Origin: Acidimicrobiales bacterium
GTDB lineage: Bacteria > Actinomycetota > Acidimicrobiia > Acidimicrobiales > Aldehydirespiratoraceae
Direction of reading: 5' to 3'
Assembly (NCBI GenBank): GCA_029263175.1
Contig: JAJCXZ010000084.1
Coordinates: forward strand, 1-64,000
DNA: 64,000 nucleotides
A program made the translations under genes and the position numbers. Positions 1-64,000 of the stretch are shown one piece after another (the stretch's first letter is position 1; each line of letters starts with the position of its first letter). The notes below the pieces were generated by a model, which did not search any database, had not been told where the DNA came from, and worked only from the letters and a program-made list of their open reading frames with translations.

Positions 1-88
1 TGGCGGAGGGTATGGGATTTGAACCCATGGAGGCTTGCACCTCACACGCTTTCCAAGCGTGCCCATTCGGCCGCTCTGGCAACCCTCC
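1..88 (-). tRNA. tRNA-Ser (GGA anticodon)
   Basis: The reverse complement folds as a class II tRNA with a long variable arm. The acceptor stem pairs GGAGGGT with its complement, the anticodon loop contains TTGGAAA with anticodon GGA, and the T-loop reads GGTTCAAATCC. The terminal CCA is encoded at 1-3. It decodes TCC/TCT serine codons. It lies upstream of and opposite to the SRP RNA, an arrangement often seen next to dnaX in actinobacteria. Confidence 0.97.
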
Positions 89-150
89 TGGCGAGACCCG
101 CGGCGCGGGTTCCGGACGAGAAGGGTATCGTGTTTCGTACAGCGCCCGTT

Positions 151-270
151 CCGGGGTGTGGCGGTCGGGTCCTGTGCAACGGGCGTCCGTGAATCGAGTC
201 AGGGCCGGAAGGCAGCAGCTCTCAGCGGAGCCGCCTGTGTGCCGCAGATCGCCTGGCCGCCACTCCCGGG
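151..270 (+). ncRNA. ffs: Signal recognition particle RNA (4.5S-type)
   Basis: The conserved SRP apical domain is present at about 197-218 (GTCAGGGCCGGAAGGCAGCAG), followed by the complementary side with GTGTGCCGCAGATCGCCTGG. The flanks CCGGGGTGTGGCGG (about 151-164) and CCGCCACTCCCGG (about 257-269) pair to close the long helix. The RNA binds Ffh for co-translational membrane targeting. Its place between tRNA-Ser and dnaX matches other actinobacterial genomes. The exact ends are estimated from the closing helix. Confidence 0.92.
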
Positions 271-286
271 AACGGGCGTTTGTCGT

Positions 287-301
287 TAGAGTCGGGCACG
301 C
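287..301 (+). promoter_or_regulatory. Putative -10 element for dnaX
   Basis: TAGAGT at 287-292 lies 9 nt before the dnaX ATG and no Shine-Dalgarno is visible. The pattern (TAnnnT close to the start codon) recurs at many genes in this window and suggests a leaderless or near-leaderless transcript. Confidence 0.5.
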
Positions 302-2116
302 ATGGCCTATCAGTCGCTCTACCGCCGCTACCGACCACAGCGCTTCTCGGAAATCCGGGGCCAGAAGCACATCGTGTCCGCACTGCAGAACGCGGTGGTG
401 AAGGGCGAAGTCGGTCACGCCTACCTCCTTCACGGACCCCGGGGAACCGGCAAGACCACCTCGGCTCGTGTGCTCGCGAAGGCGCTCAACTGTGAGAACC
501 TCGGCGCTGACGGGGAGCCGTGTTGCGAGTGCGAGAGCTGTGTCGCGATCGAGCACGGCCGTTCCTTCGACCTCCACGAGCTTGATGCGGCGTCCAACAA
601 CAAGGTCGAGGACATGCGGGATCTGCTGTCCAAGGTCAACCTCGGCAATCCTGGCCGGGCCAAGGTCTACATCCTTGATGAGGTGCACATGCTCACCTCG
701 CAGGCCGAGAATGCGCTGCTCAAAACACTCGAAGAACCGCCCGACCACGTCACCTGGGTGCTGGCCACCACCGAGCCACACAAGGTTGTCGACACGATCC
801 GCAGCCGCTGTCAGGTGTTCGAGCTGTCGCTGCTCGGGGCCGAGGAACTCTCCGATCACGTCCGCTGGATCAGCGAAGACGCAGGCCTCGACGTCGACGA
901 AGCGGCCATCGACTATGTCGTCTCCGCCGGCGGCGGTTCCGTGCGTGACACCCTTTCGGCCCTCGACAGCGTCGTTGCGGCCGGCGGTGTCGTCGAGCTC
1001 GACACGTCGACCGACACGTTGCTCACCTCGCTCGCCACCCACGATGTTGCCGCGGCGCTGGCCGCCGTTGGCGATGCCACCGGCCGCGGGCGCGACCCGC
1101 GAACCATCGGCGAAGGTGTGCTGGCCGGTCTACGCGACGGATTCTTGACCGCGATGGGTGCCCCACCACCGCGTCTGTCCGGTTCCGCTCGAGACCGGGC
1201 CGAACGTCTCGCCGGATCGATGACCCCGGCTGCGATGACCCGGGCGCTCGAAGCGTTGGGCATCGCACTCGTCGAGATGCGTCAAGCACCCGACCCTCGA
1301 GTTGACCTTGAAGTGGTGCTTGTACGGCTCTGCCGACCCGCCACCGACCGCTCTCTCGACGCAGTTGTCGAACGGCTCGAGCGCCTCGAGCAGCAGTCGG
1401 CCGGAGGCTCCCCCGCTGCCGCCGTCTCCCCGGTCGCGGCTCCTGTGGCTGCTCCTCCGACACCAACCCCGGACCCGGTGACGGAACCGCCCATGGTGCC
1501 CGCCACTCCGGCCGCGGAGCCGCCAACACCGCCCGCCAAGTCCGGCACCGGCCCGGCTGCCGGGGCGCGGCGAGCCCTGGCAGAGAAACGGGCCGGTTCG
1601 GCCGCGGCGCCCGGCCCGAGCGCCACGCCTTCCCCCGCTCCGGCCGCGCCCCCGCCGGTGCCGCCTGCGCCTCCGGTCGAGGCTGCACCGCCCGCGCCCG
1701 TAACTCCCGACCTCAGCGCGATTCGACCGGAGTCGCCATCGGAGGTCGTGCAGTTGGCCGGAATCCACCTCGGTCTGGACAGCGCCCAAGTGGTGCAAGC
1801 GGCCAACGACCTCCTCGGTCCATCGTCAGGCAAGCGCTCGCCCGATGAGTTGATTGCCTTGTGGGCCGCCCTGGTTGGCGAACATCGCGCGCGTGATACT
1901 CCGACACCGGAGCCCGCCGACGCTCCGCCGCCGTATGACGATGAGGCCGACGATCCTGGCGTCCCCCAGGACGATCCCGGGCCCGAAGCTGATCATGAGG
2001 TGGATGTCCATGATCTCGTCGACGCGCCGTCGCATACTGAAGATCTCATCGATCAGCTCACCGAGGCATTCCCGGGAGCCGAACTCCACGTAGCCGAGGA
2101 ACCAGAACAGCCATGA
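302..2116 (+). CDS. dnaX: DNA polymerase III subunit gamma/tau
   Basis: This is the clamp-loader ATPase that loads the sliding clamp and couples polymerases at the fork. The N-terminus (MAYQSLYRRYRP) is typical. Walker A (GPRGTGKTT) is near residue 45. A four-Cys zinc module follows at about 63-78, then Walker B (ILDEVHM) near 123 and an SRC arginine-finger motif near 165. From about residue 375 the protein becomes a Pro/Ala-rich linker, with an acidic region further on and a short C-terminal segment. At 604 residues it is of normal length. Its stop overlaps the ybaB start by 4 nt. I saw no obvious A-rich slippery site for a gamma frameshift product. Confidence 0.97.
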   Translation: MAYQSLYRRYRPQRFSEIRGQKHIVSALQNAVVKGEVGHAYLLHGPRGTGKTTSARVLAKALNCENLGADGEPCCECESCVAIEHGRSFDLHELDAASNNKVEDMRDLLSKVNLGNPGRAKVYILDEVHMLTSQAENALLKTLEEPPDHVTWVLATTEPHKVVDTIRSRCQVFELSLLGAEELSDHVRWISEDAGLDVDEAAIDYVVSAGGGSVRDTLSALDSVVAAGGVVELDTSTDTLLTSLATHDVAAALAAVGDATGRGRDPRTIGEGVLAGLRDGFLTAMGAPPPRLSGSARDRAERLAGSMTPAAMTRALEALGIALVEMRQAPDPRVDLEVVLVRLCRPATDRSLDAVVERLERLEQQSAGGSPAAAVSPVAAPVAAPPTPTPDPVTEPPMVPATPAAEPPTPPAKSGTGPAAGARRALAEKRAGSAAAPGPSATPSPAPAAPPPVPPAPPVEAAPPAPVTPDLSAIRPESPSEVVQLAGIHLGLDSAQVVQAANDLLGPSSGKRSPDELIALWAALVGEHRARDTPTPEPADAPPPYDDEADDPGVPQDDPGPEADHEVDVHDLVDAPSHTEDLIDQLTEAFPGAELHVAEEPEQP

Positions 2117-2496
2117 GCGATCTCCCCGAACCAGCCGAAAATCCCGACACCGAAGATCCGTTCGCCGGTGGCATGCCGGACTTGGGCGGCCTGCTCGAGT
2201 CGGCGCAGGCAATGATGGCCAACATGCAGGCGGCAGCTGCCGAAGTCGTCACCGGCGTTTCCGGCGGCGGAATGGTGTCGATCGAAGTCGACGGCCACTT
2301 CAACTTCCAGTCGGTCTCGATTGATCCCAAAGCGATTGATGCTGACGACATGTCGTTGCTCGAGGATCTCGTCCTCGCCGCGTTGCGTGATGCCACGGGG
2401 CAGCTCCAGTCGGGCCAGTCCGGCGCCTTGGGCGGACTGGACCTCGGAGGCATGGATCTGGGCGGGCTCGGAGGCCTTCTCGGCGGTAGCGAGTGA
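2113..2496 (+). CDS. ybaB: YbaB/EbfC family nucleoid-associated protein
   Basis: A small DNA-binding protein, always found between dnaX and recR in this type of operon. The core reads [19 protein letters not shown], then [22 protein letters not shown], which matches the family pattern of an alpha-helix followed by a beta strand and GxxV..DG. The C-terminus is Gly/Leu-rich ([19 protein letters not shown]), as in many actinobacterial members. The ATG overlaps the dnaX stop and its own stop overlaps the recR GTG, so translation is probably coupled. Confidence 0.93.
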
Positions 2497-3098
2497 GCTA
2501 CTCGTCCACAGTTCAAGAACTGATCGATCAGTTCGGTCGACTTCCCGGCATCGGGCCGAAATCGGCGCAACGGGTCGCGTTCTATCTGTTGAAGGCTCCG
2601 ACCGAGGATGCCGTTCGACTGTCCCGAGCGATTGTCGATGCGAAGGAACGTGTCTCCTTTTGTGAGCGGTGCTTCAATCTCAGCGAAGGCGGCGAGGAAT
2701 GTGCGATCTGTCGTGACCCCCGCCGCGAGGAGCGCATGGTCTGTGTGGTCGAAGACGCACAAGACATCGTGGCGGTCGAGCGAACGCAGGAATTCCGAGG
2801 CCGCTATCACGTCCTGCAGGGTGCGTTCAGCCCGATTGACGGGGTGGGCGTGGATCAGCTTCGGGTGAAGGAACTGATGACGAGGGTCGGCGAGGAAGAC
2901 ATCGAGGAGGTCATCATCGCCACGAACCCCAACCTCGAGGGCGAAGCCACGGCCGCCTTGTTGGCGAAGTACCTGAAGCCCATGGGTGTGAAGGTCAGTC
3001 GTATTGCGAGTGGCCTGCCCGTTGGCGGTGACCTCGAGTACGCCGACGAGTTGACGCTCGGGCGTGCTCTCGAGGGTCGAACAACCGTCGGCGAGTAG
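2493..3098 (+). CDS. recR: Recombination mediator protein RecR
   Basis: RecR works with RecO/RecF to load RecA on gapped DNA. The 201-residue length is normal. A helix-hairpin-helix ([19 protein letters not shown]) is near the N-terminus. A four-cysteine zinc finger (CERC ... CAIC) is at about 57-72 and a Toprim domain begins at [14 protein letters not shown]. It starts with GTG inside the end of ybaB and is the last gene of the dnaX operon. Confidence 0.97.
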
Positions 3099-3414
3099 CT
3101 CACGGGGAAAACGCGGCGAGGCGCCGTCTTGTGCCTGCCGGGTTGCGCGGGCGGTATGGACAAATTCCGGCAGGCCCAGGACGACGCCTCGACCACTCCA
3201 CGAAACGAGGGGGAGGATTTCGCTTCCGCAGCTTGTGGCTGGTTCGGCTCTACCCGGGGTCTCGATCTGTGTTGCAGTTACTTTACAATTTTGACAGCCA
3301 GATGACAAGTCTTTCCCGAAGATTTCTTTTCGGAGTCGGCTGAGATGTGGCTGTCATCACTGGCGACACCGCAAGCGCACTGCGTGGCCGTATCGGCCAC
3401 AGACCGGTGGCGAA
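3099..3414. other. Intergenic gap with one hairpin
   Basis: This 316-base gap lies between recR and the convergent coiled-coil gene. I see no credible coding frame. The main structure is a perfect 9-bp stem, GCCTGCCGG at 3133-3141 pairing with CCGGCAGGC at 3167-3175 around a 25-nt loop. It could end recR transcription but has no U-tract. An AT-richer stretch at about 3270-3335 has no recognised site. Confidence 0.5.
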
Positions 3415-4263
3415 CTACGCGGACTGGCGCTGATCGCGGACGTCTTCAGGAGGGTCGTCGTCGGCCCATGTCGCCTCCTCGGCCACCGTCGGGCTTGGAT
3501 CCTCGACGGTCAGAGCGAGTTCGGCTTCCTGATCCACGCCGACCCGAGCCACCGAGTTTCGGATGTCGGTCATCGCGGCTTGCAGGCGGTCATGGACGTC
3601 GCGTTCGGCGGCGAGCAGGCGATCGAGGCGTTGCTGGGCCTCGTTGATCACCTTGGTCGATCGCTCCTTCGCCTCTTGTTGCGCCTTGCCGATGACATCG
3701 TCGGCCTCGGCCTGGGCGGTCCGGAGCGTCTCCGCCGCGGCGTGCTCGGCATCAGCGATCTGTTTGGCGGCGATCTCGGCGGCTTCGGCCGTGATTCGCT
3801 CGCCCTCGGTCGTCGCTTCGGCTTGGGCCTTTTCAAGGTTGGCCGCGGCTTCCGTGGCGAGATCCTCGGCCTCGGACCTGGCGGCTCCGAGTAGCTCCTC
3901 GGCCTCGGACTTGGCGGCGGAGGTCATCGCCTTCGCGTCGTCCATCGCCGACGAGAGGCTGGCTTCGGCCTCGGCGAGAGCTGCTTCGGATTTGGCCTTT
4001 GCGTCGGCGACCGCCGTGTCTGCCGCTTCGCGGGTGGCGGCGGCGTCGGCCGTGGCCTTCTCGGTGAGCGCCTCGCCGGATTTCACGGCCTGGTCGAGCA
4101 TCTCCGCGACTGTGCCGCCGACGGCTCGAACACCGTCCTGTTCGAGCTCGCGGATGCGTGCGGCCGCCTGGGTCAGGAGCTCGGAAACGGCCTCAGGATC
4201 GAGGCCGCCCTCGTCGACCGACGGAAGCTTCGCGTTCTCGAGGTCTTCGGGTTTGACGGCCAT
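3415..4263 (-). CDS. Ala/Glu-rich coiled-coil protein (DivIVA/Wag31-like organisation)
   Basis: A 282-residue soluble protein. The N-terminus (LPSVDEGGLDPEAVSELLTQ AAARIRELE) resembles the short helical start of DivIVA-like cell-pole proteins. Residues about 60-230 are a continuous Ala/Glu/Lys-rich coiled coil with heptad-like spacing. There is no signal peptide or membrane segment. A possible -10 (AATACT) lies 6 nt before the ATG. The protein at 23593-24702 has a similar make-up. Polar scaffold or cytoskeletal function is inferred from the architecture only, since low-complexity coiled coils give weak homology. Confidence 0.6.
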   Translation of the reverse strand: MAVKPEDLENAKLPSVDEGGLDPEAVSELLTQAAARIRELEQDGVRAVGGTVAEMLDQAVKSGEALTEKATADAAATREAADTAVADAKAKSEAALAEAEASLSSAMDDAKAMTSAAKSEAEELLGAARSEAEDLATEAAANLEKAQAEATTEGERITAEAAEIAAKQIADAEHAAAETLRTAQAEADDVIGKAQQEAKERSTKVINEAQQRLDRLLAAERDVHDRLQAAMTDIRNSVARVGVDQEAELALTVEDPSPTVAEEATWADDDPPEDVRDQRQSA

Positions 4264-4328
4264 CGAGCCAGTATTTCACCGTCCGTGAGTCATGTGGTGG
4301 AGACATCGCGCTCGGTGGTCGCCATGGC

Positions 4329-4341
4329 TACGATCGCGGCC
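4329..4341 (+). promoter_or_regulatory. Putative leaderless -10 for methylmalonyl-CoA epimerase
   Basis: TACGAT at 4329-4334 is followed by 7 nt and then ATG at 4342. This decides the start over the upstream GTG at 4285 and ATG at 4324. Confidence 0.5.
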
Positions 4342-4743
4342 ATGCAACTCACCCAAATCGATCACATCGCCATCGCTGTCAACGATCTCGAGGTGGCGAT
4401 CGCCTATTACGGTGAGGCCTTCGGCGCAGAGGTTCACCATCGTGAGATCGTCGATTCCGATGGTGTCGAAGAGGCACTGATAAAGGTCGCGGACAGCTAC
4501 ATCCAGCTCACCGCTGCCACTCGGCCAGACTCGCCGATCGCAAAGTTTCTCGAGAAGCGTGGTGAGGGCCTTCACCATGTCGGCTACCGCGTCGACGATT
4601 GCGCAGCAGCCCTCGCGCAGATGGTTGATGCCGGCGCCACCCCGATCGACCAGGCACCCCGCCCGGGGTCGCGCGGCACCACGGTGGCATTCGTGCACCC
4701 CAAGGGCTCGCTCGGCACCCTCATCGAACTCGTCGAGGAGTAA
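4342..4743 (+). CDS. mce: Methylmalonyl-CoA epimerase
   Basis: It interconverts (S)- and (R)-methylmalonyl-CoA in propionate metabolism. The 133-residue VOC-fold protein starts MQLTQIDHIAIAVNDLE. The metal ligands are visible: His in DHIAIAV, Gln in YIQLTAA, His in LHHVGYRV and Glu in LIELVEE. The substrate loop (TRPDSPIAKFLEKRGEGLHH) is typical. It fits functionally with the acyl-CoA carboxylase at 15783. Its TAA stop lies in the left arm of a palindromic terminator. Confidence 0.93.
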   Translation: MQLTQIDHIAIAVNDLEVAIAYYGEAFGAEVHHREIVDSDGVEEALIKVADSYIQLTAATRPDSPIAKFLEKRGEGLHHVGYRVDDCAAALAQMVDAGATPIDQAPRPGSRGTTVAFVHPKGSLGTLIELVEE

Positions 4744-4774
4744 GTCACGCTGGGACAGACCCCAGCGTGACTTA
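4741..4774. terminator. Bidirectional terminator containing both stop codons
   Basis: TAAGTCACGCTGGG (4741-4754) pairs perfectly with CCCAGCGTGACTTA (4761-4774) around the loop ACAGAC. The first TAA is the stop of mce and the reverse complement of TTA at 4772-4774 is the stop of the opposing helicase gene. The core is nearly the same as that of the hairpin at 17552-17588. Confidence 0.85.
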
Positions 4775-7117
4775 GTTCAGCTCGATGACTCCTGATGGAC
4801 CAAAGATCGTGGCGCGGAGTTCTCGCTCGCCTCGTTCGCACTCGACCGGCACGGCGTACTCGTTGAGCCGGCTCGCCATCGCCGGATCGGGATGGCGCAA
4901 GGAAAGCTCCATCAAGGTGAGGCCAGGGGCTGCGGTTGCGGCTGGGGTCTCGCCCGGCCACTCGATCAGGAATGGCAGGACACCGTCGCCCTCGGGTCGG
5001 GGGAAGGTCAACCTCCACTGCAAAACCTGACCGGCGGGCGTGGTGCGCTGCATGTCGAACGCAGGGCCCGGGTCGACGCCGCGGCTGCGGGCCCACTCGA
5101 TCCATGCGTCGAGGTCGGGCACGCCGGCGGCCCAGTTGACGAGCGCTGGTGCGGCGAGGTCGTCGATACCGAACGGACGAGGTTGTTCGGGTTCGGGTTG
5201 TTCGGCGTCCGGTCCGATCACCTCGAGATATGTCGGTCCGCCGAGGGCGAGGAGGACGTTGCGTGTGCCGCGCCCGTCATGGCTTCCGCCGATCGTCGGA
5301 GTGACGCGCCAATGCTCCACGATTTCAGCCACGGTCGCGTCGAGATCGGGGGTGGCGTAGACGAGATGGTCGATCGTGGCTTCGAGACGGGCGGCGCGGT
5401 TGATGACGGGCTCCTTTGGTCGGCCCCCGAGATCGACGGCGACGAGGCCCCGGGCATCGGCGAGCGGGTCGTGACGATCGAGCTTTGCAGATCGCTGATC
5501 ACCGAGCATCCAGCGCCCTCTCACCCCTGCGCGTGGTCGGGCCAGGCGATCGGGAAAGCCGAGCAGCAGGGTGCGGCCGATGTCGCCCGTGCGCACGGCT
5601 CCAGTGGCAACACTCTGGCGCCGGGCCAGGTCGTCCGCCCGTCGACGAACCTGTTGGATGGCTCGACCATCGGCATCAGCGTGGTGACGATCGTGATCGA
5701 GAATCAGGGCGAGTCGCTCGCCCATGTCCGCGGGTAGATCGGCCGGGCGGCCGCGCAGAATGTCGCGGTCCTCGAGGAGGGCAGCAAGCAAGCAGGCGAG
5801 CCACGGGTCGCGTGCGCCGACGACCATGCGGGCGAGACGGGGATGCAGCGGGAGGTCAGCCATGGCCACACCGATGTCGGATGGCAGGCCCGCGCCGTCC
5901 AAAGCGCCGAGCCGTTCGAGAAGCTCGACGGCCGTCGCCCACGCCGACTCGGACGGCGGGTCGAGGAATGGCAGTTCCGACGGGTGACGGATGCCTCGCC
6001 GGGCGAGATCGAGCACGAGCGATGCGACCTCGACTTCGGTGATTTCTGGTGGCAAGAACGGCGGACGACTCGCGTGCTCGACTTTCGACCACAGGCGGTA
6101 TGCCATCCCCGGGCCGAGGCGACCGGCACGACCGGCGCGCTGATCGGCTGAGGCTCGCGACGCGCTCACCGTGGTCAGCGCGGTCATCCCGGTTCTCGTA
6201 TCGAACCGGGGCACCCGAGCCAGACCTGCGTCAACGACGGCGGTGATGCCGTCAACGGTCAGGCTGGTCTCGGCGAGGTCAGTGGCGAGCACGACTCGAC
6301 GAGAGGCCCGAGCGATGAGAGCGGCGTCTTGTTCGACGGCGGGCAGCGAACCGTGGAGGGGAAGGATGGCCGGCCCATCGGGTCCGAGCGCGCCGGCCAG
6401 GTCGCGTTCGGTGCGCCGGATCTCCCCGACCCCAGGCAGAAAGACGAGGACGTCGCCGCCTCCGCGCAGCGCTTCGGTCACGGTCTTCACCACCGCGGGG
6501 ACGAGTGGCGAGCGAGGTTTGCGTGGTCGCCACACCAGCTCGATCGGATACGTCCGCCCCGGGCTTTCGACTACAGGCGCCGATGGACCGTCACCGCCGA
6601 GCGCCGAAGAGATCTGGCCGGAATCGATCGTGGCGGACATCACGAGCAGCGCCGCGTCGAGCCCCACTGACGTCCGGGCATGGAGGGCAAGGGCGAACCC
6701 GGTGTCGCCCGGCAGCGAGCGCTCGTGGAATTCGTCGAAGATCACCACGCCGACCCCCGCAAGCGTCGGGTCACGAACGAGTCGAGCCGTCAAGACCCCC
6801 TCGGTCACGACCTCGATGCGCGTGCCGGGTCCGATCCGGCGATCATCTCGCGTGACCCAGCCGACGGTCTGCCCGGGCTCTTCGCCGAGCATGGCTGCCA
6901 TGCGCCGCGCCGCGGCCCGAGCGGCGACGCGACGTGGCTCCAGCATCACGATCCTTCGATCCCCGAGCCAGGCCGCCTCCAGCAAACGCAGCGGCACCAC
7001 CGTGGTCTTGCCGGCCCCGGGCTCGGCCGTGAGGACGGCATGTCCGTTCGCCTCCAACACGGCCGAGAGCTCCGCAATCTGGTCCTCGATCGGAAGTCCG
7101 GTGTTCGGCACAGCCAT
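4772..7117 (-). CDS. HrpB-type DEAH helicase fused to a C-terminal VOC (glyoxalase-like) domain
   Basis: Residues 1 to about 578 are an HrpB-like ATP-dependent helicase: Walker A (AEPGAGKTTV), DEFH box (IFDEFHERS), SAT (VMSATI), QRAGRAGR motif VI, and the HrpB-specific region with FLDPPSESAWATAVELLERLGAL. The usual HrpB C-terminal portion of about 200 residues is absent. The chain continues in frame at ATIDHLVYATPDLDATVAEI into a glyoxalase/VOC-like domain (about 580-781). I chose the ATG at 7117 (MAVPNTGLPIEDQI) because upstream codons run into the divergent exonuclease gene. It could be a true fusion, or the product of a deletion joining two neighbours. The substrate of the VOC part is unknown. 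Confidence 0.85.
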   Translation of the reverse strand: MAVPNTGLPIEDQIAELSAVLEANGHAVLTAEPGAGKTTVVPLRLLEAAWLGDRRIVMLEPRRVAARAAARRMAAMLGEEPGQTVGWVTRDDRRIGPGTRIEVVTEGVLTARLVRDPTLAGVGVVIFDEFHERSLPGDTGFALALHARTSVGLDAALLVMSATIDSGQISSALGGDGPSAPVVESPGRTYPIELVWRPRKPRSPLVPAVVKTVTEALRGGGDVLVFLPGVGEIRRTERDLAGALGPDGPAILPLHGSLPAVEQDAALIARASRRVVLATDLAETSLTVDGITAVVDAGLARVPRFDTRTGMTALTTVSASRASADQRAGRAGRLGPGMAYRLWSKVEHASRPPFLPPEITEVEVASLVLDLARRGIRHPSELPFLDPPSESAWATAVELLERLGALDGAGLPSDIGVAMADLPLHPRLARMVVGARDPWLACLLAALLEDRDILRGRPADLPADMGERLALILDHDRHHADADGRAIQQVRRRADDLARRQSVATGAVRTGDIGRTLLLGFPDRLARPRAGVRGRWMLGDQRSAKLDRHDPLADARGLVAVDLGGRPKEPVINRAARLEATIDHLVYATPDLDATVAEIVEHWRVTPTIGGSHDGRGTRNVLLALGGPTYLEVIGPDAEQPEPEQPRPFGIDDLAAPALVNWAAGVPDLDAWIEWARSRGVDPGPAFDMQRTTPAGQVLQWRLTFPRPEGDGVLPFLIEWPGETPAATAAPGLTLMELSLRHPDPAMASRLNEYAVPVECERGERELRATIFGPSGVIELN

Positions 7118-7147
7118 GGTGCGCCTGATGATGGCAGACTCAGGCCG

Positions 7148-8029
7148 ATGAAGGTTCACCTGGTCGACGGAACGTACGAGCTCTTTCGGTATCACTTCTC
7201 GCCGGCCAACAAGGAACCTCGACTCGGCGCCCAGCGCGGCGTGCTCAACACCGTGCTCGACCTGGTCGCTGATGGGGCAACTCACATCGGAATCGCCACC
7301 GACCACGTGATCGAGTCATGGCGCAACGACCTGTATGACGGCTACAAGGACGGGTCCGGCATCGACCCCGACATCTTCGCCCAGTTCCCCGAGGTCGAAG
7401 AGCTGCTCGACCTCGCCGGATTCGAGGTCTGGCCGCAGGTCACCCATGAGGCCGACGATGCGATGGCGGCCGGGGCGGCGATGGCCGTGGCCGACGATCG
7501 AGTCGAGCAGGTCATCATCTGCACCCCCGACAAAGATCTCGCCCAGTGCGTCACTCCGGATGGGCGGGTCGTGCAGCTCGACCGCCGCCGGGAGATCACC
7601 TACGACCGCGCCGGTGTCATCGAGAAGTTCGGTGTGCCCCCCGAGTCGATCCCCGACTACCTCGGCGTTGTCGGCGACACGGCCGATGGCTTCCCCGGCC
7701 TTCCCGGCTGGGGCGCGAAGTCCGCTGCTGCGGTATTGACCCGCTACGGCCACATCGATCAGATCCCGTTCGACGTCGCAGAATGGGACGTCAACGTTCG
7801 AGGCGCGGGCAAGCTTGCACTCGCATTGCGAGAAAACTTCGAGGACGCTCTGCTGTTTCGTCGCATTGCCACGGTCGACATCGATGCGCCAGTGAGCGCG
7901 TCGGTCGACGAGATGGAGTGGCTCGGCCCGCAACCGGGGTTCGACGAACGTTGCGCCGCAATCGGTGCCGAGCGCCAGGCGGCGCGCCTCCACAAGCTGT
8001 GGGACGAGAAGGTGGCCGCCGGTGGATAA
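7148..8029 (+). CDS. 5'-3' exonuclease (Pol I N-terminal / FEN-like)
   Basis: A 293-residue stand-alone flap/5'-3' nuclease. MKVHLVDGTYELFRYHF carries the first metal-binding Asp. EADDAMAAGAAM and IICTPDKDLAQCV carry the acidic cluster, and VVGDTADGFPGLPGWGAKSAAAVL is the helix-hairpin-helix region of the family. The ATG follows a possible -10 (CAGACT at 7135-7140) by 7 nt. It is divergent from the HrpB-VOC gene and its end overlaps the HD hydrolase start by 8 nt, so the two are probably co-expressed. Confidence 0.9.
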   Translation: MKVHLVDGTYELFRYHFSPANKEPRLGAQRGVLNTVLDLVADGATHIGIATDHVIESWRNDLYDGYKDGSGIDPDIFAQFPEVEELLDLAGFEVWPQVTHEADDAMAAGAAMAVADDRVEQVIICTPDKDLAQCVTPDGRVVQLDRRREITYDRAGVIEKFGVPPESIPDYLGVVGDTADGFPGLPGWGAKSAAAVLTRYGHIDQIPFDVAEWDVNVRGAGKLALALRENFEDALLFRRIATVDIDAPVSASVDEMEWLGPQPGFDERCAAIGAERQAARLHKLWDEKVAAGG

Positions 8030-8645
8030 GGAACGTGCACTCGACATCGCCGGGCAGTTCGGTGACGACCTCGCCGCCCGGTTGCGGTTCATCTACGAAC
8101 TCGACGAACTCAAGTCGGTTCTTCGCCAAACCCTGCTTGCCGACAAGAGCCGCCAGGAGAACTCCGCCGAGCACTCCTGGCACCTTGCCATGACCGCGAT
8201 GACCCTGGCCCCACTCGCCGATCCGCCGATCGACACCGAACGGGCGATCAAGATTCTGCTCGTGCACGACATCGTCGAGATCGACGCCGGCGACGTCTTC
8301 ATCTACGACACGAAGGCTCGGGTCGACAAGGAGGTCGAAGAGGTCGCGGCCGCCGACCGGATCTTCGGCTTGCTTCCCGAGCCACAGGCATCGGAGCTGC
8401 GGGCGCTGTGGGACGAATACGAAGCCCGCGAAACAGCAGAGGCTCGTTTCGCCTATTCGTGTGATCGGCTTCAACCGATGATGCTCAACCTCGCCATCGG
8501 GGGTGGGAGTTGGAAGCAACACGGCATCAAGGCGCATCAGGTCAAAGAGGTCAACAGCAGAATCGCGTGGGGCCTGCCGTCGGTCTGGGAAGCCGCAGAA
8601 GCGATTCTCGACGGCGCGATCGAAGACGGCGACCTGCCCGTCTGA
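8022..8645 (+). CDS. HD-domain metal-dependent phosphohydrolase (YfbR/HDDC2-like)
   Basis: A 207-residue HD-superfamily protein. Metal ligands are visible as His in ENSAEHSWHLA, the HD pair in LLVHDIVEIDAGDVF and a later Asp (YSCDRLQPMMLN). The pattern resembles HDDC2/YfbR-type 5'-deoxynucleotidases, so nucleotide hydrolysis is likely but the substrate is not established. The GTG at 8022 overlaps the exonuclease end. An upstream start at 7965 would add a 19-residue Arg-rich segment with no domain support. Confidence 0.85.
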   Translation: MDKERALDIAGQFGDDLAARLRFIYELDELKSVLRQTLLADKSRQENSAEHSWHLAMTAMTLAPLADPPIDTERAIKILLVHDIVEIDAGDVFIYDTKARVDKEVEEVAAADRIFGLLPEPQASELRALWDEYEARETAEARFAYSCDRLQPMMLNLAIGGGSWKQHGIKAHQVKEVNSRIAWGLPSVWEAAEAILDGAIEDGDLPV

Positions 8646-8670
8646 TCCTCGAGCGGGGTTGGGGACCGAC

Positions 8671-9762
8671 TCAGCCCTCGGCTGTCAACACTGCGTTGAT
8701 CGAGATCGGCGCCGCGGTCTCCAGCTGGTCGTAGCTGCAAGTGGCGGGGTCGCGGTCTGGACGCCAACGAACGAACCGGGTCGTGCCGCGGAATCGGCCG
8801 TTGAGTACCGCTTCGTACTTCACCTCAGCCACGAGGTCGCAACGCAACGGCACCCAGCTCGCGGTGTCGCGGCCGCCGCTCCATCGGTTCGGCGCTCCGG
8901 GCATCAGGCCGTCCTGGTGTGCTTCGGCGATCATCCAGTCACCCCACGGATGCTCATCGGGATCATCGGTGATGTAGGGGGCGAGGGTCTCCACCAGCTC
9001 GGCGCGAAGCGATGCTTTGAAGCTGGAGGCCACCCCCATGTGCTGGAGTCGCTCGGCGTCGTCATCCTCGGAACCGCTGTGGAGACCGACGAGCAAGGAG
9101 CCCACACCCTCGCCGTCCTTGTGCATGCGGTAGCCGGCGACCACGACGTCGGCAGTACGCGTGTGTTTCACCTTGTACTGCACCCGCTTGTTCGGCTGAT
9201 ACGTGCCATCGCGGGGCTTGGCGATCAGACCGTCGAGCCCAGCCCCTTCGAAGTCGATGTACCACTGGTGGGCGAGCTTGCGATCGAGCGTTGACGGCAC
9301 GAGATGGATGGGCGCGACGAAGTTGGCACCGATCGTCTCGAGGATCTGTCGTCGGTCACGAAACGGCTCATCGGTCAGATCGGTGTCGTGAACTGCCAGC
9401 ACATCGAAGGCCACGAACTCGGCCGGCGTTTCCTCCGCCAACTTGTTGATCCGTGACTCGGCGGGATGGATCCGCTGCTGGAGTGCGTCGAAACCGAGAT
9501 GTTCGCCGACGGTCACGATGATCTCCCCGTCGACCACGGCGCGGTCGGGTAGGCATTTCTTCAGGGGCTCGACCAGTTCGGGAAAGTACCGGGTGAGTGG
9601 CTTCTCGTTGCGGGAACCGAGGAAGATCTCGTCGCCGTCGCGAAAGACGATGCATCGAAAGCCGTCCCACTTCGGTTCGAATGCAAGGTCACCGATCTCC
9701 GGGATGCCGTCGATGGCCTTGGCGAGCATCGGTTTGACCGGGGGAGTGACCGGAAGATCCAT
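8671..9762 (-). CDS. ligC: ATP-dependent DNA ligase (LigC type)
   Basis: The 363-residue length is close to mycobacterial LigC. Motif I is EPKWDGFR with adenylated Lys31. Later motifs include VVDGEI, FVAFDVLA, GLDGLIAKPRDGTY and VQYKVKHTRTADVVVAGYR, followed by an OB-fold. It seals nicks using ATP and in actinobacteria acts as a non-essential repair ligase, often with NHEJ components, which are not visible here. TAGGCT lies 7 nt before the ATG, suggesting leaderless expression. Confidence 0.92.
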   Translation of the reverse strand: MDLPVTPPVKPMLAKAIDGIPEIGDLAFEPKWDGFRCIVFRDGDEIFLGSRNEKPLTRYFPELVEPLKKCLPDRAVVDGEIIVTVGEHLGFDALQQRIHPAESRINKLAEETPAEFVAFDVLAVHDTDLTDEPFRDRRQILETIGANFVAPIHLVPSTLDRKLAHQWYIDFEGAGLDGLIAKPRDGTYQPNKRVQYKVKHTRTADVVVAGYRMHKDGEGVGSLLVGLHSGSEDDDAERLQHMGVASSFKASLRAELVETLAPYITDDPDEHPWGDWMIAEAHQDGLMPGAPNRWSGGRDTASWVPLRCDLVAEVKYEAVLNGRFRGTTRFVRWRPDRDPATCSYDQLETAAPISINAVLTAEG

Positions 9763-9775
9763 GGGCGGGAGCCTA
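9763..9775 (-). promoter_or_regulatory. Putative leaderless -10 for ligC
   Basis: On the minus strand TAGGCT (9775-9770) is followed by 7 nt and the ATG at 9762. No Shine-Dalgarno is present. Confidence 0.45.
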
Positions 9776-9833
9776 CGCTTGCGCTCGGTGGTGTGCTGCG
9801 GGGCACGACCACTCTCAGACCCCGGGAGAAACC

Positions 9834-11054
9834 GTGCGCCAGTCGGCCGTACTGATCGCTCTACTGCTGTTCGTTGCCGCGTGTAGCGACGACCCTGTCA
9901 CCGAGGCCAGCGAGCCCGAAGACGACACGATCGAACTGTCGACAACAACGTCTTCTTCGACAACAACGTCTTCTTCGTCAACAACGTCTTCTTCGACAAC
10001 AACGTCTTTGCCAGCGACGACGGTGCCCGCAGGAGTGTGCGGGGATCTGGTTCCGGTCGTGACCGCCGGTGGAACCCGGTGTGTCGATCCGGACGCCGAT
10101 ACCGCCTATGACGTCGACCGCAACTGGTTCACACCGAACGACGCAGACGCGCTCCTCCCGCCGGTGGTCATCGCCGAGTGGCGAAGTGTGGCCGTCTACG
10201 ACAGCGACCAACCGTTCGACGAACGAGTGCAGCCGCTCTTCACCGCCGAGGGAATCATCTACGAGGTTCGCATGGCGACCGATGGATCGGTAGTGGTCGA
10301 GGAGCATTGGGATGAGGAGCCGGAGGAATACTGGCCCGCGGTCACCGTGTATCGGCCCGATGGGAGCCGCGAGGAACTCGAGGGGGCGATTCAACTCTTC
10401 GATGTCGTCGTGATCGACGGGGTGGAGGCCGCGATCGTGAGTCGGCTCGGAGCCGGCGAGCAAGGCGTGGACGAGTTGGTTGCCCTGTCGCTGGCCGATC
10501 CGGGACTTATCGTTGGCCGCTTTGGCGCGGCGAACGACTCCGAGTACGGGGTCACACACTTCGACTACGCCGCTGGTCTCGGTGTCGCCACGGCCTGGGC
10601 GGACCTCACCGAGACGGTCCACTACGTGACCAGCGACGGGGAGGATGTGCCGCTCGGCAGTCCCACCGACGACCTCGCGTACAACTCGGCGCCGTTCATC
10701 ACCGCCGCCGCGCTCGATCCGACGGCCAGCAGAGTCACCTGGGCCGAGGGGCCGGATTGGGACGGCCCGACCGAAGCGGTCGTCCCCGCGGCGTGGTGGA
10801 TCGAATCGCGCGACCTCGGTAGTGGCGATCGGGTCCTCGGGTGGCAGGTCAGCGGTGTTGTCGCCGACACCAACGAGCTTTCGGTCGATTCGATCCATCA
10901 CACGGGCACTCACGTGATCGTCAACCTCATGAGTTGGGTCGACAACAGCGCCCTTCGTCGCCAACCGTTTGTCATCGACTTGCGATTCGAAGAACCGCAG
11001 GAGTGGACACCGGACTTCCCCGGGATCTACTCGCCGATCCCGACGATCGGCTGA
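9834..11054 (+). CDS. Putative secreted lipoprotein with Ser/Thr-rich linker
   Basis: A 406-residue protein. The N-terminus MRQSAVLIALLLFVAACSDD is a lipoprotein signal with a lipobox ending at Cys17. Residues about 37-60 are a Ser/Thr linker made by an 18-bp tandem repeat. The rest is beta-rich with YDVDRNWF, WDEEPEEYWPAVTVYRPDG and a C-terminal region ending in FVIDLRFEEPQEWTPDFP. I do not recognise the family, though the layout suggests an extracellular sensor or beta-propeller-like domain. A GGGAG Shine-Dalgarno precedes the GTG. Confidence 0.75.
   Translation: MRQSAVLIALLLFVAACSDDPVTEASEPEDDTIELSTTTSSSTTTSSSSTTSSSTTTSLPATTVPAGVCGDLVPVVTAGGTRCVDPDADTAYDVDRNWFTPNDADALLPPVVIAEWRSVAVYDSDQPFDERVQPLFTAEGIIYEVRMATDGSVVVEEHWDEEPEEYWPAVTVYRPDGSREELEGAIQLFDVVVIDGVEAAIVSRLGAGEQGVDELVALSLADPGLIVGRFGAANDSEYGVTHFDYAAGLGVATAWADLTETVHYVTSDGEDVPLGSPTDDLAYNSAPFITAAALDPTASRVTWAEGPDWDGPTEAVVPAAWWIESRDLGSGDRVLGWQVSGVVADTNELSVDSIHHTGTHVIVNLMSWVDNSALRRQPFVIDLRFEEPQEWTPDFPGIYSPIPTIG
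9941..10012 (+). repeat. 18-bp tandem repeat, four copies
   Basis: Units begin at 9941, 9959, 9977 and 9995. The consensus is GACAACAACGTCTTCTTC and the last unit diverges at its end. They encode the Ser/Thr linker (STTTSS) of the lipoprotein. Repeats of this kind change copy number by slippage. Confidence 0.95.
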
Positions 11055-11107
11055 TCGGGTCGACGGTCGCCTTGCGGTCGCGCCGCCGTCGGGCGACGAT
11101 CTGACCC

Positions 11108-12244
11108 ATGAGTGACGACATACGCCCATTCACCGTGGCCGTCTCCGACGAGGAGATCGCCGATCTGCGCGAGCGCCTGGAGCGGACGCGTTGGCCCGAG
11201 CCCGAGGTGGTGGACGACTGGAGCCAGGGCGCCCCCCTGTCGTACGTAAGGGAGCTGTGCGAGTACTGGGCCACATCCTACGACTGGCGCCGGTTCGAGG
11301 CCGAGCTCAATGCCCACGAGCATTTCCTCACCGAGATCGACGGCATCGACGTGCATTTCATGCATGTGCGATCACCACACGAGGACGCCCGCCCGATGAT
11401 CATCACCCACGGCTGGCCCGGCTCGATCGCCGAGTTCATGAAGGTGATCGGCCCGCTCACGAATCCGGCCGAGCATGGTGGCACGGCGGCCGACGCCTTC
11501 CACCTCGTTGTTCCGTCGATGCCCGGCTACGCCTGGAGCGGCAAGCCGACCACGGCCGGCACGTCGACCGGCAAGATCGCCGAGATGTGGGACACGCTCA
11601 TGGTGCGGCTCGGCTACGACACCTACGTCGCCCAGGGCGGAGACTGGGGTGCGGTCGTCACATCCGCGATCGGATGGCAGGCGCTCGGGCATGTCGAGGC
11701 GATCCACACCAACATGCCGATCGCCCGCCCTGGTTCGAGTGATCTGGACAATCCCACCGAGGATGAACAGATCGCGCTGGCGGCGCTCAACCACTACGAC
11801 CAAGAGGACTCGGGGTACTTCAAACAGCAGGCAACCCGTCCGCAGACGCTCGGCTACGGACTCACGGATTCGCCGGCCGGCCAGGCGGCATGGATCGCCG
11901 AGAAGATGTGGAGCTGGACCGACAACGACGGTCACCCCGAGTCGGCGCTCAGCCGCGATGAGATCCTCGACAACATCTCGATCTACTGGTTCACCGCCAC
12001 TGCGGCGTCCTCGGCCCGGATCTACTGGGAGAGCCGCATCGGGGGTACACGAGGCCTGGTGGAGATTCCGACTGCAATCTCGAGGTTTCCTTCCGAGATC
12101 CTCCCATCGACTCGCCGGTGGGCTCCGAAGGTCTACCCGAACATCAAGTACTGGAACGATCTCGACCGCGGCGGCCATTTCGCCGCGTGGGAAGTGCCGG
12201 AGTTGTTCGTCGCCGAGATGCGGGCGGCCTTCAAGGCGATCTAG
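11108..12244 (+). CDS. Epoxide hydrolase (EHN-domain alpha/beta hydrolase)
   Basis: It resembles microsomal-type epoxide hydrolases that open epoxides to diols through an Asp-ester intermediate. The N-terminal EHN domain (FTVAVSDEEIADLRERLERTRWP) is followed by the alpha/beta hydrolase core with HGWPGSIAEF (oxyanion region), nucleophile Asp179 in QGGDWGAV and a catalytic His near the C-terminus (RGGHFAAWEVPE). The 378-residue length is normal. The stop TAG overlaps the TAG of the convergent gene in a CTAG palindrome. Confidence 0.92.
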   Translation: MSDDIRPFTVAVSDEEIADLRERLERTRWPEPEVVDDWSQGAPLSYVRELCEYWATSYDWRRFEAELNAHEHFLTEIDGIDVHFMHVRSPHEDARPMIITHGWPGSIAEFMKVIGPLTNPAEHGGTAADAFHLVVPSMPGYAWSGKPTTAGTSTGKIAEMWDTLMVRLGYDTYVAQGGDWGAVVTSAIGWQALGHVEAIHTNMPIARPGSSDLDNPTEDEQIALAALNHYDQEDSGYFKQQATRPQTLGYGLTDSPAGQAAWIAEKMWSWTDNDGHPESALSRDEILDNISIYWFTATAASSARIYWESRIGGTRGLVEIPTAISRFPSEILPSTRRWAPKVYPNIKYWNDLDRGGHFAAWEVPELFVAEMRAAFKAI

Positions 12245-12906
12245 CGCTCGTCGGGTGTCTTGCCGGCGACGGCGCCGTACTGCGGTGGCATCTCGTTGGA
12301 GCCGGTGAAGTCGGCGGCCGCATACGCCTCGCCGAAACGGGTCTCGACCGGGATGACACCGGCCCACCACGGACCGGCCATGTCGTCCTCCTCATCGACC
12401 GGGTCGCCGGAGCGCACCTTGGCCGAGGCTTCTTCGAGCGCCATCTCGAGCACGAGGGTTTTGCGGTTGTCGATCTCGCTGACCTCGCGGCCTTCGTCCC
12501 AGTTCGCGACGACATGGTCGGTGATGAGCTTCAGCGAGCGGAGCTTCTCGTCCGGATCTTCGATCTTGGTCGCCAGACCCCGTATGACGACCGAGCGGTA
12601 GTTCATCGAGTTGTGGAACGGCGTGCGCGCGATCACGAGGCCATCGATGTGGGTGACGGTGGCGCAGATCTCATGCCCTTTGCCGGTGCCGAGAAGATGG
12701 TTGGCGGCCGCGCCGTGGAGGTAGAGCTTCTCGTCATCGCGGCCGTAAGCCATTGGCAACACGAGTGGTCCATCGGGTGTCTGCACGCCGACGTGGGCGA
12801 TCATCCCCGCGTCGAGGATCTCGAGGACGCGGGTGCGCTCGTAGACGGCGCGGTCGGCGCCGCGGCGAAGGGTGGTGCGTGCGGAGGGAGCGGGGGCGTC
12901 AGACAT
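12241..12906 (-). CDS. Pyridoxamine 5'-phosphate oxidase family / flavin-binding protein
   Basis: A 221-residue split-barrel flavoprotein. The pattern VYERTRVLEILDAGMIAHVGVQ, PMAYGRDDEKLYLHGAAANHLL, CATVTHIDGLVIAR and NYRSVVIRGLATKIEDPDEK matches the Nim-like/Pyridox_ox_2 group. Such proteins bind FMN or F420 and reduce small molecules; the exact substrate is unknown. Its promoter region carries a perfect palindrome over the -10, so it may be controlled by a repressor. Confidence 0.85.
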   Translation of the reverse strand: MSDAPAPSARTTLRRGADRAVYERTRVLEILDAGMIAHVGVQTPDGPLVLPMAYGRDDEKLYLHGAAANHLLGTGKGHEICATVTHIDGLVIARTPFHNSMNYRSVVIRGLATKIEDPDEKLRSLKLITDHVVANWDEGREVSEIDNRKTLVLEMALEEASAKVRSGDPVDEEDDMAGPWWAGVIPVETRFGEAYAAADFTGSNEMPPQYGAVAGKTPDER

Positions 12907-12930
12907 GTCCGGATGTTAGAACCTCTAACA
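12907..12930 (-). promoter_or_regulatory. Leaderless -10 overlapped by a 17-bp palindromic operator
   Basis: TGTTAGAACCTCTAACA (12914-12930) is a perfect inverted repeat with 7-nt arms around ACC. On the minus strand it contains TAACAT (12918-12913), which lies 6 nt before the ATG at 12906. A dimeric repressor bound here would block the start site. Confidence 0.6.
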
Positions 12931-12947
12931 AGCCAGGAGTCAAGTAT

Positions 12948-14276
12948 TCAGGAACTTGGTACCCAGTTGCCGTGGAAACCGAACGGCACCCGCTGGGGGA
13001 GATGGATCGTCGCCTCGGGCTCGCCGGTGAAGTCCTGCGCATTGAGGATGACGACATCAGCGGTGTTGGTGCTTTCGTCGTGGACGTACGACATGCACCA
13101 GCCGTCGTCCTCGGCGCTGTCGTCGGCTCGGGGGACGAACACCATTTCCTGACTCACGCGGCCATCGCCGAACGAGTGGACCTCGAGTCCGCCGTTGGTC
13201 AGGTCGTGCTTGTAGGCGGGCCCCTCGGCTCCGGTGAAACCGACTGTGTAGCCCCATCGACTCTCGCGGCCCTCCCGCCGTTCATCATGGCGGGGGAACT
13301 CGTGGGAGCGATCGTCGAGACGGGTCTCGGTGGTTCGTCCGCTGGACGGGTGAAGGATCCAGCGATCGAGCGTCGGGTCGCCCTCGTTCGGGCCGTTGCG
13401 GACGTTGTCGAACACGGAGTCGTGGCGGGCGACGTCGAGCTGAATCCGGCCGTCGCCGAGATCGAAGGCGTTCATCGGGTGGAAGACATAGCAAGGGTCG
13501 ACCTCACACCAGCGCACCTCGTCGGCGCCGCCATCGCGCGGGAGCACGCCAACGCGGGCCGGCTGATCGTCCTTCCAGATGTAGGGGAGCTGAGCGCCCG
13601 TCATGGCGACATCGAGGTCGAAATGGCACGGGAAATCGAGCAGGAGGATCGAGGACTCCGTCATGGCGATGTCGTGGACCATCGGGCTGTGTCCGACTGG
13701 CACGTCGACGTGTTGGCGAACTGCCCCCGCGGTGTCGACCACGAGATAGCGGATGAAGTCCCAGGTCCAGTGATAGGCGGCGACATGGAGTTCGCCCGTC
13801 AGCGGGTCGCGTTTGGGGTGTGCGGAGAACGACCCGTCGAGCGTGCCTCCGAAGTCGATCCGTTCGATGGTTTCGAGCTCATCGGTGAGCAGCACCGGCG
13901 GACCACCGGCTTCGACGATCGCCAGCGTCATCCCCGCGTGCTCGATGATGTTGGTATTCGCAGTGCCCTCGCCATCGTGGAACCGGGGGCCGGGCGTGAT
14001 CGGTCGACCGAGGGCCTCACTGACGCGGTCGGACACGACATAGCGATTGCGATACCAGTCGGCCTTCCCATCACGGATCCGCACCCCGTGAGCCATCCCG
14101 GTACCGGTGAACCAATGATCGCCCGACGCGGCGTCTTCGACCGGGTTCGGTCCGATTCGGAGCAGCCGCCCGTCGAGTTCGCTCGGGATCGTGCCGGTGA
14201 CGCTCAGGTCCTCAGCCGTGACCTCCTCGCGCACCGGTGCATAGTTGCCCTTGATGTAAGTGTCAGTCGTACCCAT
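12948..14276 (-). CDS. Carotenoid oxygenase (RPE65/CCD family)
   Basis: A 442-residue non-heme iron dioxygenase of the carotenoid/stilbene cleavage type. The N-terminal ELDGRLLRIGPNPVE and WFTGTGMAHGVRIRDG are family hallmarks. Four His candidates for iron are in FSAHPKRDPLTGELH, GHSPMVHDIAMT, YVFHPMNAFD and GFHGNWVP at the C-terminus. I chose the ATG at 14276 because GGGGAGGA precedes it. The upstream extension to 14360 overlaps the LOG gene and lacks family sequence. The substrate is probably an apocarotenoid or lignostilbene-like compound. Confidence 0.92.
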   Translation of the reverse strand: MGTTDTYIKGNYAPVREEVTAEDLSVTGTIPSELDGRLLRIGPNPVEDAASGDHWFTGTGMAHGVRIRDGKADWYRNRYVVSDRVSEALGRPITPGPRFHDGEGTANTNIIEHAGMTLAIVEAGGPPVLLTDELETIERIDFGGTLDGSFSAHPKRDPLTGELHVAAYHWTWDFIRYLVVDTAGAVRQHVDVPVGHSPMVHDIAMTESSILLLDFPCHFDLDVAMTGAQLPYIWKDDQPARVGVLPRDGGADEVRWCEVDPCYVFHPMNAFDLGDGRIQLDVARHDSVFDNVRNGPNEGDPTLDRWILHPSSGRTTETRLDDRSHEFPRHDERREGRESRWGYTVGFTGAEGPAYKHDLTNGGLEVHSFGDGRVSQEMVFVPRADDSAEDDGWCMSYVHDESTNTADVVILNAQDFTGEPEATIHLPQRVPFGFHGNWVPSS

Positions 14277-14332
14277 GCCCGCATCCTCCCCGATTTTCCG
14301 ACGCCCTACCCGCCGTGCGGACGACCAGGTCC

Positions 14333-14926
14333 TCAGATTTGTTCGGGGGTGCCGATCCATTTGGGTTCGTAGGTGAGCTCCGTGGCGGCGAGGCGATCGA
14401 GCAGGGAAGCGGGATCGGGATCATCGAGCAGGATCTCGCGGTTCTTTGGCTTGAGAATCGTGGCCGAGACCATCCGGTCGAACATGGTGAGTAGCGGCTG
14501 CCAGAATCCGCCGACATCGAGCACTCCCACCGGTTTGGCGAGCAGGCCGATCTGGTTCCACGTCAGCGTTTCGGCGAGCTCCTCGAGGGTTCCGAACCCA
14601 CCCGGCAAGGCGATGAAGGCATCGGACAACTCGTACATCCGTGCCTTGCGTTCATGCATCGAACCGACCTCCTCGAGAGTGGTGATGTCGCCGTGGCCGA
14701 CTTCGGTGGAGAACAGGCCGGCCGGGATGACGCCCGTGACTCGACCGCCTTGCGACATGACGGTGTCGGCGAGCAAACCCATCAAGCCGACGGCACCGCC
14801 GCCGTAGACCAGCTCGATGTCGCGCTCGGCCAGGAGAGTGCCGAGGGCGACGGTTGCATCGGTGATCGCCGGGTCGGAGCCGGGAGACGATGCGCAGAAA
14901 ACACAGACACGTTGGAGTGAGGTCAC
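14333..14926 (-). CDS. LOG family protein (nucleoside monophosphate phosphoribohydrolase)
   Basis: A Rossmann-like 197-residue protein with YGGGAVGLMG and PGGFGTLEELAETLTW, the two defining motifs of LOG (cytokinin riboside 5'-monophosphate phosphoribohydrolase) proteins. It releases a nucleobase from nucleoside monophosphates. Bacterial members are often annotated TIGR00730. The GTG start lies 6 nt after a TAGATT hexamer and shares a very short divergent promoter with the next gene. Confidence 0.93.
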   Translation of the reverse strand: MTSLQRVCVFCASSPGSDPAITDATVALGTLLAERDIELVYGGGAVGLMGLLADTVMSQGGRVTGVIPAGLFSTEVGHGDITTLEEVGSMHERKARMYELSDAFIALPGGFGTLEELAETLTWNQIGLLAKPVGVLDVGGFWQPLLTMFDRMVSATILKPKNREILLDDPDPASLLDRLAATELTYEPKWIGTPEQI

Positions 14927-14948
14927 CCGATGAATCTACGATCAGCTC
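14927..14948. promoter_or_regulatory. 22-bp divergent leaderless promoter pair
   Basis: TAGATT for the minus gene (14938-14933, 6 nt before its GTG) and TACGAT for the plus gene (14937-14942, 6 nt before its ATG) share bases 14937-14938. The whole space between the two start codons is 22 bp. Confidence 0.55.
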
Positions 14949-15737
14949 ATGCAGCACGGCATCTTCATTGCACCGTTTGGTCCGCTGGCCGATCCGCATC
15001 GGGTGATGCAACTCGCCGCTGCGGTGGAGGAAGCCGGTTGGGACGGGCTGTTTTTCTGGGATCACGTCTTGCGTTCAGAGAGCAATGAGATCCTTGATCC
15101 ATGGGTGACGATGGCGGCAGTGGCCACGTGCACAAAGCGAATCCGGATGGGCCCGATGGTCACGCCGATCGCCCGGCGCCGCCCGATCAAGCTGGCTCGC
15201 GAGATCATCACCCTCGACCTGCTGAGCCAGGGCCGGCTCACGGTCGGTCTCGGGCTCGGCGTCGATTCTGGCGGCGAGCTGAGCCGGTTCGCCGAGGAGA
15301 CCCGCGACCGGGTGCGCGGTGAGATGCTCGACGACGGTGCTCGTTTGCTCGCCGCATTGCTCGACGGTGAGACGGTGGTCGAGGTCGACGGCAACTACAC
15401 GATCGATGGCGTCTCGCTCGAGCCCCGTCCCCATCAGCGGCCCCGACCCCCGTTGTGGTTCGCGGCCCTCGCCGGCGCGAAGAAGCCAGTGAGGCGGGCG
15501 GCGCGTTACGACGGCCTGTTCCCGATCAACATGACTCCCGGGCAGTTCGATGCCGCACTCGAAGAAGTCGTCTCGGTTCGCGGCTCGCTTGACGGATTTG
15601 ACATCTGTCTCAAGATGGATCCCAGCGGCGCGCCGCCTCCATATCTCGACCGGGCAACCTGGCTGCTGCAGGCGTTTCCGGCCGTCGCTGATCTCGACAA
15701 GCTGTTCGACCTGGTGATGCACGGGCCGGGGCAATAG
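14949..15737 (+). CDS. LLM-class flavin-dependent oxidoreductase
   Basis: A 262-residue luciferase-like TIM barrel. HGIFIAPFGPLADPHRVMQLA, GWDGLFFWDHVL, IRMGPMVTPIARRRPIKLAREI and RLTVGLGLGVDSGGEL are typical of the LLM/F420-linked oxidoreductases that are abundant in actinobacteria. It is somewhat shorter than the usual 290-340 residues and has no long C-terminal extension. The substrate and flavin (FMN or F420) cannot be told from sequence. Confidence 0.88.
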   Translation: MQHGIFIAPFGPLADPHRVMQLAAAVEEAGWDGLFFWDHVLRSESNEILDPWVTMAAVATCTKRIRMGPMVTPIARRRPIKLAREIITLDLLSQGRLTVGLGLGVDSGGELSRFAEETRDRVRGEMLDDGARLLAALLDGETVVEVDGNYTIDGVSLEPRPHQRPRPPLWFAALAGAKKPVRRAARYDGLFPINMTPGQFDAALEEVVSVRGSLDGFDICLKMDPSGAPPPYLDRATWLLQAFPAVADLDKLFDLVMHGPGQ

Positions 15738-15769
15738 GCGCAACTTCCTGACCGAGGTCGCAGACGGGG

Positions 15770-15782
15770 TAGATTGCCCGCC
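15770..15782 (+). promoter_or_regulatory. Putative leaderless -10 for acyl-CoA carboxylase beta
   Basis: TAGATT (15770-15775) is followed by 7 nt and the GTG at 15783. This argues against the in-frame TTG at 15774, which would lie within the hexamer. Confidence 0.5.
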
Positions 15783-17339
15783 GTGGTTGACCATTCGATG
15801 CAAGCGAAACTCGACGACCTCCGTGAGCGCAAGGAAGCGGCCCGCTCCGCCGGCTCCGCTCGGTCGGTTCAGCGGCAGCACGACAAGGGGAAGATGCTTG
15901 CTCGTGAGCGCATCGAGTACCTCCTCGACGAGGGTTCGTTCCACGAGCTCGACATGCTCGCTCGTCATCGCGCCCACGAGGCGGGCCTCGATGATCGTCC
16001 GTACACCGATGGCGTGATCACGGGCTGGGGCACCGTCGACGGCCGCAAGATCTTCGTTTTCAGCCAGGACTTCACGGTGATGGGTGGCGCACTCGGCGAG
16101 GTCTTCGCTGAGAAGCTGCACAAGGTCATGGATCTCGCCGTCGCCACGGGCGCGCCGATGATCGGCCTCAACGATGGCGCCGGTGCCCGTATCCAGGAAG
16201 GTGTCGTGAGCCTCGATGGCTACGGCGGGATCTTCCGTCGCAACGTGCAATCGTCCGGCGTCATCCCGCAGATCTCCGTGATCCTCGGCCCATGTGCCGG
16301 TGGTGCGGTCTACAGCCCAGCCATGACCGACTTCATCTTCATGGTCCGCGAGAAGTCGCACATGTTCATCACCGGGCCCGACGTGGTCAAGACGGTGACC
16401 GGTGAGGAAGTCACCCTCGAAGAACTCGGCGGTGCCGGCTCCCACTCGACCAAGTCGGGTGTGGCCACCTTCGTCGCCAACACCGAGGAGGATGTTCTCG
16501 ACGAGGTGAAACTCCTCCTGAGCTTCCTTCCGGCCAACAATCTCGAACAGACGCCGATCCTGCCGTCCAGCGACGATCCCGATCGCCTGTGTCCCGAGCT
16601 CGACACGATCCTTCCCGAGAGTGCCAACGTCCCGTACGACATGAAGGCGGTCGTCGGGTCGGTGGTCGACGATGGCGAGTTCATGGAGTACCACTCGGCC
16701 TGGGGCCGTTCGATCGTGTGCGGCTTCGGTCGAGTCGATGGGCGTTCGGTCGGCATCGTCGGCAATCAGCCCGCCATGCTCGCCGGCGTGCTCGACATCG
16801 AGTCCTCGGAGAAGGCGGCCCGCTTCGTCCGTACATGTGATGCCTTCAACATTCCGCTGCTCACATTCGTCGACGTGCCCGGCTTTCTGCCCGGTGTCGA
16901 CCAGGAATACGGCGGCATCATCCGCCATGGCGCCAAGCTCCTCTACGCCTACTGCGAGGCCACCGTGCCCCGCATCCAGGTGATCACCCGCAAGGCTTAC
17001 GGCGGTGCCTACGTGGTGATGGATTCGAAGTCCGTCGGCTGCGATCTCTCATTCGCCTGGCCGACCGCCGAGCTGGCCGTGATGGGTTCACAGGGTGCGG
17101 TGGAGATCATACACCGCCGCGAACTCGCCGATGCTGCCAACCCGGCGGCCCGCCGCGCCGAGCTCGTGGACGACTACACCGAGCGGCTCGCCAATCCATA
17201 CATTGCGGCCGAGCGGGGCTACATCGACGACGTGATCGAACCCTCGGACACGCGCCGGAAGATCGTGGCCGGCCTCCGGTTGCTGGAATCGAAGCGTGAA
17301 GAGATCCCGGAGCGCAAGCACGGAAACGTTCCGCTGTGA
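15783..17339 (+). CDS. pccB: Acyl-CoA (propionyl-CoA) carboxylase, carboxyltransferase beta subunit
   Basis: A 518-residue biotin-dependent carboxyltransferase. It transfers CO2 from carboxybiotin to an acyl-CoA, probably propionyl-CoA, feeding methylmalonyl-CoA. The N-terminal DLRERKEAARSAG, GKMLARERIEYLLDEGSFHELD, GGALGEVFAEKLHKVMDLA, GAGARIQEGVVSLDGYGGIF, GPCAGGAVYSPAMTDFIFMV and the C-terminal ITRKAYGGAYVVMDSK and GAVEIIHRREL are family signatures. The epsilon subunit overlaps its end. The biotin-carrying alpha subunit is not in the window. Acetyl-CoA may also be used. Confidence 0.94.
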   Translation: MVDHSMQAKLDDLRERKEAARSAGSARSVQRQHDKGKMLARERIEYLLDEGSFHELDMLARHRAHEAGLDDRPYTDGVITGWGTVDGRKIFVFSQDFTVMGGALGEVFAEKLHKVMDLAVATGAPMIGLNDGAGARIQEGVVSLDGYGGIFRRNVQSSGVIPQISVILGPCAGGAVYSPAMTDFIFMVREKSHMFITGPDVVKTVTGEEVTLEELGGAGSHSTKSGVATFVANTEEDVLDEVKLLLSFLPANNLEQTPILPSSDDPDRLCPELDTILPESANVPYDMKAVVGSVVDDGEFMEYHSAWGRSIVCGFGRVDGRSVGIVGNQPAMLAGVLDIESSEKAARFVRTCDAFNIPLLTFVDVPGFLPGVDQEYGGIIRHGAKLLYAYCEATVPRIQVITRKAYGGAYVVMDSKSVGCDLSFAWPTAELAVMGSQGAVEIIHRRELADAANPAARRAELVDDYTERLANPYIAAERGYIDDVIEPSDTRRKIVAGLRLLESKREEIPERKHGNVPL

Positions 17340-17530
17340 GTCCCGCGCTTGAGCCGGCTGGGATCCAGGTCTCACCGGCGCCCACCGAAGAGGAGCTCGC
17401 CGCGATCATGGCGGCCTACGAGGCGCTCTGGCCGAAGGCGTCGGCGAGTTCCGAACCCGGGGACTCACCGCGGTGGCGTTACGCCGGTCGTTGGTGGAGC
17501 AAGCGTCCCGCCTACGGTGGCTGGTCGTGA
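17336..17530 (+). CDS. Acyl-CoA carboxylase epsilon subunit
   Basis: A 64-residue protein starting with GTG inside the carboxylase stop. The pattern VSPAPTEEELAAIMAAYEALWPK followed by a Trp/Arg-rich tail (RWRYAGRWWSKRP) matches the small AccE-type subunits that stabilise actinobacterial acyl-CoA carboxylases. The overlap with the beta subunit gene supports the call. A strong hairpin follows. Confidence 0.85.
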   Translation: MSPALEPAGIQVSPAPTEEELAAIMAAYEALWPKASASSEPGDSPRWRYAGRWWSKRPAYGGWS

Positions 17531-17551
17531 CAGGGGTCCGTCCGCTCAGCT

Positions 17552-17588
17552 CTAACGCACACTGGGGTCTGTCCCCAGTGTGCGTTAG
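17552..17588. terminator. Palindromic bidirectional terminator
   Basis: CTAACGCACACTGGGG (17552-17567) pairs perfectly over 16 bp with CCCCAGTGTGCGTTAG (17573-17588), with loop TCTGT. The stop codon of the minus-strand pheA (reverse of 17585-17587) is inside the right arm. The loop-proximal core GGGGTCTGTCCC is the reverse complement of the core at 4741-4774. Confidence 0.85.
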
Positions 17589-18523
17589 CGGATCTGGGAG
17601 CGGATCCCCATCAACCAGTTGTCGGCGTTGCTCACGGCCTCACGGTTGGTGATTTGTTCTTCCTGAGTGCCGTAGGCCGAGGGGTAGGAGCCGAGGAACT
17701 TCACGTTGCCCTGCTTCATGTGGATGTTGCGCAGGGCATCGCCGAGCACCTCGTCGGAGATGTGACCTTCACAGTCGATCAGGAAGCAGTAGTCGCCGAG
17801 GCCCTTTCGGGTCGGGCGGCTTTCGAGTCGGGTGAGGTTGATCGAACGGGCCGCGAACTCGTGGAGAATGCCGACGAGTGAACCCGGCGCATCCTCGCGC
17901 TGAAAGATCAGCGCCGACGTCTTGTCGTGCCCCGATGGCGGCGTGATCCCGTCACGGCCGACCAGCACGAAGCGGGTCTGATTCTCGGGGTGATCCTCGA
18001 TGTCTTCGGCGAGAGTTTCGAGGTCGTATACCTCCGCCGAGCGCCGTGGCGCGATTGCGGCGGTGGTTCGCAGATCGCCTTCGGCCACCTCGCGAGCGGC
18101 ATCCGCGGTGGAGCCGGCCGAAGTGATGGTCACGCCCGCGAGCTGTTGCGCGAGGTAGCGGCGGCACTGGGCGAGCGCCACCGGGTGAGAGCGGACCTCG
18201 GTGATGTCGCGGAGAGCCACCCCCTCCGGAACGAGCAGGTTGAGGTTGACGTTCATGACGACCTCGCGCTTGATCAGCAGCCCATCGGACTCGAACGCGA
18301 GAGTGTCGAGGGTGGCGTTGACCGAACCCTCGATCATGTTCTCGATGGCCGCGAAGCCGTAGGTCACCTCGCCGCGCTCAGCGGCCAGGAGCACCTCGAC
18401 ATTGGTGCCGTAGGGGCGCAGGTCGAGGCTGGCCAGATCGGCCTCGCCGGTGACGGCCTGTTCGCTGAACGTGCCCGTCGGGCCGAGATAGCTGACGCTC
18501 GCTGTGGGATCGATTGCGCTCAC
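17585..18523 (-). CDS. pheA: Prephenate dehydratase
   Basis: It converts prephenate to phenylpyruvate in phenylalanine synthesis. The 312-residue protein has VSYLGPTGTFSEQAV at the N-terminus, YGFAAIENMIEGSVNATLDTL, the catalytic region ENQTRFVLVGRD, and a C-terminal ACT domain (ALIFQREDAPGSLVGILHEFAARSINLTRLESRPTR... shortened) that gives feedback control by phenylalanine. No chorismate mutase domain is attached. The GTG at 18523 lies 8 nt after TATCCT on the minus strand. Confidence 0.94.
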   Translation of the reverse strand: MSAIDPTASVSYLGPTGTFSEQAVTGEADLASLDLRPYGTNVEVLLAAERGEVTYGFAAIENMIEGSVNATLDTLAFESDGLLIKREVVMNVNLNLLVPEGVALRDITEVRSHPVALAQCRRYLAQQLAGVTITSAGSTADAAREVAEGDLRTTAAIAPRRSAEVYDLETLAEDIEDHPENQTRFVLVGRDGITPPSGHDKTSALIFQREDAPGSLVGILHEFAARSINLTRLESRPTRKGLGDYCFLIDCEGHISDEVLGDALRNIHMKQGNVKFLGSYPSAYGTQEEQITNREAVSNADNWLMGIRSQIR

Positions 18524-18537
18524 GACTTGCGAGGATA
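18524..18537 (-). promoter_or_regulatory. Putative leaderless -10 for pheA
   Basis: TATCCT (18537-18532 on the minus strand) is 8 nt upstream of the GTG start. No Shine-Dalgarno is visible. Confidence 0.4.
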
Positions 18538-18583
18538 CGGGCGGGTAGCGGCCGACGCTCTGCTAATGCCCTCAGCGTGCATC

Positions 18584-18596
18584 TAATGTCGCACGC
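18584..18596 (+). promoter_or_regulatory. Putative leaderless -10 for the MFS gene
   Basis: TAATGT (18584-18589) is followed by 7 nt and the GTG at 18597. Confidence 0.5.
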
Positions 18597-19919
18597 GTGA
18601 CCGAGCAGCGGATCATTCGGAACTACTACGTGCTGGCCGGTCTCTACACCCTTGCGGCTTCGTTGATCTGGGGTGTCAACACCCTCTTCCTGCTCGATGC
18701 CGGCCTCTCGATCCCAGAGGTCTTTGTCGCCAACGCGGTGTTCTCCGCCGGGATGGTGCTGTTTGAAATCCCGACCGGTGTAGTGGCCGACACCCTTGGC
18801 CGTCGCACGTCATACATCCTGTCGATCGTGGTGCTCGCCGTCACCACCGTGCTCTACCTGGTGGCCGCCCAGGCCGGCGCCGGTATCGCGGTCTTTGCCG
18901 TCGTGTCCCTCTTCATGGGCCTCGGCTTCACGTTCTATTCCGGTGCTCTCGAAGCGTGGCTCGTTGACGCCCTCCGCTCCGTAGGCGCTGACGGTGATCT
19001 CGATCATGTCTTTGCCCGGTCGCAACAGGTCACCGGGCTGGCGATGCTCGTCGGCACCACGTCGGGCGGGTTCCTCGGTCAGTTTGATCTCGCCGTGCCG
19101 TTCGTTGTCCGTGCCGTGTTGCTTGCCGGCTTGCTCATGGTTGCCGGCCGCACCATGCATGATCTCGGCTTTACGCCTCGGCCGCTCGAGTTGTCGAACA
19201 TCGGTGCTGAGTTGAAAGAGCAAACTCGGGTCGGCGTCTCGTACGGATGGAATCAACCGGGGCTCCGTCTGCTCATGTTGTCGGGGCTGACCCGCGGCGC
19301 CTTCCTGGGCTGGGCGTTCTACGCCGCACAGCCATACTTCCTGGAGCTGCTCGAGGACGATGCCGTTTGGGTGGTCGGCGTGATAACCGCGCTGATGTCA
19401 CTCTCGACGATCGCGGGCAACCAGGTGGTCGAACTGTTGACTCGCCGCTGCACGCATCGCAGCTCCATCATCCTCGGGGGGTCGATCACGACCTCGATCG
19501 GGCTCATCGTCATGGGCACCACCGACTCGTTCTGGGTTGCCGTGCCCTTCTTCCTGCTCGTGACTGGCTCCCTGGGCGTCATCAGCCCGGTCCGGCAGGC
19601 CTACGTGCATCACATCGCCCCGTCGGAGCACCGGGCCACGGTCATCAGCTTCGATGCCATGGTGAGCTCGATCGGCGGAGTCGGCGGCCAGCTCGGGTTG
19701 GGTCGAATCGCCGGAGGTCGCGGGTTTGCGGCGGGCTACGTGACCGGTGGGGTTCTGACCATCATCGCGTGGCCGTTGCTCTTCGGCGTGCGCCGGATCG
19801 GCGGAGAGGCTGACCGTGTCGTCGGTTCGCGACCTCGGCAGGGGACCTGCGCGGCGCAGGGCCTGCCTCGCGACACGCAGATCGAGTCACACCCCCGCGA
19901 GGTGGTGACTCAGGGGTGA
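18597..19919 (+). CDS. MFS transporter
   Basis: A 440-residue membrane protein with about 12 hydrophobic segments. The loop after TM2 reads FEIPTGVVADTLGRRTSYI, a clear MFS motif A variant (G..aD..GRR). The family includes many drug or metabolite exporters of the DHA1 type; the substrate is unknown. The last 35 residues are hydrophilic and Arg-rich. Helices GFLGQFDLAVPFVVRAVLLAGLLM and TIAGNQVVELLTR lie mid-protein. Confidence 0.9.
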   Translation: MTEQRIIRNYYVLAGLYTLAASLIWGVNTLFLLDAGLSIPEVFVANAVFSAGMVLFEIPTGVVADTLGRRTSYILSIVVLAVTTVLYLVAAQAGAGIAVFAVVSLFMGLGFTFYSGALEAWLVDALRSVGADGDLDHVFARSQQVTGLAMLVGTTSGGFLGQFDLAVPFVVRAVLLAGLLMVAGRTMHDLGFTPRPLELSNIGAELKEQTRVGVSYGWNQPGLRLLMLSGLTRGAFLGWAFYAAQPYFLELLEDDAVWVVGVITALMSLSTIAGNQVVELLTRRCTHRSSIILGGSITTSIGLIVMGTTDSFWVAVPFFLLVTGSLGVISPVRQAYVHHIAPSEHRATVISFDAMVSSIGGVGGQLGLGRIAGGRGFAAGYVTGGVLTIIAWPLLFGVRRIGGEADRVVGSRPRQGTCAAQGLPRDTQIESHPREVVTQG

Positions 19920-19922
19920 CAT

Positions 19923-19966
19923 TACATTTCTTGTAGCGGTTGGATCACTTCCTGTAACATCATCAG
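19923..19966 (+). promoter_or_regulatory. Desaturase promoter with inverted repeats
   Basis: TAACAT (19955-19960) is 6 nt before the desaturase ATG. Just upstream, TACA(19923-19926)-5 nt-TGTA(19932-19935) is an inverted repeat, and a further TGTAA overlaps the -10. This could be an operator for a lipid-responsive repressor, but no regulator is adjacent apart from the PaaX-like gene. Confidence 0.4.
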
Positions 19967-20971
19967 ATGACCGACATGCTGACTCCGCAGATGTCCCACG
20001 ATGAGGCCGTGGCGCGATTCACCGGCGGGTTGACACCGCGGGCCGCTGCCGTTCCGGAGTTCACCGGATCCGACCGTCTCCGACCCGATGGCCGGCCGAG
20101 GCCGGAGTTCCGGGCCGAGCTGCGCAAGATCCCCAACGGCATCAACGCGTTCCACACGGTGTTCAACCTCGCGCTCCCCTTCCTCTACTGCTGGGCAGCC
20201 GTCGCGATCGATCACCCGATCGGATGGGTCGTGGCCTTCCTCGCCATGGGTGTGTACTTCCAGCGCATCCTCACCCTGCACCACGAGGCTGCCCATCGCC
20301 TGTTGTTCAGCAAGCGGGTCGCCAATGACTGGGTCGGGGAGAAGCTCATCGGCTGGCTCGTGTTCGGCGATGGTGGCAACGGCTATCGGCTCGCCCATAC
20401 GCAGCATCATCGAGACGAGTTCGGCGAGAAGGAACCGGACTTTCTCCTCTATGCCAACTATCCGATCAGCAAGGCGTCGATGCGGCGAAAGATGCTCCGC
20501 GATATCTCGGGCGTATCGGGATACAAGAATCTGAAGCCCGCATTTGTGGGACTGTTCAGGAAGGGGCGACGCCTGCGAGCAGTCCGGTATCTCACCGGTC
20601 AACTCACCGTTTTCGCCATCTTCTTCGCCTTCGGTCAGCCGTGGCTCTACCTGTTCCTGTGGCTGCTTCCGTGGGCCACGGTGTTTCGCGTGTTCAATCG
20701 TCTACGCGCTCTGGCCGAGCACGGCGGCATGACGCGCAGCGGCGATCGTCGGCTCACGTCGCACAACATCCACCAGGGGTTCATGGCCAAGCATCTGTTC
20801 CTCTCCCAAGGCATCGGCTACCACCTGGCACACCATGTCGACTCGGGAATCCCGATGGTGAACCTGGTGAAGTTGCATCGGGCCCTCGAGGAGGACGGCT
20901 ACATTTCGCCGTCGTTCACATACCCGGGCTACTGGAACTTCATCGGCACGCTCTGGCGCAAAGACGGTTGA
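19967..20971 (+). CDS. Fatty acid desaturase family protein
   Basis: A 334-residue integral membrane di-iron enzyme. The three His boxes are HHEAAHR, HTQHHRDEF and HLAHHVD, with an Asn-His pair (TSHNIHQ) between. Hydrophobic pairs surround residues about 65-105 and 205-240. Such proteins desaturate or hydroxylate acyl chains or carotenoids/sterols; the exact substrate is not resolved. The downstream PaaX-like gene begins 2 nt after the stop. Confidence 0.9.
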   Translation: MTDMLTPQMSHDEAVARFTGGLTPRAAAVPEFTGSDRLRPDGRPRPEFRAELRKIPNGINAFHTVFNLALPFLYCWAAVAIDHPIGWVVAFLAMGVYFQRILTLHHEAAHRLLFSKRVANDWVGEKLIGWLVFGDGGNGYRLAHTQHHRDEFGEKEPDFLLYANYPISKASMRRKMLRDISGVSGYKNLKPAFVGLFRKGRRLRAVRYLTGQLTVFAIFFAFGQPWLYLFLWLLPWATVFRVFNRLRALAEHGGMTRSGDRRLTSHNIHQGFMAKHLFLSQGIGYHLAHHVDSGIPMVNLVKLHRALEEDGYISPSFTYPGYWNFIGTLWRKDG

Positions 20972-20973
20972 GC

Positions 20974-21732
20974 GTGGCGTCACTCTCGGCGCGCAGCATC
21001 ATCGCGTCGACGCTTCTCGGCACGGTGCCGCCGCGTTTGCCCGGTCGTCTCTTGGTCGCGTTCGCGCAAGAGTTCGGCGTGCAGGCCGGCACGACCCGGG
21101 TGGCATTGTCCCGCATGGTCGATGGCGGTGAACTGACTCGCGTCGAGAGCGGCAGTTATGAACTCGCCGGCGCCTTGCGCGAGCGGCACCAACGTCAGGA
21201 GGATGGACTCAGACCCTCGACCAGGGTTTGGGGAGGGGAATGGGAGCTCCGCATCGTGCCTGCGGGCGCACGAAGCTCAGCGGAGCGCGCCGCGCTACGG
21301 CGGTCATGCCTCCATCTCGGACTACGTGAACTCCGCGACGGAGTGTGGATGCGTCCCGACAACCTGCCCCCTGACCGTCTTCCCGGCGCGCGAGCGGTCG
21401 TGGATGAGCAGGCCCAGCGCCTCACCGCGGTACCCGACGTCGACTCGTCTGCGTTGGTGGCAGAGCTGTTCGACCTCGATGCGTGGGCGACCGAGGCCAA
21501 TCGGCTGTGTGATCTGCTCGTTGCCGCCGGTACCGAGTCATCGCTCGCACGGGGGTTTGAGCTGGCCGCCGAGTCGCTCCGTCACATCGTCAATGACCCG
21601 CTGTTGCCAGAAGCGCTCTGGCCCAGCGGGTGGCCGGCCGTGAGCTTGCGGTCGGCCTACGCCACGTACCTCGTCGGCTACCAGACGCGACTCTCGGGCT
21701 TTTTCCGCGCTGAGCTCGCTGCCGTACAGTGA
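20974..21732 (+). CDS. PaaX family transcriptional regulator
   Basis: A 252-residue protein. The N-terminal winged helix (SARSIIASTLLGTVPPRLPG ... GTTRVALSRMVDGGELTR) and the central WELRIVPAGARSSAERAALRRSCL and C-terminal segments match PaaX-type repressors, which sense phenylacetyl-CoA or related CoA esters. GTG 20974 is the first start after the desaturase stop. It probably shares that transcript and may control it. The next gene's promoter lies in its last codons. Confidence 0.85.
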   Translation: MASLSARSIIASTLLGTVPPRLPGRLLVAFAQEFGVQAGTTRVALSRMVDGGELTRVESGSYELAGALRERHQRQEDGLRPSTRVWGGEWELRIVPAGARSSAERAALRRSCLHLGLRELRDGVWMRPDNLPPDRLPGARAVVDEQAQRLTAVPDVDSSALVAELFDLDAWATEANRLCDLLVAAGTESSLARGFELAAESLRHIVNDPLLPEALWPSGWPAVSLRSAYATYLVGYQTRLSGFFRAELAAVQ

Positions 21733-21736
21733 CGAC
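21725..21736 (+). promoter_or_regulatory. Putative leaderless -10 for the MBL hydrolase
   Basis: TACAGT (21725-21730) is followed by GACGAC and the ATG at 21737. The hexamer overlaps the final codons of the PaaX-like gene. Confidence 0.5.
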
Positions 21737-22450
21737 ATGAGCGATCGTTTCTATTTCCGTCAGCTGTTGTCCGGTCGAGACTTTGCCACCGGAGATCCCA
21801 TTGCTCAGCAGATGGTGAACTTCGTCTACGCCATCGGTGATCGTCAGACCGGCGAGGCTGTGCTCATCGATCCGGCCTACGACGTCAACGGTCTCATCGA
21901 CGTTCTCGAGGGTGATGGCATGACCTGCACGGGTGTGCTCGCAACGCACTACCACGCCGATCACATCGGCGGTTCAATGATGGGCTTCAACCTCGAGGGA
22001 ATCGCCGAGCTCCTCGACCGTGTCGACGTGCCGATTCACATTCAGGCCGATGAGGCGGACTATGTCCGCAAGGTAACCGGCGTCACCGATGAATCGTTGG
22101 CTCTACACCACTCGGGCGACATCGTCACCGTCGGTGCCGTCGAGATCGAGCTCATTCACACCCCTGGCCACACCCCAGGAAGCCAGTGCTTCCTGGTCGA
22201 CGGGCGTCTTGTCGCCGGCGACACCTTGTTTCTCGATGGCTGCGGTCGTACTGACCTCCCCGGATCAGATCCGGAACAGATGTACGAGAGCCTCACGACC
22301 CGCTTGGGGCGCGTCGATGACGACACCGTGCTCTACCCGGGCCACCAGTATTCGGCCGACTCATCCGCCACCATGGGCGTCACCCGACAACGCAATATTG
22401 TCTACCGGGCCGACTCCAAGGATCAATGGATGGCCATGTTCGGCCACTGA
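21737..22450 (+). CDS. MBL-fold metallohydrolase (glyoxalase II / persulfide dioxygenase-like)
   Basis: A 237-residue metallo-beta-lactamase fold protein. The metal motif is THYHADHIGG, with later His in HTPGHTPGSQC, Asp in VAGDTLFLDGCGRTDLPGSD and His in LYPGHQYS. GCGRTD and the GSDP region resemble ETHE1-type persulfide dioxygenases and glyoxalase II relatives. An insertion (SMMGFNLEGIAELLDRVD) after the metal motif is less usual. Sulfur detoxification is possible but not proved. Confidence 0.9.
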   Translation: MSDRFYFRQLLSGRDFATGDPIAQQMVNFVYAIGDRQTGEAVLIDPAYDVNGLIDVLEGDGMTCTGVLATHYHADHIGGSMMGFNLEGIAELLDRVDVPIHIQADEADYVRKVTGVTDESLALHHSGDIVTVGAVEIELIHTPGHTPGSQCFLVDGRLVAGDTLFLDGCGRTDLPGSDPEQMYESLTTRLGRVDDDTVLYPGHQYSADSSATMGVTRQRNIVYRADSKDQWMAMFGH

Positions 22451-22463
22451 GCGCTGGCTCAGT
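22446..22463. terminator. Short bidirectional hairpin with both stop codons
   Basis: ACTGAGC (22446-22452) and GCTCAGT (22457-22463) form a perfect 7-bp stem around GCTG, with TT following. The TGA of the MBL gene and the TGA of the opposing small gene both lie in the arms. Confidence 0.65.
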
Positions 22464-22731
22464 TTGCGCTCTTGCCGGCTTTGCGGGAGATCGAGAGGCG
22501 CCGCGGTGCTTTGGAGATCGGATGCTCGTCGCGGATATCCAGATCGGCTTCGGTGATCCCGAGAGTGGGGAGCGTCGGCGCGGTGCGAGGAGCCATGTCC
22601 GTGGACTCGTCTTCGAGCCGACGAAGATCAATCACGCCGCTGGGTTGGAGAAGGTACGCGTCGACAACTTTGCCCGAGGCGTGAGCCCGGTCGATCGCAG
22701 CCTTGCGCAATGCGTCTGAGAGCGTCGCCAT
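22459..22731 (-). CDS. Small conserved actinobacterial protein, unknown function
   Basis: A 90-residue soluble protein: MATLSDALRKAAIDRAHASG, a short predicted strand (VVDAYLLQPSGVIDLR) and a basic tail (KAPRRLSISRKAGK). There is no signal peptide or known domain that I recognise. A strong Shine-Dalgarno (GGGGAGGAG) precedes the ATG. It is convergent with the MBL hydrolase. Confidence 0.6.
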   Translation of the reverse strand: MATLSDALRKAAIDRAHASGKVVDAYLLQPSGVIDLRRLEDESTDMAPRTAPTLPTLGITEADLDIRDEHPISKAPRRLSISRKAGKSAN

Positions 22732-22805
22732 GACGTCTCCTCCCCGGGTTCGAACGTAATCCTCACCTTAGGGATGCGGCGGTGTCACTGCATGGGTCCA
22801 CCGGC

Positions 22806-23459
22806 CTAAACCGTGTCCGTTGTTCCATTGTTGAGAAGCCGTTGGATTTGTCGAATCGTCCACGTCGGGGCCACGCCGTCCGCGCGGTGGAGCCGCTGAG
22901 CGAGCGTTTCGTGGTCGAGATCGTGCACCTCGGCGAGACCTCTGACGATCGTGGCGAGATAGGCCGCGGATGGCGCGGCGGCGGGCCGCTGCTCCGGGAT
23001 GTCGGAGCTGGTGAATGTGGCCACGGGGATGCCGTCGACGGGATCCAAGCCGATGATGGTGTCGTAGGCGCGCGTATCGATCAGTGTGTGGCCGTCGGGC
23101 AACACCTCGTCGAACGGGATCGAGAGCGGCCCCTCGGCGCCGTTTTCCTGGGCGACCACGTCGACAAATTGCTCCTTGGTGATGAGATACCGCCGTCCGA
23201 GTGCACCAGGCGAGGCGCGGCGGTGCTCGAGCAGGGCGGGGGCACCCTCCCAACGAGCCGAGTATCCAGCGAAACGAATCGCCGAGCGGAACGTGCAAGG
23301 AGCGTCGTCTCGCGGGAGTGAGCGGTCGCGTGCGCCTCGCTGCGGGAGCAACGTGCCAACGGGTGTGCCGCCCTCGAGATAGCAGAGGAATCGAGCTCGG
23401 TTGACGTTGGATCCGTACGATGCGTACCAGATCAGATCGTCGCGGCCCTCAGAGGTCAT
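22806..23459 (-). CDS. Gamma-glutamylcyclotransferase-like (GGCT fold) protein
   Basis: A 217-residue protein with the fold signature WYASYGSNVNRARFLCYLEGG at the N-terminus (YGSN glycine loop). The middle contains RFAGYSARWEGAPALLEH and RRYLITKEQFVDVVAQENG, as in actinobacterial GGCT-like proteins. The enzymatic substrate is unknown. TACGCT lies 7 nt before the ATG on the minus strand. Confidence 0.7.
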   Translation of the reverse strand: MTSEGRDDLIWYASYGSNVNRARFLCYLEGGTPVGTLLPQRGARDRSLPRDDAPCTFRSAIRFAGYSARWEGAPALLEHRRASPGALGRRYLITKEQFVDVVAQENGAEGPLSIPFDEVLPDGHTLIDTRAYDTIIGLDPVDGIPVATFTSSDIPEQRPAAAPSAAYLATIVRGLAEVHDLDHETLAQRLHRADGVAPTWTIRQIQRLLNNGTTDTV

Positions 23460-23472
23460 GGGGGTGAGCGTA
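23460..23472 (-). promoter_or_regulatory. Putative leaderless -10 for the GGCT-like gene
   Basis: TACGCT (23472-23467, minus strand) followed by 7 nt and the ATG at 23459. Confidence 0.4.
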
Positions 23473-23592
23473 GCCGTGGGCGGATCCTGCCTTCGGGCCT
23501 CAAGACCCGTGCGTATGGGCCGATTGTCTCAGTAGCGCCCTGATGGGCACGGCAACAGTGTCTGAGCCGATCGGGCACGTGGAGGTCATGAA

Positions 23593-24702
23593 ATGAACCA
23601 GTCTTCTGTCGACCGGACCGATCCAGCAACGATGCGCGAACGCGAACGCGAGCTCGAGCTCGAGATCGCTCGGCTCAAGGCCGAACTGGAAGCCTCGAAG
23701 GGTGCTGACGCCGGAGAAGCCGCGTCGCGCTTTCTGACCCTTGCTGCCAACACAGTCGACGCCGCAATGGAAGATGCTCGCCGTGAGGCCGATGAGCTTG
23801 TCACCGAGGTCACCGCCGACGCCGAGGCGCGCCGCGACGAGGCGACTCGTCTCGCCGCCGAGGCGGAGGCACGGGCCGACGCGATGCGTGTCGAGGCCGA
23901 GAACCACGAATCAATCGTCACCGCTGCTCAGGAGACGGCGGGACAGATTCGCGCCGATGCCGAGGCCGAGGCCGCCAACCTCGTGGCCGTCGAACGAGCT
24001 CGGGTAGTCGAAGAAATCGAGTCTCTGAGCGAGGTTCGTGCCTCGCTTGAAGGCGAACGGGAGGCTCTCGAGACCTACCACGGGGAACTACGCCGCCGGG
24101 TCCAGGAGCTCGCCGAATCGATGGTGAACTTCATGACGACGGAGCCGCCGCTCGCCGCATGTGCCGCGCTCGAGGAGCTCGCGGCTCCAGAGATCGACAC
24201 CACGCCGCTCGAGGAATCGACCGCGCCGGAACAGACGCGGCAGACGACCGAACCGGCAGTGGTGGAGCAATTCGCCAGCCTCGAAGACGTCATCAACGAT
24301 TCTGACGAGGATGTCGCCGAAGAGATCGCGTCCGAAGACGTCGCGTCCGAAGAGGTCGCGGTCGAGGTCGAGGCCGAGGCCGGCATTTTCGACGGTGTTC
24401 CTGTCGTCGAGAGTGTGGGCGACGATGGTGCCTTCGATGTGTTGGACGAAGTGCCGCCGGCCCCGCAGGTCCCGACCTCGGGCGGCCTGTTCTCCCGAGC
24501 AAGCGAAGACGAGACCGCTGGCGAACGCAGCGGCTTGTTCGGTACCCACGGCTTCCGGCTCGTGCAGCAGACGAACACCGACGAACTCGCTGAAGCTCTC
24601 GGCGACGAGGACGAAGCCGACGCGGCCTTCGAGTCGTTCCTTGCCGGTGACTCTGAAGCTGATGCCAGCCGGGACTGGCTACTGCGCAACGATCGGACCT
24701 GA
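23593..24702 (+). CDS. Long coiled-coil protein with acidic C-terminal half
   Basis: A 369-residue cytoplasmic protein. Residues about 8-175 are an Ala/Glu/Arg coiled coil (RERERELELEIARLKAELEAS, then Ala-rich heptads). Residues about 180-290 are acidic and Pro/Ser-rich, and the C-terminus (LFGTHGFRLVQQTNTDELAEALGDEDEAD) looks like a short conserved peptide. The layout is like DivIVA/scaffold proteins and recalls the gene at 3415-4263. A GGAGG Shine-Dalgarno lies 8 nt before the ATG. Function is unknown. Confidence 0.65.
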   Translation: MNQSSVDRTDPATMRERERELELEIARLKAELEASKGADAGEAASRFLTLAANTVDAAMEDARREADELVTEVTADAEARRDEATRLAAEAEARADAMRVEAENHESIVTAAQETAGQIRADAEAEAANLVAVERARVVEEIESLSEVRASLEGEREALETYHGELRRRVQELAESMVNFMTTEPPLAACAALEELAAPEIDTTPLEESTAPEQTRQTTEPAVVEQFASLEDVINDSDEDVAEEIASEDVASEEVAVEVEAEAGIFDGVPVVESVGDDGAFDVLDEVPPAPQVPTSGGLFSRASEDETAGERSGLFGTHGFRLVQQTNTDELAEALGDEDEADAAFESFLAGDSEADASRDWLLRNDRT

Positions 24703-24729
24703 ATCCGCCGTCTGTCGGCCGAAGGCCGG

Positions 24730-25323
24730 TCAGCTTCGGAGACCAGCGATCGGGTCCTTGGGCCCGCGGAACGTGCCGCCGGCAATTGTGACCGGTGTGA
24801 GCAACTCGACCACGTCGCCGTTGCTGAGGAGGGCGTTGAGGTTGCCGGCGCCATCGCGACCCATGTCGTCGATTCGCACCCAGGCGCCTTCGCGGAAGAT
24901 CCAGTTTCCGGGGCGCACCAGCTCCGGGGGTAGCACGGCTCCCGGCGTGATCTCCACGCCCGCGGAGGCTGTGTGGAGCCGCACCAAACGCACGGCCGGC
25001 AGTAGTAGTGAGAGTCCGACCACGATCAGGCCTATGCCGAGCAGGCCTTCGAGGCTTGAACCGCTGCGGATCGCAAGTGTCAACAGGCAGGCACCGATGC
25101 CGATGCTGACGCTGGTGAGCACCGTGACCAGCACGGTGGAGGCTTTGTCGGAGACGTTGAGGCGCGCGCTGGGATCGAGGTCGATCAACCGACCGGTGTC
25201 TGCGTACTCCAGCAGCTGTTCTGTTGCGTCGCGAGGACGTTCTTCTACCCAACCCATTGAGAAACCTGCTGCCGGATCATCAAGCGTTCCAAGTGATCGC
25301 CCGGTGCGCTGCTCGAAATCCAT
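24730..25323 (-). CDS. Two-TM membrane protein with C-terminal beta domain
   Basis: A 197-residue protein. Two hydrophobic segments (ASTVLVTVLTSVSIGIGACLLTLAI and LLGIGLIVVGLSLLLPAV) are followed by a C-terminal domain: WIFREGAWVRIDDMGRDG, LLSNGDVVELLTPVTIAGGTF. That domain resembles the adjacent small protein at 25399. ATG 25323 (MDFEQRTGRSL) is preferred to the upstream in-frame start because CATATT lies 8 nt before it. Family unknown. Confidence 0.6.
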   Translation of the reverse strand: MDFEQRTGRSLGTLDDPAAGFSMGWVEERPRDATEQLLEYADTGRLIDLDPSARLNVSDKASTVLVTVLTSVSIGIGACLLTLAIRSGSSLEGLLGIGLIVVGLSLLLPAVRLVRLHTASAGVEITPGAVLPPELVRPGNWIFREGAWVRIDDMGRDGAGNLNALLSNGDVVELLTPVTIAGGTFRGPKDPIAGLRS

Positions 25324-25398
25324 ACGTCGGCAATATGACACAAGTTGCCCCCGGGAACCAAGGGGTTGGGCCGATCTCTGTCCCAACGTTTTGACAAC

Positions 25399-25740
25399 TC
25401 ATGGTGCAACGTGGTCGGAATACCGGGGTTCGGAATGACCGGCGACCACGATCACTGGCTTTCGGAGTTCGATGACCTCACCGTCACTCAGCGGAGCAGA
25501 TCGGTCAGCGGCACTACTGATGTAGGCCTTGTTGACTCGGACCCAGGTGCCGGCGTGGGTGGTCCACTGGCCACGGGGCAAGACGGCGATCGGGGGGTAG
25601 TCGGTACACCCGATGCGTACCAAGGCCGCGACGCGGCGCCGCTCCCGCAGCCCGGTGAGCGCAGGAATGAGACGGGTGAGCGCGGTGGCGGTCGCACCGA
25701 ACCCCATGACAGCGACACTTGCGTTGCTACGCCGACGCAT
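25399..25740 (-). CDS. Small protein related to the C-terminal domain of its neighbour
   Basis: About 113 residues from ATG 25740; a TTG at 25773 would add 11. The C-terminal part GTWVRVNKAYISSAADRSA, LSDGEVIELRKPVIVVAGHSEP parallels GAWVRIDDMGR, LLSNGDVVELLTPVTIAG in the 24730-25323 product. The N-terminus is Arg-rich with one weak hydrophobic stretch. The two genes are likely tandem paralogues. Function unknown; the start is uncertain. Confidence 0.5.
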   Translation of the reverse strand: MRRRSNASVAVMGFGATATALTRLIPALTGLRERRRVAALVRIGCTDYPPIAVLPRGQWTTHAGTWVRVNKAYISSAADRSAPLSDGEVIELRKPVIVVAGHSEPRYSDHVAP

Positions 25741-25835
25741 CGCCCGAGAGGACACCCGCCGCGTCGCGCGCAACCGATCCGGGGAGGTGGAGACCTCGGA
25801 TCAGCGCGACGACGCGGCGGGCGATCATGAGCACC

Positions 25836-26057
25836 TCATGCGGCGACGAAGATGCAGTCCTGGGGGCAGTCTTCTGCCGCATCCAGGACCGAGTCGAGAA
25901 GTTCGTCGGACACAATCGCTGCTTCGTTCGAGCCGAATCGTCGCCCCCCTACGTTGACGTAGGCAAGGCTGTCGGACTCGAGGGTGAACAGTTCGGGACA
26001 GGCGTCGACGCACACGCCAACCCCACAACAATCAGCGTGGTCGATCCACACTCGCAT
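25836..26057 (-). CDS. Ferredoxin (3Fe-4S or 4Fe-4S type)
   Basis: A 73-residue electron carrier. DCCGVGVCVDACPELF gives Cys10/11, Cys16 and Cys20, and CPQDCIFV supplies the C-terminal Cys. The compact single-cluster form is like ferredoxins that serve P450 or other oxygenases in actinobacteria. No redox partner is adjacent. It is an orphan in this position. Confidence 0.9.
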   Translation of the reverse strand: MRVWIDHADCCGVGVCVDACPELFTLESDSLAYVNVGGRRFGSNEAAIVSDELLDSVLDAAEDCPQDCIFVAA

Positions 26058-26174
26058 TGGATTCTCTCCTCAGTCGATGACTTGGTCGGATTCCTGTCCG
26101 TGTGAGCCACACGTCACACGTCAGCACTGAGGTTTGGTGCTTTTGGCCTATTCGAGAGAATCTCGTCCTGGCGG

Positions 26175-26813
26175 TCAGGCCGGCGCCACGATGGCGGTGA
26201 AATCGGTGGTCGACCGGAACACCACCGTGACCCAATGCTCTTTGACCGCGGTGGGGTCGCTGCCGATGGTCAGCGGTTCGTCCACCGGGGCAGTCAGCTG
26301 GATGGTCGAGGCGGTGGTGGTCATCTCGGCCTCGAGCCAGTCGACGTTGACGTTGGCCCACGCGCCGGGGAACGAGATGGTGACCACACCCTCGAGATAG
26401 GTGATCTGTTCGACCGCGGCCAACGGTGACATCGGATCCTGGAGTTCAGAAGCCGCGCTCGTGGTCCAGACACCGCCAGGAAGGCGCGTCCACGAGTCGG
26501 CACCAACGGCAACATGGTCTGAGACTTCGGGCTTCGTTGCGGTGAACGCGGCGTTGCCGTCGATATGGCGCCCGACCACGTGGCGCACGATTCCGTCTTC
26601 GTTCTCGAGTGTGATCTCGAACTCGTAGCGGCCGCTCAGTGCCCGAAGCGTGTCGTCGAAGTCGCCGGCGGCGGTGACGGCTGCAGTCTGGTCGTCGATG
26701 GTCGTGGTTGGCTCCCCGACAAGGGAGGCGCCATCCGCGGCGCAACTGCTCGCCAGCGCGATCGCCGAGGCGACAACAAGGGCCGAGAGTTGCATGGGCG
26801 TGAATCGGATCAC
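26175..26813 (-). CDS. Putative lipoprotein (LppX/LprG-like organisation)
   Basis: About 212 residues from the GTG at 26813, preceded by AAGGTGA, or 206 from ATG 26795. MQLSALVVASAIALASSCAADG is a lipoprotein-type signal with Cys at the cleavage site. The body has a beta-rich order (FDDTLRALSGRYEFEITLENEDGIV ... HVVGRHIDGNAAFTATKPEVSDHVAVGADSW in parts) that recalls the LppX/LprG lipid-binding fold. That is weak similarity judged by eye. It is divergent from the operon at 27071. Confidence 0.65.
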   Translation of the reverse strand: MIRFTPMQLSALVVASAIALASSCAADGASLVGEPTTTIDDQTAAVTAAGDFDDTLRALSGRYEFEITLENEDGIVRHVVGRHIDGNAAFTATKPEVSDHVAVGADSWTRLPGGVWTTSAASELQDPMSPLAAVEQITYLEGVVTISFPGAWANVNVDWLEAEMTTTASTIQLTAPVDEPLTIGSDPTAVKEHWVTVVFRSTTDFTAIVAPA

Positions 26814-27000
26814 CGGGTCACCTTCTGGACTCGTGAAGTGGGGGATTGACGAGTTCTTTCCTACACGATGCAGGGGCCACCTCAGGTTTGGTATGAGCCA
26901 CTCACGCACGGTGAGATTGTATATTTCGGTTCTGTGACACTGTTTCGGACGTATTACGAGAAAGAAATCGGAGTCCTGGGTCTTTTTTCTCATTTTTTCC

Positions 27001-27031
27001 AAACCGCGCGCCGAAGTAGTGGCGTGTACAG
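27001..27031 (+). promoter_or_regulatory. Putative ECF-sigma promoter for the ApbE/FRD operon
   Basis: AAACC (27001-27005), 18 nt, GTGTACAG (27024-27031). The same spacing and sequence occur at 33901 (AAACC-N18-GTGTACAG) before the ECF sigma gene and at 30544 (AAACC-N18-GTGT). The upstream stretch 26830-27000 is AT-rich for this genome. Confidence 0.55.
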
Positions 27032-27070
27032 GTTGCGTCGGGCGCGGCACTGGAACTATTGGGATCATCG

Positions 27071-27523
27071 ATGAGAACTGCGGAGAAGAATCTCGACATA
27101 CAGTTGCCACTCAGCGTGGTCGAAGCGGATCTACCGCTCGATTGCGAGACGGTGACCGTGATGGTCGACGCCGAGTGGTATGTCGCCAGTGGCGCGGAAG
27201 CGCTCGCGGCTCTGCTTGATCTACCGGTCCGAGAAGTCCACCATGCGCCAATCGGCGCGGTGATCCACGTGGACGACATCAGTCACTCGCCTCTGGAACT
27301 TTGGCGAACGGGTGATGAGGTGGTTCTGAGGTTCCGTCACCGAACGCATGGCTACGTTCGGCTTGCCGTCTCCGTTTCACCTTCGCGGTGGCTCGCCGAC
27401 TGCTGGAACCTGCGACTCCGAGCTGTCGAGGCCGACATCTTGGAACTCGCCTATGGAGGGATGGACTTCGGTCCGCACGCGCTACAGGGCGAATACCGAG
27501 TGGCAGAACACCTGTCGCAATGA
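27071..27523 (+). CDS. Uncharacterised 150-residue protein
   Basis: MRTAEKNLDIQLPLSVVEAD starts a soluble alpha/beta-looking protein with AEWYVASGAEALAALLDLPV, LELWRTGDEVVLRFRHRTHG and the Cys/Trp-containing WLADCWNLRLRAVEADILEL. No signal peptide or known motif is seen. It is the first gene of the operon that runs to 30503 and sits just after the ECF-like promoter. Function unknown. Confidence 0.6.
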   Translation: MRTAEKNLDIQLPLSVVEADLPLDCETVTVMVDAEWYVASGAEALAALLDLPVREVHHAPIGAVIHVDDISHSPLELWRTGDEVVLRFRHRTHGYVRLAVSVSPSRWLADCWNLRLRAVEADILELAYGGMDFGPHALQGEYRVAEHLSQ

Positions 27524-27543
27524 CCCCCCTTTTCGGAGCATTC

Positions 27544-28164
27544 ATGAAACACGCAAAGACACTCGCCATTTCAGTGGCAGTAGTTGTTGTGACGTCAGCG
27601 ATCGCGTTGGTGATGAACATCGGCATTCTTCAAGCAACAGCCGGGTCAGATGGCAACGACGGCGCGGGAGAATGGGCCGCTGAGCCCACTGTCCTCGCAA
27701 TCGAAGCCGGTGCACTGCCCAGCAACGCCACATCGACAAGCGCGGCCGCCGCCGAGCGGTCCGCGCCGTCACCGACCGCAGCTCCCGCGACTGCCGCTCC
27801 GGCTACTGCGGCGCCATCGACCGCGGCGCCGTCCACAGCGGCGCCCTCGACCGCTGCGCCATCGACGGCCGCACCGACCACGGCCCCATCTACGACAGCG
27901 CCCGAGTCCACCACCACTGTCACCGACGAGCCGGCCTCGACCACCACCTACCACACCTACACGGTCGGCAGCGCCGGCGAGGTCGTCATCGCCAACCATG
28001 GTTCTTCGCTCGAGTTCTGGGCGGCCTACCCGGCCCCGGGCTGGGAGTACGGCGTGGAAGACGCCATCGGCAGAGAGATCAAGGTCAAGTTCCGGGGCAA
28101 CGGCGAAATCGAATGGAAGGCCCAGCTCGAGGACAGCGGGATCGAGATCGAGATGGAGAACTGA
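27544..28164 (+). CDS. Membrane-anchored protein with Ala/Pro/Thr linker and C-terminal beta domain
   Basis: A 206-residue protein. A hydrophobic segment (ISVAVVVVTSAIALVMNIGIL) near the N-terminus is followed by a long PATAAPST-type linker (about residues 75-130). The C-terminal 65 residues (VGSAGEVVIANHGSSLEFW ... REIKVKFRGNGEIEWKAQLED) resemble the C-terminal domain of the presumed anti-sigma protein at 34542. ATG 27544 is preceded by GGAG. The ATG at 27520 overlaps the upstream stop and is an alternative. Confidence 0.65.
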   Translation: MKHAKTLAISVAVVVVTSAIALVMNIGILQATAGSDGNDGAGEWAAEPTVLAIEAGALPSNATSTSAAAAERSAPSPTAAPATAAPATAAPSTAAPSTAAPSTAAPSTAAPTTAPSTTAPESTTTVTDEPASTTTYHTYTVGSAGEVVIANHGSSLEFWAAYPAPGWEYGVEDAIGREIKVKFRGNGEIEWKAQLEDSGIEIEMEN

Positions 28165-28943
28165 TGACCGATCACGCTGAACGTCTCGCCAAGCTCCAAC
28201 TGCGCCAGGCCAAGCGGGCGGCTCAACCTGTCACTCAGGCGCCGATCCAACAACCTGCACCCGTGCCGGCTCAGCCGGTTGTGCAGAACCCAGTGGCGGC
28301 GGTTGCTCCAGTGCAACCCGTCGCCCAGGTTGCTGCACAACCGGTGGCAGCGGCTCGACCCGCTCGCGCCGAGCGCCCGACACGAAAGAAGCGTCCCCAC
28401 GCCGCGGCTCCAGCCCGCATCATCGTCACCGCACTGGCGGCGTCGATCTTTGTGATGCTGATGTCGTTCATGGGCCCGTTCGCCAAGCTGAACGAGACCG
28501 AGGGCGCCAGCGCGGCGGGAGACTCCACGCCGCAGCCGATCGTCGTGGAGATCCGTCGTGAAGTCGCCGCGGCTCCGCCTGATCCGTCGCTCGGCCTCCC
28601 CGGTCATCTCGACGTGAACGGTGAGCCCATCGACCTGGCGTTCATCGAGGCGTTCCACGAGGACGAAGATGTCGCCATCGTCACCGGCGGACCTGTGCCG
28701 ACCACGGCAGCTCCGGTTGCTGCAGCAGCGCCGGCCGCAGCCGCTCCGGCCGCCGCGGCTCCCGCGGCTCCCGCCCCGACCGCGGCCCCGGCGGCTCCCG
28801 CCCCGGCCCCCGACCCGGCGGCTCCCGCCGTCACCGCGGCCCCGGCGGCTCCCGCCCCGACCGCGGCACCGGCCACCACGGCACCGCCCCCTCCCGCTCC
28901 CGCCCCCGATGCCCCACCGCCTCGCACAGAAGCCAGTGGTTGA
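28164..28943 (+). CDS. Ala/Pro-rich single-pass membrane protein
   Basis: A 259-residue protein. The cytoplasmic half is Ala/Gln/Pro-rich with the basic patch RPTRKKRPH, one transmembrane segment follows (RIIVTALAASIFVMLMSFM), and then an extracellular part with VDVNGEPIDLAFIEAF-like sequence and a tail made of AAPAP repeats. It overlaps the end of the previous gene (TGATG). Low complexity limits inference. The ApbE/FRD neighbours suggest a role in the same membrane redox complex. Confidence 0.55.
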   Translation: MTDHAERLAKLQLRQAKRAAQPVTQAPIQQPAPVPAQPVVQNPVAAVAPVQPVAQVAAQPVAAARPARAERPTRKKRPHAAAPARIIVTALAASIFVMLMSFMGPFAKLNETEGASAAGDSTPQPIVVEIRREVAAAPPDPSLGLPGHLDVNGEPIDLAFIEAFHEDEDVAIVTGGPVPTTAAPVAAAAPAAAAPAAAAPAAPAPTAAPAAPAPAPDPAAPAVTAAPAAPAPTAAPATTAPPPPAPAPDAPPPRTEASG

Positions 28944-29913
28944 TCTTCTGAGCGCTCCGCTCGACGTCACGTTTCATGCGATGGGTTCGGCTTGCCGGAT
29001 CCTGGTTGCCGGTGATGACAGCAACCTGAACAAGAGTGAGCTGGTCGACCGGCTCCGGTCTCGTCTCGAAGAACTCGAGGCGGCCTGGAGTCGGTTCCGT
29101 CCCTCCTCGGAGATCTCGGTCCTGAACGAGGGAGCCGGCCTCCCGGTCCTGATCGGGGCTGACACCATGCGACTGGTGGTCCACGCCGAGGCCGCCTGGC
29201 GGCTGACGCACGGTTGGTTCGATCCGCTGATGCTCGCCGAGCTCATCGACCTCGGGTACGACCGGGATCATCACGACCTCCCGGCTGCCACCCCGTGGCA
29301 AACCGGTGTCTCCCACTTCGAGGCCGACGCCGTACGTGGCCAGCGGGTCTCGCGTATGCCGGAGCTCGAGATCGACCAACCCGTCGGCCTCGTCTCGATC
29401 CCGGCGGGCACAACCTTTGACCCTGGCGGGCTTGGCAAGGGCTTGGCGGCCGACATGCTCGCCGAAGAGTGTGAAGACCACGGGGTCGAGGGGATCCTCG
29501 TCGATCTCGGCGGCGATGTTCGTATGTCGGGCACGTGGTACGGCAGCGAGCTGTGGCCTGCCATCGTCGGGCACCCCGAGGATCGCAACCGTGACCTCGC
29601 CGAATTGCGCATCGCCGGCGGTGGGCTGGCCACCAGCAGCCGGTTACAGCGCCGGTGGCAGGGCGAAAACGGACCCGTGCATCACCTGCTCGATCCATCT
29701 ACGGCAGCGCCTGCTGAGTCCGATGTCGTCGCCGTCACGGTCCACGCGGGGGCGGCATGGTTTGCCGAAGCGATTGCCAAGGCAGTGCTCGTCGCCGGTC
29801 GCGAGGCCGGTGCCGCATTGATCGAGGAGTCTCAGACCGCGGGCATGATTGTCGATATCAATGGAAAGGTCGACGTCGTCGGCCCTCTTGATGTCCGGAG
29901 TCTCACCCCATGA
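28936..29913 (+). CDS. apbE: FAD:protein FMN transferase
   Basis: It covalently attaches FMN from FAD to a Thr/Ser of a target protein. The 325-residue product has MGSACRILVAG at the N-terminus, SRFRPSSEISVLNEGAG, FDPGGLGKGLAADMLAEE (Mg/FAD-binding) and VDLGGDVRMSG, all characteristic. GTG 28936 (VVDLLSAPLDVTFHAMGS) overlaps the upstream stop. It is followed directly by a ferric-reductase-like membrane protein, a known partnership in flavin-based extracytoplasmic electron transfer. The flavin acceptor (FMN_bind) is not seen in the window. Confidence 0.93.
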   Translation: MVDLLSAPLDVTFHAMGSACRILVAGDDSNLNKSELVDRLRSRLEELEAAWSRFRPSSEISVLNEGAGLPVLIGADTMRLVVHAEAAWRLTHGWFDPLMLAELIDLGYDRDHHDLPAATPWQTGVSHFEADAVRGQRVSRMPELEIDQPVGLVSIPAGTTFDPGGLGKGLAADMLAEECEDHGVEGILVDLGGDVRMSGTWYGSELWPAIVGHPEDRNRDLAELRIAGGGLATSSRLQRRWQGENGPVHHLLDPSTAAPAESDVVAVTVHAGAAWFAEAIAKAVLVAGREAGAALIEESQTAGMIVDINGKVDVVGPLDVRSLTP

Positions 29914-30503
29914 ACGAGCAGATCTGGTGGTATGCCGCTCGTAGCAGCGGCATCGTCGCCTGGGTCCTGATCACGGCATCGATCGTGTGGGGGCTCAGCC
30001 TTTCCACACGCATCACCGGTCAGAGCCCGACCCCTGCGTGGCTTCTCGACCTCCATCGCTATCTCGGTGGCTCATCGGTGATCTTCACCGCCATCCATCT
30101 CGGCAGCCTGGTCGCCGATTCGTGGGTGTACTTCGGCTGGCTCGAGATCTTTGTCCCCTTCTATTACACGCCGAACTACCCCACTGATGTCGCGGGCCAG
30201 TTCGAAGTCGGAATCGGCGTCTTGGCGTTCTATTTCATGGTGGCGATCCAACTGACATCGCTGATGATGCGCAAGCTGCCACGAAAGCTGTGGCGCTGGG
30301 TTCACTGGTCGAGTTGGCCACTGTTCTTTCTGGCCACGTACCACGGCCTGTATTCCGGTACCGATGTGAAGAACCCGCTCTACCGATACGCGGCGATCGC
30401 CAGCGTATGCGCCGTGTTTTTCCTGTCGATGGTGAGGTTCCTTGCCCCGAGTAAGGCTCGGCGCAAGGCAGCTCGGGCTACGCCGACCTCCGTCTCCGTC
30501 TGA
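29910..30503 (+). CDS. Ferric reductase-like transmembrane protein
   Basis: A 197-residue membrane protein with five to six helices. Two His pairs, His49/His63 (LHRYLGGSS ... AIHL) and His132/His145 (WRWVHWS ... TYHGLY), fit the bis-heme arrangement of the FRD/MsrQ-like family. It probably moves electrons across the membrane. It overlaps the apbE stop by 4 nt, so the two are likely expressed as one unit. The C-terminus is basic (KARRKAARA). Confidence 0.88.
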   Translation: MNEQIWWYAARSSGIVAWVLITASIVWGLSLSTRITGQSPTPAWLLDLHRYLGGSSVIFTAIHLGSLVADSWVYFGWLEIFVPFYYTPNYPTDVAGQFEVGIGVLAFYFMVAIQLTSLMMRKLPRKLWRWVHWSSWPLFFLATYHGLYSGTDVKNPLYRYAAIASVCAVFFLSMVRFLAPSKARRKAARATPTSVSV

Positions 30504-30543
30504 ACCAGAGGTCAGGCCAGGTTGCTCTCCAGGCCACTTGGCC

Positions 30544-30570
30544 AAACCTTTTGGGCCCGTTGCGTCGTGT
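30544..30570 (+). promoter_or_regulatory. Putative ECF-sigma promoter
   Basis: AAACC (30544-30548), 18 nt, GTGT (30567-30570); the block CGTCGTGT is the same as at 33920-33927. It precedes the acidic secreted protein at 30647. Confidence 0.5.
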
Positions 30571-30646
30571 GACCAGCGATGAACCCAACGTGGATATCAA
30601 CACTCGGCGCACCGAACCCGGCGCCAGTTCACCGAAAGGCACTGAA

Positions 30647-31171
30647 GTGACCTCCTCCAATACCAACCGCATCGTTCTGGGGAGCGCCACTGCAGCGCTC
30701 GCCCTCGGTGTGACCACTCCGGCATTTGCAGGCCCCGACGGCGACGACCACGTGGTCGATGCCGAACCGGCGTACGTCGCCGAGGTGGCGCACGCGAAGA
30801 CGATGGACGAGATCGCCTCGATCGATCCCGACGACTCGTTCTCGACCCCGGCTGCCGACGTGGCTCCTGCCGTCGAGGACGACGACGCTGACGACACGGT
30901 TGTCACCGACGACACCGTCATCTCCGAGGACACGACGGTCACCGAAGACACGACCGTGACTGAAGACACCGCCGTTTCCGAGGACACGACCATGACTGAA
31001 GACACCGTCATGTCCGAAGACACCGTCATGTCCGAAGACAGCACCGACACCGCTGACTCGGTCGACAGTGTCGATGATGACTCTGACGATGATGACTCCG
31101 ATTCGGTCGATTCCGATGATGATGCCGACGACGACTCCGACGACAGCTCGGACAGCGACAGCGGCGGCTGA
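30647..31171 (+). CDS. Secreted highly acidic repeat protein
   Basis: A 174-residue protein. The GTG at 30647 is preceded by AAAGG. A signal peptide with cleavage after AFA (TTPAFA/GP) leads to a mature protein that is almost all Asp, Glu, Ser, Thr and Val. The centre has seven 6-residue repeats (about EDTTVT). The end is DDDSDDSSDSDSG-type. It may bind divalent cations or be unstructured. Regulated by a putative ECF promoter. No known family is recognised. Confidence 0.7.
   Translation: MTSSNTNRIVLGSATAALALGVTTPAFAGPDGDDHVVDAEPAYVAEVAHAKTMDEIASIDPDDSFSTPAADVAPAVEDDDADDTVVTDDTVISEDTTVTEDTTVTEDTAVSEDTTMTEDTVMSEDTVMSEDSTDTADSVDSVDDDSDDDDSDSVDSDDDADDDSDDSSDSDSGG
30911..31036 (+). repeat. 18-bp tandem repeat, seven copies
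   Basis: Units start at 30911, 30929, 30947, 30965, 30983, 31001 and 31019. Each encodes a hexapeptide of the type DTxxxE. Units at 31001 and 31019 are almost identical. Confidence 0.9.
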
Positions 31172-31242
31172 ATCTGACCAGACTTCCAACACCTGATCAC
31201 GGCGTTCCCGCCCTTGAGCATCTGCTCGGGGAGGGGGCGCCG

Positions 31243-32391
31243 TTGGTCGTTGCGGAGGCTTACGCTCCCTTCGACGTCACTGTCGAAAGCTTGCGGGTCT
31301 CCCAGGTTCGCTACGTTCCGGGCCGCTCGGTGACGACAGAGTTCCGTGCCACTCTGCGCTGGCCGGACGGAACAAAGACCACCGATACGGTTGGTGCATC
31401 GAGCGGCCGCCAGCTCGCGGGGCCCGTCGCCGTGGTCGAGCGGGCCGGTGCCGAGATCGCGATCTGGCGCTACCCCCACGATCCGGAGCTCCCGGGGCTG
31501 CCGCAGGTCAGCGATCCTGATCGCCTGCGTTCGACCCTCGAAGAAATCGGGATCGAGCCGGCACCCGTTCACCTTCGGCGTCGGTCGTATCGGGCAACGC
31601 GGCGAGCCGCGCTCGAGGTCACGACAGGCAAGGCCCACCTCTACATGAAGGTGCTCCGGCCCTCGAAAGCCCGGCGGGTACACGAGCTGCATCGTGAGCT
31701 CTCGCCGGTGTTGCCCGTTCCCCGCAGCCACGGCTGGTTGGAGAAGGGTGGGGTCATCTTTCTCGAAGCGATGGAGGGTCGACCGATCCGGCGATTGATC
31801 GAAGACGGTCTGCCTGTGCCCGATTCCAGCCGACTCCTGGCGCTCCTGGACTCATTCCCGGCTCCCGCCGCACACCATGTTCGGGTGGCTGATCCCGTGG
31901 ATCGGGTCCCGGAGCACGTTCGGTTCCTTTCGACCCTGCTGCCCGAAGCCGCTGACCGGATGGCCCCTCTGCTCGAGCAAATCGTGGTCGACGAGGATGC
32001 CGACGACCGGCTGATCCATGGCGACTTCCACACGATGCAATTGCTCACCGTCGACGGCGACATTTCGGGTCTCGTCGACATCGACACGATTGGCATCGGT
32101 GCCCATGCGACCGACCTCGCCGCCTACCTCGGTCAGGTCTCGGTGTTGGCTCGCTCCGGGAGCGCCGGTCCGGCGTTCCGCGCTCACGGCCGGGCGTCGT
32201 TGGCCCGCTTCGATGAGCGCGTCGAGCCGTCGTCGTTGCGGCTTCGAGCAGCAGCTCACGTCCTCGGGCTCGCCACCGGGCCGTTTCGTGTCCAGGAGGC
32301 GGCGTGGCCAGCAAACACCCTCGACCGGATCGACCTCGTCGAGCGATGGGTTGCGAGCGCGAAAAACTCCGACCCGGCGGTCTTCAGCTGA
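31243..32391 (+). CDS. APH-like phosphotransferase family protein
   Basis: A 382-residue kinase-like protein (aminoglycoside/choline phosphotransferase fold). The catalytic loop is LIHGDFHTMQLL and the metal-binding segment is GLVDIDTIGIG. In most relatives the loop is HGDxxxxN; here the Asn position is Gln. The N-lobe (VRYVPGRSVTTEFRATL) resembles other actinobacterial kinases of unknown substrate. The TTG at 31243 follows a GGGGAGGGGG Shine-Dalgarno, though similarity may continue upstream to a CTG at 31174. Confidence 0.75.
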   Translation: MVVAEAYAPFDVTVESLRVSQVRYVPGRSVTTEFRATLRWPDGTKTTDTVGASSGRQLAGPVAVVERAGAEIAIWRYPHDPELPGLPQVSDPDRLRSTLEEIGIEPAPVHLRRRSYRATRRAALEVTTGKAHLYMKVLRPSKARRVHELHRELSPVLPVPRSHGWLEKGGVIFLEAMEGRPIRRLIEDGLPVPDSSRLLALLDSFPAPAAHHVRVADPVDRVPEHVRFLSTLLPEAADRMAPLLEQIVVDEDADDRLIHGDFHTMQLLTVDGDISGLVDIDTIGIGAHATDLAAYLGQVSVLARSGSAGPAFRAHGRASLARFDERVEPSSLRLRAAAHVLGLATGPFRVQEAAWPANTLDRIDLVERWVASAKNSDPAVFS

Positions 32392-32412
32392 ATCGTGCCG
32401 ATGCGGCAGGAA

Positions 32413-33156
32413 TCAGGTTTCGGGTTCGAACCGGTAGCCGACGCCCCACAGGGTGTCGATCGGGCTGAGATCGGATCCTTCGACCTTCAGCTTTGACCGG
32501 AGGCGACGCACGTGTTCGGTGACCGTGGCTTCGCCGACCCAGCCCGTTTCCGCGGCCCAAACGGCCTGAAGGAGCTGCGGCTTGCTGAGCACCTGGCGGG
32601 GGTTGCGGATGAAGAACGCGAGGAGGTCGAACTCGCGAGGGCGCAATGAGACCTCGGCGTCACCGAGGTTGACGCGCCGAGAGGTGAAGTCCACGGCCAG
32701 CGGAACGCCCGCAAGTGTGCCTTCGAACAGATCGGTGACCGGAGCAAGGTTGCCCGGTGTGTGCTGGGTGCGCTCGAGCAACCGGCGAGCCCGCACGGCG
32801 AGCTCACGCGATGAGAACGGCTTGGTGACGTAGTCGTCGGCGCCCATCTCGAGGCCCAGCACTCGGTCGGACTCGCTTCCGAGACCGGAGAGCAGAATGA
32901 CGGGCGGGCCGTTTTGCGCGGCAACGCGGCGCAGAACCTCGAAGCCTGACAACCCGGGGAGTTCGAGGTCGAGAACGATCAGATCGGGCGAGACCGTGCG
33001 GAGTGCTTCGAGTGCCGCATTGCCATCGGCCGCGGTGACCGCCTCGAAACCTTCGGCTTGCATACGCCCGCTCACACCATCACGAACGGCAGCTTCGTCG
33101 TCAACGACAAGGACCACCGCTGCGGGTTGTGATTGGGGTACTTCGACCGCCGCCAT
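32413..33156 (-). CDS. OmpR-type response regulator
   Basis: A 247-residue two-component regulator. The receiver domain has VVDDE, phospho-acceptor Asp in LIVLDLELPG and Lys in YVTKPFSSREL. The C-terminal winged helix has SLRPREFDLLAFFIRNP, and VTEHVRRLRSKL is the recognition region. AAGGA precedes the ATG. The hybrid kinase at 35337-36851 is a candidate partner. Its divergent neighbour is the acidic lipoprotein at 33358. Confidence 0.9.
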   Translation of the reverse strand: MAAVEVPQSQPAAVVLVVDDEAAVRDGVSGRMQAEGFEAVTAADGNAALEALRTVSPDLIVLDLELPGLSGFEVLRRVAAQNGPPVILLSGLGSESDRVLGLEMGADDYVTKPFSSRELAVRARRLLERTQHTPGNLAPVTDLFEGTLAGVPLAVDFTSRRVNLGDAEVSLRPREFDLLAFFIRNPRQVLSKPQLLQAVWAAETGWVGEATVTEHVRRLRSKLKVEGSDLSPIDTLWGVGYRFEPET

Positions 33157-33204
33157 ACCGGGTCCTTACTTACCAGAGATCAGAGGAAGTTGCATGCATC
33201 GGTA

Positions 33205-33219
33205 ACTACTGAGAGTAGT
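33205..33219. promoter_or_regulatory. Candidate operator palindrome
   Basis: ACTACT-GAG-AGTAGT is a perfect inverted repeat in the space between the divergent response regulator and acidic lipoprotein genes. A second short palindrome (TGCATGCA, 33191-33198) lies next to it. Confidence 0.3.
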
Positions 33220-33357
33220 GAGAATCACCGCGGACAAGCAATGATGCTTACGGACTGTATTCAATTCGCAACACTAGGAGTGGTTTCTCATGAGTTTCCA
33301 AACGAATCTCCTGGGGGTGTTGTCAAAACGGTGCGAATCATGGTCCAGACTGGTCAG

Positions 33358-33882
33358 ATGCAGTTGCATCGATTTTCCCCCCTCCTGCTCGTATTCACCC
33401 TGATGCTGTCGGCCTGTAGCGGCGACAGTGATGACGATTCGACGCCATCCACCGATGATCAGATCCAAGACGATGGCTTCGCTCCGTCCGATGAGGTCGA
33501 GCTCGACGAAGACGCCGACGACGAAGAGGGCACCGAGGATGATGGAGGCACCGACGCCGACGACGGTGGTGACGAGGCGATAGAAGATGACGGAGACGGC
33601 ATCGACGAAGCCGGCATCGACCTCGACCCCGTCGCGGTAACCGCTGCCATTACCGAGATGGTCGACGACGCCAACGCTGATGGCGATGTGACCGGCGATG
33701 AGATCAGTGAGATCCTCATGGTCGCTTCTGATACGCCGGAGTCCCAAGCCGACTGCGAAGGCGCGATTCTCGCCGAGCTCGGCGTCACTGATCCCACCGA
33801 CCTCGATCAGCTCCGCGAAGCAGCGGCGGCAATGACCGAAGACCAACGTGCCGCGCTCACGGTCTGCATCGCTGGCGGGTAA
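33358..33882 (+). CDS. Acidic lipoprotein
   Basis: A 174-residue protein. MQLHRFSPLLLVFTLMLSAC is a clear lipoprotein signal. The mature N-terminal half is Asp/Glu-rich. The C-terminal half is a small helical domain (VAVTAAITEMVDDANADGDV, EAAAAMTEDQRAALTVC) with two Cys residues that could form a disulfide. An upstream ATG at 33340 is possible. I do not recognise the family. Confidence 0.7.
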   Translation: MQLHRFSPLLLVFTLMLSACSGDSDDDSTPSTDDQIQDDGFAPSDEVELDEDADDEEGTEDDGGTDADDGGDEAIEDDGDGIDEAGIDLDPVAVTAAITEMVDDANADGDVTGDEISEILMVASDTPESQADCEGAILAELGVTDPTDLDQLREAAAAMTEDQRAALTVCIAGG

Positions 33883-33900
33883 ACCGGGGTCCTGGGGCCC

Positions 33901-33931
33901 AAACCTCACAAGGTCGCGGCGTCGTGTACAG
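33901..33931 (+). promoter_or_regulatory. Putative ECF-sigma promoter (autoregulation)
   Basis: AAACC (33901-33905), 18 nt, GTGTACAG (33924-33931), immediately upstream of the sigma factor gene. It matches the sites at 27001 and 30544. Confidence 0.6.
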
Positions 33932-33933
33932 AC

Positions 33934-34542
33934 GTGCAGACAGTTCCGCTCCTCGACTTCGCAACCGGCGCAACGCCGGGTAGCTTCGTCTTGCGTCCCC
34001 TGTCCATGACTGTTGCCTGGAATGCCGAGTCGTTGTCCGCCAGCCCCAGGAGTGCCGTCCGCGTGACCGACGACGCCGAGTTCGAAGCCTTCTTCGTCGA
34101 GAGCTATGGCGGGCTCCACCGCACCCTCACGGTGATCATCGGCGACGCCGAGTTGGCTGCCGACGCACTGCAAGATGCCTACCAGCGGGCATACGTCCGC
34201 TGGAAGAAGATTCGGCGCTACGACGCGCCGGCCGCTTGGGTTCGCCACGTCGCCATCAATCGCAGTCGTGATCTGATCCGTTCCAACGACCGGAGACTCC
34301 GCAACGAAGAACGCGCGGCAGCTCCCGATGTCGTCGTTGACCAACACCGCGATGATTCGCTGCTCGGTCTGTTGCGGCCGCTTCCTGAGCGGCAGCGCAC
34401 CGCGATGGCGTTGCACTACCTCGAAGACCTCTCCGTCGAGCAGGTCGCCGACGAAATGGGCATCAGTAGTGGTGCCGTCAAATACCACTTGAACCAGGGC
34501 CGCGAGAAGATCCGGCCAATTCTCGAGAATAGAGAAACGTGA
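33934..34542 (+). CDS. ECF-family RNA polymerase sigma factor
   Basis: Up to 202 residues. Region 2 is DDAEFEAFFVESYGGLHRTLTVIIGDAELAADALQ (in parts), with YERAY-like AYQRAYVRWKKI. Region 4 is LPERQRTAMALHYLEDLSVEQVADEMG followed by AVKYHLNQGREKI. Coordinates use the outermost GTG. The GTG at 34063 (VTDDAEFEAF) has AGGAG upstream and would give the usual size of about 159 residues, so it is the likelier start. It overlaps the membrane protein at 34542 and is preceded by its own type of promoter. Confidence 0.9.
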   Translation: MQTVPLLDFATGATPGSFVLRPLSMTVAWNAESLSASPRSAVRVTDDAEFEAFFVESYGGLHRTLTVIIGDAELAADALQDAYQRAYVRWKKIRRYDAPAAWVRHVAINRSRDLIRSNDRRLRNEERAAAPDVVVDQHRDDSLLGLLRPLPERQRTAMALHYLEDLSVEQVADEMGISSGAVKYHLNQGREKIRPILENRET

Positions 34543-35336
34543 TGTCTCACGATCCGCTTCGCGGCGCTTTCGAGCGTCTGGCGCCCCCGCAGGTCTCCCC
34601 TGCTGAGGCCCGCGATCGACTCGGCGCACTGACGCCCGGGTTCCGCACCGCTCGCCGCAACCATCGCATCCGCACCGGCATCGCCGGCGTCACTGCAGCT
34701 GTCGCGCTGGCCGTCGGTGGCCCTGTCGCGATTGCCGCGATTGCTCCGGGCTCCCCTACTCCCGCGGTCGATTTCGCGTCGCCGGATGCCGGCACTGGCA
34801 TCGAGGTCGTCGAGGATGAGTCCATCGATACTGAGACGAGCAGTAGCGCCGAAGATGCACCCGACGGCGCCACCGACACGCTCGCCCCGAGCGCCGAGAC
34901 TTCCGGCGATGGCGAAGCGACCGGTCACGAGAGCGGAGCACTTGGTCAAGACCGGGAGAGCGACGACGACCCTGTCGGTCACGACGCCGGGGATGATGAT
35001 GACGATTCATCCGACGAGTCTGACTCCAGCCACTCAGACGACGATGAAGACGACGACTCCGACTCCAACGATGACGACGAGGAGTCCCCCGCCCACAGCG
35101 AGGCCTACGTCGAAGGTGTCACCTATCCCCACGCTCTCGAGGGTGTGGGCACCCTGAGCGTGCGTGTCATCGACGGTGCGCTCCAACTGGTCGAGGCCAC
35201 GGCCGAGGGTGACCTCGAGGTCGAGGTTCGTGAACGAGACGACGAGATCCGGGCGACCTTCTCCTCGGAGTCCACCGATGAGCGGCGTATCGAAGTCGAG
35301 CTCGAAGACGGCGAGCTTCGCTGGAAGACCGAGTAG
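34542..35336 (+). CDS. Membrane protein co-encoded with the ECF sigma factor (candidate anti-sigma)
   Basis: A 264-residue protein. A cytoplasmic segment of about 45 residues (RGAFERLAPPQVSPAEARDRL) is followed by one transmembrane helix (IAGVTAAVALAVGGPVAIAAI), an extracellular Asp/Ser-rich region (about 150-195) and a beta-rich C-terminal domain (GVGTLSVRVIDGALQLVEA ... EVEVRERDDEIRATF). The ATG overlaps the sigma stop. The zinc motif HxxxCxxC is not seen. The place and topology suggest anti-sigma function. Confidence 0.7.
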   Translation: MSHDPLRGAFERLAPPQVSPAEARDRLGALTPGFRTARRNHRIRTGIAGVTAAVALAVGGPVAIAAIAPGSPTPAVDFASPDAGTGIEVVEDESIDTETSSSAEDAPDGATDTLAPSAETSGDGEATGHESGALGQDRESDDDPVGHDAGDDDDDSSDESDSSHSDDDEDDDSDSNDDDEESPAHSEAYVEGVTYPHALEGVGTLSVRVIDGALQLVEATAEGDLEVEVRERDDEIRATFSSESTDERRIEVELEDGELRWKTE

Positions 35337-36851
35337 TCAGTCGGTCGACGTATTCGGGTCGCCCACCAGCACCTGAAGATCGGTGAGCAGATCCGCGGTG
35401 CTGAATGGCTTCTGGCGCACGCTCGACGGGTGCTTTGAGATCCAGTGATCGAAGCTCACCTGTTCGTGGCCGCTGATGAGCAGCACTGGAAGGTCGGGCG
35501 AGATCTCTGTGAGTCGCCGGGCGAGGTCGACCCCGGTGCGTCCCGGCATCACAACGTCGCTGACCACGGCATCGAACATGTGCGGCGCTGTCGTGAACGC
35601 TCGATAGGCGGAATCGCCATCGCTGGCGCATGTGACCTGATGTCCGGCGGCGCGCAGAGACTCAGCGAGATTTTCACGGAAGAAGTGGTCATCGTCGGCC
35701 AGAAGAATCCGCAGCGCGTGACGCCGGCCGACGTGCCGTGGCCCGGTCGGTTTGGTGGCTCCACCGGTCTCTTCGCTGACGCTGACAACGGGGAGGCGGA
35801 GGCGAACCAGCGTTCCTTCGCCGACCGTGCTTTCCACCTTCACGCTGCCGTTGACGTCCGCGATCAGCTCGCGAACGGCGTAGAGCCCGAGCCCGCTGCC
35901 CGCGCCCTCTGCCTTGGTACTGAAGTACGGCTCGAAGACACGTTCCAGATTGTCGGCGTCGATGCCGTTACCGGTGTCGCCGACGGTGAGGTCCACCATG
36001 CCGTCCTGGACGGCCACCCGGATCGAGACGACTCCGCCGGTCGGCGGCATGGCGTCGACGGCGTTCGAGACCAGGTTCGCAAGGATCTGCTCGAGCCGAA
36101 GGCGGGGAAGGGCCACGATGGCTTCGACATCTGTGCCACTGATCAGCAGCTGGCATCGTTTCCCGGAGAGGCGCCGGAGGAGCGACTCCATGTCCTCGAG
36201 GGCGGTGCCGACGGCGGCACCCGGTTGCGGGGTGAGGTTGTTGACCATGCGAGCCGATGCCAGCAGGTCGCTGAGGATGAGGCCCGCCTGCTCGGTGTAG
36301 CCACCGATTTCGGCAGACGTCGAAGCCACGTATTCGGCGTCATCGGCACGATCTTCCATCGCCTCTGCAGCAATCTGCATACCGGCGAGGATGTTGTTGA
36401 CGTCGTGGACCACGGCGGTGTTGAGCCGGTTCGTGACCTGGAGCCGCTGACTCATCATCAGCTGGTCCTGGAGTTCGCGTCGGGCGGCTCGGTGCAAGGC
36501 TTCGATCGTGTGACCCTGCTCGCTGATCTCCTCTGTCAGACGAAGGCGACGCGATGACGTGAGATAGACGACGCCGACGATTGCGCCGAGCACCGGCAGC
36601 TCGTAGAGCTCGTCGGTCGGGATCTTCTCGTCGTTCCACGCGATCAGCAAGGCCGTGACGAGCGACGTCCCGACAGGGATTGCACGAGCCATGAGCGGCA
36701 CGAGACGAAGCCGAAATGCGGTGATGACGAGGAGCAGGAAGATGAAGTGGAACCAGGCCACCTTCTCCTCGGAGACGAACAGGGCGACGCTCGAGGTAAC
36801 CAGGACCGCGTCCAACGTGGCCTGCTGCACGTCTAGCTCTCGAAGGCTCAT
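35337..36851 (-). CDS. Hybrid sensor histidine kinase with C-terminal receiver
   Basis: A 504-residue protein. The N-terminus holds about four short hydrophobic segments (LFVSEEKVAWFHFIFLLLVIT and following). A coiled region leads to the His box (NTAVVHDVNNILAGM), the N box (LVSNAVDAMPPTGG), DTGNGID, FEPYFSTKAEGAGSGLGL and then a receiver domain with Asp in VVSDVVMPGRTG and Lys in RQKPFSTADLL. No periplasmic ligand domain is seen. The stop is adjacent to that of the convergent gene with no gap. Confidence 0.92.
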   Translation of the reverse strand: MSLRELDVQQATLDAVLVTSSVALFVSEEKVAWFHFIFLLLVITAFRLRLVPLMARAIPVGTSLVTALLIAWNDEKIPTDELYELPVLGAIVGVVYLTSSRRLRLTEEISEQGHTIEALHRAARRELQDQLMMSQRLQVTNRLNTAVVHDVNNILAGMQIAAEAMEDRADDAEYVASTSAEIGGYTEQAGLILSDLLASARMVNNLTPQPGAAVGTALEDMESLLRRLSGKRCQLLISGTDVEAIVALPRLRLEQILANLVSNAVDAMPPTGGVVSIRVAVQDGMVDLTVGDTGNGIDADNLERVFEPYFSTKAEGAGSGLGLYAVRELIADVNGSVKVESTVGEGTLVRLRLPVVSVSEETGGATKPTGPRHVGRRHALRILLADDDHFFRENLAESLRAAGHQVTCASDGDSAYRAFTTAPHMFDAVVSDVVMPGRTGVDLARRLTEISPDLPVLLISGHEQVSFDHWISKHPSSVRQKPFSTADLLTDLQVLVGDPNTSTD

Positions 36852-37028
36852 CGCCGGATCCCCGCTGCCGTTGCCGGTTGTCTAGATCATGTCAGGTCCC
36901 GTGGCCGACGCAATCGGACATTTGGCCTACAAGGTCCGAAATGTTGTGACTTCGTTGTGAAACCTCTGATTGCCGGATGGGAACCGTCGACCATTCTCTG
37001 ATTCTGAATAGCGGAGGAATGTGCTGAC

Positions 37029-37120
37029 TCCCACCCTGTAGATGCGGTCACCGCGGGTGGGACGAGCAAATGGTGAGCCCGGCCCTCAAACCTTTTACGG
37101 ACGACAATTAGGAGCCGGGC
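37029..37120 (+). promoter_or_regulatory. Structured 5' leader of the surface operon
   Basis: TCCCACCC (37029-37036) pairs with GGGTGGGA (37055-37062) and encloses a GCGG-TCA-CCGC hairpin. Downstream, GCCCGGC (37077-37083) pairs with GCCGGGC (37114-37120), whose first base is the last G of AGGAG (37110-37114), the Shine-Dalgarno of the ATG at 37122. The second hairpin could therefore hide the ribosome site. The shape suggests translational control, but I could not match it to a known riboswitch class. Confidence 0.45.
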
Positions 37121-37121
37121 G

Positions 37122-40100
37122 ATGACTACCGCAACAAGCGGGCTCGACGACAACCCATCCACGCCAGCACGCCGTCGAGGACGGCGCCGTCGCCAGTTGT
37201 TCGGCGCGGCGCTGGCTGTCGCAACGGCTGCGGCGGCAACTGTCATTGCCGTGGGCGGCGATGTCGACAGCGCCGAGGCGCAGTTCGGCGCAACGCCACC
37301 TCCGGCGACGAGCACGCTGTGCGAGACACTCACGCCGGACGAGGCCTCGGCGGACCCGGCGATGGACTGGGCCAACAAGGTCAACGTCAGCATCCCGCTG
37401 ATGACCATCGACGGTGATTCGCAATCACCCACTCGTGGCGACGCCACTTCCTACACCGGCGATTTCACCTACGTGATCGTGCTCGACAACACCGGCGACC
37501 CGTTCGATCCGGACATCGACAATCACCCCTCCTACCACCCGATGGCCTCGAGCACGCCCGTTGTGCTCACCGGTACCGGCAGTGGTGACACGTTGAGTGT
37601 CGAACTCCCGCCCGGCTGTCGCTACATCGCGTCGGTCCGTGCCCCCGGCCACGATCTCGGCGGCGCCTGGATCCGCATCGAGAGCTTCGCGGACGGCAGC
37701 ACGGTCGACGCCACCGCGGCGGTCAACATGATCACCAACGAGTCTCTCCCCCTCGCACAGGTTGTGGTTCGTGCCTTCCACGACTTCGCGCAGCCGAATG
37801 CTCAGTTCGACATCGGCGAGTACGGCTTGCCCGACTTCGACATCATCCTCAACGATGGCGGCGAGCGTGCCATCGACTACTTCGGCAACCCGCTTTGCAC
37901 GGAGTACGACGTCAGCGGGGGTGACCCCACCAAGCTCGATGCCGCTGACCTCGACGGCGACGGCGTCCCGCTCATCAGCCTCGGTGGAGGCAACTGCCTC
38001 ACCGATGCAGACGGCTTCCTGACGATCAAGTACATCCCGGCCGGTTGGTACGAGATTCAGATGATTCCGCCGGACAACTCCGACTGGGTCCAGACCACCA
38101 CGATCGAGGGCACGCAGGTCATCGAAGCATGGCTGCTCCCCGGTGACGCCGGCCTCGGTGGCGAGTTCATCGGCGACCTCGGCGGTGGCACCTTCCAAGC
38201 CTTCGGCTTCGCATCCCCGACAGCGCACCCTGATGGCAACATCGACTACCAGTACCCCTACACACCCGCCGCGACCGGTGGCGACGTGACCGGTTGTGCG
38301 TACAACGGTCAGATCTACCCCAGCGCCTCCGGCGTGGAGACCGTCGTGCAAAACGGCAGTGATAACGCCGACGGGTCCGCTCAGCCGCTGTTCGACTCCT
38401 ACGTCGCGATTTCCGACGTCGGTGTCCACGACTCCCAGATCGACATGGTTGCCACCGATGACTCCGGCTGCTTCCGTTTCGACGACGTGCCCCAGGGCAC
38501 CTACCAGCTCACCATTTGGGACTACGAGCTGCGCTACATCATCGGCTTCTACAACGTCACCGTCGCCGCCACGACGGTCGACCCCGGCGGCGACGATCAG
38601 GGTCTCGCCAACGGTGAGGTTGCCATGGGCGACCTGTTCGTCCTCCGTTGGTTCGGTTGGTCCTCCGGCTACGTCTTCTACGACTCCGGTTTCACTGCCG
38701 ACGGCCGACCAATCGACTACAGCCTGCTGCTCAACAAGAAGGACGGCTCGACCCATCCGGCCGCCAACGGCGTTCGTGACTGTCTCGGTCAGGGCAGCGC
38801 TGGCTTTGTCTACGACGACGCCCCGGCCGCCGACTGTGAAGCCGGCATCCCGGAGCAGGAAGTCCTGGTCCGTGACCGCGACGGTTCGATCGCCAAGGCC
38901 GCCATCACCGATGGCAACGGCTACTACGAGATCGACGACATCTGGGGCCCGATGTTCAAGATGCAGGTCATCGAGGTCGGCGCCGGTGCGCTCGACTTCA
39001 CTGGCCACTCGGTTCACGACCAGTTCGACCGCAACGCCGTCAACACCCAGGGCAACTGCACCGCAACCGACCTTGCGAACCTTGATGGCTCTGGCCCGGT
39101 CGGCGAGTCCTGCCTCCCCGCTGAATTCGGCGGCGGACTCCTGCTCGGCAGTGTCTTCCAGCAGGGCAAGCGCAACGAGATCGACTTCGGCAAGCTCAGC
39201 TATATCGACCCGAACTCGCCCAACGGTTTGTTCGGGAGCGGCGACGGCCACGGCGGTATCGCCGGTGGCGTCATCAACTCCGTCACCCGCGCCGAATGGG
39301 CCGCCAGCAAGCAGGGCGCAGAAGACAACGAGCCCGGCGTCCCCGGTGTTGGTGTCACCCTCTACCAGCTCGGTGGGCCCTTGGGTTGTGCGGATGCGGA
39401 CAACCCGGACTGCTACTACGATGAGGTCGACCACGTTGAGACCGACGCCTACCAGCATCCCGGCATCGCCCGCAACGGCCAGACCTGCACCATCCCCACG
39501 GCTGACGGCACTGACTTCCAGGCCGTGAACCCGACGTTCGGCCCGATCGGCGACAACTGCACCGCCACGTGGCTGCTCGGCGCCCACACCAAGGACGCAG
39601 CATGGGACGGCGGCTTCGCCTTCTCCGGCTTCGCGCCGGGCTTCTATGTGGTGGAAGTCGAGCTCCCCTACGGCTATCAGGTCGTCAAGGAGAACGACAT
39701 GAACACCGGTGAGGGCAACACGTTTGTCCCCGCCGTTCCGCCGGCGGGTTGTGTCGGTGTCTCGCACTACCCCCAGGTCAACGCGGAGTACGCCAGCCCG
39801 TTCGACGCCTTCGACGACGGCACACCTGCAGCAGATGACGGCTCGATCTACAACGGTGGGGCCACCAGCAACCTGTGTGACCGCAAGCTCGTTCGTGTCC
39901 AGCCCTTCCGCAACGCCGGCGTTGAGTTCCAGCTCATGACCAACGACGGGCTGCGCCCGTTCATCTCGAACGACACGGGTGGCACACCGCTCGACTCCGA
40001 GCTCATCCCCAACCAGGCATGGCGATCAGACCAGACCGTCCCCATGCCCGGTCGCTTCCAGGGCCTCGTGCTCAACGACTTGAACATGACGGCCAACCAG

Positions 40101-43100
40101 AACTCGCTGACCTTCGGCGAGCAGCAGGGCGTCCCCGGTGTCCCGGTCGGCATCTACGACTCGGCCGGCACGTTGCTCCACACGGTGTGGACCGATGAGA
40201 ACGGTCAGTACGAAGTGCTGGTGCCCTCCACGTTCACCATCAACCGGGCCACCCCCGGTGGTGTGGGCCCCCGCATGTACCTCGTCGTGGTCAACGATCC
40301 CGGCCCGCTGGGCAACAACTGGGGCTACGACCCGAGCTTCATCACCAACCCCAACACGCTCAACATCACGCCCGGCAAGATGACAAAGGCCGACACGCCG
40401 CTGCTTTCGCAGGCCGCCGGTCCTTGCTCACTGCCGACCGGTACCCCGCAGCTCATGCAGGTCGACCGTGTCTACAACGATGGCTCCGACCTTCAGATCA
40501 GCGGTCTCAACCTGGCTGGCTCGAGCGTCATGTTCACGCCGCTCACCGCCAGTGGCGAACTCGATGCGGGTGTTGCCGTTGATGCCACCGCGAGCAGCTC
40601 GGTGCAGGCCAACGTGCCAAGCCCTGAGGATGCAGGAAGTGTGTACGACATCGTCACGGTGAACTGGACCGGATTCCTCGACGGCCTTGCTGCGGGTCCC
40701 TACCAGGTCAGCTTCGATGACGGCACCCTGCTCGGCACCTCGCCTCGCAACGGCATCACCTACCACGTGCTCGGCACTGGCTACGACCTCGACGTCTGGC
40801 CTGTTCCTGCTCCGGCCGACGCCGACGATCCGGTCATCCAGACTGCCGTCGACGCCGCGATCGCCGATGTCACCGACGTTGATGGTGACCTCGTGATCGT
40901 GCCGCCCGGTAGCTACCGCGAGTCTGTTGTGGTCCACGACGATGTCGTCCTGCAGGGTTACGGCCCCGGTGGCATCATCGGGGTGCGCACCGAACTCGGT
41001 CCGATCAACTTCGTGGAGACGCCCTATGCGTTCCTCACCGGCTCGATCGTCTCACCGTTCGGTGCTCTGCTCGACGAGCGCATGTTCACCGACTGGGAAG
41101 CCACCGTTGCCGCCACTGGCGGCTGGGATGGCAACCAGGGTGTCGAGGTCGGCCCGGCGTTCCAGTACCTGCTGACGACTGGCGACATCACTTCCGGCGA
41201 ACACCTGCAGCTTGATGGCTTCGGCATCACCAGCGTTCGTGCCCGTCATGGCTCGATCCATGTCAATGGCAATGCCACTGGCTTGATCGTGTCCAACAAC
41301 GGGGTCGAGGCCAACAACGCCAGCAAGGGTGGCGCTGCTGTCAACCTCGGTGTCACCAGCGTCGACTACTACGAGCCGACCCCGGGCACCGGCACCTTCA
41401 GCCGGGTCAACGGTCGGATCACCCCGACCGCTGGGGGCGATTTCACGCCGGCCACGGCTCGTGTCGACAACAACAACGACAACATCGTCATCCGTGACAA
41501 CCGCCTGCTCCACAACGGTGGTGTGTCGGGTGCCGGTGGCATGGCGATCTTCAACGGTGCCGACAACTACAAGGTCATCGAGAACGACATCTGCGGCAAC
41601 TACAGCGCTGAGTACGGCGGTGGCATCAGCCACTTCGGTGAAAGCGACGGCGGCCGCATCGCCGACAACGCCATCCAGAACAACGCGGCGTTCGACGAGG
41701 GTGGCGCAATCCTCCTCGGTAGCGAGATCGGCTTCCTCGGCGACCCCGTGGGCCCCGGTACCGGCGACGTGACCGTTGATTCGAACCAGATCCTCTACAA
41801 CCTGTCGGGCGACGACGGTGGCGGCATCATGGCGCTCCACCCGGGTGGCTTTGCGTTGACGATCGAGAACAACGTGATTGCGAACAATGTGGCGACGGAC
41901 ATCGGTGGTGGTATCCACCTCTTCGACGCCCTCAACGCCACGATCGTTCACAACACGATTGCCAACAACGTCTCGGCCAATGCAGCGGTCGACTCGGGCG
42001 GCTTCGTCTGTGTCGGAGAAGTCAGGGTTGTGAGCGGTGGTACCAACACCTGTCCTCGAGCCGGTGGTCTCACCACGCAGCCCAACTCCACCAGCCCGCT
42101 TACCGGCCCCTCCGTGGTGCACAGCGACCCGACGCTGCTGAACAACGTCTTCTGGAACAACGTTTCGGGAGTTGTGTTCAACAACGGTACGGAGGGCGAC
42201 GAACCGGGCCCGGTGCAGATCTTCATCGACGATGAACAGTTCTTCCCGATCCCAGACCTGGGGGTCTACAACGGCACCGAGGACCTTGGTGCCACGTTCG
42301 GGATCGAAATGAACCCGGACTTCTCGACGCTGACGCTGCCGTATGGTGCTGGCACCAACAACACGGTCGGTGATCCACAGTTTGTGGCTGACCTGCCCAT
42401 CAATGTCCAGAGCACACCTGCTCCGGCCCTTGGCATGCAGGGTCAGATCACGATGGTCTACCCGGGCACGACGCCGATCGAAGCAGGCGACTATCACCTC
42501 GCCAGCGGAGGCTCGCCTGCCGCTGATCGCGGTGACTTCCTCGTCCCTGCGGTTCTCGTGGACATCGACGACGGTGGCCGCCCGGTGTTCGGCGCTCCCA
42601 CGGACCGCCCTGACGCCGGTTCGGACGAGGTCGGTGTGGCCGAGGTGTTCGCTCTGATGTACTTCAGCACCACTCGCAACGCCGGATCTGCAGTCAGCGG
42701 CTTCAGCGACAGCAACGTCACCGCCTGGTGGCCGGCCGGTCTGTCGGTCGGCCTCGATGTCGAGGCTCTCGGGGTCAGCGCGATCAGCGGCAACGACGCC
42801 GCCGACATCGACGCACTCCACGTCCTCGACGCCGACACGTTCCTCATGAGCTTCCTGGGGAACAACGTGAGCGTGCCAGGTGTTGGCACGGTGCACGACG
42901 AGGATGTGGTGCGCTTCGACGCTGCTGCTGAACTCGCCGTCCCAGGCACCGGTTGGACCCTCGAGATCGATGGCTCCGCCATCGGGCTCAACGGCGGTGC
43001 CGCAGATATCGATGCTCTGCACATGCTGCCCAACGGCGACTACCTCGTGTCGTTCGCCGGCACGGCAACAGTGCCAACGCAGGGTGCGCTGACCATCGCC

Positions 43101-43469
43101 GTGCCGGACGAAGACATCGTCCGCCTGGTGAGGGCCAGCCCACTCGGAGGCCCCGTTGTGGCCGCCTACTTCGAGCCCTACATGTCGGGCTCGTCGATCG
43201 GCCTCGATGCGTCGAATGCCGGCGATATCGACGGCATCGGGTTCCTCAATGGTGGCCTGCTCTTCAGCACGAAGGGCCGCATCGATGTCGACGATCTTCA
43301 GGGTGGCACCTGGGACAACCGAGATGAGGACGTCCTCTACTGCGGCGACTTCGTCGAGATCAGCGGCCTGTGGAGCTGTCAGAACGAGATCGGCCAGTAC
43401 TTCGACGGCAACGAAGACGGACTCGCCGGAAACAACGACGTGAACGCCGTCTCAGGGCCCTTGGGCTGA
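37122..43469 (+). CDS. Giant secreted surface protein with SdrD/Cna-B-like and parallel beta-helix domains
   Basis: The protein has 2115 residues. An Arg-rich start (RRRGRRRR) precedes a hydrophobic export segment (LFGAALAVATAAAATVIAV). Residues about 200-1100 hold several Cna-B/SdrD-type beta-sandwiches (for example DGNGYYEIDDI, DENGQYEVLVP endings). A short IPT-like region follows at about 1105-1200. Residues about 1233-1630 are a right-handed parallel beta-helix (IVIRDNRLLHNGG, TIENNVIANNVATDIGGGI). From about 1841 come repeats of the type DxDALhvL...S...DEDvvrf, also found in the 46575 and 51305 products. No C-terminal LPxTG is present. It has an AGGAG Shine-Dalgarno and heads a ten-gene operon. 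A scaffold or adhesin role is inferred. Confidence 0.85.
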   Translation: MTTATSGLDDNPSTPARRRGRRRRQLFGAALAVATAAAATVIAVGGDVDSAEAQFGATPPPATSTLCETLTPDEASADPAMDWANKVNVSIPLMTIDGDSQSPTRGDATSYTGDFTYVIVLDNTGDPFDPDIDNHPSYHPMASSTPVVLTGTGSGDTLSVELPPGCRYIASVRAPGHDLGGAWIRIESFADGSTVDATAAVNMITNESLPLAQVVVRAFHDFAQPNAQFDIGEYGLPDFDIILNDGGERAIDYFGNPLCTEYDVSGGDPTKLDAADLDGDGVPLISLGGGNCLTDADGFLTIKYIPAGWYEIQMIPPDNSDWVQTTTIEGTQVIEAWLLPGDAGLGGEFIGDLGGGTFQAFGFASPTAHPDGNIDYQYPYTPAATGGDVTGCAYNGQIYPSASGVETVVQNGSDNADGSAQPLFDSYVAISDVGVHDSQIDMVATDDSGCFRFDDVPQGTYQLTIWDYELRYIIGFYNVTVAATTVDPGGDDQGLANGEVAMGDLFVLRWFGWSSGYVFYDSGFTADGRPIDYSLLLNKKDGSTHPAANGVRDCLGQGSAGFVYDDAPAADCEAGIPEQEVLVRDRDGSIAKAAITDGNGYYEIDDIWGPMFKMQVIEVGAGALDFTGHSVHDQFDRNAVNTQGNCTATDLANLDGSGPVGESCLPAEFGGGLLLGSVFQQGKRNEIDFGKLSYIDPNSPNGLFGSGDGHGGIAGGVINSVTRAEWAASKQGAEDNEPGVPGVGVTLYQLGGPLGCADADNPDCYYDEVDHVETDAYQHPGIARNGQTCTIPTADGTDFQAVNPTFGPIGDNCTATWLLGAHTKDAAWDGGFAFSGFAPGFYVVEVELPYGYQVVKENDMNTGEGNTFVPAVPPAGCVGVSHYPQVNAEYASPFDAFDDGTPAADDGSIYNGGATSNLCDRKLVRVQPFRNAGVEFQLMTNDGLRPFISNDTGGTPLDSELIPNQAWRSDQTVPMPGRFQGLVLNDLNMTANQNSLTFGEQQGVPGVPVGIYDSAGTLLHTVWTDENGQYEVLVPSTFTINRATPGGVGPRMYLVVVNDPGPLGNNWGYDPSFITNPNTLNITPGKMTKADTPLLSQAAGPCSLPTGTPQLMQVDRVYNDGSDLQISGLNLAGSSVMFTPLTASGELDAGVAVDATASSSVQANVPSPEDAGSVYDIVTVNWTGFLDGLAAGPYQVSFDDGTLLGTSPRNGITYHVLGTGYDLDVWPVPAPADADDPVIQTAVDAAIADVTDVDGDLVIVPPGSYRESVVVHDDVVLQGYGPGGIIGVRTELGPINFVETPYAFLTGSIVSPFGALLDERMFTDWEATVAATGGWDGNQGVEVGPAFQYLLTTGDITSGEHLQLDGFGITSVRARHGSIHVNGNATGLIVSNNGVEANNASKGGAAVNLGVTSVDYYEPTPGTGTFSRVNGRITPTAGGDFTPATARVDNNNDNIVIRDNRLLHNGGVSGAGGMAIFNGADNYKVIENDICGNYSAEYGGGISHFGESDGGRIADNAIQNNAAFDEGGAILLGSEIGFLGDPVGPGTGDVTVDSNQILYNLSGDDGGGIMALHPGGFALTIENNVIANNVATDIGGGIHLFDALNATIVHNTIANNVSANAAVDSGGFVCVGEVRVVSGGTNTCPRAGGLTTQPNSTSPLTGPSVVHSDPTLLNNVFWNNVSGVVFNNGTEGDEPGPVQIFIDDEQFFPIPDLGVYNGTEDLGATFGIEMNPDFSTLTLPYGAGTNNTVGDPQFVADLPINVQSTPAPALGMQGQITMVYPGTTPIEAGDYHLASGGSPAADRGDFLVPAVLVDIDDGGRPVFGAPTDRPDAGSDEVGVAEVFALMYFSTTRNAGSAVSGFSDSNVTAWWPAGLSVGLDVEALGVSAISGNDAADIDALHVLDADTFLMSFLGNNVSVPGVGTVHDEDVVRFDAAAELAVPGTGWTLEIDGSAIGLNGGAADIDALHMLPNGDYLVSFAGTATVPTQGALTIAVPDEDIVRLVRASPLGGPVVAAYFEPYMSGSSIGLDASNAGDIDGIGFLNGGLLFSTKGRIDVDDLQGGTWDNRDEDVLYCGDFVEISGLWSCQNEIGQYFDGNEDGLAGNNDVNAVSGPLG

Positions 43470-43488
43470 GTTGAGGGAGAACAGCGCA

Positions 43489-45168
43489 ATGAACGAATTC
43501 ACCAACACACGAAAGAGCCAGGGTGCCGGGATGACCTCCGAGCAAGGAAAGCACTTCGGGCGCCGAGACTTCCTGCGCCGCGGCGCAGTTGTCACTGCCG
43601 CAGCGGGGGCCGGCACGGTCGCCGGAGGGACACTGCTGGCCACTTCGGCCAGTAGTACGCCGGGCGTCGGCATGGCACAGTTGCCCCTCAGCGAATCCAT
43701 CGACTACCAGACCATCCCGAGCGTTCGGCTGATGGCGACCGACGGGCATTTCTCGTTGCCCGGTCGCCGTCACCGCGACGAGGTCCCGGTCTTCGGCTTG
43801 GGATTTCGAGTTGTCGATGATCTCCGTACCGTTGACCTCGGCGGTGAGCTCAACAAGAACCCGGGTGAGCTCATCAGCAAGTACAAGGGTCTGGTCACCC
43901 ACACCGCTCCGACGACGATCGGCATCGAGGGCATCGAGATGGCGATCGTGCTGACCAACCTCGGCCTGGTTGTTCGCCCCGACCTTGATGACTCTCACAG
44001 TCTCCACTGGCACGGTTTCCGTAACGCCACCGCGGTGTTTGACGGTGTGCCGGAGACGAGCATCGCCGTGCCGAGCGGTCGAGATCTCCCGTACTTCTAC
44101 GATCCGAAGTTGGGATCTGAACCCGGACAGTCGAAGGGCTCAGCGGGTACCTACATGTACCACTGCCACTTCGAGGACACCGAGCACGTGCAAATGGGTA
44201 TGACCGGCATCATTCTGGTCGAACCATGGCAGGCGCATTTCTCCGCCGAACCCATCTCGAACGATCCCAACGATTGGCTCTGGTTGCCCGAGCGAGTCAA
44301 GGTTGCCTACAACAGCAACGCCGCCGGGGTCGACTCGAGCTTTGATCGGGAATTCGGTCTTCTGATCAACGAGATCGACACTGCTCCTCACGACAACCTC
44401 GAGAATGTGCAGGAATTCGTCTGGTCGGACTACAAGCCGAACTACTGGACGATCAACGGGCGCAGCTATCCCGACACGGTGATCCCGCAAATCTCGCCGA
44501 TAATGCAGGTCGACACCTACGACCCGGGAACCGGGCTCGCCAACGGAATCAACTTCAGCGAGACCGTTGACATGCCGGTCACGCCGATTTCGGCAGAAGA
44601 GATCGCCGAGGCGGAGATGTACTGGCAGCCGAACTCAGCGCTGATCCAGTGTCGTGCAGGTGATCGGGTGCTGTTGCGCATAGCCAGCCTCGGATTCGAG
44701 ATCCACAGTCTCGAAGCTCCAGGTCTCGACCTCGACGTGATTGCGCACGATGCCTCGCTGCTTGTCGGCAAGAACGGCACCAGCGACCTCTCCTACACCA
44801 CCCGACGCATCGAGGTGGGACCGGGTGAGGCTCGCGATGTGCTCTTCACCGCACCCGCCTACGACGATGGCGCTGCTGAGATCGACGTGCTGGCGCCGAG
44901 GACCACTGGCTACGCCCGCAAATTCAACCGCTATCTGATCAAGTCGCGCAACAACGATCGGAACCACAACGACGGTGGAGCGAGCCACGCTGATGGCCCG
45001 AGTTACGCCGATGTGAACACCGCCAACAACTACGGCGGCATGGTCACCGAAATCTGGGTGTATCCGACTTGGGACGACGCCGTTGGTCTTGGCCAAACGC
45101 CGTTGCCCGAACAAATCTCGATCAACGAAACCTTCCCCACTCTGGTTATGCCAGATGGACAGGTCTGA
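43489..45168 (+). CDS. Tat-exported multicopper oxidase (T1-bearing half)
   Basis: A 559-residue protein. The Tat motif RRDFLRR starts at Arg25-Arg26. Domain 1 has H170-x-x-H173-W-H175-G and H225-C226-H227-x5-H233-x4-M238, which supply a type 1 copper site and four of the eight His of a trinuclear cluster. The expected second ligand pair at the C-terminus is missing: the site is replaced by EIHSLEAPG (only His406). EARDVLFTAPAYDDG and a GGMVTEIWVYP end are as in Streptomyces-type relatives. The next gene carries the missing motifs. ATG 43489 has GGGAG upstream. Substrate unknown. Confidence 0.9.
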   Translation: MNEFTNTRKSQGAGMTSEQGKHFGRRDFLRRGAVVTAAAGAGTVAGGTLLATSASSTPGVGMAQLPLSESIDYQTIPSVRLMATDGHFSLPGRRHRDEVPVFGLGFRVVDDLRTVDLGGELNKNPGELISKYKGLVTHTAPTTIGIEGIEMAIVLTNLGLVVRPDLDDSHSLHWHGFRNATAVFDGVPETSIAVPSGRDLPYFYDPKLGSEPGQSKGSAGTYMYHCHFEDTEHVQMGMTGIILVEPWQAHFSAEPISNDPNDWLWLPERVKVAYNSNAAGVDSSFDREFGLLINEIDTAPHDNLENVQEFVWSDYKPNYWTINGRSYPDTVIPQISPIMQVDTYDPGTGLANGINFSETVDMPVTPISAEEIAEAEMYWQPNSALIQCRAGDRVLLRIASLGFEIHSLEAPGLDLDVIAHDASLLVGKNGTSDLSYTTRRIEVGPGEARDVLFTAPAYDDGAAEIDVLAPRTTGYARKFNRYLIKSRNNDRNHNDGGASHADGPSYADVNTANNYGGMVTEIWVYPTWDDAVGLGQTPLPEQISINETFPTLVMPDGQV

Positions 45169-45180
45169 GGGAGGCGAACG

Positions 45181-46545
45181 ATGAAACTCCGTTTGCGATC
45201 AAAGTTCACCGGCCTGCTGGCAGTTGCCGTCGCCGCCGGCGGTATGGCCACTGCTTTCAGCGGTAGCCAAACGGCCGGCGCCGCATCGGGCAACACCACG
45301 GTCATCTGTGCCGATGGTGCCTACGACGGTGTCGACAACTCGGTGACCTTCAACCTCGATGCTCGTCAGGGTTACATCGAGATGCCTGACGGCAACACGG
45401 TGTACACCTGGAGCTACTCAGAGGCGAGCAACCCGCTGTTCCAGTTCCCCGGACCGACACTGTGTGTTGATCAGGGCGAGACGGTTCGGGTCAACTTCCG
45501 CAACCCGGCCCCTGTCGGCACCCTTGCCGGCGGTGTCTCCGCTGACGCAACGTCGATCGTCTTCCCGGGTCAGGTCGGTCTCACCGCCTCTGGTGGTGCC
45601 GCCGGTCTATTGACCCAAGAAGTCGAGTCGGCGACCGATGTGGTCACCTACGAGTTCGTGGCCGGTGCGCCGGGCACCTACATGTATGAGTCGGGCACGG
45701 ATGCAGCGGTTCAGGTCCAGATGGGCATGTTCGGCGGACTCCTCGTCTATCCGAACGCGGGCCGCAATCAGGCCTACGCCGGTCACGAGTTCGATCCGGA
45801 GCACGAATACCTCCTTCTGTTCCACGAGATGGACCCCGCGCTCCACACCGCGGTCGAGCTCGCGGTGATGGCGGGTGGCGCCACTGACGCCACGGTGCTT
45901 GCGGACTACGACCCGTTGGCTCGTCACAACCGTTACTGGACCATCAACGGCCGGTCGTTCCCGGACACCATTGCCGAGAACAACACGCCGATCCTGCCCT
46001 TCCAGCCCTATAGCTCGCTGGTGCAGATCAATGCCGATGACCCTGACGACGGCTACGACCAACTCCCGTCGCTTGTCCGCTACGGCAATGGCGGTCTGGA
46101 CAACCACGCCTTCCACCCGCACGGCAACCACCTGTCGCTCATCGCTCAGGACGGTCGATTGCTCCCTGATGAGGTCGAGTCCTACACCAAGACGGTTGCT
46201 GCTGGTCAGACCTTCGACATCCTCGCCGAATGGAAGGACGTCGAAGCATGGCAGGGCACCGGTTCCCCGGTCGGCGTCAACCTCCCGGCCCTCAACAACC
46301 TCGCCTTCAAAGACGGTGTGACGTGGTACTCCGGTTCGCCGGACCTGGGCGTGGAGCAGCAGCTCCCGGCCGGCACTACCACCTTCACCGAATGCGGCGA
46401 GTACTACTTCCCCTGGCACAACCACGCACTCAACCGGACCCAGAACTTTGATGAGGGCTTCGGCGGCATGTTGACGCTCTGGCGGGTTGATCCACCAAAG
46501 GAATTCATCGACGGTGCCTGGACCAGTCCAGCGGCCTGCAAGTGA
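45181..46545 (+). CDS. Multicopper-oxidase-like protein (T1-less half)
   Basis: A 454-residue secreted cupredoxin-fold protein with a Sec signal peptide (LLAVAVAAGGMATAFSGSQTAGA). The C-terminal domain carries H309-x-x-H312-x-H314 and W-H413-N-H415. The type 1 Cys is replaced by Asn414 and a later His by Asn418. The N-terminal domain has lost its ligands; where the previous protein has YHCHFEDTEHVQMGM this one has YESGTDAAVQVQMGM. The His set is complementary to that of the 43489 product. GGAGG precedes the ATG, and the gap to the previous stop is only 12 nt. Confidence 0.88.
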   Translation: MKLRLRSKFTGLLAVAVAAGGMATAFSGSQTAGAASGNTTVICADGAYDGVDNSVTFNLDARQGYIEMPDGNTVYTWSYSEASNPLFQFPGPTLCVDQGETVRVNFRNPAPVGTLAGGVSADATSIVFPGQVGLTASGGAAGLLTQEVESATDVVTYEFVAGAPGTYMYESGTDAAVQVQMGMFGGLLVYPNAGRNQAYAGHEFDPEHEYLLLFHEMDPALHTAVELAVMAGGATDATVLADYDPLARHNRYWTINGRSFPDTIAENNTPILPFQPYSSLVQINADDPDDGYDQLPSLVRYGNGGLDNHAFHPHGNHLSLIAQDGRLLPDEVESYTKTVAAGQTFDILAEWKDVEAWQGTGSPVGVNLPALNNLAFKDGVTWYSGSPDLGVEQQLPAGTTTFTECGEYYFPWHNHALNRTQNFDEGFGGMLTLWRVDPPKEFIDGAWTSPAACK

Positions 46546-46574
46546 CCCGGCGAGAGATTGCAAGGAACTCAGAC

Positions 46575-48443
46575 ATGAACTACAACCGCAACCGCTCACC
46601 CCGCCGCACACTCGGCCTACTGGCAACAGTGGCCCTGCTCGGCAGCACCCTCGCCCTCGCGGCGACCGTGTCTCCGGCGGCCGCCGCCACCGACGTTCAT
46701 CTGTGCGCCAAGGCTGGCACCGCGACGGTCGATGATCCAACTGTCGCCGGCAATCCCACGACGTCGTTCGACTTCTACGGATTCGTCACGGTGGCCAGCG
46801 AGGTCGAATGCATGACGTCGGCGGTGCCGACGTACGGCGACCCGACCCCGATTCGGCTCATCGACGGTGACCCGACCACGGTGCACCTTTACAACCAGAC
46901 GAGCTTCTCCATCAATTTCTCGGCCATCGGTCTCACCGGCGCACCGGATCTTGGTGGCGTGCCGGCCGGTGGGTCGGACACCTACACCTTCACGCCGGAT
47001 CACCCCGGCACCTACCTGTACGAATCGAACCTCGACCCCCGTCATTCCCTTGTGGGCCTGACCGGCGTCATGGTCGTCGACTCGGCGGTGGCGGGTACCG
47101 CTCACGGCACTGCGGCCTCGCAGTACGACAAGGAGCAGGTGGTGCTCTTGAGCGAGGTCGACCCGGCCTTCAACGCCACCTTCCCTGGTTCGAGCGATTT
47201 GTCGGACTACAAGCCCAGCCTCTACCTGATCAACGGCCACACCTTCACCGAGGCGGGCTCCAGTGGCCCCACTCCGCTGACGGCCAACGCCAACGAAGAG
47301 GTGTTGCTCCGCTACGTCAACACAGGCTCCACCAACAGCTCGATGACGGTGCTTGGCGTTCGCCAATCAATCGTGGCGTTCGATGGTGAAAACCAGCTCG
47401 GCGACGGCAGCAGCGAGGAAGATCCGCTCGATCACAGCCAGGTGTTCGTCACCGCCGGTCAGACCGCCGATGCCATCGTCACCGTTGCCGGTGATCCCGG
47501 CGACACGCTGTCGATCTACAACCGCAACCTGCGCACCAGTGCCACAGGCGACAACGGTGCACAGCTGATGCAGATCGTGGTCGGCACCGACATCATCCCG
47601 GCGATCAACGACATCTACTTCTCGGCGGCACCGTCGACTCGCACCTACCTTGGTGTCAGTGTCGGCGACGCCGATGTGGCCGTCTACAACGGCACTACGG
47701 TCGACATCCACTTCGACGGTGACCTCCACGGTCTCGACGACACCGGCAGCCAAGCCGACATCAACGCCGTGCACGTGGACCCGCTCACCGGCGACGTCTA
47801 CTTCTCGTTGCGCTATGACTACGCCAAGCCGACCGGCGGCACTGTAGGCGTTGAGTGGGCGGGCGTTCCTGACTCGATCCTCCAGGAGAACGACGTCTAC
47901 AAGTGGGACGGCACCGTGTTCTCCAAGTGGCTCGATGGTGATGCCATCGGCCTCGATGACAACCGGGGCCGCCACGACATCAATGCCCTGCACGTGTTCC
48001 CCACGACTGGCATCACGGCCTTCAGCACAAGCGGCAGCATCCAGACCAGCGATCACGTGCCCCTCTCCACGGGGAGCACCACCTGGATTGGCGCTCGCAA
48101 CGAGGATGTCCTTCGTTGGGTGCCCGTCTTCGGAGCCGCCAACCCAAGTGGTGCCGGCAGCTTCGAGTCTGTTGCCGACTTCAGTGACATCGGTATGGCA
48201 GCGGAGAACACCGACGGCCTCTACCTGTCCGGCTCCGACATTCGGATCTCGCTGACGAGCAACTTCGTCGAGGGCTTGGTGACGTTCGACCACGATGATC
48301 TGATCGGCTGTCTCGGTCACGCTCCCGCGGCCCCCGGCAGCATCCTGGAATCGTGTTCCGGCGCTCTGTCCCTCGAGCTCGATGCCGACGATCTCCACGC
48401 CGGCGGCAACGCCGGTCAGATCGACGCCTACAGCATCGGTTGA
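46575..48443 (+). CDS. Secreted cupredoxin-like protein with C-terminal repeat module
   Basis: A 622-residue protein with a Sec signal (LLATVALLGSTLALAATVSPAAA). The first about 330 residues follow the two-domain cupredoxin layout of its two upstream neighbours (PGTYLYESNLDPRHSLVGLTG, SLYLINGHTF), but no copper His set remains. From about 345 to the end are repeats of the type SVGDADVAVYNG ... DINAVHVDPLTGDVYFS that match modules in the giant protein and the subtilase. AAGGAA lies upstream of the ATG. It is probably a structural subunit. Confidence 0.75.
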   Translation: MNYNRNRSPRRTLGLLATVALLGSTLALAATVSPAAAATDVHLCAKAGTATVDDPTVAGNPTTSFDFYGFVTVASEVECMTSAVPTYGDPTPIRLIDGDPTTVHLYNQTSFSINFSAIGLTGAPDLGGVPAGGSDTYTFTPDHPGTYLYESNLDPRHSLVGLTGVMVVDSAVAGTAHGTAASQYDKEQVVLLSEVDPAFNATFPGSSDLSDYKPSLYLINGHTFTEAGSSGPTPLTANANEEVLLRYVNTGSTNSSMTVLGVRQSIVAFDGENQLGDGSSEEDPLDHSQVFVTAGQTADAIVTVAGDPGDTLSIYNRNLRTSATGDNGAQLMQIVVGTDIIPAINDIYFSAAPSTRTYLGVSVGDADVAVYNGTTVDIHFDGDLHGLDDTGSQADINAVHVDPLTGDVYFSLRYDYAKPTGGTVGVEWAGVPDSILQENDVYKWDGTVFSKWLDGDAIGLDDNRGRHDINALHVFPTTGITAFSTSGSIQTSDHVPLSTGSTTWIGARNEDVLRWVPVFGAANPSGAGSFESVADFSDIGMAAENTDGLYLSGSDIRISLTSNFVEGLVTFDHDDLIGCLGHAPAAPGSILESCSGALSLELDADDLHAGGNAGQIDAYSIG

Positions 48444-48449
48444 TTCTTC

Positions 48450-48956
48450 GTGACGGCCACCACTGCTCCCCCAGCCAGCAGCCCGCTTGGTCACCTTGAC
48501 CGACCGGCGTTGCGCTGGCTCGGCGCGCTCATCGCCATCGTTGCGGTGGCGCTGTCGAGTTGGGGCGTGGCCGGGCGTTTCACCGAACAGTCCGGCCCGG
48601 CAGCGGGGCTCGGCCCCATGGATTCGATCGATCAGGCCGGTTTCGCCGGTGAGACGGGCGTCTGGGTTGAACACGTCCGTCTTCTCGGCGGTGGCGGCCT
48701 CCTCGAGATTCGATACCGGATCCTCGAGGTCGAGCGCTCCGAGATCGTTCACAGCGTCGACTACCCACCGCGGATCTTCCACGAGGACGGATTCGAACTG
48801 CGTTGGCAACGCCACGAGCACGCTCACGTCCGTGAGAACCGTCTCGGGGCGACCTACAACGAGCAGCTCGTCAATCTCGGGTCGTATTTCGAGAAGGGTG
48901 ACGTGGTCACCGTCTACATCGGCGAGCAAGCGCTTGAAGGAGTTCCGATCCAGTGA
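48450..48956 (+). CDS. Single-pass membrane protein with His-rich segment
   Basis: A 168-residue protein. One TM helix (LGALIAIVAVALSSWGVAG) near the N-terminus leads to an extracytoplasmic domain with VWVEHVRLLGGGGLLEIRYRI, a cluster RWQRHEHAHVREN and a C-terminal EKGDVVTVYIGEQ. HEHAH is a plausible metal-binding site. Together with the adjacent CopC and CopCD genes it may be a copper-handling protein. Family not recognised with confidence. Confidence 0.6.
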   Translation: MTATTAPPASSPLGHLDRPALRWLGALIAIVAVALSSWGVAGRFTEQSGPAAGLGPMDSIDQAGFAGETGVWVEHVRLLGGGGLLEIRYRILEVERSEIVHSVDYPPRIFHEDGFELRWQRHEHAHVRENRLGATYNEQLVNLGSYFEKGDVVTVYIGEQALEGVPIQ

Positions 48957-49462
48957 GTCGACGATTCTTCGTCGCTGCGGTTCTCGTCGCCTCCGTCCTT
49001 TCCGGGGCGGAGGCGGTCGCCGCTCATGCCGACCCCTCCGTTGTGTCACCCGCGGCCTGCTCCACAGCTGATGCCGGCGACACCGTGATGATCGAATTCA
49101 CCGAAGAACTCCTCGCCGACGGGTCCCGACTGGAGCTCATTGCCGACGGCGTGTCCGTTGCGGTTGCGAGCATTGATCTCCGTGATCTCGACCACACGAC
49201 CATGGTGAGCACGATCCCGGCCGGGGTCGACGGTCCGGTCACCGTCCAGTGGGAAAGCGTCAGCGCGGTTGATGAGGACGTCGCCTCGGGTAGCTACGGG
49301 ATTGTGGTCGGCTCGGCCGCTCCCGCGGCCGACTGTGCACTGTCGGCTGCCGGGTCGACCGGCGGTGGGCTTCCTCTCGTCGCCATTGGCGGGCTGACGG
49401 TTGCAGTTGGTGCGGCGCTCGCTCTCGCCAACTCCCGTCGCCACGAACTCGTCGAGGTCTAG
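48953..49462 (+). CDS. CopC-domain copper-binding protein, membrane-anchored
   Basis: A 169-residue protein. The signal peptide ends in EAVAAHA, so the mature N-terminus (HADPSVVSPA) starts with His as in CopC. The beta-sandwich follows the CopC order (IEFTEELLADGSRLELIADGVSV). The C-terminus has a TM helix (GLPLVAIGGLTVAVGAALALA) and a short cytoplasmic tail. It overlaps the gene before it and is followed by a CopC-CopD fusion. Confidence 0.85.
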   Translation: MSRRFFVAAVLVASVLSGAEAVAAHADPSVVSPAACSTADAGDTVMIEFTEELLADGSRLELIADGVSVAVASIDLRDLDHTTMVSTIPAGVDGPVTVQWESVSAVDEDVASGSYGIVVGSAAPAADCALSAAGSTGGGLPLVAIGGLTVAVGAALALANSRRHELVEV

Positions 49463-49463
49463 C

Positions 49464-51308
49464 GTGTCCCGCTGCTCTCGACCCCTCCTGCTGGTTCTCG
49501 CCAGCTTCCTCACCGTTGTGGTGTGGGCGTCGCCGGCGTCGGCGCACGCCACCCTGGTCGGCGCGGACCCGGCCGACGGTTCCCTGCTCGACGATGCTCC
49601 CGAGACCGTTGCCTTGACCTTCAGCGAACCGGTGTCGATCGACGCCAGCACCGTCGACTTCGTCGATGCCGAAGGCAATCGGCTCGGCGCCACCATCAGC
49701 GGCCACGGCGCTAGTGAGTCGGTGCTGATCGTTTCCCTCGAAAACGCCCCCGACGGTCTCTACAGCTTGCGTTGGAGTGCGTTCAGCAGTTCCGACGGCC
49801 ACGTCACGCGAGGCATGCTGGTCTGGGGAATCGGCGCCGGTGCGGATCTGACGCATGCCGACTTCGCCGAACCCTCTGATCCGATCTCCCCGATCGAGGT
49901 GTTGCTGCGTTGGGCCATGCTGCTCTCGTTCGGAATCATGGCCGGCGCCGTGATGCTGGATCGCACCGTTGTCTCACCGCTCCGCTCTCGGTTCCCCAGC
50001 GCGCTGGACGATGCCTGGCACCAGGGTTCGGCGGCCATTCTCCATCGGGCAATGCTGATCGGGGCGTCGATCGCTACCGGCGCGAGCCTGGTGCTTGTTG
50101 CCTACCAACTGCTGGCGGCATGGACCACCGGCAGCCAGTCTCTCATTGATGCCGTCGACACCGCCCTGGTCTCGACCTCGTGGGGCCAGTGGGCGCTTCT
50201 CCGGGCTCTTGTGCTTGCCGCTCTCTTCGTTCTCGTCGCTCGCCGTGGGGTGAACGTCGGAGCCCTTGGACTCGGTCTTCTTGGCGTTGTGGCGCTCGCC
50301 CAAAGCGCCGGTGGTCACTCCGCGGGCACGGGGACCGCCGTCTTCTCGGTTCTGAACGACGTTGTTCACCTGATCACTTCGATGAGCTGGGTGGGCGCCG
50401 TGGTGCTTTTGGCCGTTATCGCTCGGTTGCCGGCGCACACGGGTCGCCAGATGCGGGCGGTCGCTCTCTCCGCGTTCAGCCCGGTGGCCTTCATGATGGT
50501 CGCCGCCGCGATCATCACCGGTCTCCTCGCCGTCGGCGACCAGGCCCGGTCCATCGACGCCGCCATCAGCACGCTGTACGGGCAGGCAATGCTCGGCAAG
50601 CTCGCCCTCATTGCGGGGATGCTCGGCGCTGCGCTCCTGATCCGTCGGCAGTACAGCGCCGAATCTGTCTCCAGCGTGGTCCGTGCCGAGGCCATCGCCG
50701 GTGCGCTCGCTGTCGGCCTGGTTGCCTTGATGACTGCGTCGACCCCGGCCAACGGCGTTGAGTGGCGGCCCGCGATCGCGGAGGGCACCCGTCAGCTCGC
50801 TGTCGTGAGAGACGACATCCAGATCGGTGTCACCGTGAGCCCCAATGCTCCCGGCCAGAACTTCGTGCTGGTCGACACCGCTACCGTTCGACGTCCTGCA
50901 CTTGCCCCGATCGATCGGGTGATCGCCCGGGTGCGTTCCACCGATGTGGATCTCGCAGGCACGACCTTCGAGGTCCCCGCCACCGACCGAGACGGCGAGT
51001 ACGAACTCGGCACCACGTCGTTCTCCGTCTCGGGCAACTACGACCTCGAGATCGTGGTTCGCCGCACGGGCCTGCCCGACAAGGTCGCACAGTTCGACTG
51101 GACCGTCGCCGATCCGTCGCCCCGCGCCGTGATCATCAGCGACCATCCCCTCGGCCCGTGGACGTCCGCGCTGGCAAGTGCGGCGGCGGCGGCGTTCGCG
51201 CTGCTGCTGGCGAGCCAGGCCGGTATCGCGATCCGGCGCGATCGTCGCACCCGTTCGCTCGAATCCTTTGCTCAGACGACTGAATCGCGCAACGAGGTTG
51301 ACTCGTGA
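49464..51308 (+). CDS. CopC-CopD fusion copper resistance/uptake protein
   Basis: A 614-residue protein. After the signal peptide the mature N-terminus AHATLVGADPADGS is a CopC domain (ETVALTFSEPVSIDAS; SSDGHVTRGM). Residues about 140-400 hold about eight hydrophobic helices of the CopD type (LLRWAMLLSFGIMAGAVML; GGHSAGTG; MSWVGAVVLLA). The C-terminal extracytoplasmic domain (about 430-590) is beta-rich and ends with another TM. It probably moves copper across the membrane. GTG 49464 lies 1 nt after the copC stop. Confidence 0.9.
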   Translation: MSRCSRPLLLVLASFLTVVVWASPASAHATLVGADPADGSLLDDAPETVALTFSEPVSIDASTVDFVDAEGNRLGATISGHGASESVLIVSLENAPDGLYSLRWSAFSSSDGHVTRGMLVWGIGAGADLTHADFAEPSDPISPIEVLLRWAMLLSFGIMAGAVMLDRTVVSPLRSRFPSALDDAWHQGSAAILHRAMLIGASIATGASLVLVAYQLLAAWTTGSQSLIDAVDTALVSTSWGQWALLRALVLAALFVLVARRGVNVGALGLGLLGVVALAQSAGGHSAGTGTAVFSVLNDVVHLITSMSWVGAVVLLAVIARLPAHTGRQMRAVALSAFSPVAFMMVAAAIITGLLAVGDQARSIDAAISTLYGQAMLGKLALIAGMLGAALLIRRQYSAESVSSVVRAEAIAGALAVGLVALMTASTPANGVEWRPAIAEGTRQLAVVRDDIQIGVTVSPNAPGQNFVLVDTATVRRPALAPIDRVIARVRSTDVDLAGTTFEVPATDRDGEYELGTTSFSVSGNYDLEIVVRRTGLPDKVAQFDWTVADPSPRAVIISDHPLGPWTSALASAAAAAFALLLASQAGIAIRRDRRTRSLESFAQTTESRNEVDS

Positions 51309-54175
51309 GGCGCTGCACCCTTGCCGCAGTCGTTGCGACCCTCATCGCCACCATGTGTGCGTCGGTGGGCCCGCTTGCTGCGCAGACGACCGAGTCCGAT
51401 GGGGTGACGTCCGGGAGCCCCGCAGTAGTCACTGTTACGTCGCCGACGACTTCCGTCTTCACCGCCGATGCCCGCCGGATGTTTGCCGCGAGCGGATCCG
51501 ACGACCTCCTGAGCGTCGTGGTGAAGTTGTCAGAGCAAATCGACCTGTCCGCCCTGCTCGCCGATTCAGAGGTCGTGAGCGCCGACGTCGTCGAAGCGCT
51601 TCAGGACCATGCGGCTCGTGACCAAGCATTGCTTCGACTTCTGGCTCCGTTGTGGGAACGCGGCGCCTCCGTCGAGTCCTTTACCCCGTTCTGGATCACC
51701 AACGGCTTCTCGATCACCGCCACCCCAGCCGTGATCGCCTCGATCTCGAACTTCGTCGACGTGGTCGAGATCGACATCGAGCACACCTACCTCTCGGCCG
51801 CCGTTCCACCAACCGGGCCGCCGACCGCCAACATCGACGCCGTCGGCGCTCCGGCCGCCTGGAGCCGCGGCTTCACCGGCGCAGGAACCGTCGTTGCCGT
51901 GCTCGACACGGGTGTCGACATGATTGGTATCCCGGGCGTATTCCCGAGCGAAGTCGCCGGCACCTATCGAGGTGGAACCAACAGCTGGTTCGACCCGTAC
52001 ACGGTCACGACCGAGCCCTACGACCTCGAAGGCCACGGCACGGCTGTCGCGAGCATCATCACCGGTGCTGATCAGAGCGGCTCAGCGGTGGGTGTCGCTC
52101 CGGGGGCTCAGTGGATCGCGGCCAAGATCTTCGACGACTCCGGCAGCGCGACAACCACCGCGATCCGATCGGCTCTCGAATGGGTGCTCGATCCTGATGG
52201 CGATCCGACGACCGATGATGGCGCCGATGTCGTCAACGCGTCCTGGACGGGTGCCGCTCCGGGCTGTGACAGCGAGTTCGCCCCCGACATTGCCGCCTTG
52301 CGAGCGGCGGGTGTCATACCGGTCTTTGCCGCCGGAAACCTCGGTCCGCTTCCGGGTAGCTCGCCGAGCCCGTCCAACCTGCCGGGCGTTCTGGCCGTCG
52401 GCGCCGTGCAAGCCGACGACACCATCGTGTCCGAGAGCAGTCGGGGTCCGACCGAATGTGGTGGCGCCACGCGCACGTACCCCCATCTCGTCGCGCCTGG
52501 TGATGGCATTACGGCCCAGACCGTTCAGGGACAGTTCGTGCCTCACACGGGTACCTCGTTCGCAGCCCCTCACGTCGCCGGAGCCGTCGCCCTCCTCGTC
52601 GAGGCCAACGGCGGGCGCGACGATGCAGCCATTGAGGCAGCCATCGTCGGCAGCACCATCGACCTCGGTGACCCCGGCGCCGATGACACCTTCGGTGCCG
52701 GTGTTCTCGACATCGGTGCCGCCCTCGACCTGCTCGTCGGTGTCGCCCCTACCGCCGGATCTGTCACCGGCTTGGTCTTCGAAGATCTCAACGGCAACGG
52801 AACCTACGACGATGGCGAGATCCCGACAGGCTCGGCGCAGCTGGCGTTGATGGACGCCGGTGACGACGCAACCTTCGGCACCGCTGATGACGTGATCTTG
52901 GCGGAGACCGTCACCGACCCCGACGGCACCTATGTCTTCAGCGGTGTGGCGGTCGGCGGCGCCCACGTGGTTGTGTCACCGACTTCTCTCCCCGGTTCGG
53001 CCCAGCTGACGACACCTGGCGTCCAGGACGTCACCGTGGTCGAAGGTGAAGCCACCACGGCGAACTTCGGCTGGCGCCCGCCGGACCCCGGCGCCTTGAC
53101 CGTCGACATCTACGACGATGCGAATGCGGATGCGATCCATCAGGATTCCGAACTCGCCATCGAGGGTGTGACCATACGAGTGACCTCCGCTGGGACGGAC
53201 GGACTCTGGGGTACCTCTGACGACGTCGGGCCGCTTGCGGCCACCAGCGATGCGACCGGTGCCGCCGTGGTTTCAGATCTTTCGCCGGGTCCTGCGCGGA
53301 TTGCAGTCGACACGGAGACCCTGCCGGCCGGGGGGTATGTGAGCAGTGTGTCCTCGATTGAGGTCATCGTGGTCTCCGCTGGAATCGTCAACATCGGTAT
53401 TGGTGTCCACACGCCAGAGTCGACCGAGCCGATCATCTTCGTTTCGTGGAAGCGGGCCGGCAGAACCAACGACTCGACGCTCGGGTTCCGCGATGAGGAC
53501 ATCCTTGCGTGGACTGGCGCTCGCTACGAAATGCTCTTCGATGGCTCCGACGTTGGTCTCGGCGGCGTCGATGTCGATGCGTTTCACGTGGTCGATGACT
53601 CAACCATTCTTCTCTCCGTCGACCGGGCAATCTCTCTCCCCGAGCTCGGCCAGATCGAAGACCACGACGTCCTCCAGTTCGACGCAACCGAGCTCGGAAC
53701 ATCCACGCGTGGCACATTCTCCATCTACCTGGACGGCAGCGACCTCGGTCTCGAAGGGCCCGGATCCGACATCGACGCGATCGCCATGGGCGACGGTGAG
53801 CTGCTCGTATCCGTCCGCGGCAACATCACGGTGGGTGGTATCGGCCTCGTACGCGATGAAGATCTTCTGCGTGTCGAACTCGAGGAAGTCGGCCCGCAGA
53901 GTATCGGCAGTATCTCGGTGTGGTTCGACGGATCCGGGAGTGGCCTCACCACCCGGTCCGGCGACATCGACGCTGCGGCGGTGCGCGGCACCGATGGTGA
54001 GCTGATGATCAGCACCTTGGGAGAAATCCGTGCCCCAGGGCTTGTGGCGACCGACACCGACGTCCTCGCCTGCACTGATCTCGAAGCCTGTATCTGGACC
54101 GTCCGATTCCCCCATTCGTCCTTCGGGCTGGGCTTGGACATCGACGGCATCGCACTTCCTGAAGGAGAGTCGTGA
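51305..54175 (+). CDS. Secreted S8 (subtilisin-like) serine peptidase with accessory domains
   Basis: A 956-residue protein. Signal peptide, then an inhibitor-like propeptide (about 50-155) and a subtilase domain with Asp201 (VLDTGVD), His244 (GHGTAVAS) and Ser418 (GTSFAAPHVAG). Two SdrD-like B domains follow (VTGLVFEDLNGNGTYDDGE and a related copy). Residues about 708-956 are the repeats shared with the giant protein and the 46575 product (DIDAIAMGDGELLVS, VRDEDLLRV). It could process the other exported operon products. It overlaps copCD by 4 nt. Confidence 0.9.
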   Translation: MRRCTLAAVVATLIATMCASVGPLAAQTTESDGVTSGSPAVVTVTSPTTSVFTADARRMFAASGSDDLLSVVVKLSEQIDLSALLADSEVVSADVVEALQDHAARDQALLRLLAPLWERGASVESFTPFWITNGFSITATPAVIASISNFVDVVEIDIEHTYLSAAVPPTGPPTANIDAVGAPAAWSRGFTGAGTVVAVLDTGVDMIGIPGVFPSEVAGTYRGGTNSWFDPYTVTTEPYDLEGHGTAVASIITGADQSGSAVGVAPGAQWIAAKIFDDSGSATTTAIRSALEWVLDPDGDPTTDDGADVVNASWTGAAPGCDSEFAPDIAALRAAGVIPVFAAGNLGPLPGSSPSPSNLPGVLAVGAVQADDTIVSESSRGPTECGGATRTYPHLVAPGDGITAQTVQGQFVPHTGTSFAAPHVAGAVALLVEANGGRDDAAIEAAIVGSTIDLGDPGADDTFGAGVLDIGAALDLLVGVAPTAGSVTGLVFEDLNGNGTYDDGEIPTGSAQLALMDAGDDATFGTADDVILAETVTDPDGTYVFSGVAVGGAHVVVSPTSLPGSAQLTTPGVQDVTVVEGEATTANFGWRPPDPGALTVDIYDDANADAIHQDSELAIEGVTIRVTSAGTDGLWGTSDDVGPLAATSDATGAAVVSDLSPGPARIAVDTETLPAGGYVSSVSSIEVIVVSAGIVNIGIGVHTPESTEPIIFVSWKRAGRTNDSTLGFRDEDILAWTGARYEMLFDGSDVGLGGVDVDAFHVVDDSTILLSVDRAISLPELGQIEDHDVLQFDATELGTSTRGTFSIYLDGSDLGLEGPGSDIDAIAMGDGELLVSVRGNITVGGIGLVRDEDLLRVELEEVGPQSIGSISVWFDGSGSGLTTRSGDIDAAAVRGTDGELMISTLGEIRAPGLVATDTDVLACTDLEACIWTVRFPHSSFGLGLDIDGIALPEGES

Positions 54176-56706
54176 GCAATCGAAACTGGATTTCGCGTGC
54201 CGCAATGATGGCTGCATCAAGCCTTCTGCTCGTGACGATGTTGAGCGATGCAGCTCTGGCCCTCGAAGAAACGAACGCGCCCGAACCCGAGATCACAACG
54301 GCCAGCACGATCCTTCCCGACGACGCTGTCGTGCACGAGATGGTGTTCCCGATCGATGGTGAGCACCGCTTCATCAACGACTGGCACTTCCCCCGCGACG
54401 GAGGTGCCCGCCTCCACAAGGGCACCGACGTGGTCGCCGATCGCCACACGCCACTCGTGGCGACCGTCGACGGCGTAATCGAGACCGTGCGCCACAGCAA
54501 CAGCGGCAACGCCGGCAACATGGTCGTCCTGTTGGGCGACGACGGCTGGCGCTACTACTACATCCACCTGAACAACGACAGCAAAGGCACCGACAACGGC
54601 CTCAACCTCTATGCCGAGGCCTTTGGTCCGGGTATAGGCGAGGGAGTTCGTGTCGAAGCGGGCGATCTGATCGGCTATGTCGGCGACTCGGGCAACGCCG
54701 AGGGCACCATTCCTCACCTTCACTTCGGTGTCAAGAACGCCTCCGGCATCTACGTCAACCCCTTCTGGTCACTCCGAGATGCTGACCTTCTCGGCTCGGC
54801 CCCATTCGACTACCTCTGCCGCGGGGGCGAGAACCCGCTGTGGGGGATCACGGCTCCAGACGACACGCCGGCAATCGATGACACGCCACCCGCCGATGGA
54901 TCGGCGACGACCACAACTGTCGCTCCCGACGAGGACGACGAGGGCGACGAAGACGAAGACGACTCCGAGGGCGATGACTCCGATGGTGATGACATCGACG
55001 AGGACGACGGCCTGCTTGCCGAGGACGTCGAGGACGAATCGGATGTCGACACTGCAGCGCTGCGACCGGTCCGCCCGGTGAACTCCGATCACTACAGCGG
55101 GGCACCGACTACTACCACGACCACTCTGCCCGCCGCTGATCTGACGCCGGTCACCCCGGCCGAGTCGGAGGAAGTCGTGGCAATCGTCGGCGGCGCGCTC
55201 GATGTGTCTGCCTTGGGTGACGCAGGGTTCCGCGGCTCGCTCGGCGATGTCGAGCTCGAAGAACTCGTCGATCTCGCCCGTACCGAAACTGGCACCGGCT
55301 TCTACGTCCTCGATCGCTTCGGTGACGTTCAGGAATTCGGCGATGCCGTCTACCACGGCTCACTCGACGACGCGGAAGCGGCGGTTGAAGCCGTGGCCCT
55401 CGAGGTGTACCTCGGTGGGGCCGGCTACTGGATCCTCGAGGCCAATGGCCAGATCCATGCCTTCGGGGCAGCTCCCGACCTCGGTTCCCTCGGCCAAGGG
55501 TGGCTCACTGCGCCGCTCGTCGACTTCTCCGCTTCGCCCACCATGGGCGGCTTCATTCTCGCGGCGTCCGACGGCACGGTCTTCGCCCTTGGCGACGCCC
55601 TCTACGCCGGCAGCGTGCTCGACCTTGACGGTGTCGGGGTCGTGACTCCGATCGGTGTTCAAACCACCGTCACCGGCGAGGGCTACTGGATCCTCACCGA
55701 GTCCGGCCAGGTCCTGACCTTCGGCGACGCAGCCTTCCAGGGCGCCGAACGCGGTGGTTCGGCCTGCCGCTGGGACGACACGATCGGTCTGGTGACCTTC
55801 CTCGACGGATCGGGCGTCTGGGTCGTTGCCGACGACCTCCAGGCCTGGGCGTTCGGCAGCGCTCGCGAGAGCGGGCCGCTCCGGGCCAGCGATCCTGTCG
55901 GTATCACCCATGACCTGCCGGTCGTTCTTCCTCCGAAGGAGGACGACGACATCGATGATGACGCGCCTGACGACGACGGTGGCGGTGGTGACGGCGGCGG
56001 CGATGACGGCGATACGCATGATCACGACGATGACGATGACGATTACGACGACGATTACGACGATGACGTCGATGATGACGACGACGATGACGACTACGAC
56101 GATGACGTCGATGATGATGCCGGCGACGATGATTCTGAGGACGGCGACGACGGCTCGGATGCTGACGATGACGTCGATGATGATGCTGGCGACGATGATT
56201 CTGAGGACGGCGAAGACGACGTCGATGATGACGCCGGCGACGATGATTCTGAGGACGGGGACGACGACGTCGATGATGATGCCGGCGACGATGATTCTGA
56301 GGGTGACGAAGACGGCCAGGACACCAACACCGACGACGACACTGGCGACGATGTTGACGGCGACGAGTCGGGTGACGGTGAGAGTGCCGAGGGCGATGAG
56401 GATTCCGCCAACGACACCGACGACGACACTGGCGACGACGTAGACGGCGACGATGCCGGCGGCGATGGCGATCCCGCCGAGACGGATGAGGACACTGTCA
56501 ACGACACCGACGGGGACACCGGCGACGACGTCGATGATGGCGAGACATCCACCGACGACAACCCGGTCGAGCAGGACGAGGAAACTGTCAACGACACCGA
56601 CGACGACACCGGTGACGACGTCGATGCCGACACGCCGGCTGATGACGGCGGCGATGCCGGCGACGCTCCCGTCGAGCTCGACGAAGACGCCGGAGGCGAT
56701 GTCTGA
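54172..56706 (+). CDS. Secreted M23-family peptidase-like protein with Asp-rich tail
   Basis: An 844-residue protein. A signal peptide (about 1-30) precedes an M23/LytM domain with His82 and Asp86 (HKGTDV) and His182/His184 (HLHFG). A Thr/acidic linker follows, then four or five repeats of GYW..xDG.v..FGDA..xGS type (about 340-580), known from other actinobacterial surface proteins. Residues about 590-844 are a tail of Asp, Glu, Gly and Ala with a 16-residue repeat. It may act on peptidoglycan or anchor the complex. The start overlaps the previous stop. Confidence 0.85.
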   Translation: MSNRNWISRAAMMAASSLLLVTMLSDAALALEETNAPEPEITTASTILPDDAVVHEMVFPIDGEHRFINDWHFPRDGGARLHKGTDVVADRHTPLVATVDGVIETVRHSNSGNAGNMVVLLGDDGWRYYYIHLNNDSKGTDNGLNLYAEAFGPGIGEGVRVEAGDLIGYVGDSGNAEGTIPHLHFGVKNASGIYVNPFWSLRDADLLGSAPFDYLCRGGENPLWGITAPDDTPAIDDTPPADGSATTTTVAPDEDDEGDEDEDDSEGDDSDGDDIDEDDGLLAEDVEDESDVDTAALRPVRPVNSDHYSGAPTTTTTTLPAADLTPVTPAESEEVVAIVGGALDVSALGDAGFRGSLGDVELEELVDLARTETGTGFYVLDRFGDVQEFGDAVYHGSLDDAEAAVEAVALEVYLGGAGYWILEANGQIHAFGAAPDLGSLGQGWLTAPLVDFSASPTMGGFILAASDGTVFALGDALYAGSVLDLDGVGVVTPIGVQTTVTGEGYWILTESGQVLTFGDAAFQGAERGGSACRWDDTIGLVTFLDGSGVWVVADDLQAWAFGSARESGPLRASDPVGITHDLPVVLPPKEDDDIDDDAPDDDGGGGDGGGDDGDTHDHDDDDDDYDDDYDDDVDDDDDDDDYDDDVDDDAGDDDSEDGDDGSDADDDVDDDAGDDDSEDGEDDVDDDAGDDDSEDGDDDVDDDAGDDDSEGDEDGQDTNTDDDTGDDVDGDESGDGESAEGDEDSANDTDDDTGDDVDGDDAGGDGDPAETDEDTVNDTDGDTGDDVDDGETSTDDNPVEQDEETVNDTDDDTGDDVDADTPADDGGDAGDAPVELDEDAGGDV
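56104..56313 (+). repeat. Acidic tandem repeat (48-bp unit)
   Basis: Blocks starting with GACGTCGATGATGA are at 56104, 56170, 56218 and 56266. The last three are spaced by exactly 48 bp (16 residues, about DVDDDAGDDDSEDG) and the first is followed by an 18-bp longer unit. They form the Asp-rich tail of the M23 protein. Confidence 0.9.
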
Positions 56707-57341
56707 TGCGTTCGCTCCGCATAGTCCTGGTCGCGGTGGCGCTCCTCGTGGTCGTCGCATCGCCGGCTGGGGCCCAGGACCCAGCACCCGCACAGGTGGA
56801 TGTCAGCCCGGGTGGCGTGCTGCAAGACGGAGACATTCTCACCGTCACCGGCAGCGGATTCGTCCCGGCCGACACCGTCTACCTCCTGTTGTGCAACGAC
56901 GATGAACGGCTCGGAGATTCGATCGCCCGATGCAGTCTCGTCGGTGCCGGATCCGCCGGCTACGTGGTCGACGCCGGCGGTGGCCTGCTCGCCGATGACG
57001 TTGTCGTGATCGTCGGTCAGGTCGGTGCCAGCGAGATGGCCACGTGCCCGCCCTCGGCCGCTCAGGCTGTCCGCGGTATCGGCTGCAGCATCCAGGTGGC
57101 TTCGGGCGATCTCGCAGAAGTCGCCGGCGCACAGGTCGTGTATGACGGTCAACCCCCGGCTGCACCCGCCGAACTCGCGTTCACCGGCCTGCGCGATGCC
57201 CCACTCATCCCGGTGGCCGGCATGCTGGTCGTCGGCGGAATCACGCTCGTTCTCGCCAGCGCGATGCTGGTTCGTCGCCGCCACGCTTGTGATTCCACGC
57301 CCTGGATCGGGGTTGACGCTCAGTCGGCCCAAAACGTCTGA
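56706..57341 (+). CDS. Surface protein with LAFTG sortase signal
   Basis: A 211-residue protein. Signal peptide (LVAVALLVVVASPAGA), a beta-rich domain with VSPGGVLQDGDILTVTGSGF (typical of small actinobacterial surface domains), then the sorting signal LAFTG at about 174-178, a hydrophobic helix (LIPVAGMLVVGGITLVLAS) and RRR. LAxTG is the pattern for class E sortases. It is the last gene of the operon and may be the covalent wall anchor of the complex. It overlaps the previous stop by 1 nt. Confidence 0.85.
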   Translation: MRSLRIVLVAVALLVVVASPAGAQDPAPAQVDVSPGGVLQDGDILTVTGSGFVPADTVYLLLCNDDERLGDSIARCSLVGAGSAGYVVDAGGGLLADDVVVIVGQVGASEMATCPPSAAQAVRGIGCSIQVASGDLAEVAGAQVVYDGQPPAAPAELAFTGLRDAPLIPVAGMLVVGGITLVLASAMLVRRRHACDSTPWIGVDAQSAQNV

Positions 57342-57371
57342 AGCCCTCGAACCATCGGGTCCAAGGGCTTC
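57340..57371. terminator. Hairpin at the end of the surface operon
   Basis: GAAGCCCT (57340-57347) and AGGGCTTC (57364-57371) form an 8-bp stem. It starts in the last codon of the LAFTG gene and also lies downstream of the minus-strand tRNA-Leu, so it could serve both. There is no clear U-tract. Confidence 0.55.
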
Positions 57372-57385
57372 GACATATCCGGAGT

Positions 57386-57468
57386 GCGCGAGGGGGGACT
57401 TGAACCCCCACACCCTTTCGGGCACAGGCACCTGAAGCCTGCGCGTCTGCCAATTCCGCCACTCGCGC
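57386..57468 (-). tRNA. tRNA-Leu (CAG anticodon)
   Basis: The reverse complement begins GCGCGAGTGGCGGAATTGG, with acceptor stem GCGCGAG paired to CTCGCGC. The anticodon loop CTTCAGGT gives CAG. The variable arm is long, as for class II tRNAs, and the T-loop GGTTCAAGTCC is intact. The 3' CCA is not encoded. Confidence 0.96.
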
Positions 57469-57533
57469 GTGGCCGCTCACGGGGTGAACGTGTTGACAAA
57501 GGGTAGCGCAACCCCCGGCCATTGCGGCAGGGC

Positions 57534-57546
57534 TAGCCTCTCCAGG
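57534..57546 (+). promoter_or_regulatory. Putative leaderless -10 for the division cluster
   Basis: TAGCCT (57534-57539) is followed by 7 nt and the GTG at 57547. A TTGACA is present at 57493-57498 but is too far upstream to be the matching -35. Confidence 0.45.
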
Positions 57547-58203
57547 GTGGGCTTGCGATCTATCGAGCGACGACTCGAACGGTTTGTCGAAGACAGCGTC
57601 GGACGCTTCTTCCGCGGTGGCGTTCGGCCCGTCGAAATCAGCCACCGCGTTGCTCGGGAAATGGCTGATTCCCGATCCGTCGGCGTACGCGGCCAGCCCG
57701 TCGTGGCCAACCACTTCTCGGTCGCACTGGCGACCGCGGACCTTGCCCGATTCGCCGATGTTCAGGACTCCCTGGTGCGGGAGCTGTGTGACGCCGCACG
57801 CGAGACTGCACGCGACGAAGGCTGGGCATTCATGGGGCCCGTCCAGGTCGAACTCATCGCGGACTCGGCGCTACGCGGCGGCGGTCTGAGCGTTCTCGCC
57901 CGCATGAAGGAAGCGGATGGTGGTGTTGGTGTTCTCCATCTCGCCAACGGCCATCAAGTGGTCCTCGGCGAGTTCGTGCTCACGCTGGGCCGGCTCCCGG
58001 AATGCACCATCACCTTCGACGACTCGAATGTCAGCCGCGAACACGCGCAGATCCGGCCGGACGGCAGCGGCTTTGTGATCTCTGACCTCGGCTCCACCAA
58101 TGGCACGCTGGTGAACGACTCGGCTGTCACCCGGCATCGTCTCGACGATGGCGACCGTGTCTGCCTCGGCGGCACCACCTTCTTTGAGTTCCGGGCCGGC
58201 TGA
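57547..58203 (+). CDS. fhaA: FhaA-like protein (DUF3662 and FHA domain)
   Basis: A 218-residue protein. The N-terminal DUF3662 region (GLRSIERRLERFVEDSVGRFFRGGVRPVE in parts) is followed by an FHA domain with LTLGRLPECTITFDDSNVSREHAQI and ISDLGSTNGTLVN. It binds phosphothreonine on PknB partners in peptidoglycan control. It heads the fhaA-fhaB-pstP-rodA-pbpA-pknB set. The GTG at 57547 is supported by the hexamer 7 nt upstream. Confidence 0.92.
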   Translation: MGLRSIERRLERFVEDSVGRFFRGGVRPVEISHRVAREMADSRSVGVRGQPVVANHFSVALATADLARFADVQDSLVRELCDAARETARDEGWAFMGPVQVELIADSALRGGGLSVLARMKEADGGVGVLHLANGHQVVLGEFVLTLGRLPECTITFDDSNVSREHAQIRPDGSGFVISDLGSTNGTLVNDSAVTRHRLDDGDRVCLGGTTFFEFRAG

Positions 58204-58204
58204 C

Positions 58205-58693
58205 GTGTCCGATCAGTTGCTCGATGTGTTTCGCATCTGCCTGCTCGTGCTTGTCTACCTGACGTTTTTTCGGGTGATCCGGGCCGTGGTGGTCGAGCTC
58301 CGTGCCGAGGTCCCTGCCGGCGTCGCCTCGGATGCGCCGATGGCCGAACCTGTCGCCGCCCGGCAGGTCCTGTCAAGCTCTCCGGCAGCTCCGTCGGGCT
58401 TGGGGGCGGCAGCCGCGCTGGTGCTGGTGGCTCCGCCGGGGGTTGCCGGTACCCGGTTCGTTCTCGAACCGGAGACCACAATCGGCCGAGCTACGGGATG
58501 TGCAGTGGTCATCGACGATGCTCGAGTGTCGAAGCTGCACGCCCGTGTCTTCAATTCCGGCGGAATCTGGTACGTAGAGGACCTTGGTTCAACCAATGGC
58601 ACCCTTGTGGACGGAGAAGCCCTTGATGCGACGACCGCGCTCGCGGTCGGCTCTCGGATTCAGGTCGGCGACATCGTGATGGAGCTCGTATGA
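58205..58693 (+). CDS. fhaB: FhaB-like FHA-domain protein
   Basis: A 162-residue protein. An N-terminal TM segment (LDVFRICLLVLVYLTFFRVIRAVV) is followed by an FHA domain at about 80-160: TTIGRATGCAVVIDDARVSKLHARV and VEDLGSTNGTLVDGE. It corresponds to FipA/FhaB, which is phosphorylated by PknB and links to division proteins. GTG 58205 starts 1 nt after the fhaA stop. Confidence 0.92.
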   Translation: MSDQLLDVFRICLLVLVYLTFFRVIRAVVVELRAEVPAGVASDAPMAEPVAARQVLSSSPAAPSGLGAAAALVLVAPPGVAGTRFVLEPETTIGRATGCAVVIDDARVSKLHARVFNSGGIWYVEDLGSTNGTLVDGEALDATTALAVGSRIQVGDIVMELV

Positions 58694-59907
58694 CCGAATT
58701 CGTCTGGGGCGCAGCCACCGACGTCGGTCGCGTCCGCCGAGCAAACCAGGACCGCCATCTCGTCGAGGACGGAATGTTCGTCGTCGCCGATGGAATGGGT
58801 GGCCACAGCGGTGGAGAGATCGCCTCCGAAGTCACCGTCGACTCGCTTCGCGGGTCAGGCGTGATCAGCACGCTTGACGAACTCATCGATCGAGTGCAGG
58901 AAGCCAACGCGGCAGTGGTGGCCCGCGCCCGTCGTGAACCTGCCCTTCGGGGAATGGGCACCACGGTGTCGCTGCTGGCCGAACTCGTTCGGGCCGGCCC
59001 CCATCGGCTCGGCATTGCCAATGTCGGCGACAGCCGGCTGTATCGCCTCACCGCCGATGGCCTCCATCAGCACACTGTCGACCACAGCCTGGTCGAAGCC
59101 CTCGTTCGTGATGGTCGCCTGTCGCGGGCCGAAGCGGCCAATCATCCGCAGCGAAACATCGTCACGCGCGCTCTGGGTATCGACGAGAAGGTTCTTGTCG
59201 ACGCCTGGGAGTTGGTGCCTGTCGCCGGCGACCGATACGTGATCTGTAGTGATGGATTGTTCGGTGAGATCGGCGCGCCGGAGATCTGCGAGGTTCTCAG
59301 CACGGTTGAGGACCCCCAGTCGGCGGCTGAGGATCTCGTGTCGCGGGCCTGCGCGGCGGGAGGCCGTGACAACGTCACCGTTGTCGTTGTCGATATCGCC
59401 CAGGCCGACTCGGTAGATGACGTCCCCGACGATCGGGTCACTGACACCCGCAAGGCATTGCCGGACGGAATCTTCGAGGGTCATCACGTCGCCGATCCTC
59501 CGGCCGCCGATGCTGATGATGCGAACCCTGATTACCCCAACCCCGACGACCCCAACCCCGACGATATTGTCCTGCCGCCTGTCGGCAAGGTGTTCACCTG
59601 GCGGTTGGCGGCGTTCGTCGTCGCTGTCCTGATGGTGCTCGTTGCCCTGGTCGGATCGTTGGCGGTGTATGCCCGCTCCACGTATTACGTGGGGGTCGAA
59701 GGCCAGGAGATCGTGATCTACCAGGGCCGGCCCGGCGGCGTGCTCTGGTTCGATGCAACGCTCGAGACACGATCGGGGCTGCTCGTCGGTGCGCTCGAGC
59801 CCCATGATGCCGAGTTGGTGCTCGACGGGCTCGAGTTCGACAACCTCGAAGACGCTGAGGCTCATATCGAGGATCTGCGCGAGCAGTTGTCGCCCGAAAC
59901 CCCGTGA
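58690..59907 (+). CDS. pstP: PP2C-family serine/threonine phosphatase
   Basis: A 405-residue membrane phosphatase, the counterpart to PknB. The PP2C core has VRRANQDRHLVEDGMFVVADGMGGHSG (metal Asp), MGTTVSLLAEL, VGDSRLYRL, HSLVEALV and GGRDNVTVVVVD. A Pro/Asp/Asn-rich linker and a TM helix (LAAFVVAVLMVLVALVGSLAVY) near 305-325 precede an extracellular segment. It overlaps fhaB by 4 nt. Confidence 0.94.
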   Translation: MTEFVWGAATDVGRVRRANQDRHLVEDGMFVVADGMGGHSGGEIASEVTVDSLRGSGVISTLDELIDRVQEANAAVVARARREPALRGMGTTVSLLAELVRAGPHRLGIANVGDSRLYRLTADGLHQHTVDHSLVEALVRDGRLSRAEAANHPQRNIVTRALGIDEKVLVDAWELVPVAGDRYVICSDGLFGEIGAPEICEVLSTVEDPQSAAEDLVSRACAAGGRDNVTVVVVDIAQADSVDDVPDDRVTDTRKALPDGIFEGHHVADPPAADADDANPDYPNPDDPNPDDIVLPPVGKVFTWRLAAFVVAVLMVLVALVGSLAVYARSTYYVGVEGQEIVIYQGRPGGVLWFDATLETRSGLLVGALEPHDAELVLDGLEFDNLEDAEAHIEDLREQLSPETP

Positions 59908-61250
59908 CCGCTCTCGGTCATTCGCGCCGCGAGCGTGTTGCGCCGCTCTATGCCGCACTTCGTCCCCGCCGCGTCGAGGCCGGAATCCTCGCCATGGTGG
60001 CAATCGTGGTCGTGGTTGCGTACGTGCTGGCGAGCCTCGGGAGGACGGCGTCGATCCCGGCAAACTTCGGCCCCTTCCTCGGCTGGATGCTGGCGCTGGG
60101 CTTTGTGGCGCACCTGGCAGTGCGACGCTTGGCCCCTGCCGCCGACCCGGTGATCCTGCCGATGGCGCTCCTCCTGAACGGGCTCGGCTACGTCATGATC
60201 GCCCGCCTGGCCGAGAACGTCCCCGGCGGTTCCGATCTTGCCGGTCTCCAGGCCACCTGGACTGCGGTCGGAGTGCTCGGTTTCATCGTCACGCTGGCGC
60301 TCATACGTCCGGTCCGGATTCTCGTCGACTATCGCTACCTCCTTGGTGCGGCTGGCCTCGGCCTCCTGGTGCTCCCCTTCGTGCCCGGGGTCGGTCGAGA
60401 AATTAGAGGCGCCAGAATCTGGGCCAGTCTTGGCCCGATCAATCTTCAGCCCGGTGAGTTCGCCAAGATCGCCCTTGCCGCGTTTTTCGCGGCCTACCTG
60501 GTTGATGCCCGCGATCTGCTCCGCAATCGTGTTGAGCTCCGCGATCTGCTACCGATCGGCATCGCGTGGGCGGGATCGCTCGGTGTCATGGTGTTCCAGC
60601 GAGACCTGGGCTCTTCGCTGCTGTTCTTCGCCGTCTTCATCGTCTTGTTGTGGGTGGCGTCGGAACGCACGATGGTGCTGCTGCTCGGCTTCGGGCTCTT
60701 CCTCGCCGGCGCGGTGGTCTCCTGGACCCAGTTCCCCCATGTGCAACAGCGCGTCGACATCTGGCTTGACCCGTGGGCCGATGCCAGAGGCACCGGCTTC
60801 CAGATTGTCGAGGCGTCGTTTGCGCTGGCCGACGGCGGGTTGACGGGAGCGGGGCTGGGGCAGGGTGAACCTGACCGAATCCCGATTGTGGAGTCCGACT
60901 TCATCTTTGCGGCAATCGGCGAAGAGCTCGGTCTCGCCGGCACATCGGCGATTCTGATGGCCTTCCTGGTCCTCATCGGCTCCGGGCTTCGCATCGCCCT
61001 TCGCGCCACGCGCCCGTTCGACAAGCTCTTTGCCGTCGGCCTCACCACGCTTCTCGGGGTCCAGGCCTTCATCATCATGGGCGGCGTGCTCCGAGTCGTG
61101 CCGCTGACGGGAATCACATTGCCGTTCGTGAGCTATGGCGGGTCGTCGCTGATCGCCAACTATGTGCTCCTGGCGCTCTTGTTGCGCCTCTCGCACGACC
61201 AACGGACCGTCCGCGCTGATGGCGGATCCCGAGCCGAGAACCCGTCGTGA
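59904..61250 (+). CDS. rodA: FtsW/RodA/SpoVE-family peptidoglycan glycosyltransferase
   Basis: A 448-residue polytopic SEDS protein with about 10-12 TM segments. Key SEDS motifs are visible: GARIWASLGPINLQPGEFAKIALAAF, QRDLGSSLLFFAVF and GITLPFVSYGGSSLIANYVLLALLLRLS. It polymerises lipid II with the penicillin-binding protein that follows. GTG overlaps the phosphatase stop by 4 nt. Confidence 0.95.
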   Translation: MTALGHSRRERVAPLYAALRPRRVEAGILAMVAIVVVVAYVLASLGRTASIPANFGPFLGWMLALGFVAHLAVRRLAPAADPVILPMALLLNGLGYVMIARLAENVPGGSDLAGLQATWTAVGVLGFIVTLALIRPVRILVDYRYLLGAAGLGLLVLPFVPGVGREIRGARIWASLGPINLQPGEFAKIALAAFFAAYLVDARDLLRNRVELRDLLPIGIAWAGSLGVMVFQRDLGSSLLFFAVFIVLLWVASERTMVLLLGFGLFLAGAVVSWTQFPHVQQRVDIWLDPWADARGTGFQIVEASFALADGGLTGAGLGQGEPDRIPIVESDFIFAAIGEELGLAGTSAILMAFLVLIGSGLRIALRATRPFDKLFAVGLTTLLGVQAFIIMGGVLRVVPLTGITLPFVSYGGSSLIANYVLLALLLRLSHDQRTVRADGGSRAENPS

Positions 61251-62779
61251 ACCGACGGATTCGTCGCCTGGGCCTGGCCTTCGCGGTTCTCTACGTGATC
61301 CTGTTCGTCCAGCTGAACCGTGTGCAGTTCTTCGGTGCGGAACGGCTGCAGGAGCACTCCATCAACTCGCGAGGCCTGATCCGTGACTTCGGACAGGAGC
61401 GAGGCTCGATCGTCAGCGCTGACGGTGTGGTGATCGCCCGGTCGGTCGAGATCGGGGAACCGGTCGACTTTCGCCGGGAGTATCCCGAAGGCGATCTCTA
61501 TGCGCACATCGCCGGCTATCAGTCGCTCAATGTGGCGGCGACCGGTCTGGAACGCATCTACAACGATGAGCTCGCCGGCGTCACGGTTGAGCAGCAGTTC
61601 CGGACGCTTGCTGATCTCTTCAGCGATCGCGACACGACCGCCACCCTGCACCTCACCATTCGCGACGACGTCCAGCGGGCGGCGAAGGAGGCATTGGGAG
61701 ACAGGCGGGGCTCGGTTGTCGCCATCGATCCGCGATCGGGCGCGGTGATCGCCATGTGGACGTGGCCGAGCTTCGATCCAAATCTCTTGGCCGACCCGGA
61801 TGGATCCGTATCCAACGCTGCCTTCGAGGCCTACCTGAACGACAGCGGTGATCCCTTGTTGGCGAAGTCATACAGGGAAGTGTTCTTCCCCGGTTCGACG
61901 TTCAAGCTCGTGACCGCCGCTGCCGGTGTGGAGTCCGGCATGATCGGCGCCTTCGCGCCGGAGTTCCCGGTCACCGACGCCTACAACCCGATTCCCGCCG
62001 GCGTGCCGATCAGAAATTTCGCCGGCGGCGCATGTGGCGGCGATCTGATCGAGATCCTGCGCATCTCCTGCAACACCGCGTTCGCGGAAATGGGTGCCGA
62101 ATGGGTCGGCCCCGAGCAGATGATCGAAACGGCGGAACTGTTCGGGTTCAACCAGCTGCCGCCGATCGACCTGCCCAACGCCGCCACGTCGCGATTCCCG
62201 ACCGACTACGGCGTACGTCTGGCCGATGTCGACTTCTACCGCGGCACCGAGGACATCATCCTCGCCAATGGTGCCGTGGACATCTACGAAGACACGGCGC
62301 GCCTCGCGCAAACGTCGATCGGCCAGAACGACGTGGCGGCGACCCCCTTGCAGATGGCGATGGTGGTCGCCGCGATCGCAAACAACGGGCAGATCATGGT
62401 CCCGCATGTGGTGCACGAACTCACAGGGGCGGACGGCACCCGCTACGGCACGACTGACGCTCGGCTCTGGCGTCAAGCGCTGCGACCGAGCACCGCCGAT
62501 GTGCTGCGGGCCGCGATGGTGGAGGTTGCTGTCAACGGCACGGCCCGCAACATGGCGGTCGACGGGCTCCTCGTCGGCGGCAAGACGGGGACCGCCCAGC
62601 TCGGCACGGACCCGCCGAATTCACACGCGTGGATCGTCGGTTTTGCCGGAACCGGAGACGGGGTGCCGGAGCTTGCGATCGCTGTGATCGTCGAGGCTCA
62701 GGAGGGCGCGAGCGAGCAAACGGGTGGCGTGGTGGCCGCCCCGATCGCCCGGGCTGTCATCGAAGCCTATTTCAGCTGA
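61247..62779 (+). CDS. pbpA: Class B penicillin-binding protein (PbpA)
   Basis: A 510-residue transpeptidase. An N-terminal TM (LGLAFAVLYVILFVQLNRVQ) precedes the dimerisation domain. The catalytic SxxK is Ser217-Lys220 (GSTFKLVTAA), SCN is in LRISCNTAFAEMG and KTG is Lys446 (GGKTGTAQLG). It makes cross-links together with RodA. GTG overlaps rodA by 4 nt. Confidence 0.95.
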   Translation: MNRRIRRLGLAFAVLYVILFVQLNRVQFFGAERLQEHSINSRGLIRDFGQERGSIVSADGVVIARSVEIGEPVDFRREYPEGDLYAHIAGYQSLNVAATGLERIYNDELAGVTVEQQFRTLADLFSDRDTTATLHLTIRDDVQRAAKEALGDRRGSVVAIDPRSGAVIAMWTWPSFDPNLLADPDGSVSNAAFEAYLNDSGDPLLAKSYREVFFPGSTFKLVTAAAGVESGMIGAFAPEFPVTDAYNPIPAGVPIRNFAGGACGGDLIEILRISCNTAFAEMGAEWVGPEQMIETAELFGFNQLPPIDLPNAATSRFPTDYGVRLADVDFYRGTEDIILANGAVDIYEDTARLAQTSIGQNDVAATPLQMAMVVAAIANNGQIMVPHVVHELTGADGTRYGTTDARLWRQALRPSTADVLRAAMVEVAVNGTARNMAVDGLLVGGKTGTAQLGTDPPNSHAWIVGFAGTGDGVPELAIAVIVEAQEGASEQTGGVVAAPIARAVIEAYFS

Positions 62780-62825
62780 GAAAACTGGCTGACCCGGCTG
62801 CATCGGTCACCGACGGACCTGCCGT

Positions 62826-62839
62826 TAGACTCGGCTGCT
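62826..62839 (+). promoter_or_regulatory. Putative leaderless -10 for pknB
   Basis: TAGACT (62826-62831) is followed by 8 nt and the ATG at 62840, so pknB may have its own promoter besides read-through from pbpA. Confidence 0.45.
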
Positions 62840-64000
62840 ATGTCCGAACAGGGACCCACCGTTTTCAACGGTCGCTACGAGTTGCTTCGTCACATTGCCC
62901 GCGGAGGCATGGCCGACGTCTATCTCGCGCGCGACGAACTACTCGATCGCGAAGTCGCGCTGAAGGTTCTCTTCCCGGAGTTCGCCAACGATCCGAGCTT
63001 TGTCGAGCGTTTCCGCCGTGAAGCTCAGGCGGCCGCGAACCTCAACCACCCCAACATCGTCGGCATCTACGACTGGGGCCAGGAGCGAGGCACCTACTAC
63101 ATCGTGATGGAGCACGTCTCGGGCCGTTCCATGTCCGACGTGCTGCGCAGCACCGGACCACTCTCGCCGGATCGTGCCGCCGAGATCGCATCCGACGTCG
63201 CCGGCGCACTCGGCGTCGCCCACGCTGCCGGGCTCGTTCATCGCGACGTGAAGCTCGGCAACATTTTGGTGTCCGACGGTGGCGAGGTGAAGGTTGCCGA
63301 CTTCGGTATCGCCACCGCGCTGCACGGCGGCACCGATGCCGGGCTCACCCAGCACGGCTCGGTCATGGGCACCGCCACCTACTTCTCGCCTGAGCAGGCG
63401 CAGGGCAAGTCCGTCGACGGCCGCAGCGACCTGTACTCCCTCGGTGTCGTGCTGTACGAAATGCTCGCCGGTGTCCCGCCCTTCCAGGCCGAAACACCTG
63501 TCGCCGTGGCCTACAAGCACGTCCAGGAGAAGCCCCAGGGCCTTCGTGACCGCGGCGTGAACGTCGCCCAGTCGCTCGAAGCCATCACCATGAAGTTGCT
63601 GGCGAAGAGCCCGGCCAACCGTTACCCGGCGGCCGAGGATCTTCGCAACGACCTCCGCCGCTACCTGGCCGGCGCCCACAAGATCCCCGGCAAGGCTGCT
63701 GGCGCAGCTGCCGCGGGTGCCGCAGGAGGAGCAGCAGCAGCCGCTGCCGGCGCAGGAGCCGCCGCGGCAGCGCTGACTCCCCGGCCTTCGGCCCCGGCTG
63801 CCGCCTCAGTCGATGCCACGACGGCGCAACCCGTCACTCCTGCCGCCCAGCCGGCTCAGCCCGTCGCCGCTCCGGCGGGCATGGTTGCCGACCCGAACGC
63901 CGCAGCCATGGCTGCCCAGTATCCGGGTGGCTACTACTACGAAGAGGCCCCTGCGCGCGGGGGCGGCATTTGGCGCACCGTCGGTCTTCTTTCCGCTCTC
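62840..64000 (+). CDS. pknB: Serine/threonine protein kinase PknB (3' end outside the window)
   Basis: 387 residues are visible and the frame is open to the window edge. The kinase domain begins GRYELLRHIARGGMADVYLARD, with Lys in VALKVLF, HRDVKLGNILV (catalytic loop), DFGIATAL and APE-like SPEQAQGKS. An Ala-rich juxtamembrane linker (AAGAAAAGAAGG) and the start of a TM (WRTVGLLSAL) follow. PASTA domains are expected downstream, by family knowledge. It is regulated by the upstream phosphatase and FHA proteins. Confidence 0.95.
   Translation, partial: MSEQGPTVFNGRYELLRHIARGGMADVYLARDELLDREVALKVLFPEFANDPSFVERFRREAQAAANLNHPNIVGIYDWGQERGTYYIVMEHVSGRSMSDVLRSTGPLSPDRAAEIASDVAGALGVAHAAGLVHRDVKLGNILVSDGGEVKVADFGIATALHGGTDAGLTQHGSVMGTATYFSPEQAQGKSVDGRSDLYSLGVVLYEMLAGVPPFQAETPVAVAYKHVQEKPQGLRDRGVNVAQSLEAITMKLLAKSPANRYPAAEDLRNDLRRYLAGAHKIPGKAAGAAAAGAAGGAAAAAAGAGAAAAALTPRPSAPAAASVDATTAQPVTPAAQPAQPVAAPAGMVADPNAAAMAAQYPGGYYYEEAPARGGGIWRTVGLLSAL

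Follow-up and report, generated by a model that had tools for sequence, protein, structure and literature searches.

Two-domain multicopper oxidases (2dMCOs) are homotrimers in which each trinuclear copper cluster (TNC) is coordinated by two protomers; in the type B enzymes, the type 1 (T1) copper site is located in the C-terminal domain (PMC13151041). The six-domain oxidases, namely ceruloplasmin, hephaestin and Bacillus MnxG, consist of six cupredoxin domains in a single polypeptide, with T1 sites in the even-numbered domains, and keep one TNC of three possible; they are thought to have arisen by triplication of two-domain proteins and loss of two out of three active sites (PMC3600357). MnxG is the sole oxidase of the Mnx complex (MnxEFG), which has been described as the only characterised multicopper oxidase that requires accessory proteins, and the other two components, MnxE and MnxF, resemble no characterised protein as reported (PMC5622069).

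The window, a 64,000-nucleotide stretch of DNA from an Acidimicrobiales bacterium that was analysed here, contains three consecutive genes for two-domain cupredoxin proteins, denoted subunits A, B and C, which follow the gene of a giant protein (Table 1). The genes for the giant protein, A, B, C, the CopC-like protein and the CopC-CopD fusion are all on the plus strand, with small gaps or overlaps, and the Pfam domain Cu-oxidase_3 is found above its cut-off in A, B and C. For subunit C, an alternative start is possible at a GTG at 46542. The described enzymes closest to these proteins in both sequence and fold are the type C 2dMCOs (3g5w, 2zwn, 3gdc), which also have two cupredoxin domains per chain and an N-terminal T1 site, and in which the TNC is expected between domain 1 and domain 2 of the neighbouring subunit. 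A type C enzyme, however, is one gene product with three T1 sites and three TNCs, whereas A, B and C are three gene products with ligands for one T1 site and one TNC among them, so that every chain is incomplete by itself. On balance, we are inclined to see in them a widespread, obligate heterotrimeric multicopper oxidase family of Actinobacteria, Chloroflexi and Firmicutes, in which the type C homotrimer would have turned into a pseudo-symmetric ring of three gene products that has just one T1 site and one intersubunit TNC.

Table 1. Genes and copper-ligand motifs of the A-B-C locus (positions in the window)
Feature	Coordinates	Strand	Remarks
Giant surface-type protein, 2115 aa	37122..43469	+	Pfam: SdrD_B, carboxypeptidase-regulatory-like; weak NosD/beta-helix
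Subunit A, two cupredoxin domains, Tat-type leader	43489..45168	+	ATG 43489, 559 aa
A motif H170-x-x-H173-x-H175 (T1 His, two TNC His)	43996..44013	+	invariant 82/82
A motif H225-C226-H227-x5-H233-x4-M238	44161..44202	+	invariant 82/82
Subunit B, two cupredoxin domains, Sec-type leader, 454 aa	45181..46545	+	
B motif H309-x-x-H312-x-H314	46105..46122	+	H312 and H314, TNC His; H309, lost T1 position
B motif H413-N414-H415	46417..46425	+	two TNC His around the replaced T1 Cys
Subunit C, ligand-free, two cupredoxin domains and a C-terminal extension	46575..48443	+	
Conserved small protein, 168 aa	48450..48956	+	often right behind C; relatives in 33 loci, mostly in that position
CopC-like protein	48953..49462	+	Pfam CopC E 3e-4, slightly below its cut-off
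CopC-CopD fusion, copper uptake/resistance type	49401..51308	+	Pfam CopC E 5e-17, CopD E 1e-6

Domain 1 of A contains a complete T1 site (H170, C226, H233 and M238) and four TNC histidines (H173, H175, H225 and H227), and reading the sequence of its second domain revealed neither an HxH motif nor any copper ligands. In B, the four TNC histidines (H312, H314, H413 and H415) are in domain 2, together with H309, and the T1 cysteine is absent, with an asparagine in its place; no copper ligands were found in the sequence of domain 1. These residues and their coordinates agree with those assigned to A and B in an earlier note on this DNA, which also counted eight TNC histidines, four from A and four from B; exactly these turned out to be invariant among the relatives (82/82 for A and 79/79 for B). 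Subunit C of the window has no HxxHxH, HCH or HxH motif and no copper ligands, and its relatives show no conserved His or Cys within the two cupredoxin domains; C is a third paralogue devoid of copper ligands, which the earlier note had not pointed out. A T1 site plus eight TNC histidines is complete only for A and B combined, with A contributing the T1 site and four histidines, B four and C none.

A scan of 84,980 species yielded 288 relatives of A, the best 80 of which were retrieved; they belong to Actinobacteria, Chloroflexi and Firmicutes, the last with Moorella and Thermincola, and, together with the window and after removal of duplicates, the set comprises 82 A genes. All eight ligands of A are invariant in these 82 genes, a conservation that is partly built in because the relatives were retrieved with two peptide patterns that contain ligands. 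Nevertheless, 50 of the 82 match just one of the two patterns, yet keep the other motif. The A motifs are also carried by three loci found by profile search (L109, L110 and L111), one of which has a Leu two residues before the axial T1 Met, with the ligands intact. Two acidic residues of A are conserved as well, E229 in 82/82 genes and D185 in 26/26 sequences of a joint triad alignment, and we take these to occupy the places of the acidic residues that serve O2 reduction in known oxidases. The axial Met of the T1 site suggests a middling redox potential.

The A pattern search placed no selection on subunit B, whose four TNC histidines are invariant in 79 of 79 sequences; one B is broken by a frameshift. 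They are also intact in L110 and L111, the two intact copies among the profile-found loci; in the third, B is cut by the contig end. Position 309, which corresponds to the T1 His, is His in 32 and Tyr in 40 of the 79, and position 414, that of the T1 Cys, is Ser in 59, Asn in 19 and Ala in one, and never Cys. With the TNC histidines invariant while the T1 His drifts and the Cys never occurs, B appears to retain exactly what a T1/TNC half on a partner needs. Of 75-79 relatives, 73-75 share four cysteines of B (C43, C95, C405 and C453), which likely form disulfides.

B directly adjoins A on the same strand in all 79 loci with room among the 82 A genes, and no A without B was found where the contig leaves room; C is present in 72 of the 72 loci with room. 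The three genes are separate in every locus, and no fused A/B/C gene was found. In the family of the window, A was detected by BLAST in five further genomes at ~57-61% identity, flanked, as far as the contig reaches, by B and C downstream and the giant protein upstream, and two more genomes of the order have A at ~35-45% identity. Searches with A and with B across 397 genomes of the order recovered the identical three genomes. Co-occurrence across genomes and ligand conservation, by which the earlier note had proposed to check its idea, both speak for it, and neither of the two outcomes that the note named as refuting was encountered. Screening 396 genomes of the phylum with a profile added three more loci, arranged as A-B-C or, at a contig end, as A-B. 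This adjacency and co-inheritance of A, B and C is a sign of functional linkage, not of physical contact. One genome (G625) carries two separate A-B-C triads (L110 and L111).

The profiles of A and B align with each other over both domains, as do those of B and C. In the phylogenetic tree, A, B and C form separate clades (support 1.0, 0.98 and 0.95, respectively), each of which spans phyla, and their distances are correlated, with r(A,B)=0.92; most likely, therefore, the division into A, B and C happened once, before the spread of the family. When 26 triads are aligned jointly, the domain-1 ligands of A are found in 26/26 A sequences and are essentially absent from B and C, and the domain-2 TNC histidines of B are found in 26/26 B sequences and are essentially absent from A and C, a complementarity that, as judged from the alignment, is far from chance. 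Among solved structures, A is closest to the two-domain oxidases 3g5w and 2zwn, whose T1 motif likewise lies in domain 1. In structure comparisons of the models, A matches two-domain copper enzymes with Z 26-27, B of the window matches 3g5w, 2zwn and 3gdc over both domains with Z of ~28, and C of a Firmicutes locus (L101) matches 3g5w and 2zwn with Z 29.1. Thus, each of the three subunits is predicted to adopt the two-domain oxidase fold.

Homology and ligand conservation constitute the main argument for a single A/B site, and they suggest that A and B very probably share a trinuclear cluster. The earlier note had proposed a hetero-oligomer of these two gene products, with the active site only at their interface. 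The shared site is backed by complementarity, invariance, adjacency and co-distribution, whereas the constant presence of a third subunit makes a three-subunit ring more likely than a complex of only two proteins; the interface location is also supported, although an interface TNC is in itself not new, given the homotrimeric two-domain oxidases (PMC13151041). If the equal subunits of such a homotrimer are swapped for A, B and C, one complete site results, formed by domain 1 of A with domain 2 of B, along with two empty ones; the distribution of the ligands thus favours a heterotrimer over a homotrimer. A full A-B-C ring, that is, an obligate 1:1:1 heterotrimer of six cupredoxin domains with one site, seems to us probable, and its stoichiometry, ring order, copper loading and oxidase activity are what we infer from the ligands, their conservation, the co-occurrence of the genes, and the paralogy and fold of the subunits, which the analysis shows.

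In the proposed mechanism, a type C two-domain multicopper oxidase subunit would have diverged into three copies, A, B and C. These would assemble 1:1:1, in the order B-A-C, into a six-domain cupredoxin ring, and of its three ancestral active sites, two would have been lost to decay. The surviving T1 copper would be bound in domain 1 of A by H170, C226, H233 and M238, and the TNC would lie between domain 1 of A (H173, H175, H225 and H227) and domain 2 of B (H312, H314, H413 and H415). Electrons from an outside substrate would enter at the T1 copper and pass along Cys226 to the flanking His225 and His227, O2 would be reduced to water at the cluster shared by A and B, and C would close the ring. 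The enzyme would be exported, with A using its Tat-type leader, and its probable place is at the co-encoded giant surface protein; it is likely to oxidise metals or phenols, either as an exported or as a surface enzyme.

The place of C in this scheme can be questioned. The copper ligands are only on A and B, C is the least conserved subunit and frequently comes with its own long extension, and in one locus (L019 of genome G031) a two-gene split pair occurs with no third cupredoxin gene found nearby, all of which would agree with A and B sharing the TNC within an A3B3 or A2B2 complex and C remaining outside the ring as an accessory, scaffold or copper-delivery protein. However, C is found in every locus with room for it and has the two-domain subunit fold, and a six-domain ring requires three two-domain subunits, so we consider this arrangement unlikely. 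Even less is to be expected of a scenario in which A and B never meet, A being a T1 electron-transfer or copper-binding protein and B a binder of copper through a His-rich half site, without O2 reduction. Each chain alone is indeed predicted to fold as a complete two-domain unit, but half a site by itself would leave unexplained the cross-phylum pattern, in which A keeps the T1 site with four TNC histidines and B keeps the complementary four, in 79/79 cases and in strict adjacency.

The copper nitrite reductases (NirK) share with the A-B pair the fold, the T1 site in domain 1 and, if the cluster is as proposed, a copper site at the interface, and the pair could accordingly be imagined as nitrite reductase-like, with a single type 2 copper at that interface. 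In nitrite reductases, a single His flanks the T1 Cys, domain 2 supplies one catalytic His, and the interface holds only type 2 copper; A and B do not follow this pattern, with the invariant HCH and HxH of A and the HxH found twice in B adding up to the full eight-His trinuclear set, which makes a nitrite reductase highly improbable. We give hardly any credence to a decayed, functionless oxidase operon in this lineage, which the two sites without ligands might bring to mind, in view of the conservation of ligands, reading frames and gene order in three phyla at identities down to ~35%.

Structure models of joined subunits bear on the order within the proposed A-B-C ring. In the window, A and B are in frame across a TGA, and the read-through chain was folded as one (pLDDT 75.6, pTM 0.77). 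In the order A-then-B, this model does not superpose on ceruloplasmin or Mnx (TM 0.24-0.27, rmsd 16-24 A), so that the contact between A domain 2 and B domain 1 seen in a six-domain chain seems not to be predicted; the sequential aligner used is blind to the order B-then-A, the one that makes the cluster, with which the result agrees only indirectly. The in-frame A-B-C read-through of L101 gave a model with a pTM of 0.47, which weakly matches ceruloplasmin in gene order (TM 0.45; 0.44-0.47 in the comparison with six-domain oxidases). At face value, this match would speak against the proposed ring order because, in a ring with the gene order A-B-C, domain 1 of A would not adjoin domain 2 of B; given the low pTM and the short linkers, of ~10 residues, we place little weight on this predicted arrangement. 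Neither ceruloplasmin nor MnxG is among the 50 best VIA matches of the window A-B model or the L101 model. In a covariation analysis of 77 triads (effective number ~35), pairs that join domain 1 of A to domain 2 of B are enriched up to 4.2-fold, an enrichment that is gone once the main lineage components are removed to correct for relatedness.

With regard to the established classes, a T1 site in the N-terminal domain only, as in type C, is found in A, with B and C lacking a T1 site, and no subunit carries both half-TNC sets: A is without the domain-2 set, B without the domain-1 set and C without either. Because of this outcome of the per-subunit ligand comparison, we file A/B/C as a multicopper oxidase variant and not as a type C 2dMCO proper. 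Cupredoxin-fold domains, as in multicopper oxidases generally, are present, and the T1 site and eight TNC histidines do not occur in one chain or a repeated one. The proposed A-B-C plan shares six domains and a single TNC with ceruloplasmin, hephaestin and MnxG, but consists of three polypeptides instead of one and has the T1 site in an odd, N-terminal domain. Similarly to Bacillus Mnx, it would depend on co-encoded partners, although in Mnx only MnxG is an oxidase.

In the open-access literature searched, we found no multicopper oxidase that is a heteromer of complementary paralogues, and the distribution of the TNC halves between different, half-dead paralogues appears to be new. If the proposed ring is correct, it went through the same three-to-one reduction of sites as ceruloplasmin and MnxG without fusion and with the T1 site on the other side of the interface than in those enzymes. 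The subunits would then have specialised on separate genes, opening site loss without fusion to direct study, and activity should require two different proteins, providing a clean test system for electron transfer across an interface and for cluster assembly. This also carries a warning for annotation: labelled one by one as multicopper oxidases, genes of this kind would seem inactive when expressed in isolation.

The conserved unit consists of the giant protein, A, B and C. A relative of the giant protein is encoded directly 5' of A in ~65 of the retrieved loci, and the giant protein has domains of the SdrD_B, carboxypeptidase-regulatory-like, TIG and beta-helix types; in Firmicutes, this unit stands alone, and the other neighbours are not common to it. 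CopC-CopD relatives are found in 39 loci, mostly downstream, and the fusion protein of the window is likely to supply copper; histidine kinases are encoded nearby in many loci. The 168-aa small protein behind C has no Pfam match. The leader of A is of the RR (twin-arginine) type in most Actinobacteria and Chloroflexi. In four Firmicutes loci (L088, L094, L101 and L102), A, B and C are leaderless, as is the giant protein in three of the four; absent leaders are as expected of a spore-coat location, so these could possibly be spore-coat proteins.

Several further features of these loci deserve mention. A long C-terminal extension is borne by B in 14 loci and by C in 55, and never by both (compare, e.g., L040 and L044 with L042 and L047); sequence comparison detected no homology between the B and C extensions, which perhaps represent one anchoring part carried by either subunit. 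Downstream of the CopC-CopD fusion, the window encodes a subtilase with C-terminal domains of SdrD_B-like and of giant-protein-like type (51305-54175) and then an M23 peptidase protein (54172-56706), which belong to the same cluster, are retained in near relatives and might possibly process the giant protein. These are followed by a small protein (56706-57341) with a weak, below cut-off match to the neocarzinostatin family (E 1.4e-4). The pair in L019 (G031:C127) is a second, different split. Its first protein (5994-7775) has N-terminal membrane segments, an empty first cupredoxin domain, and HxxHxH and HCH motifs in the last domain, where the T1 His and Met are absent; in the second (7682-8929), domain 1 contains a T1 site and half a TNC, whereas domain 2 is empty.
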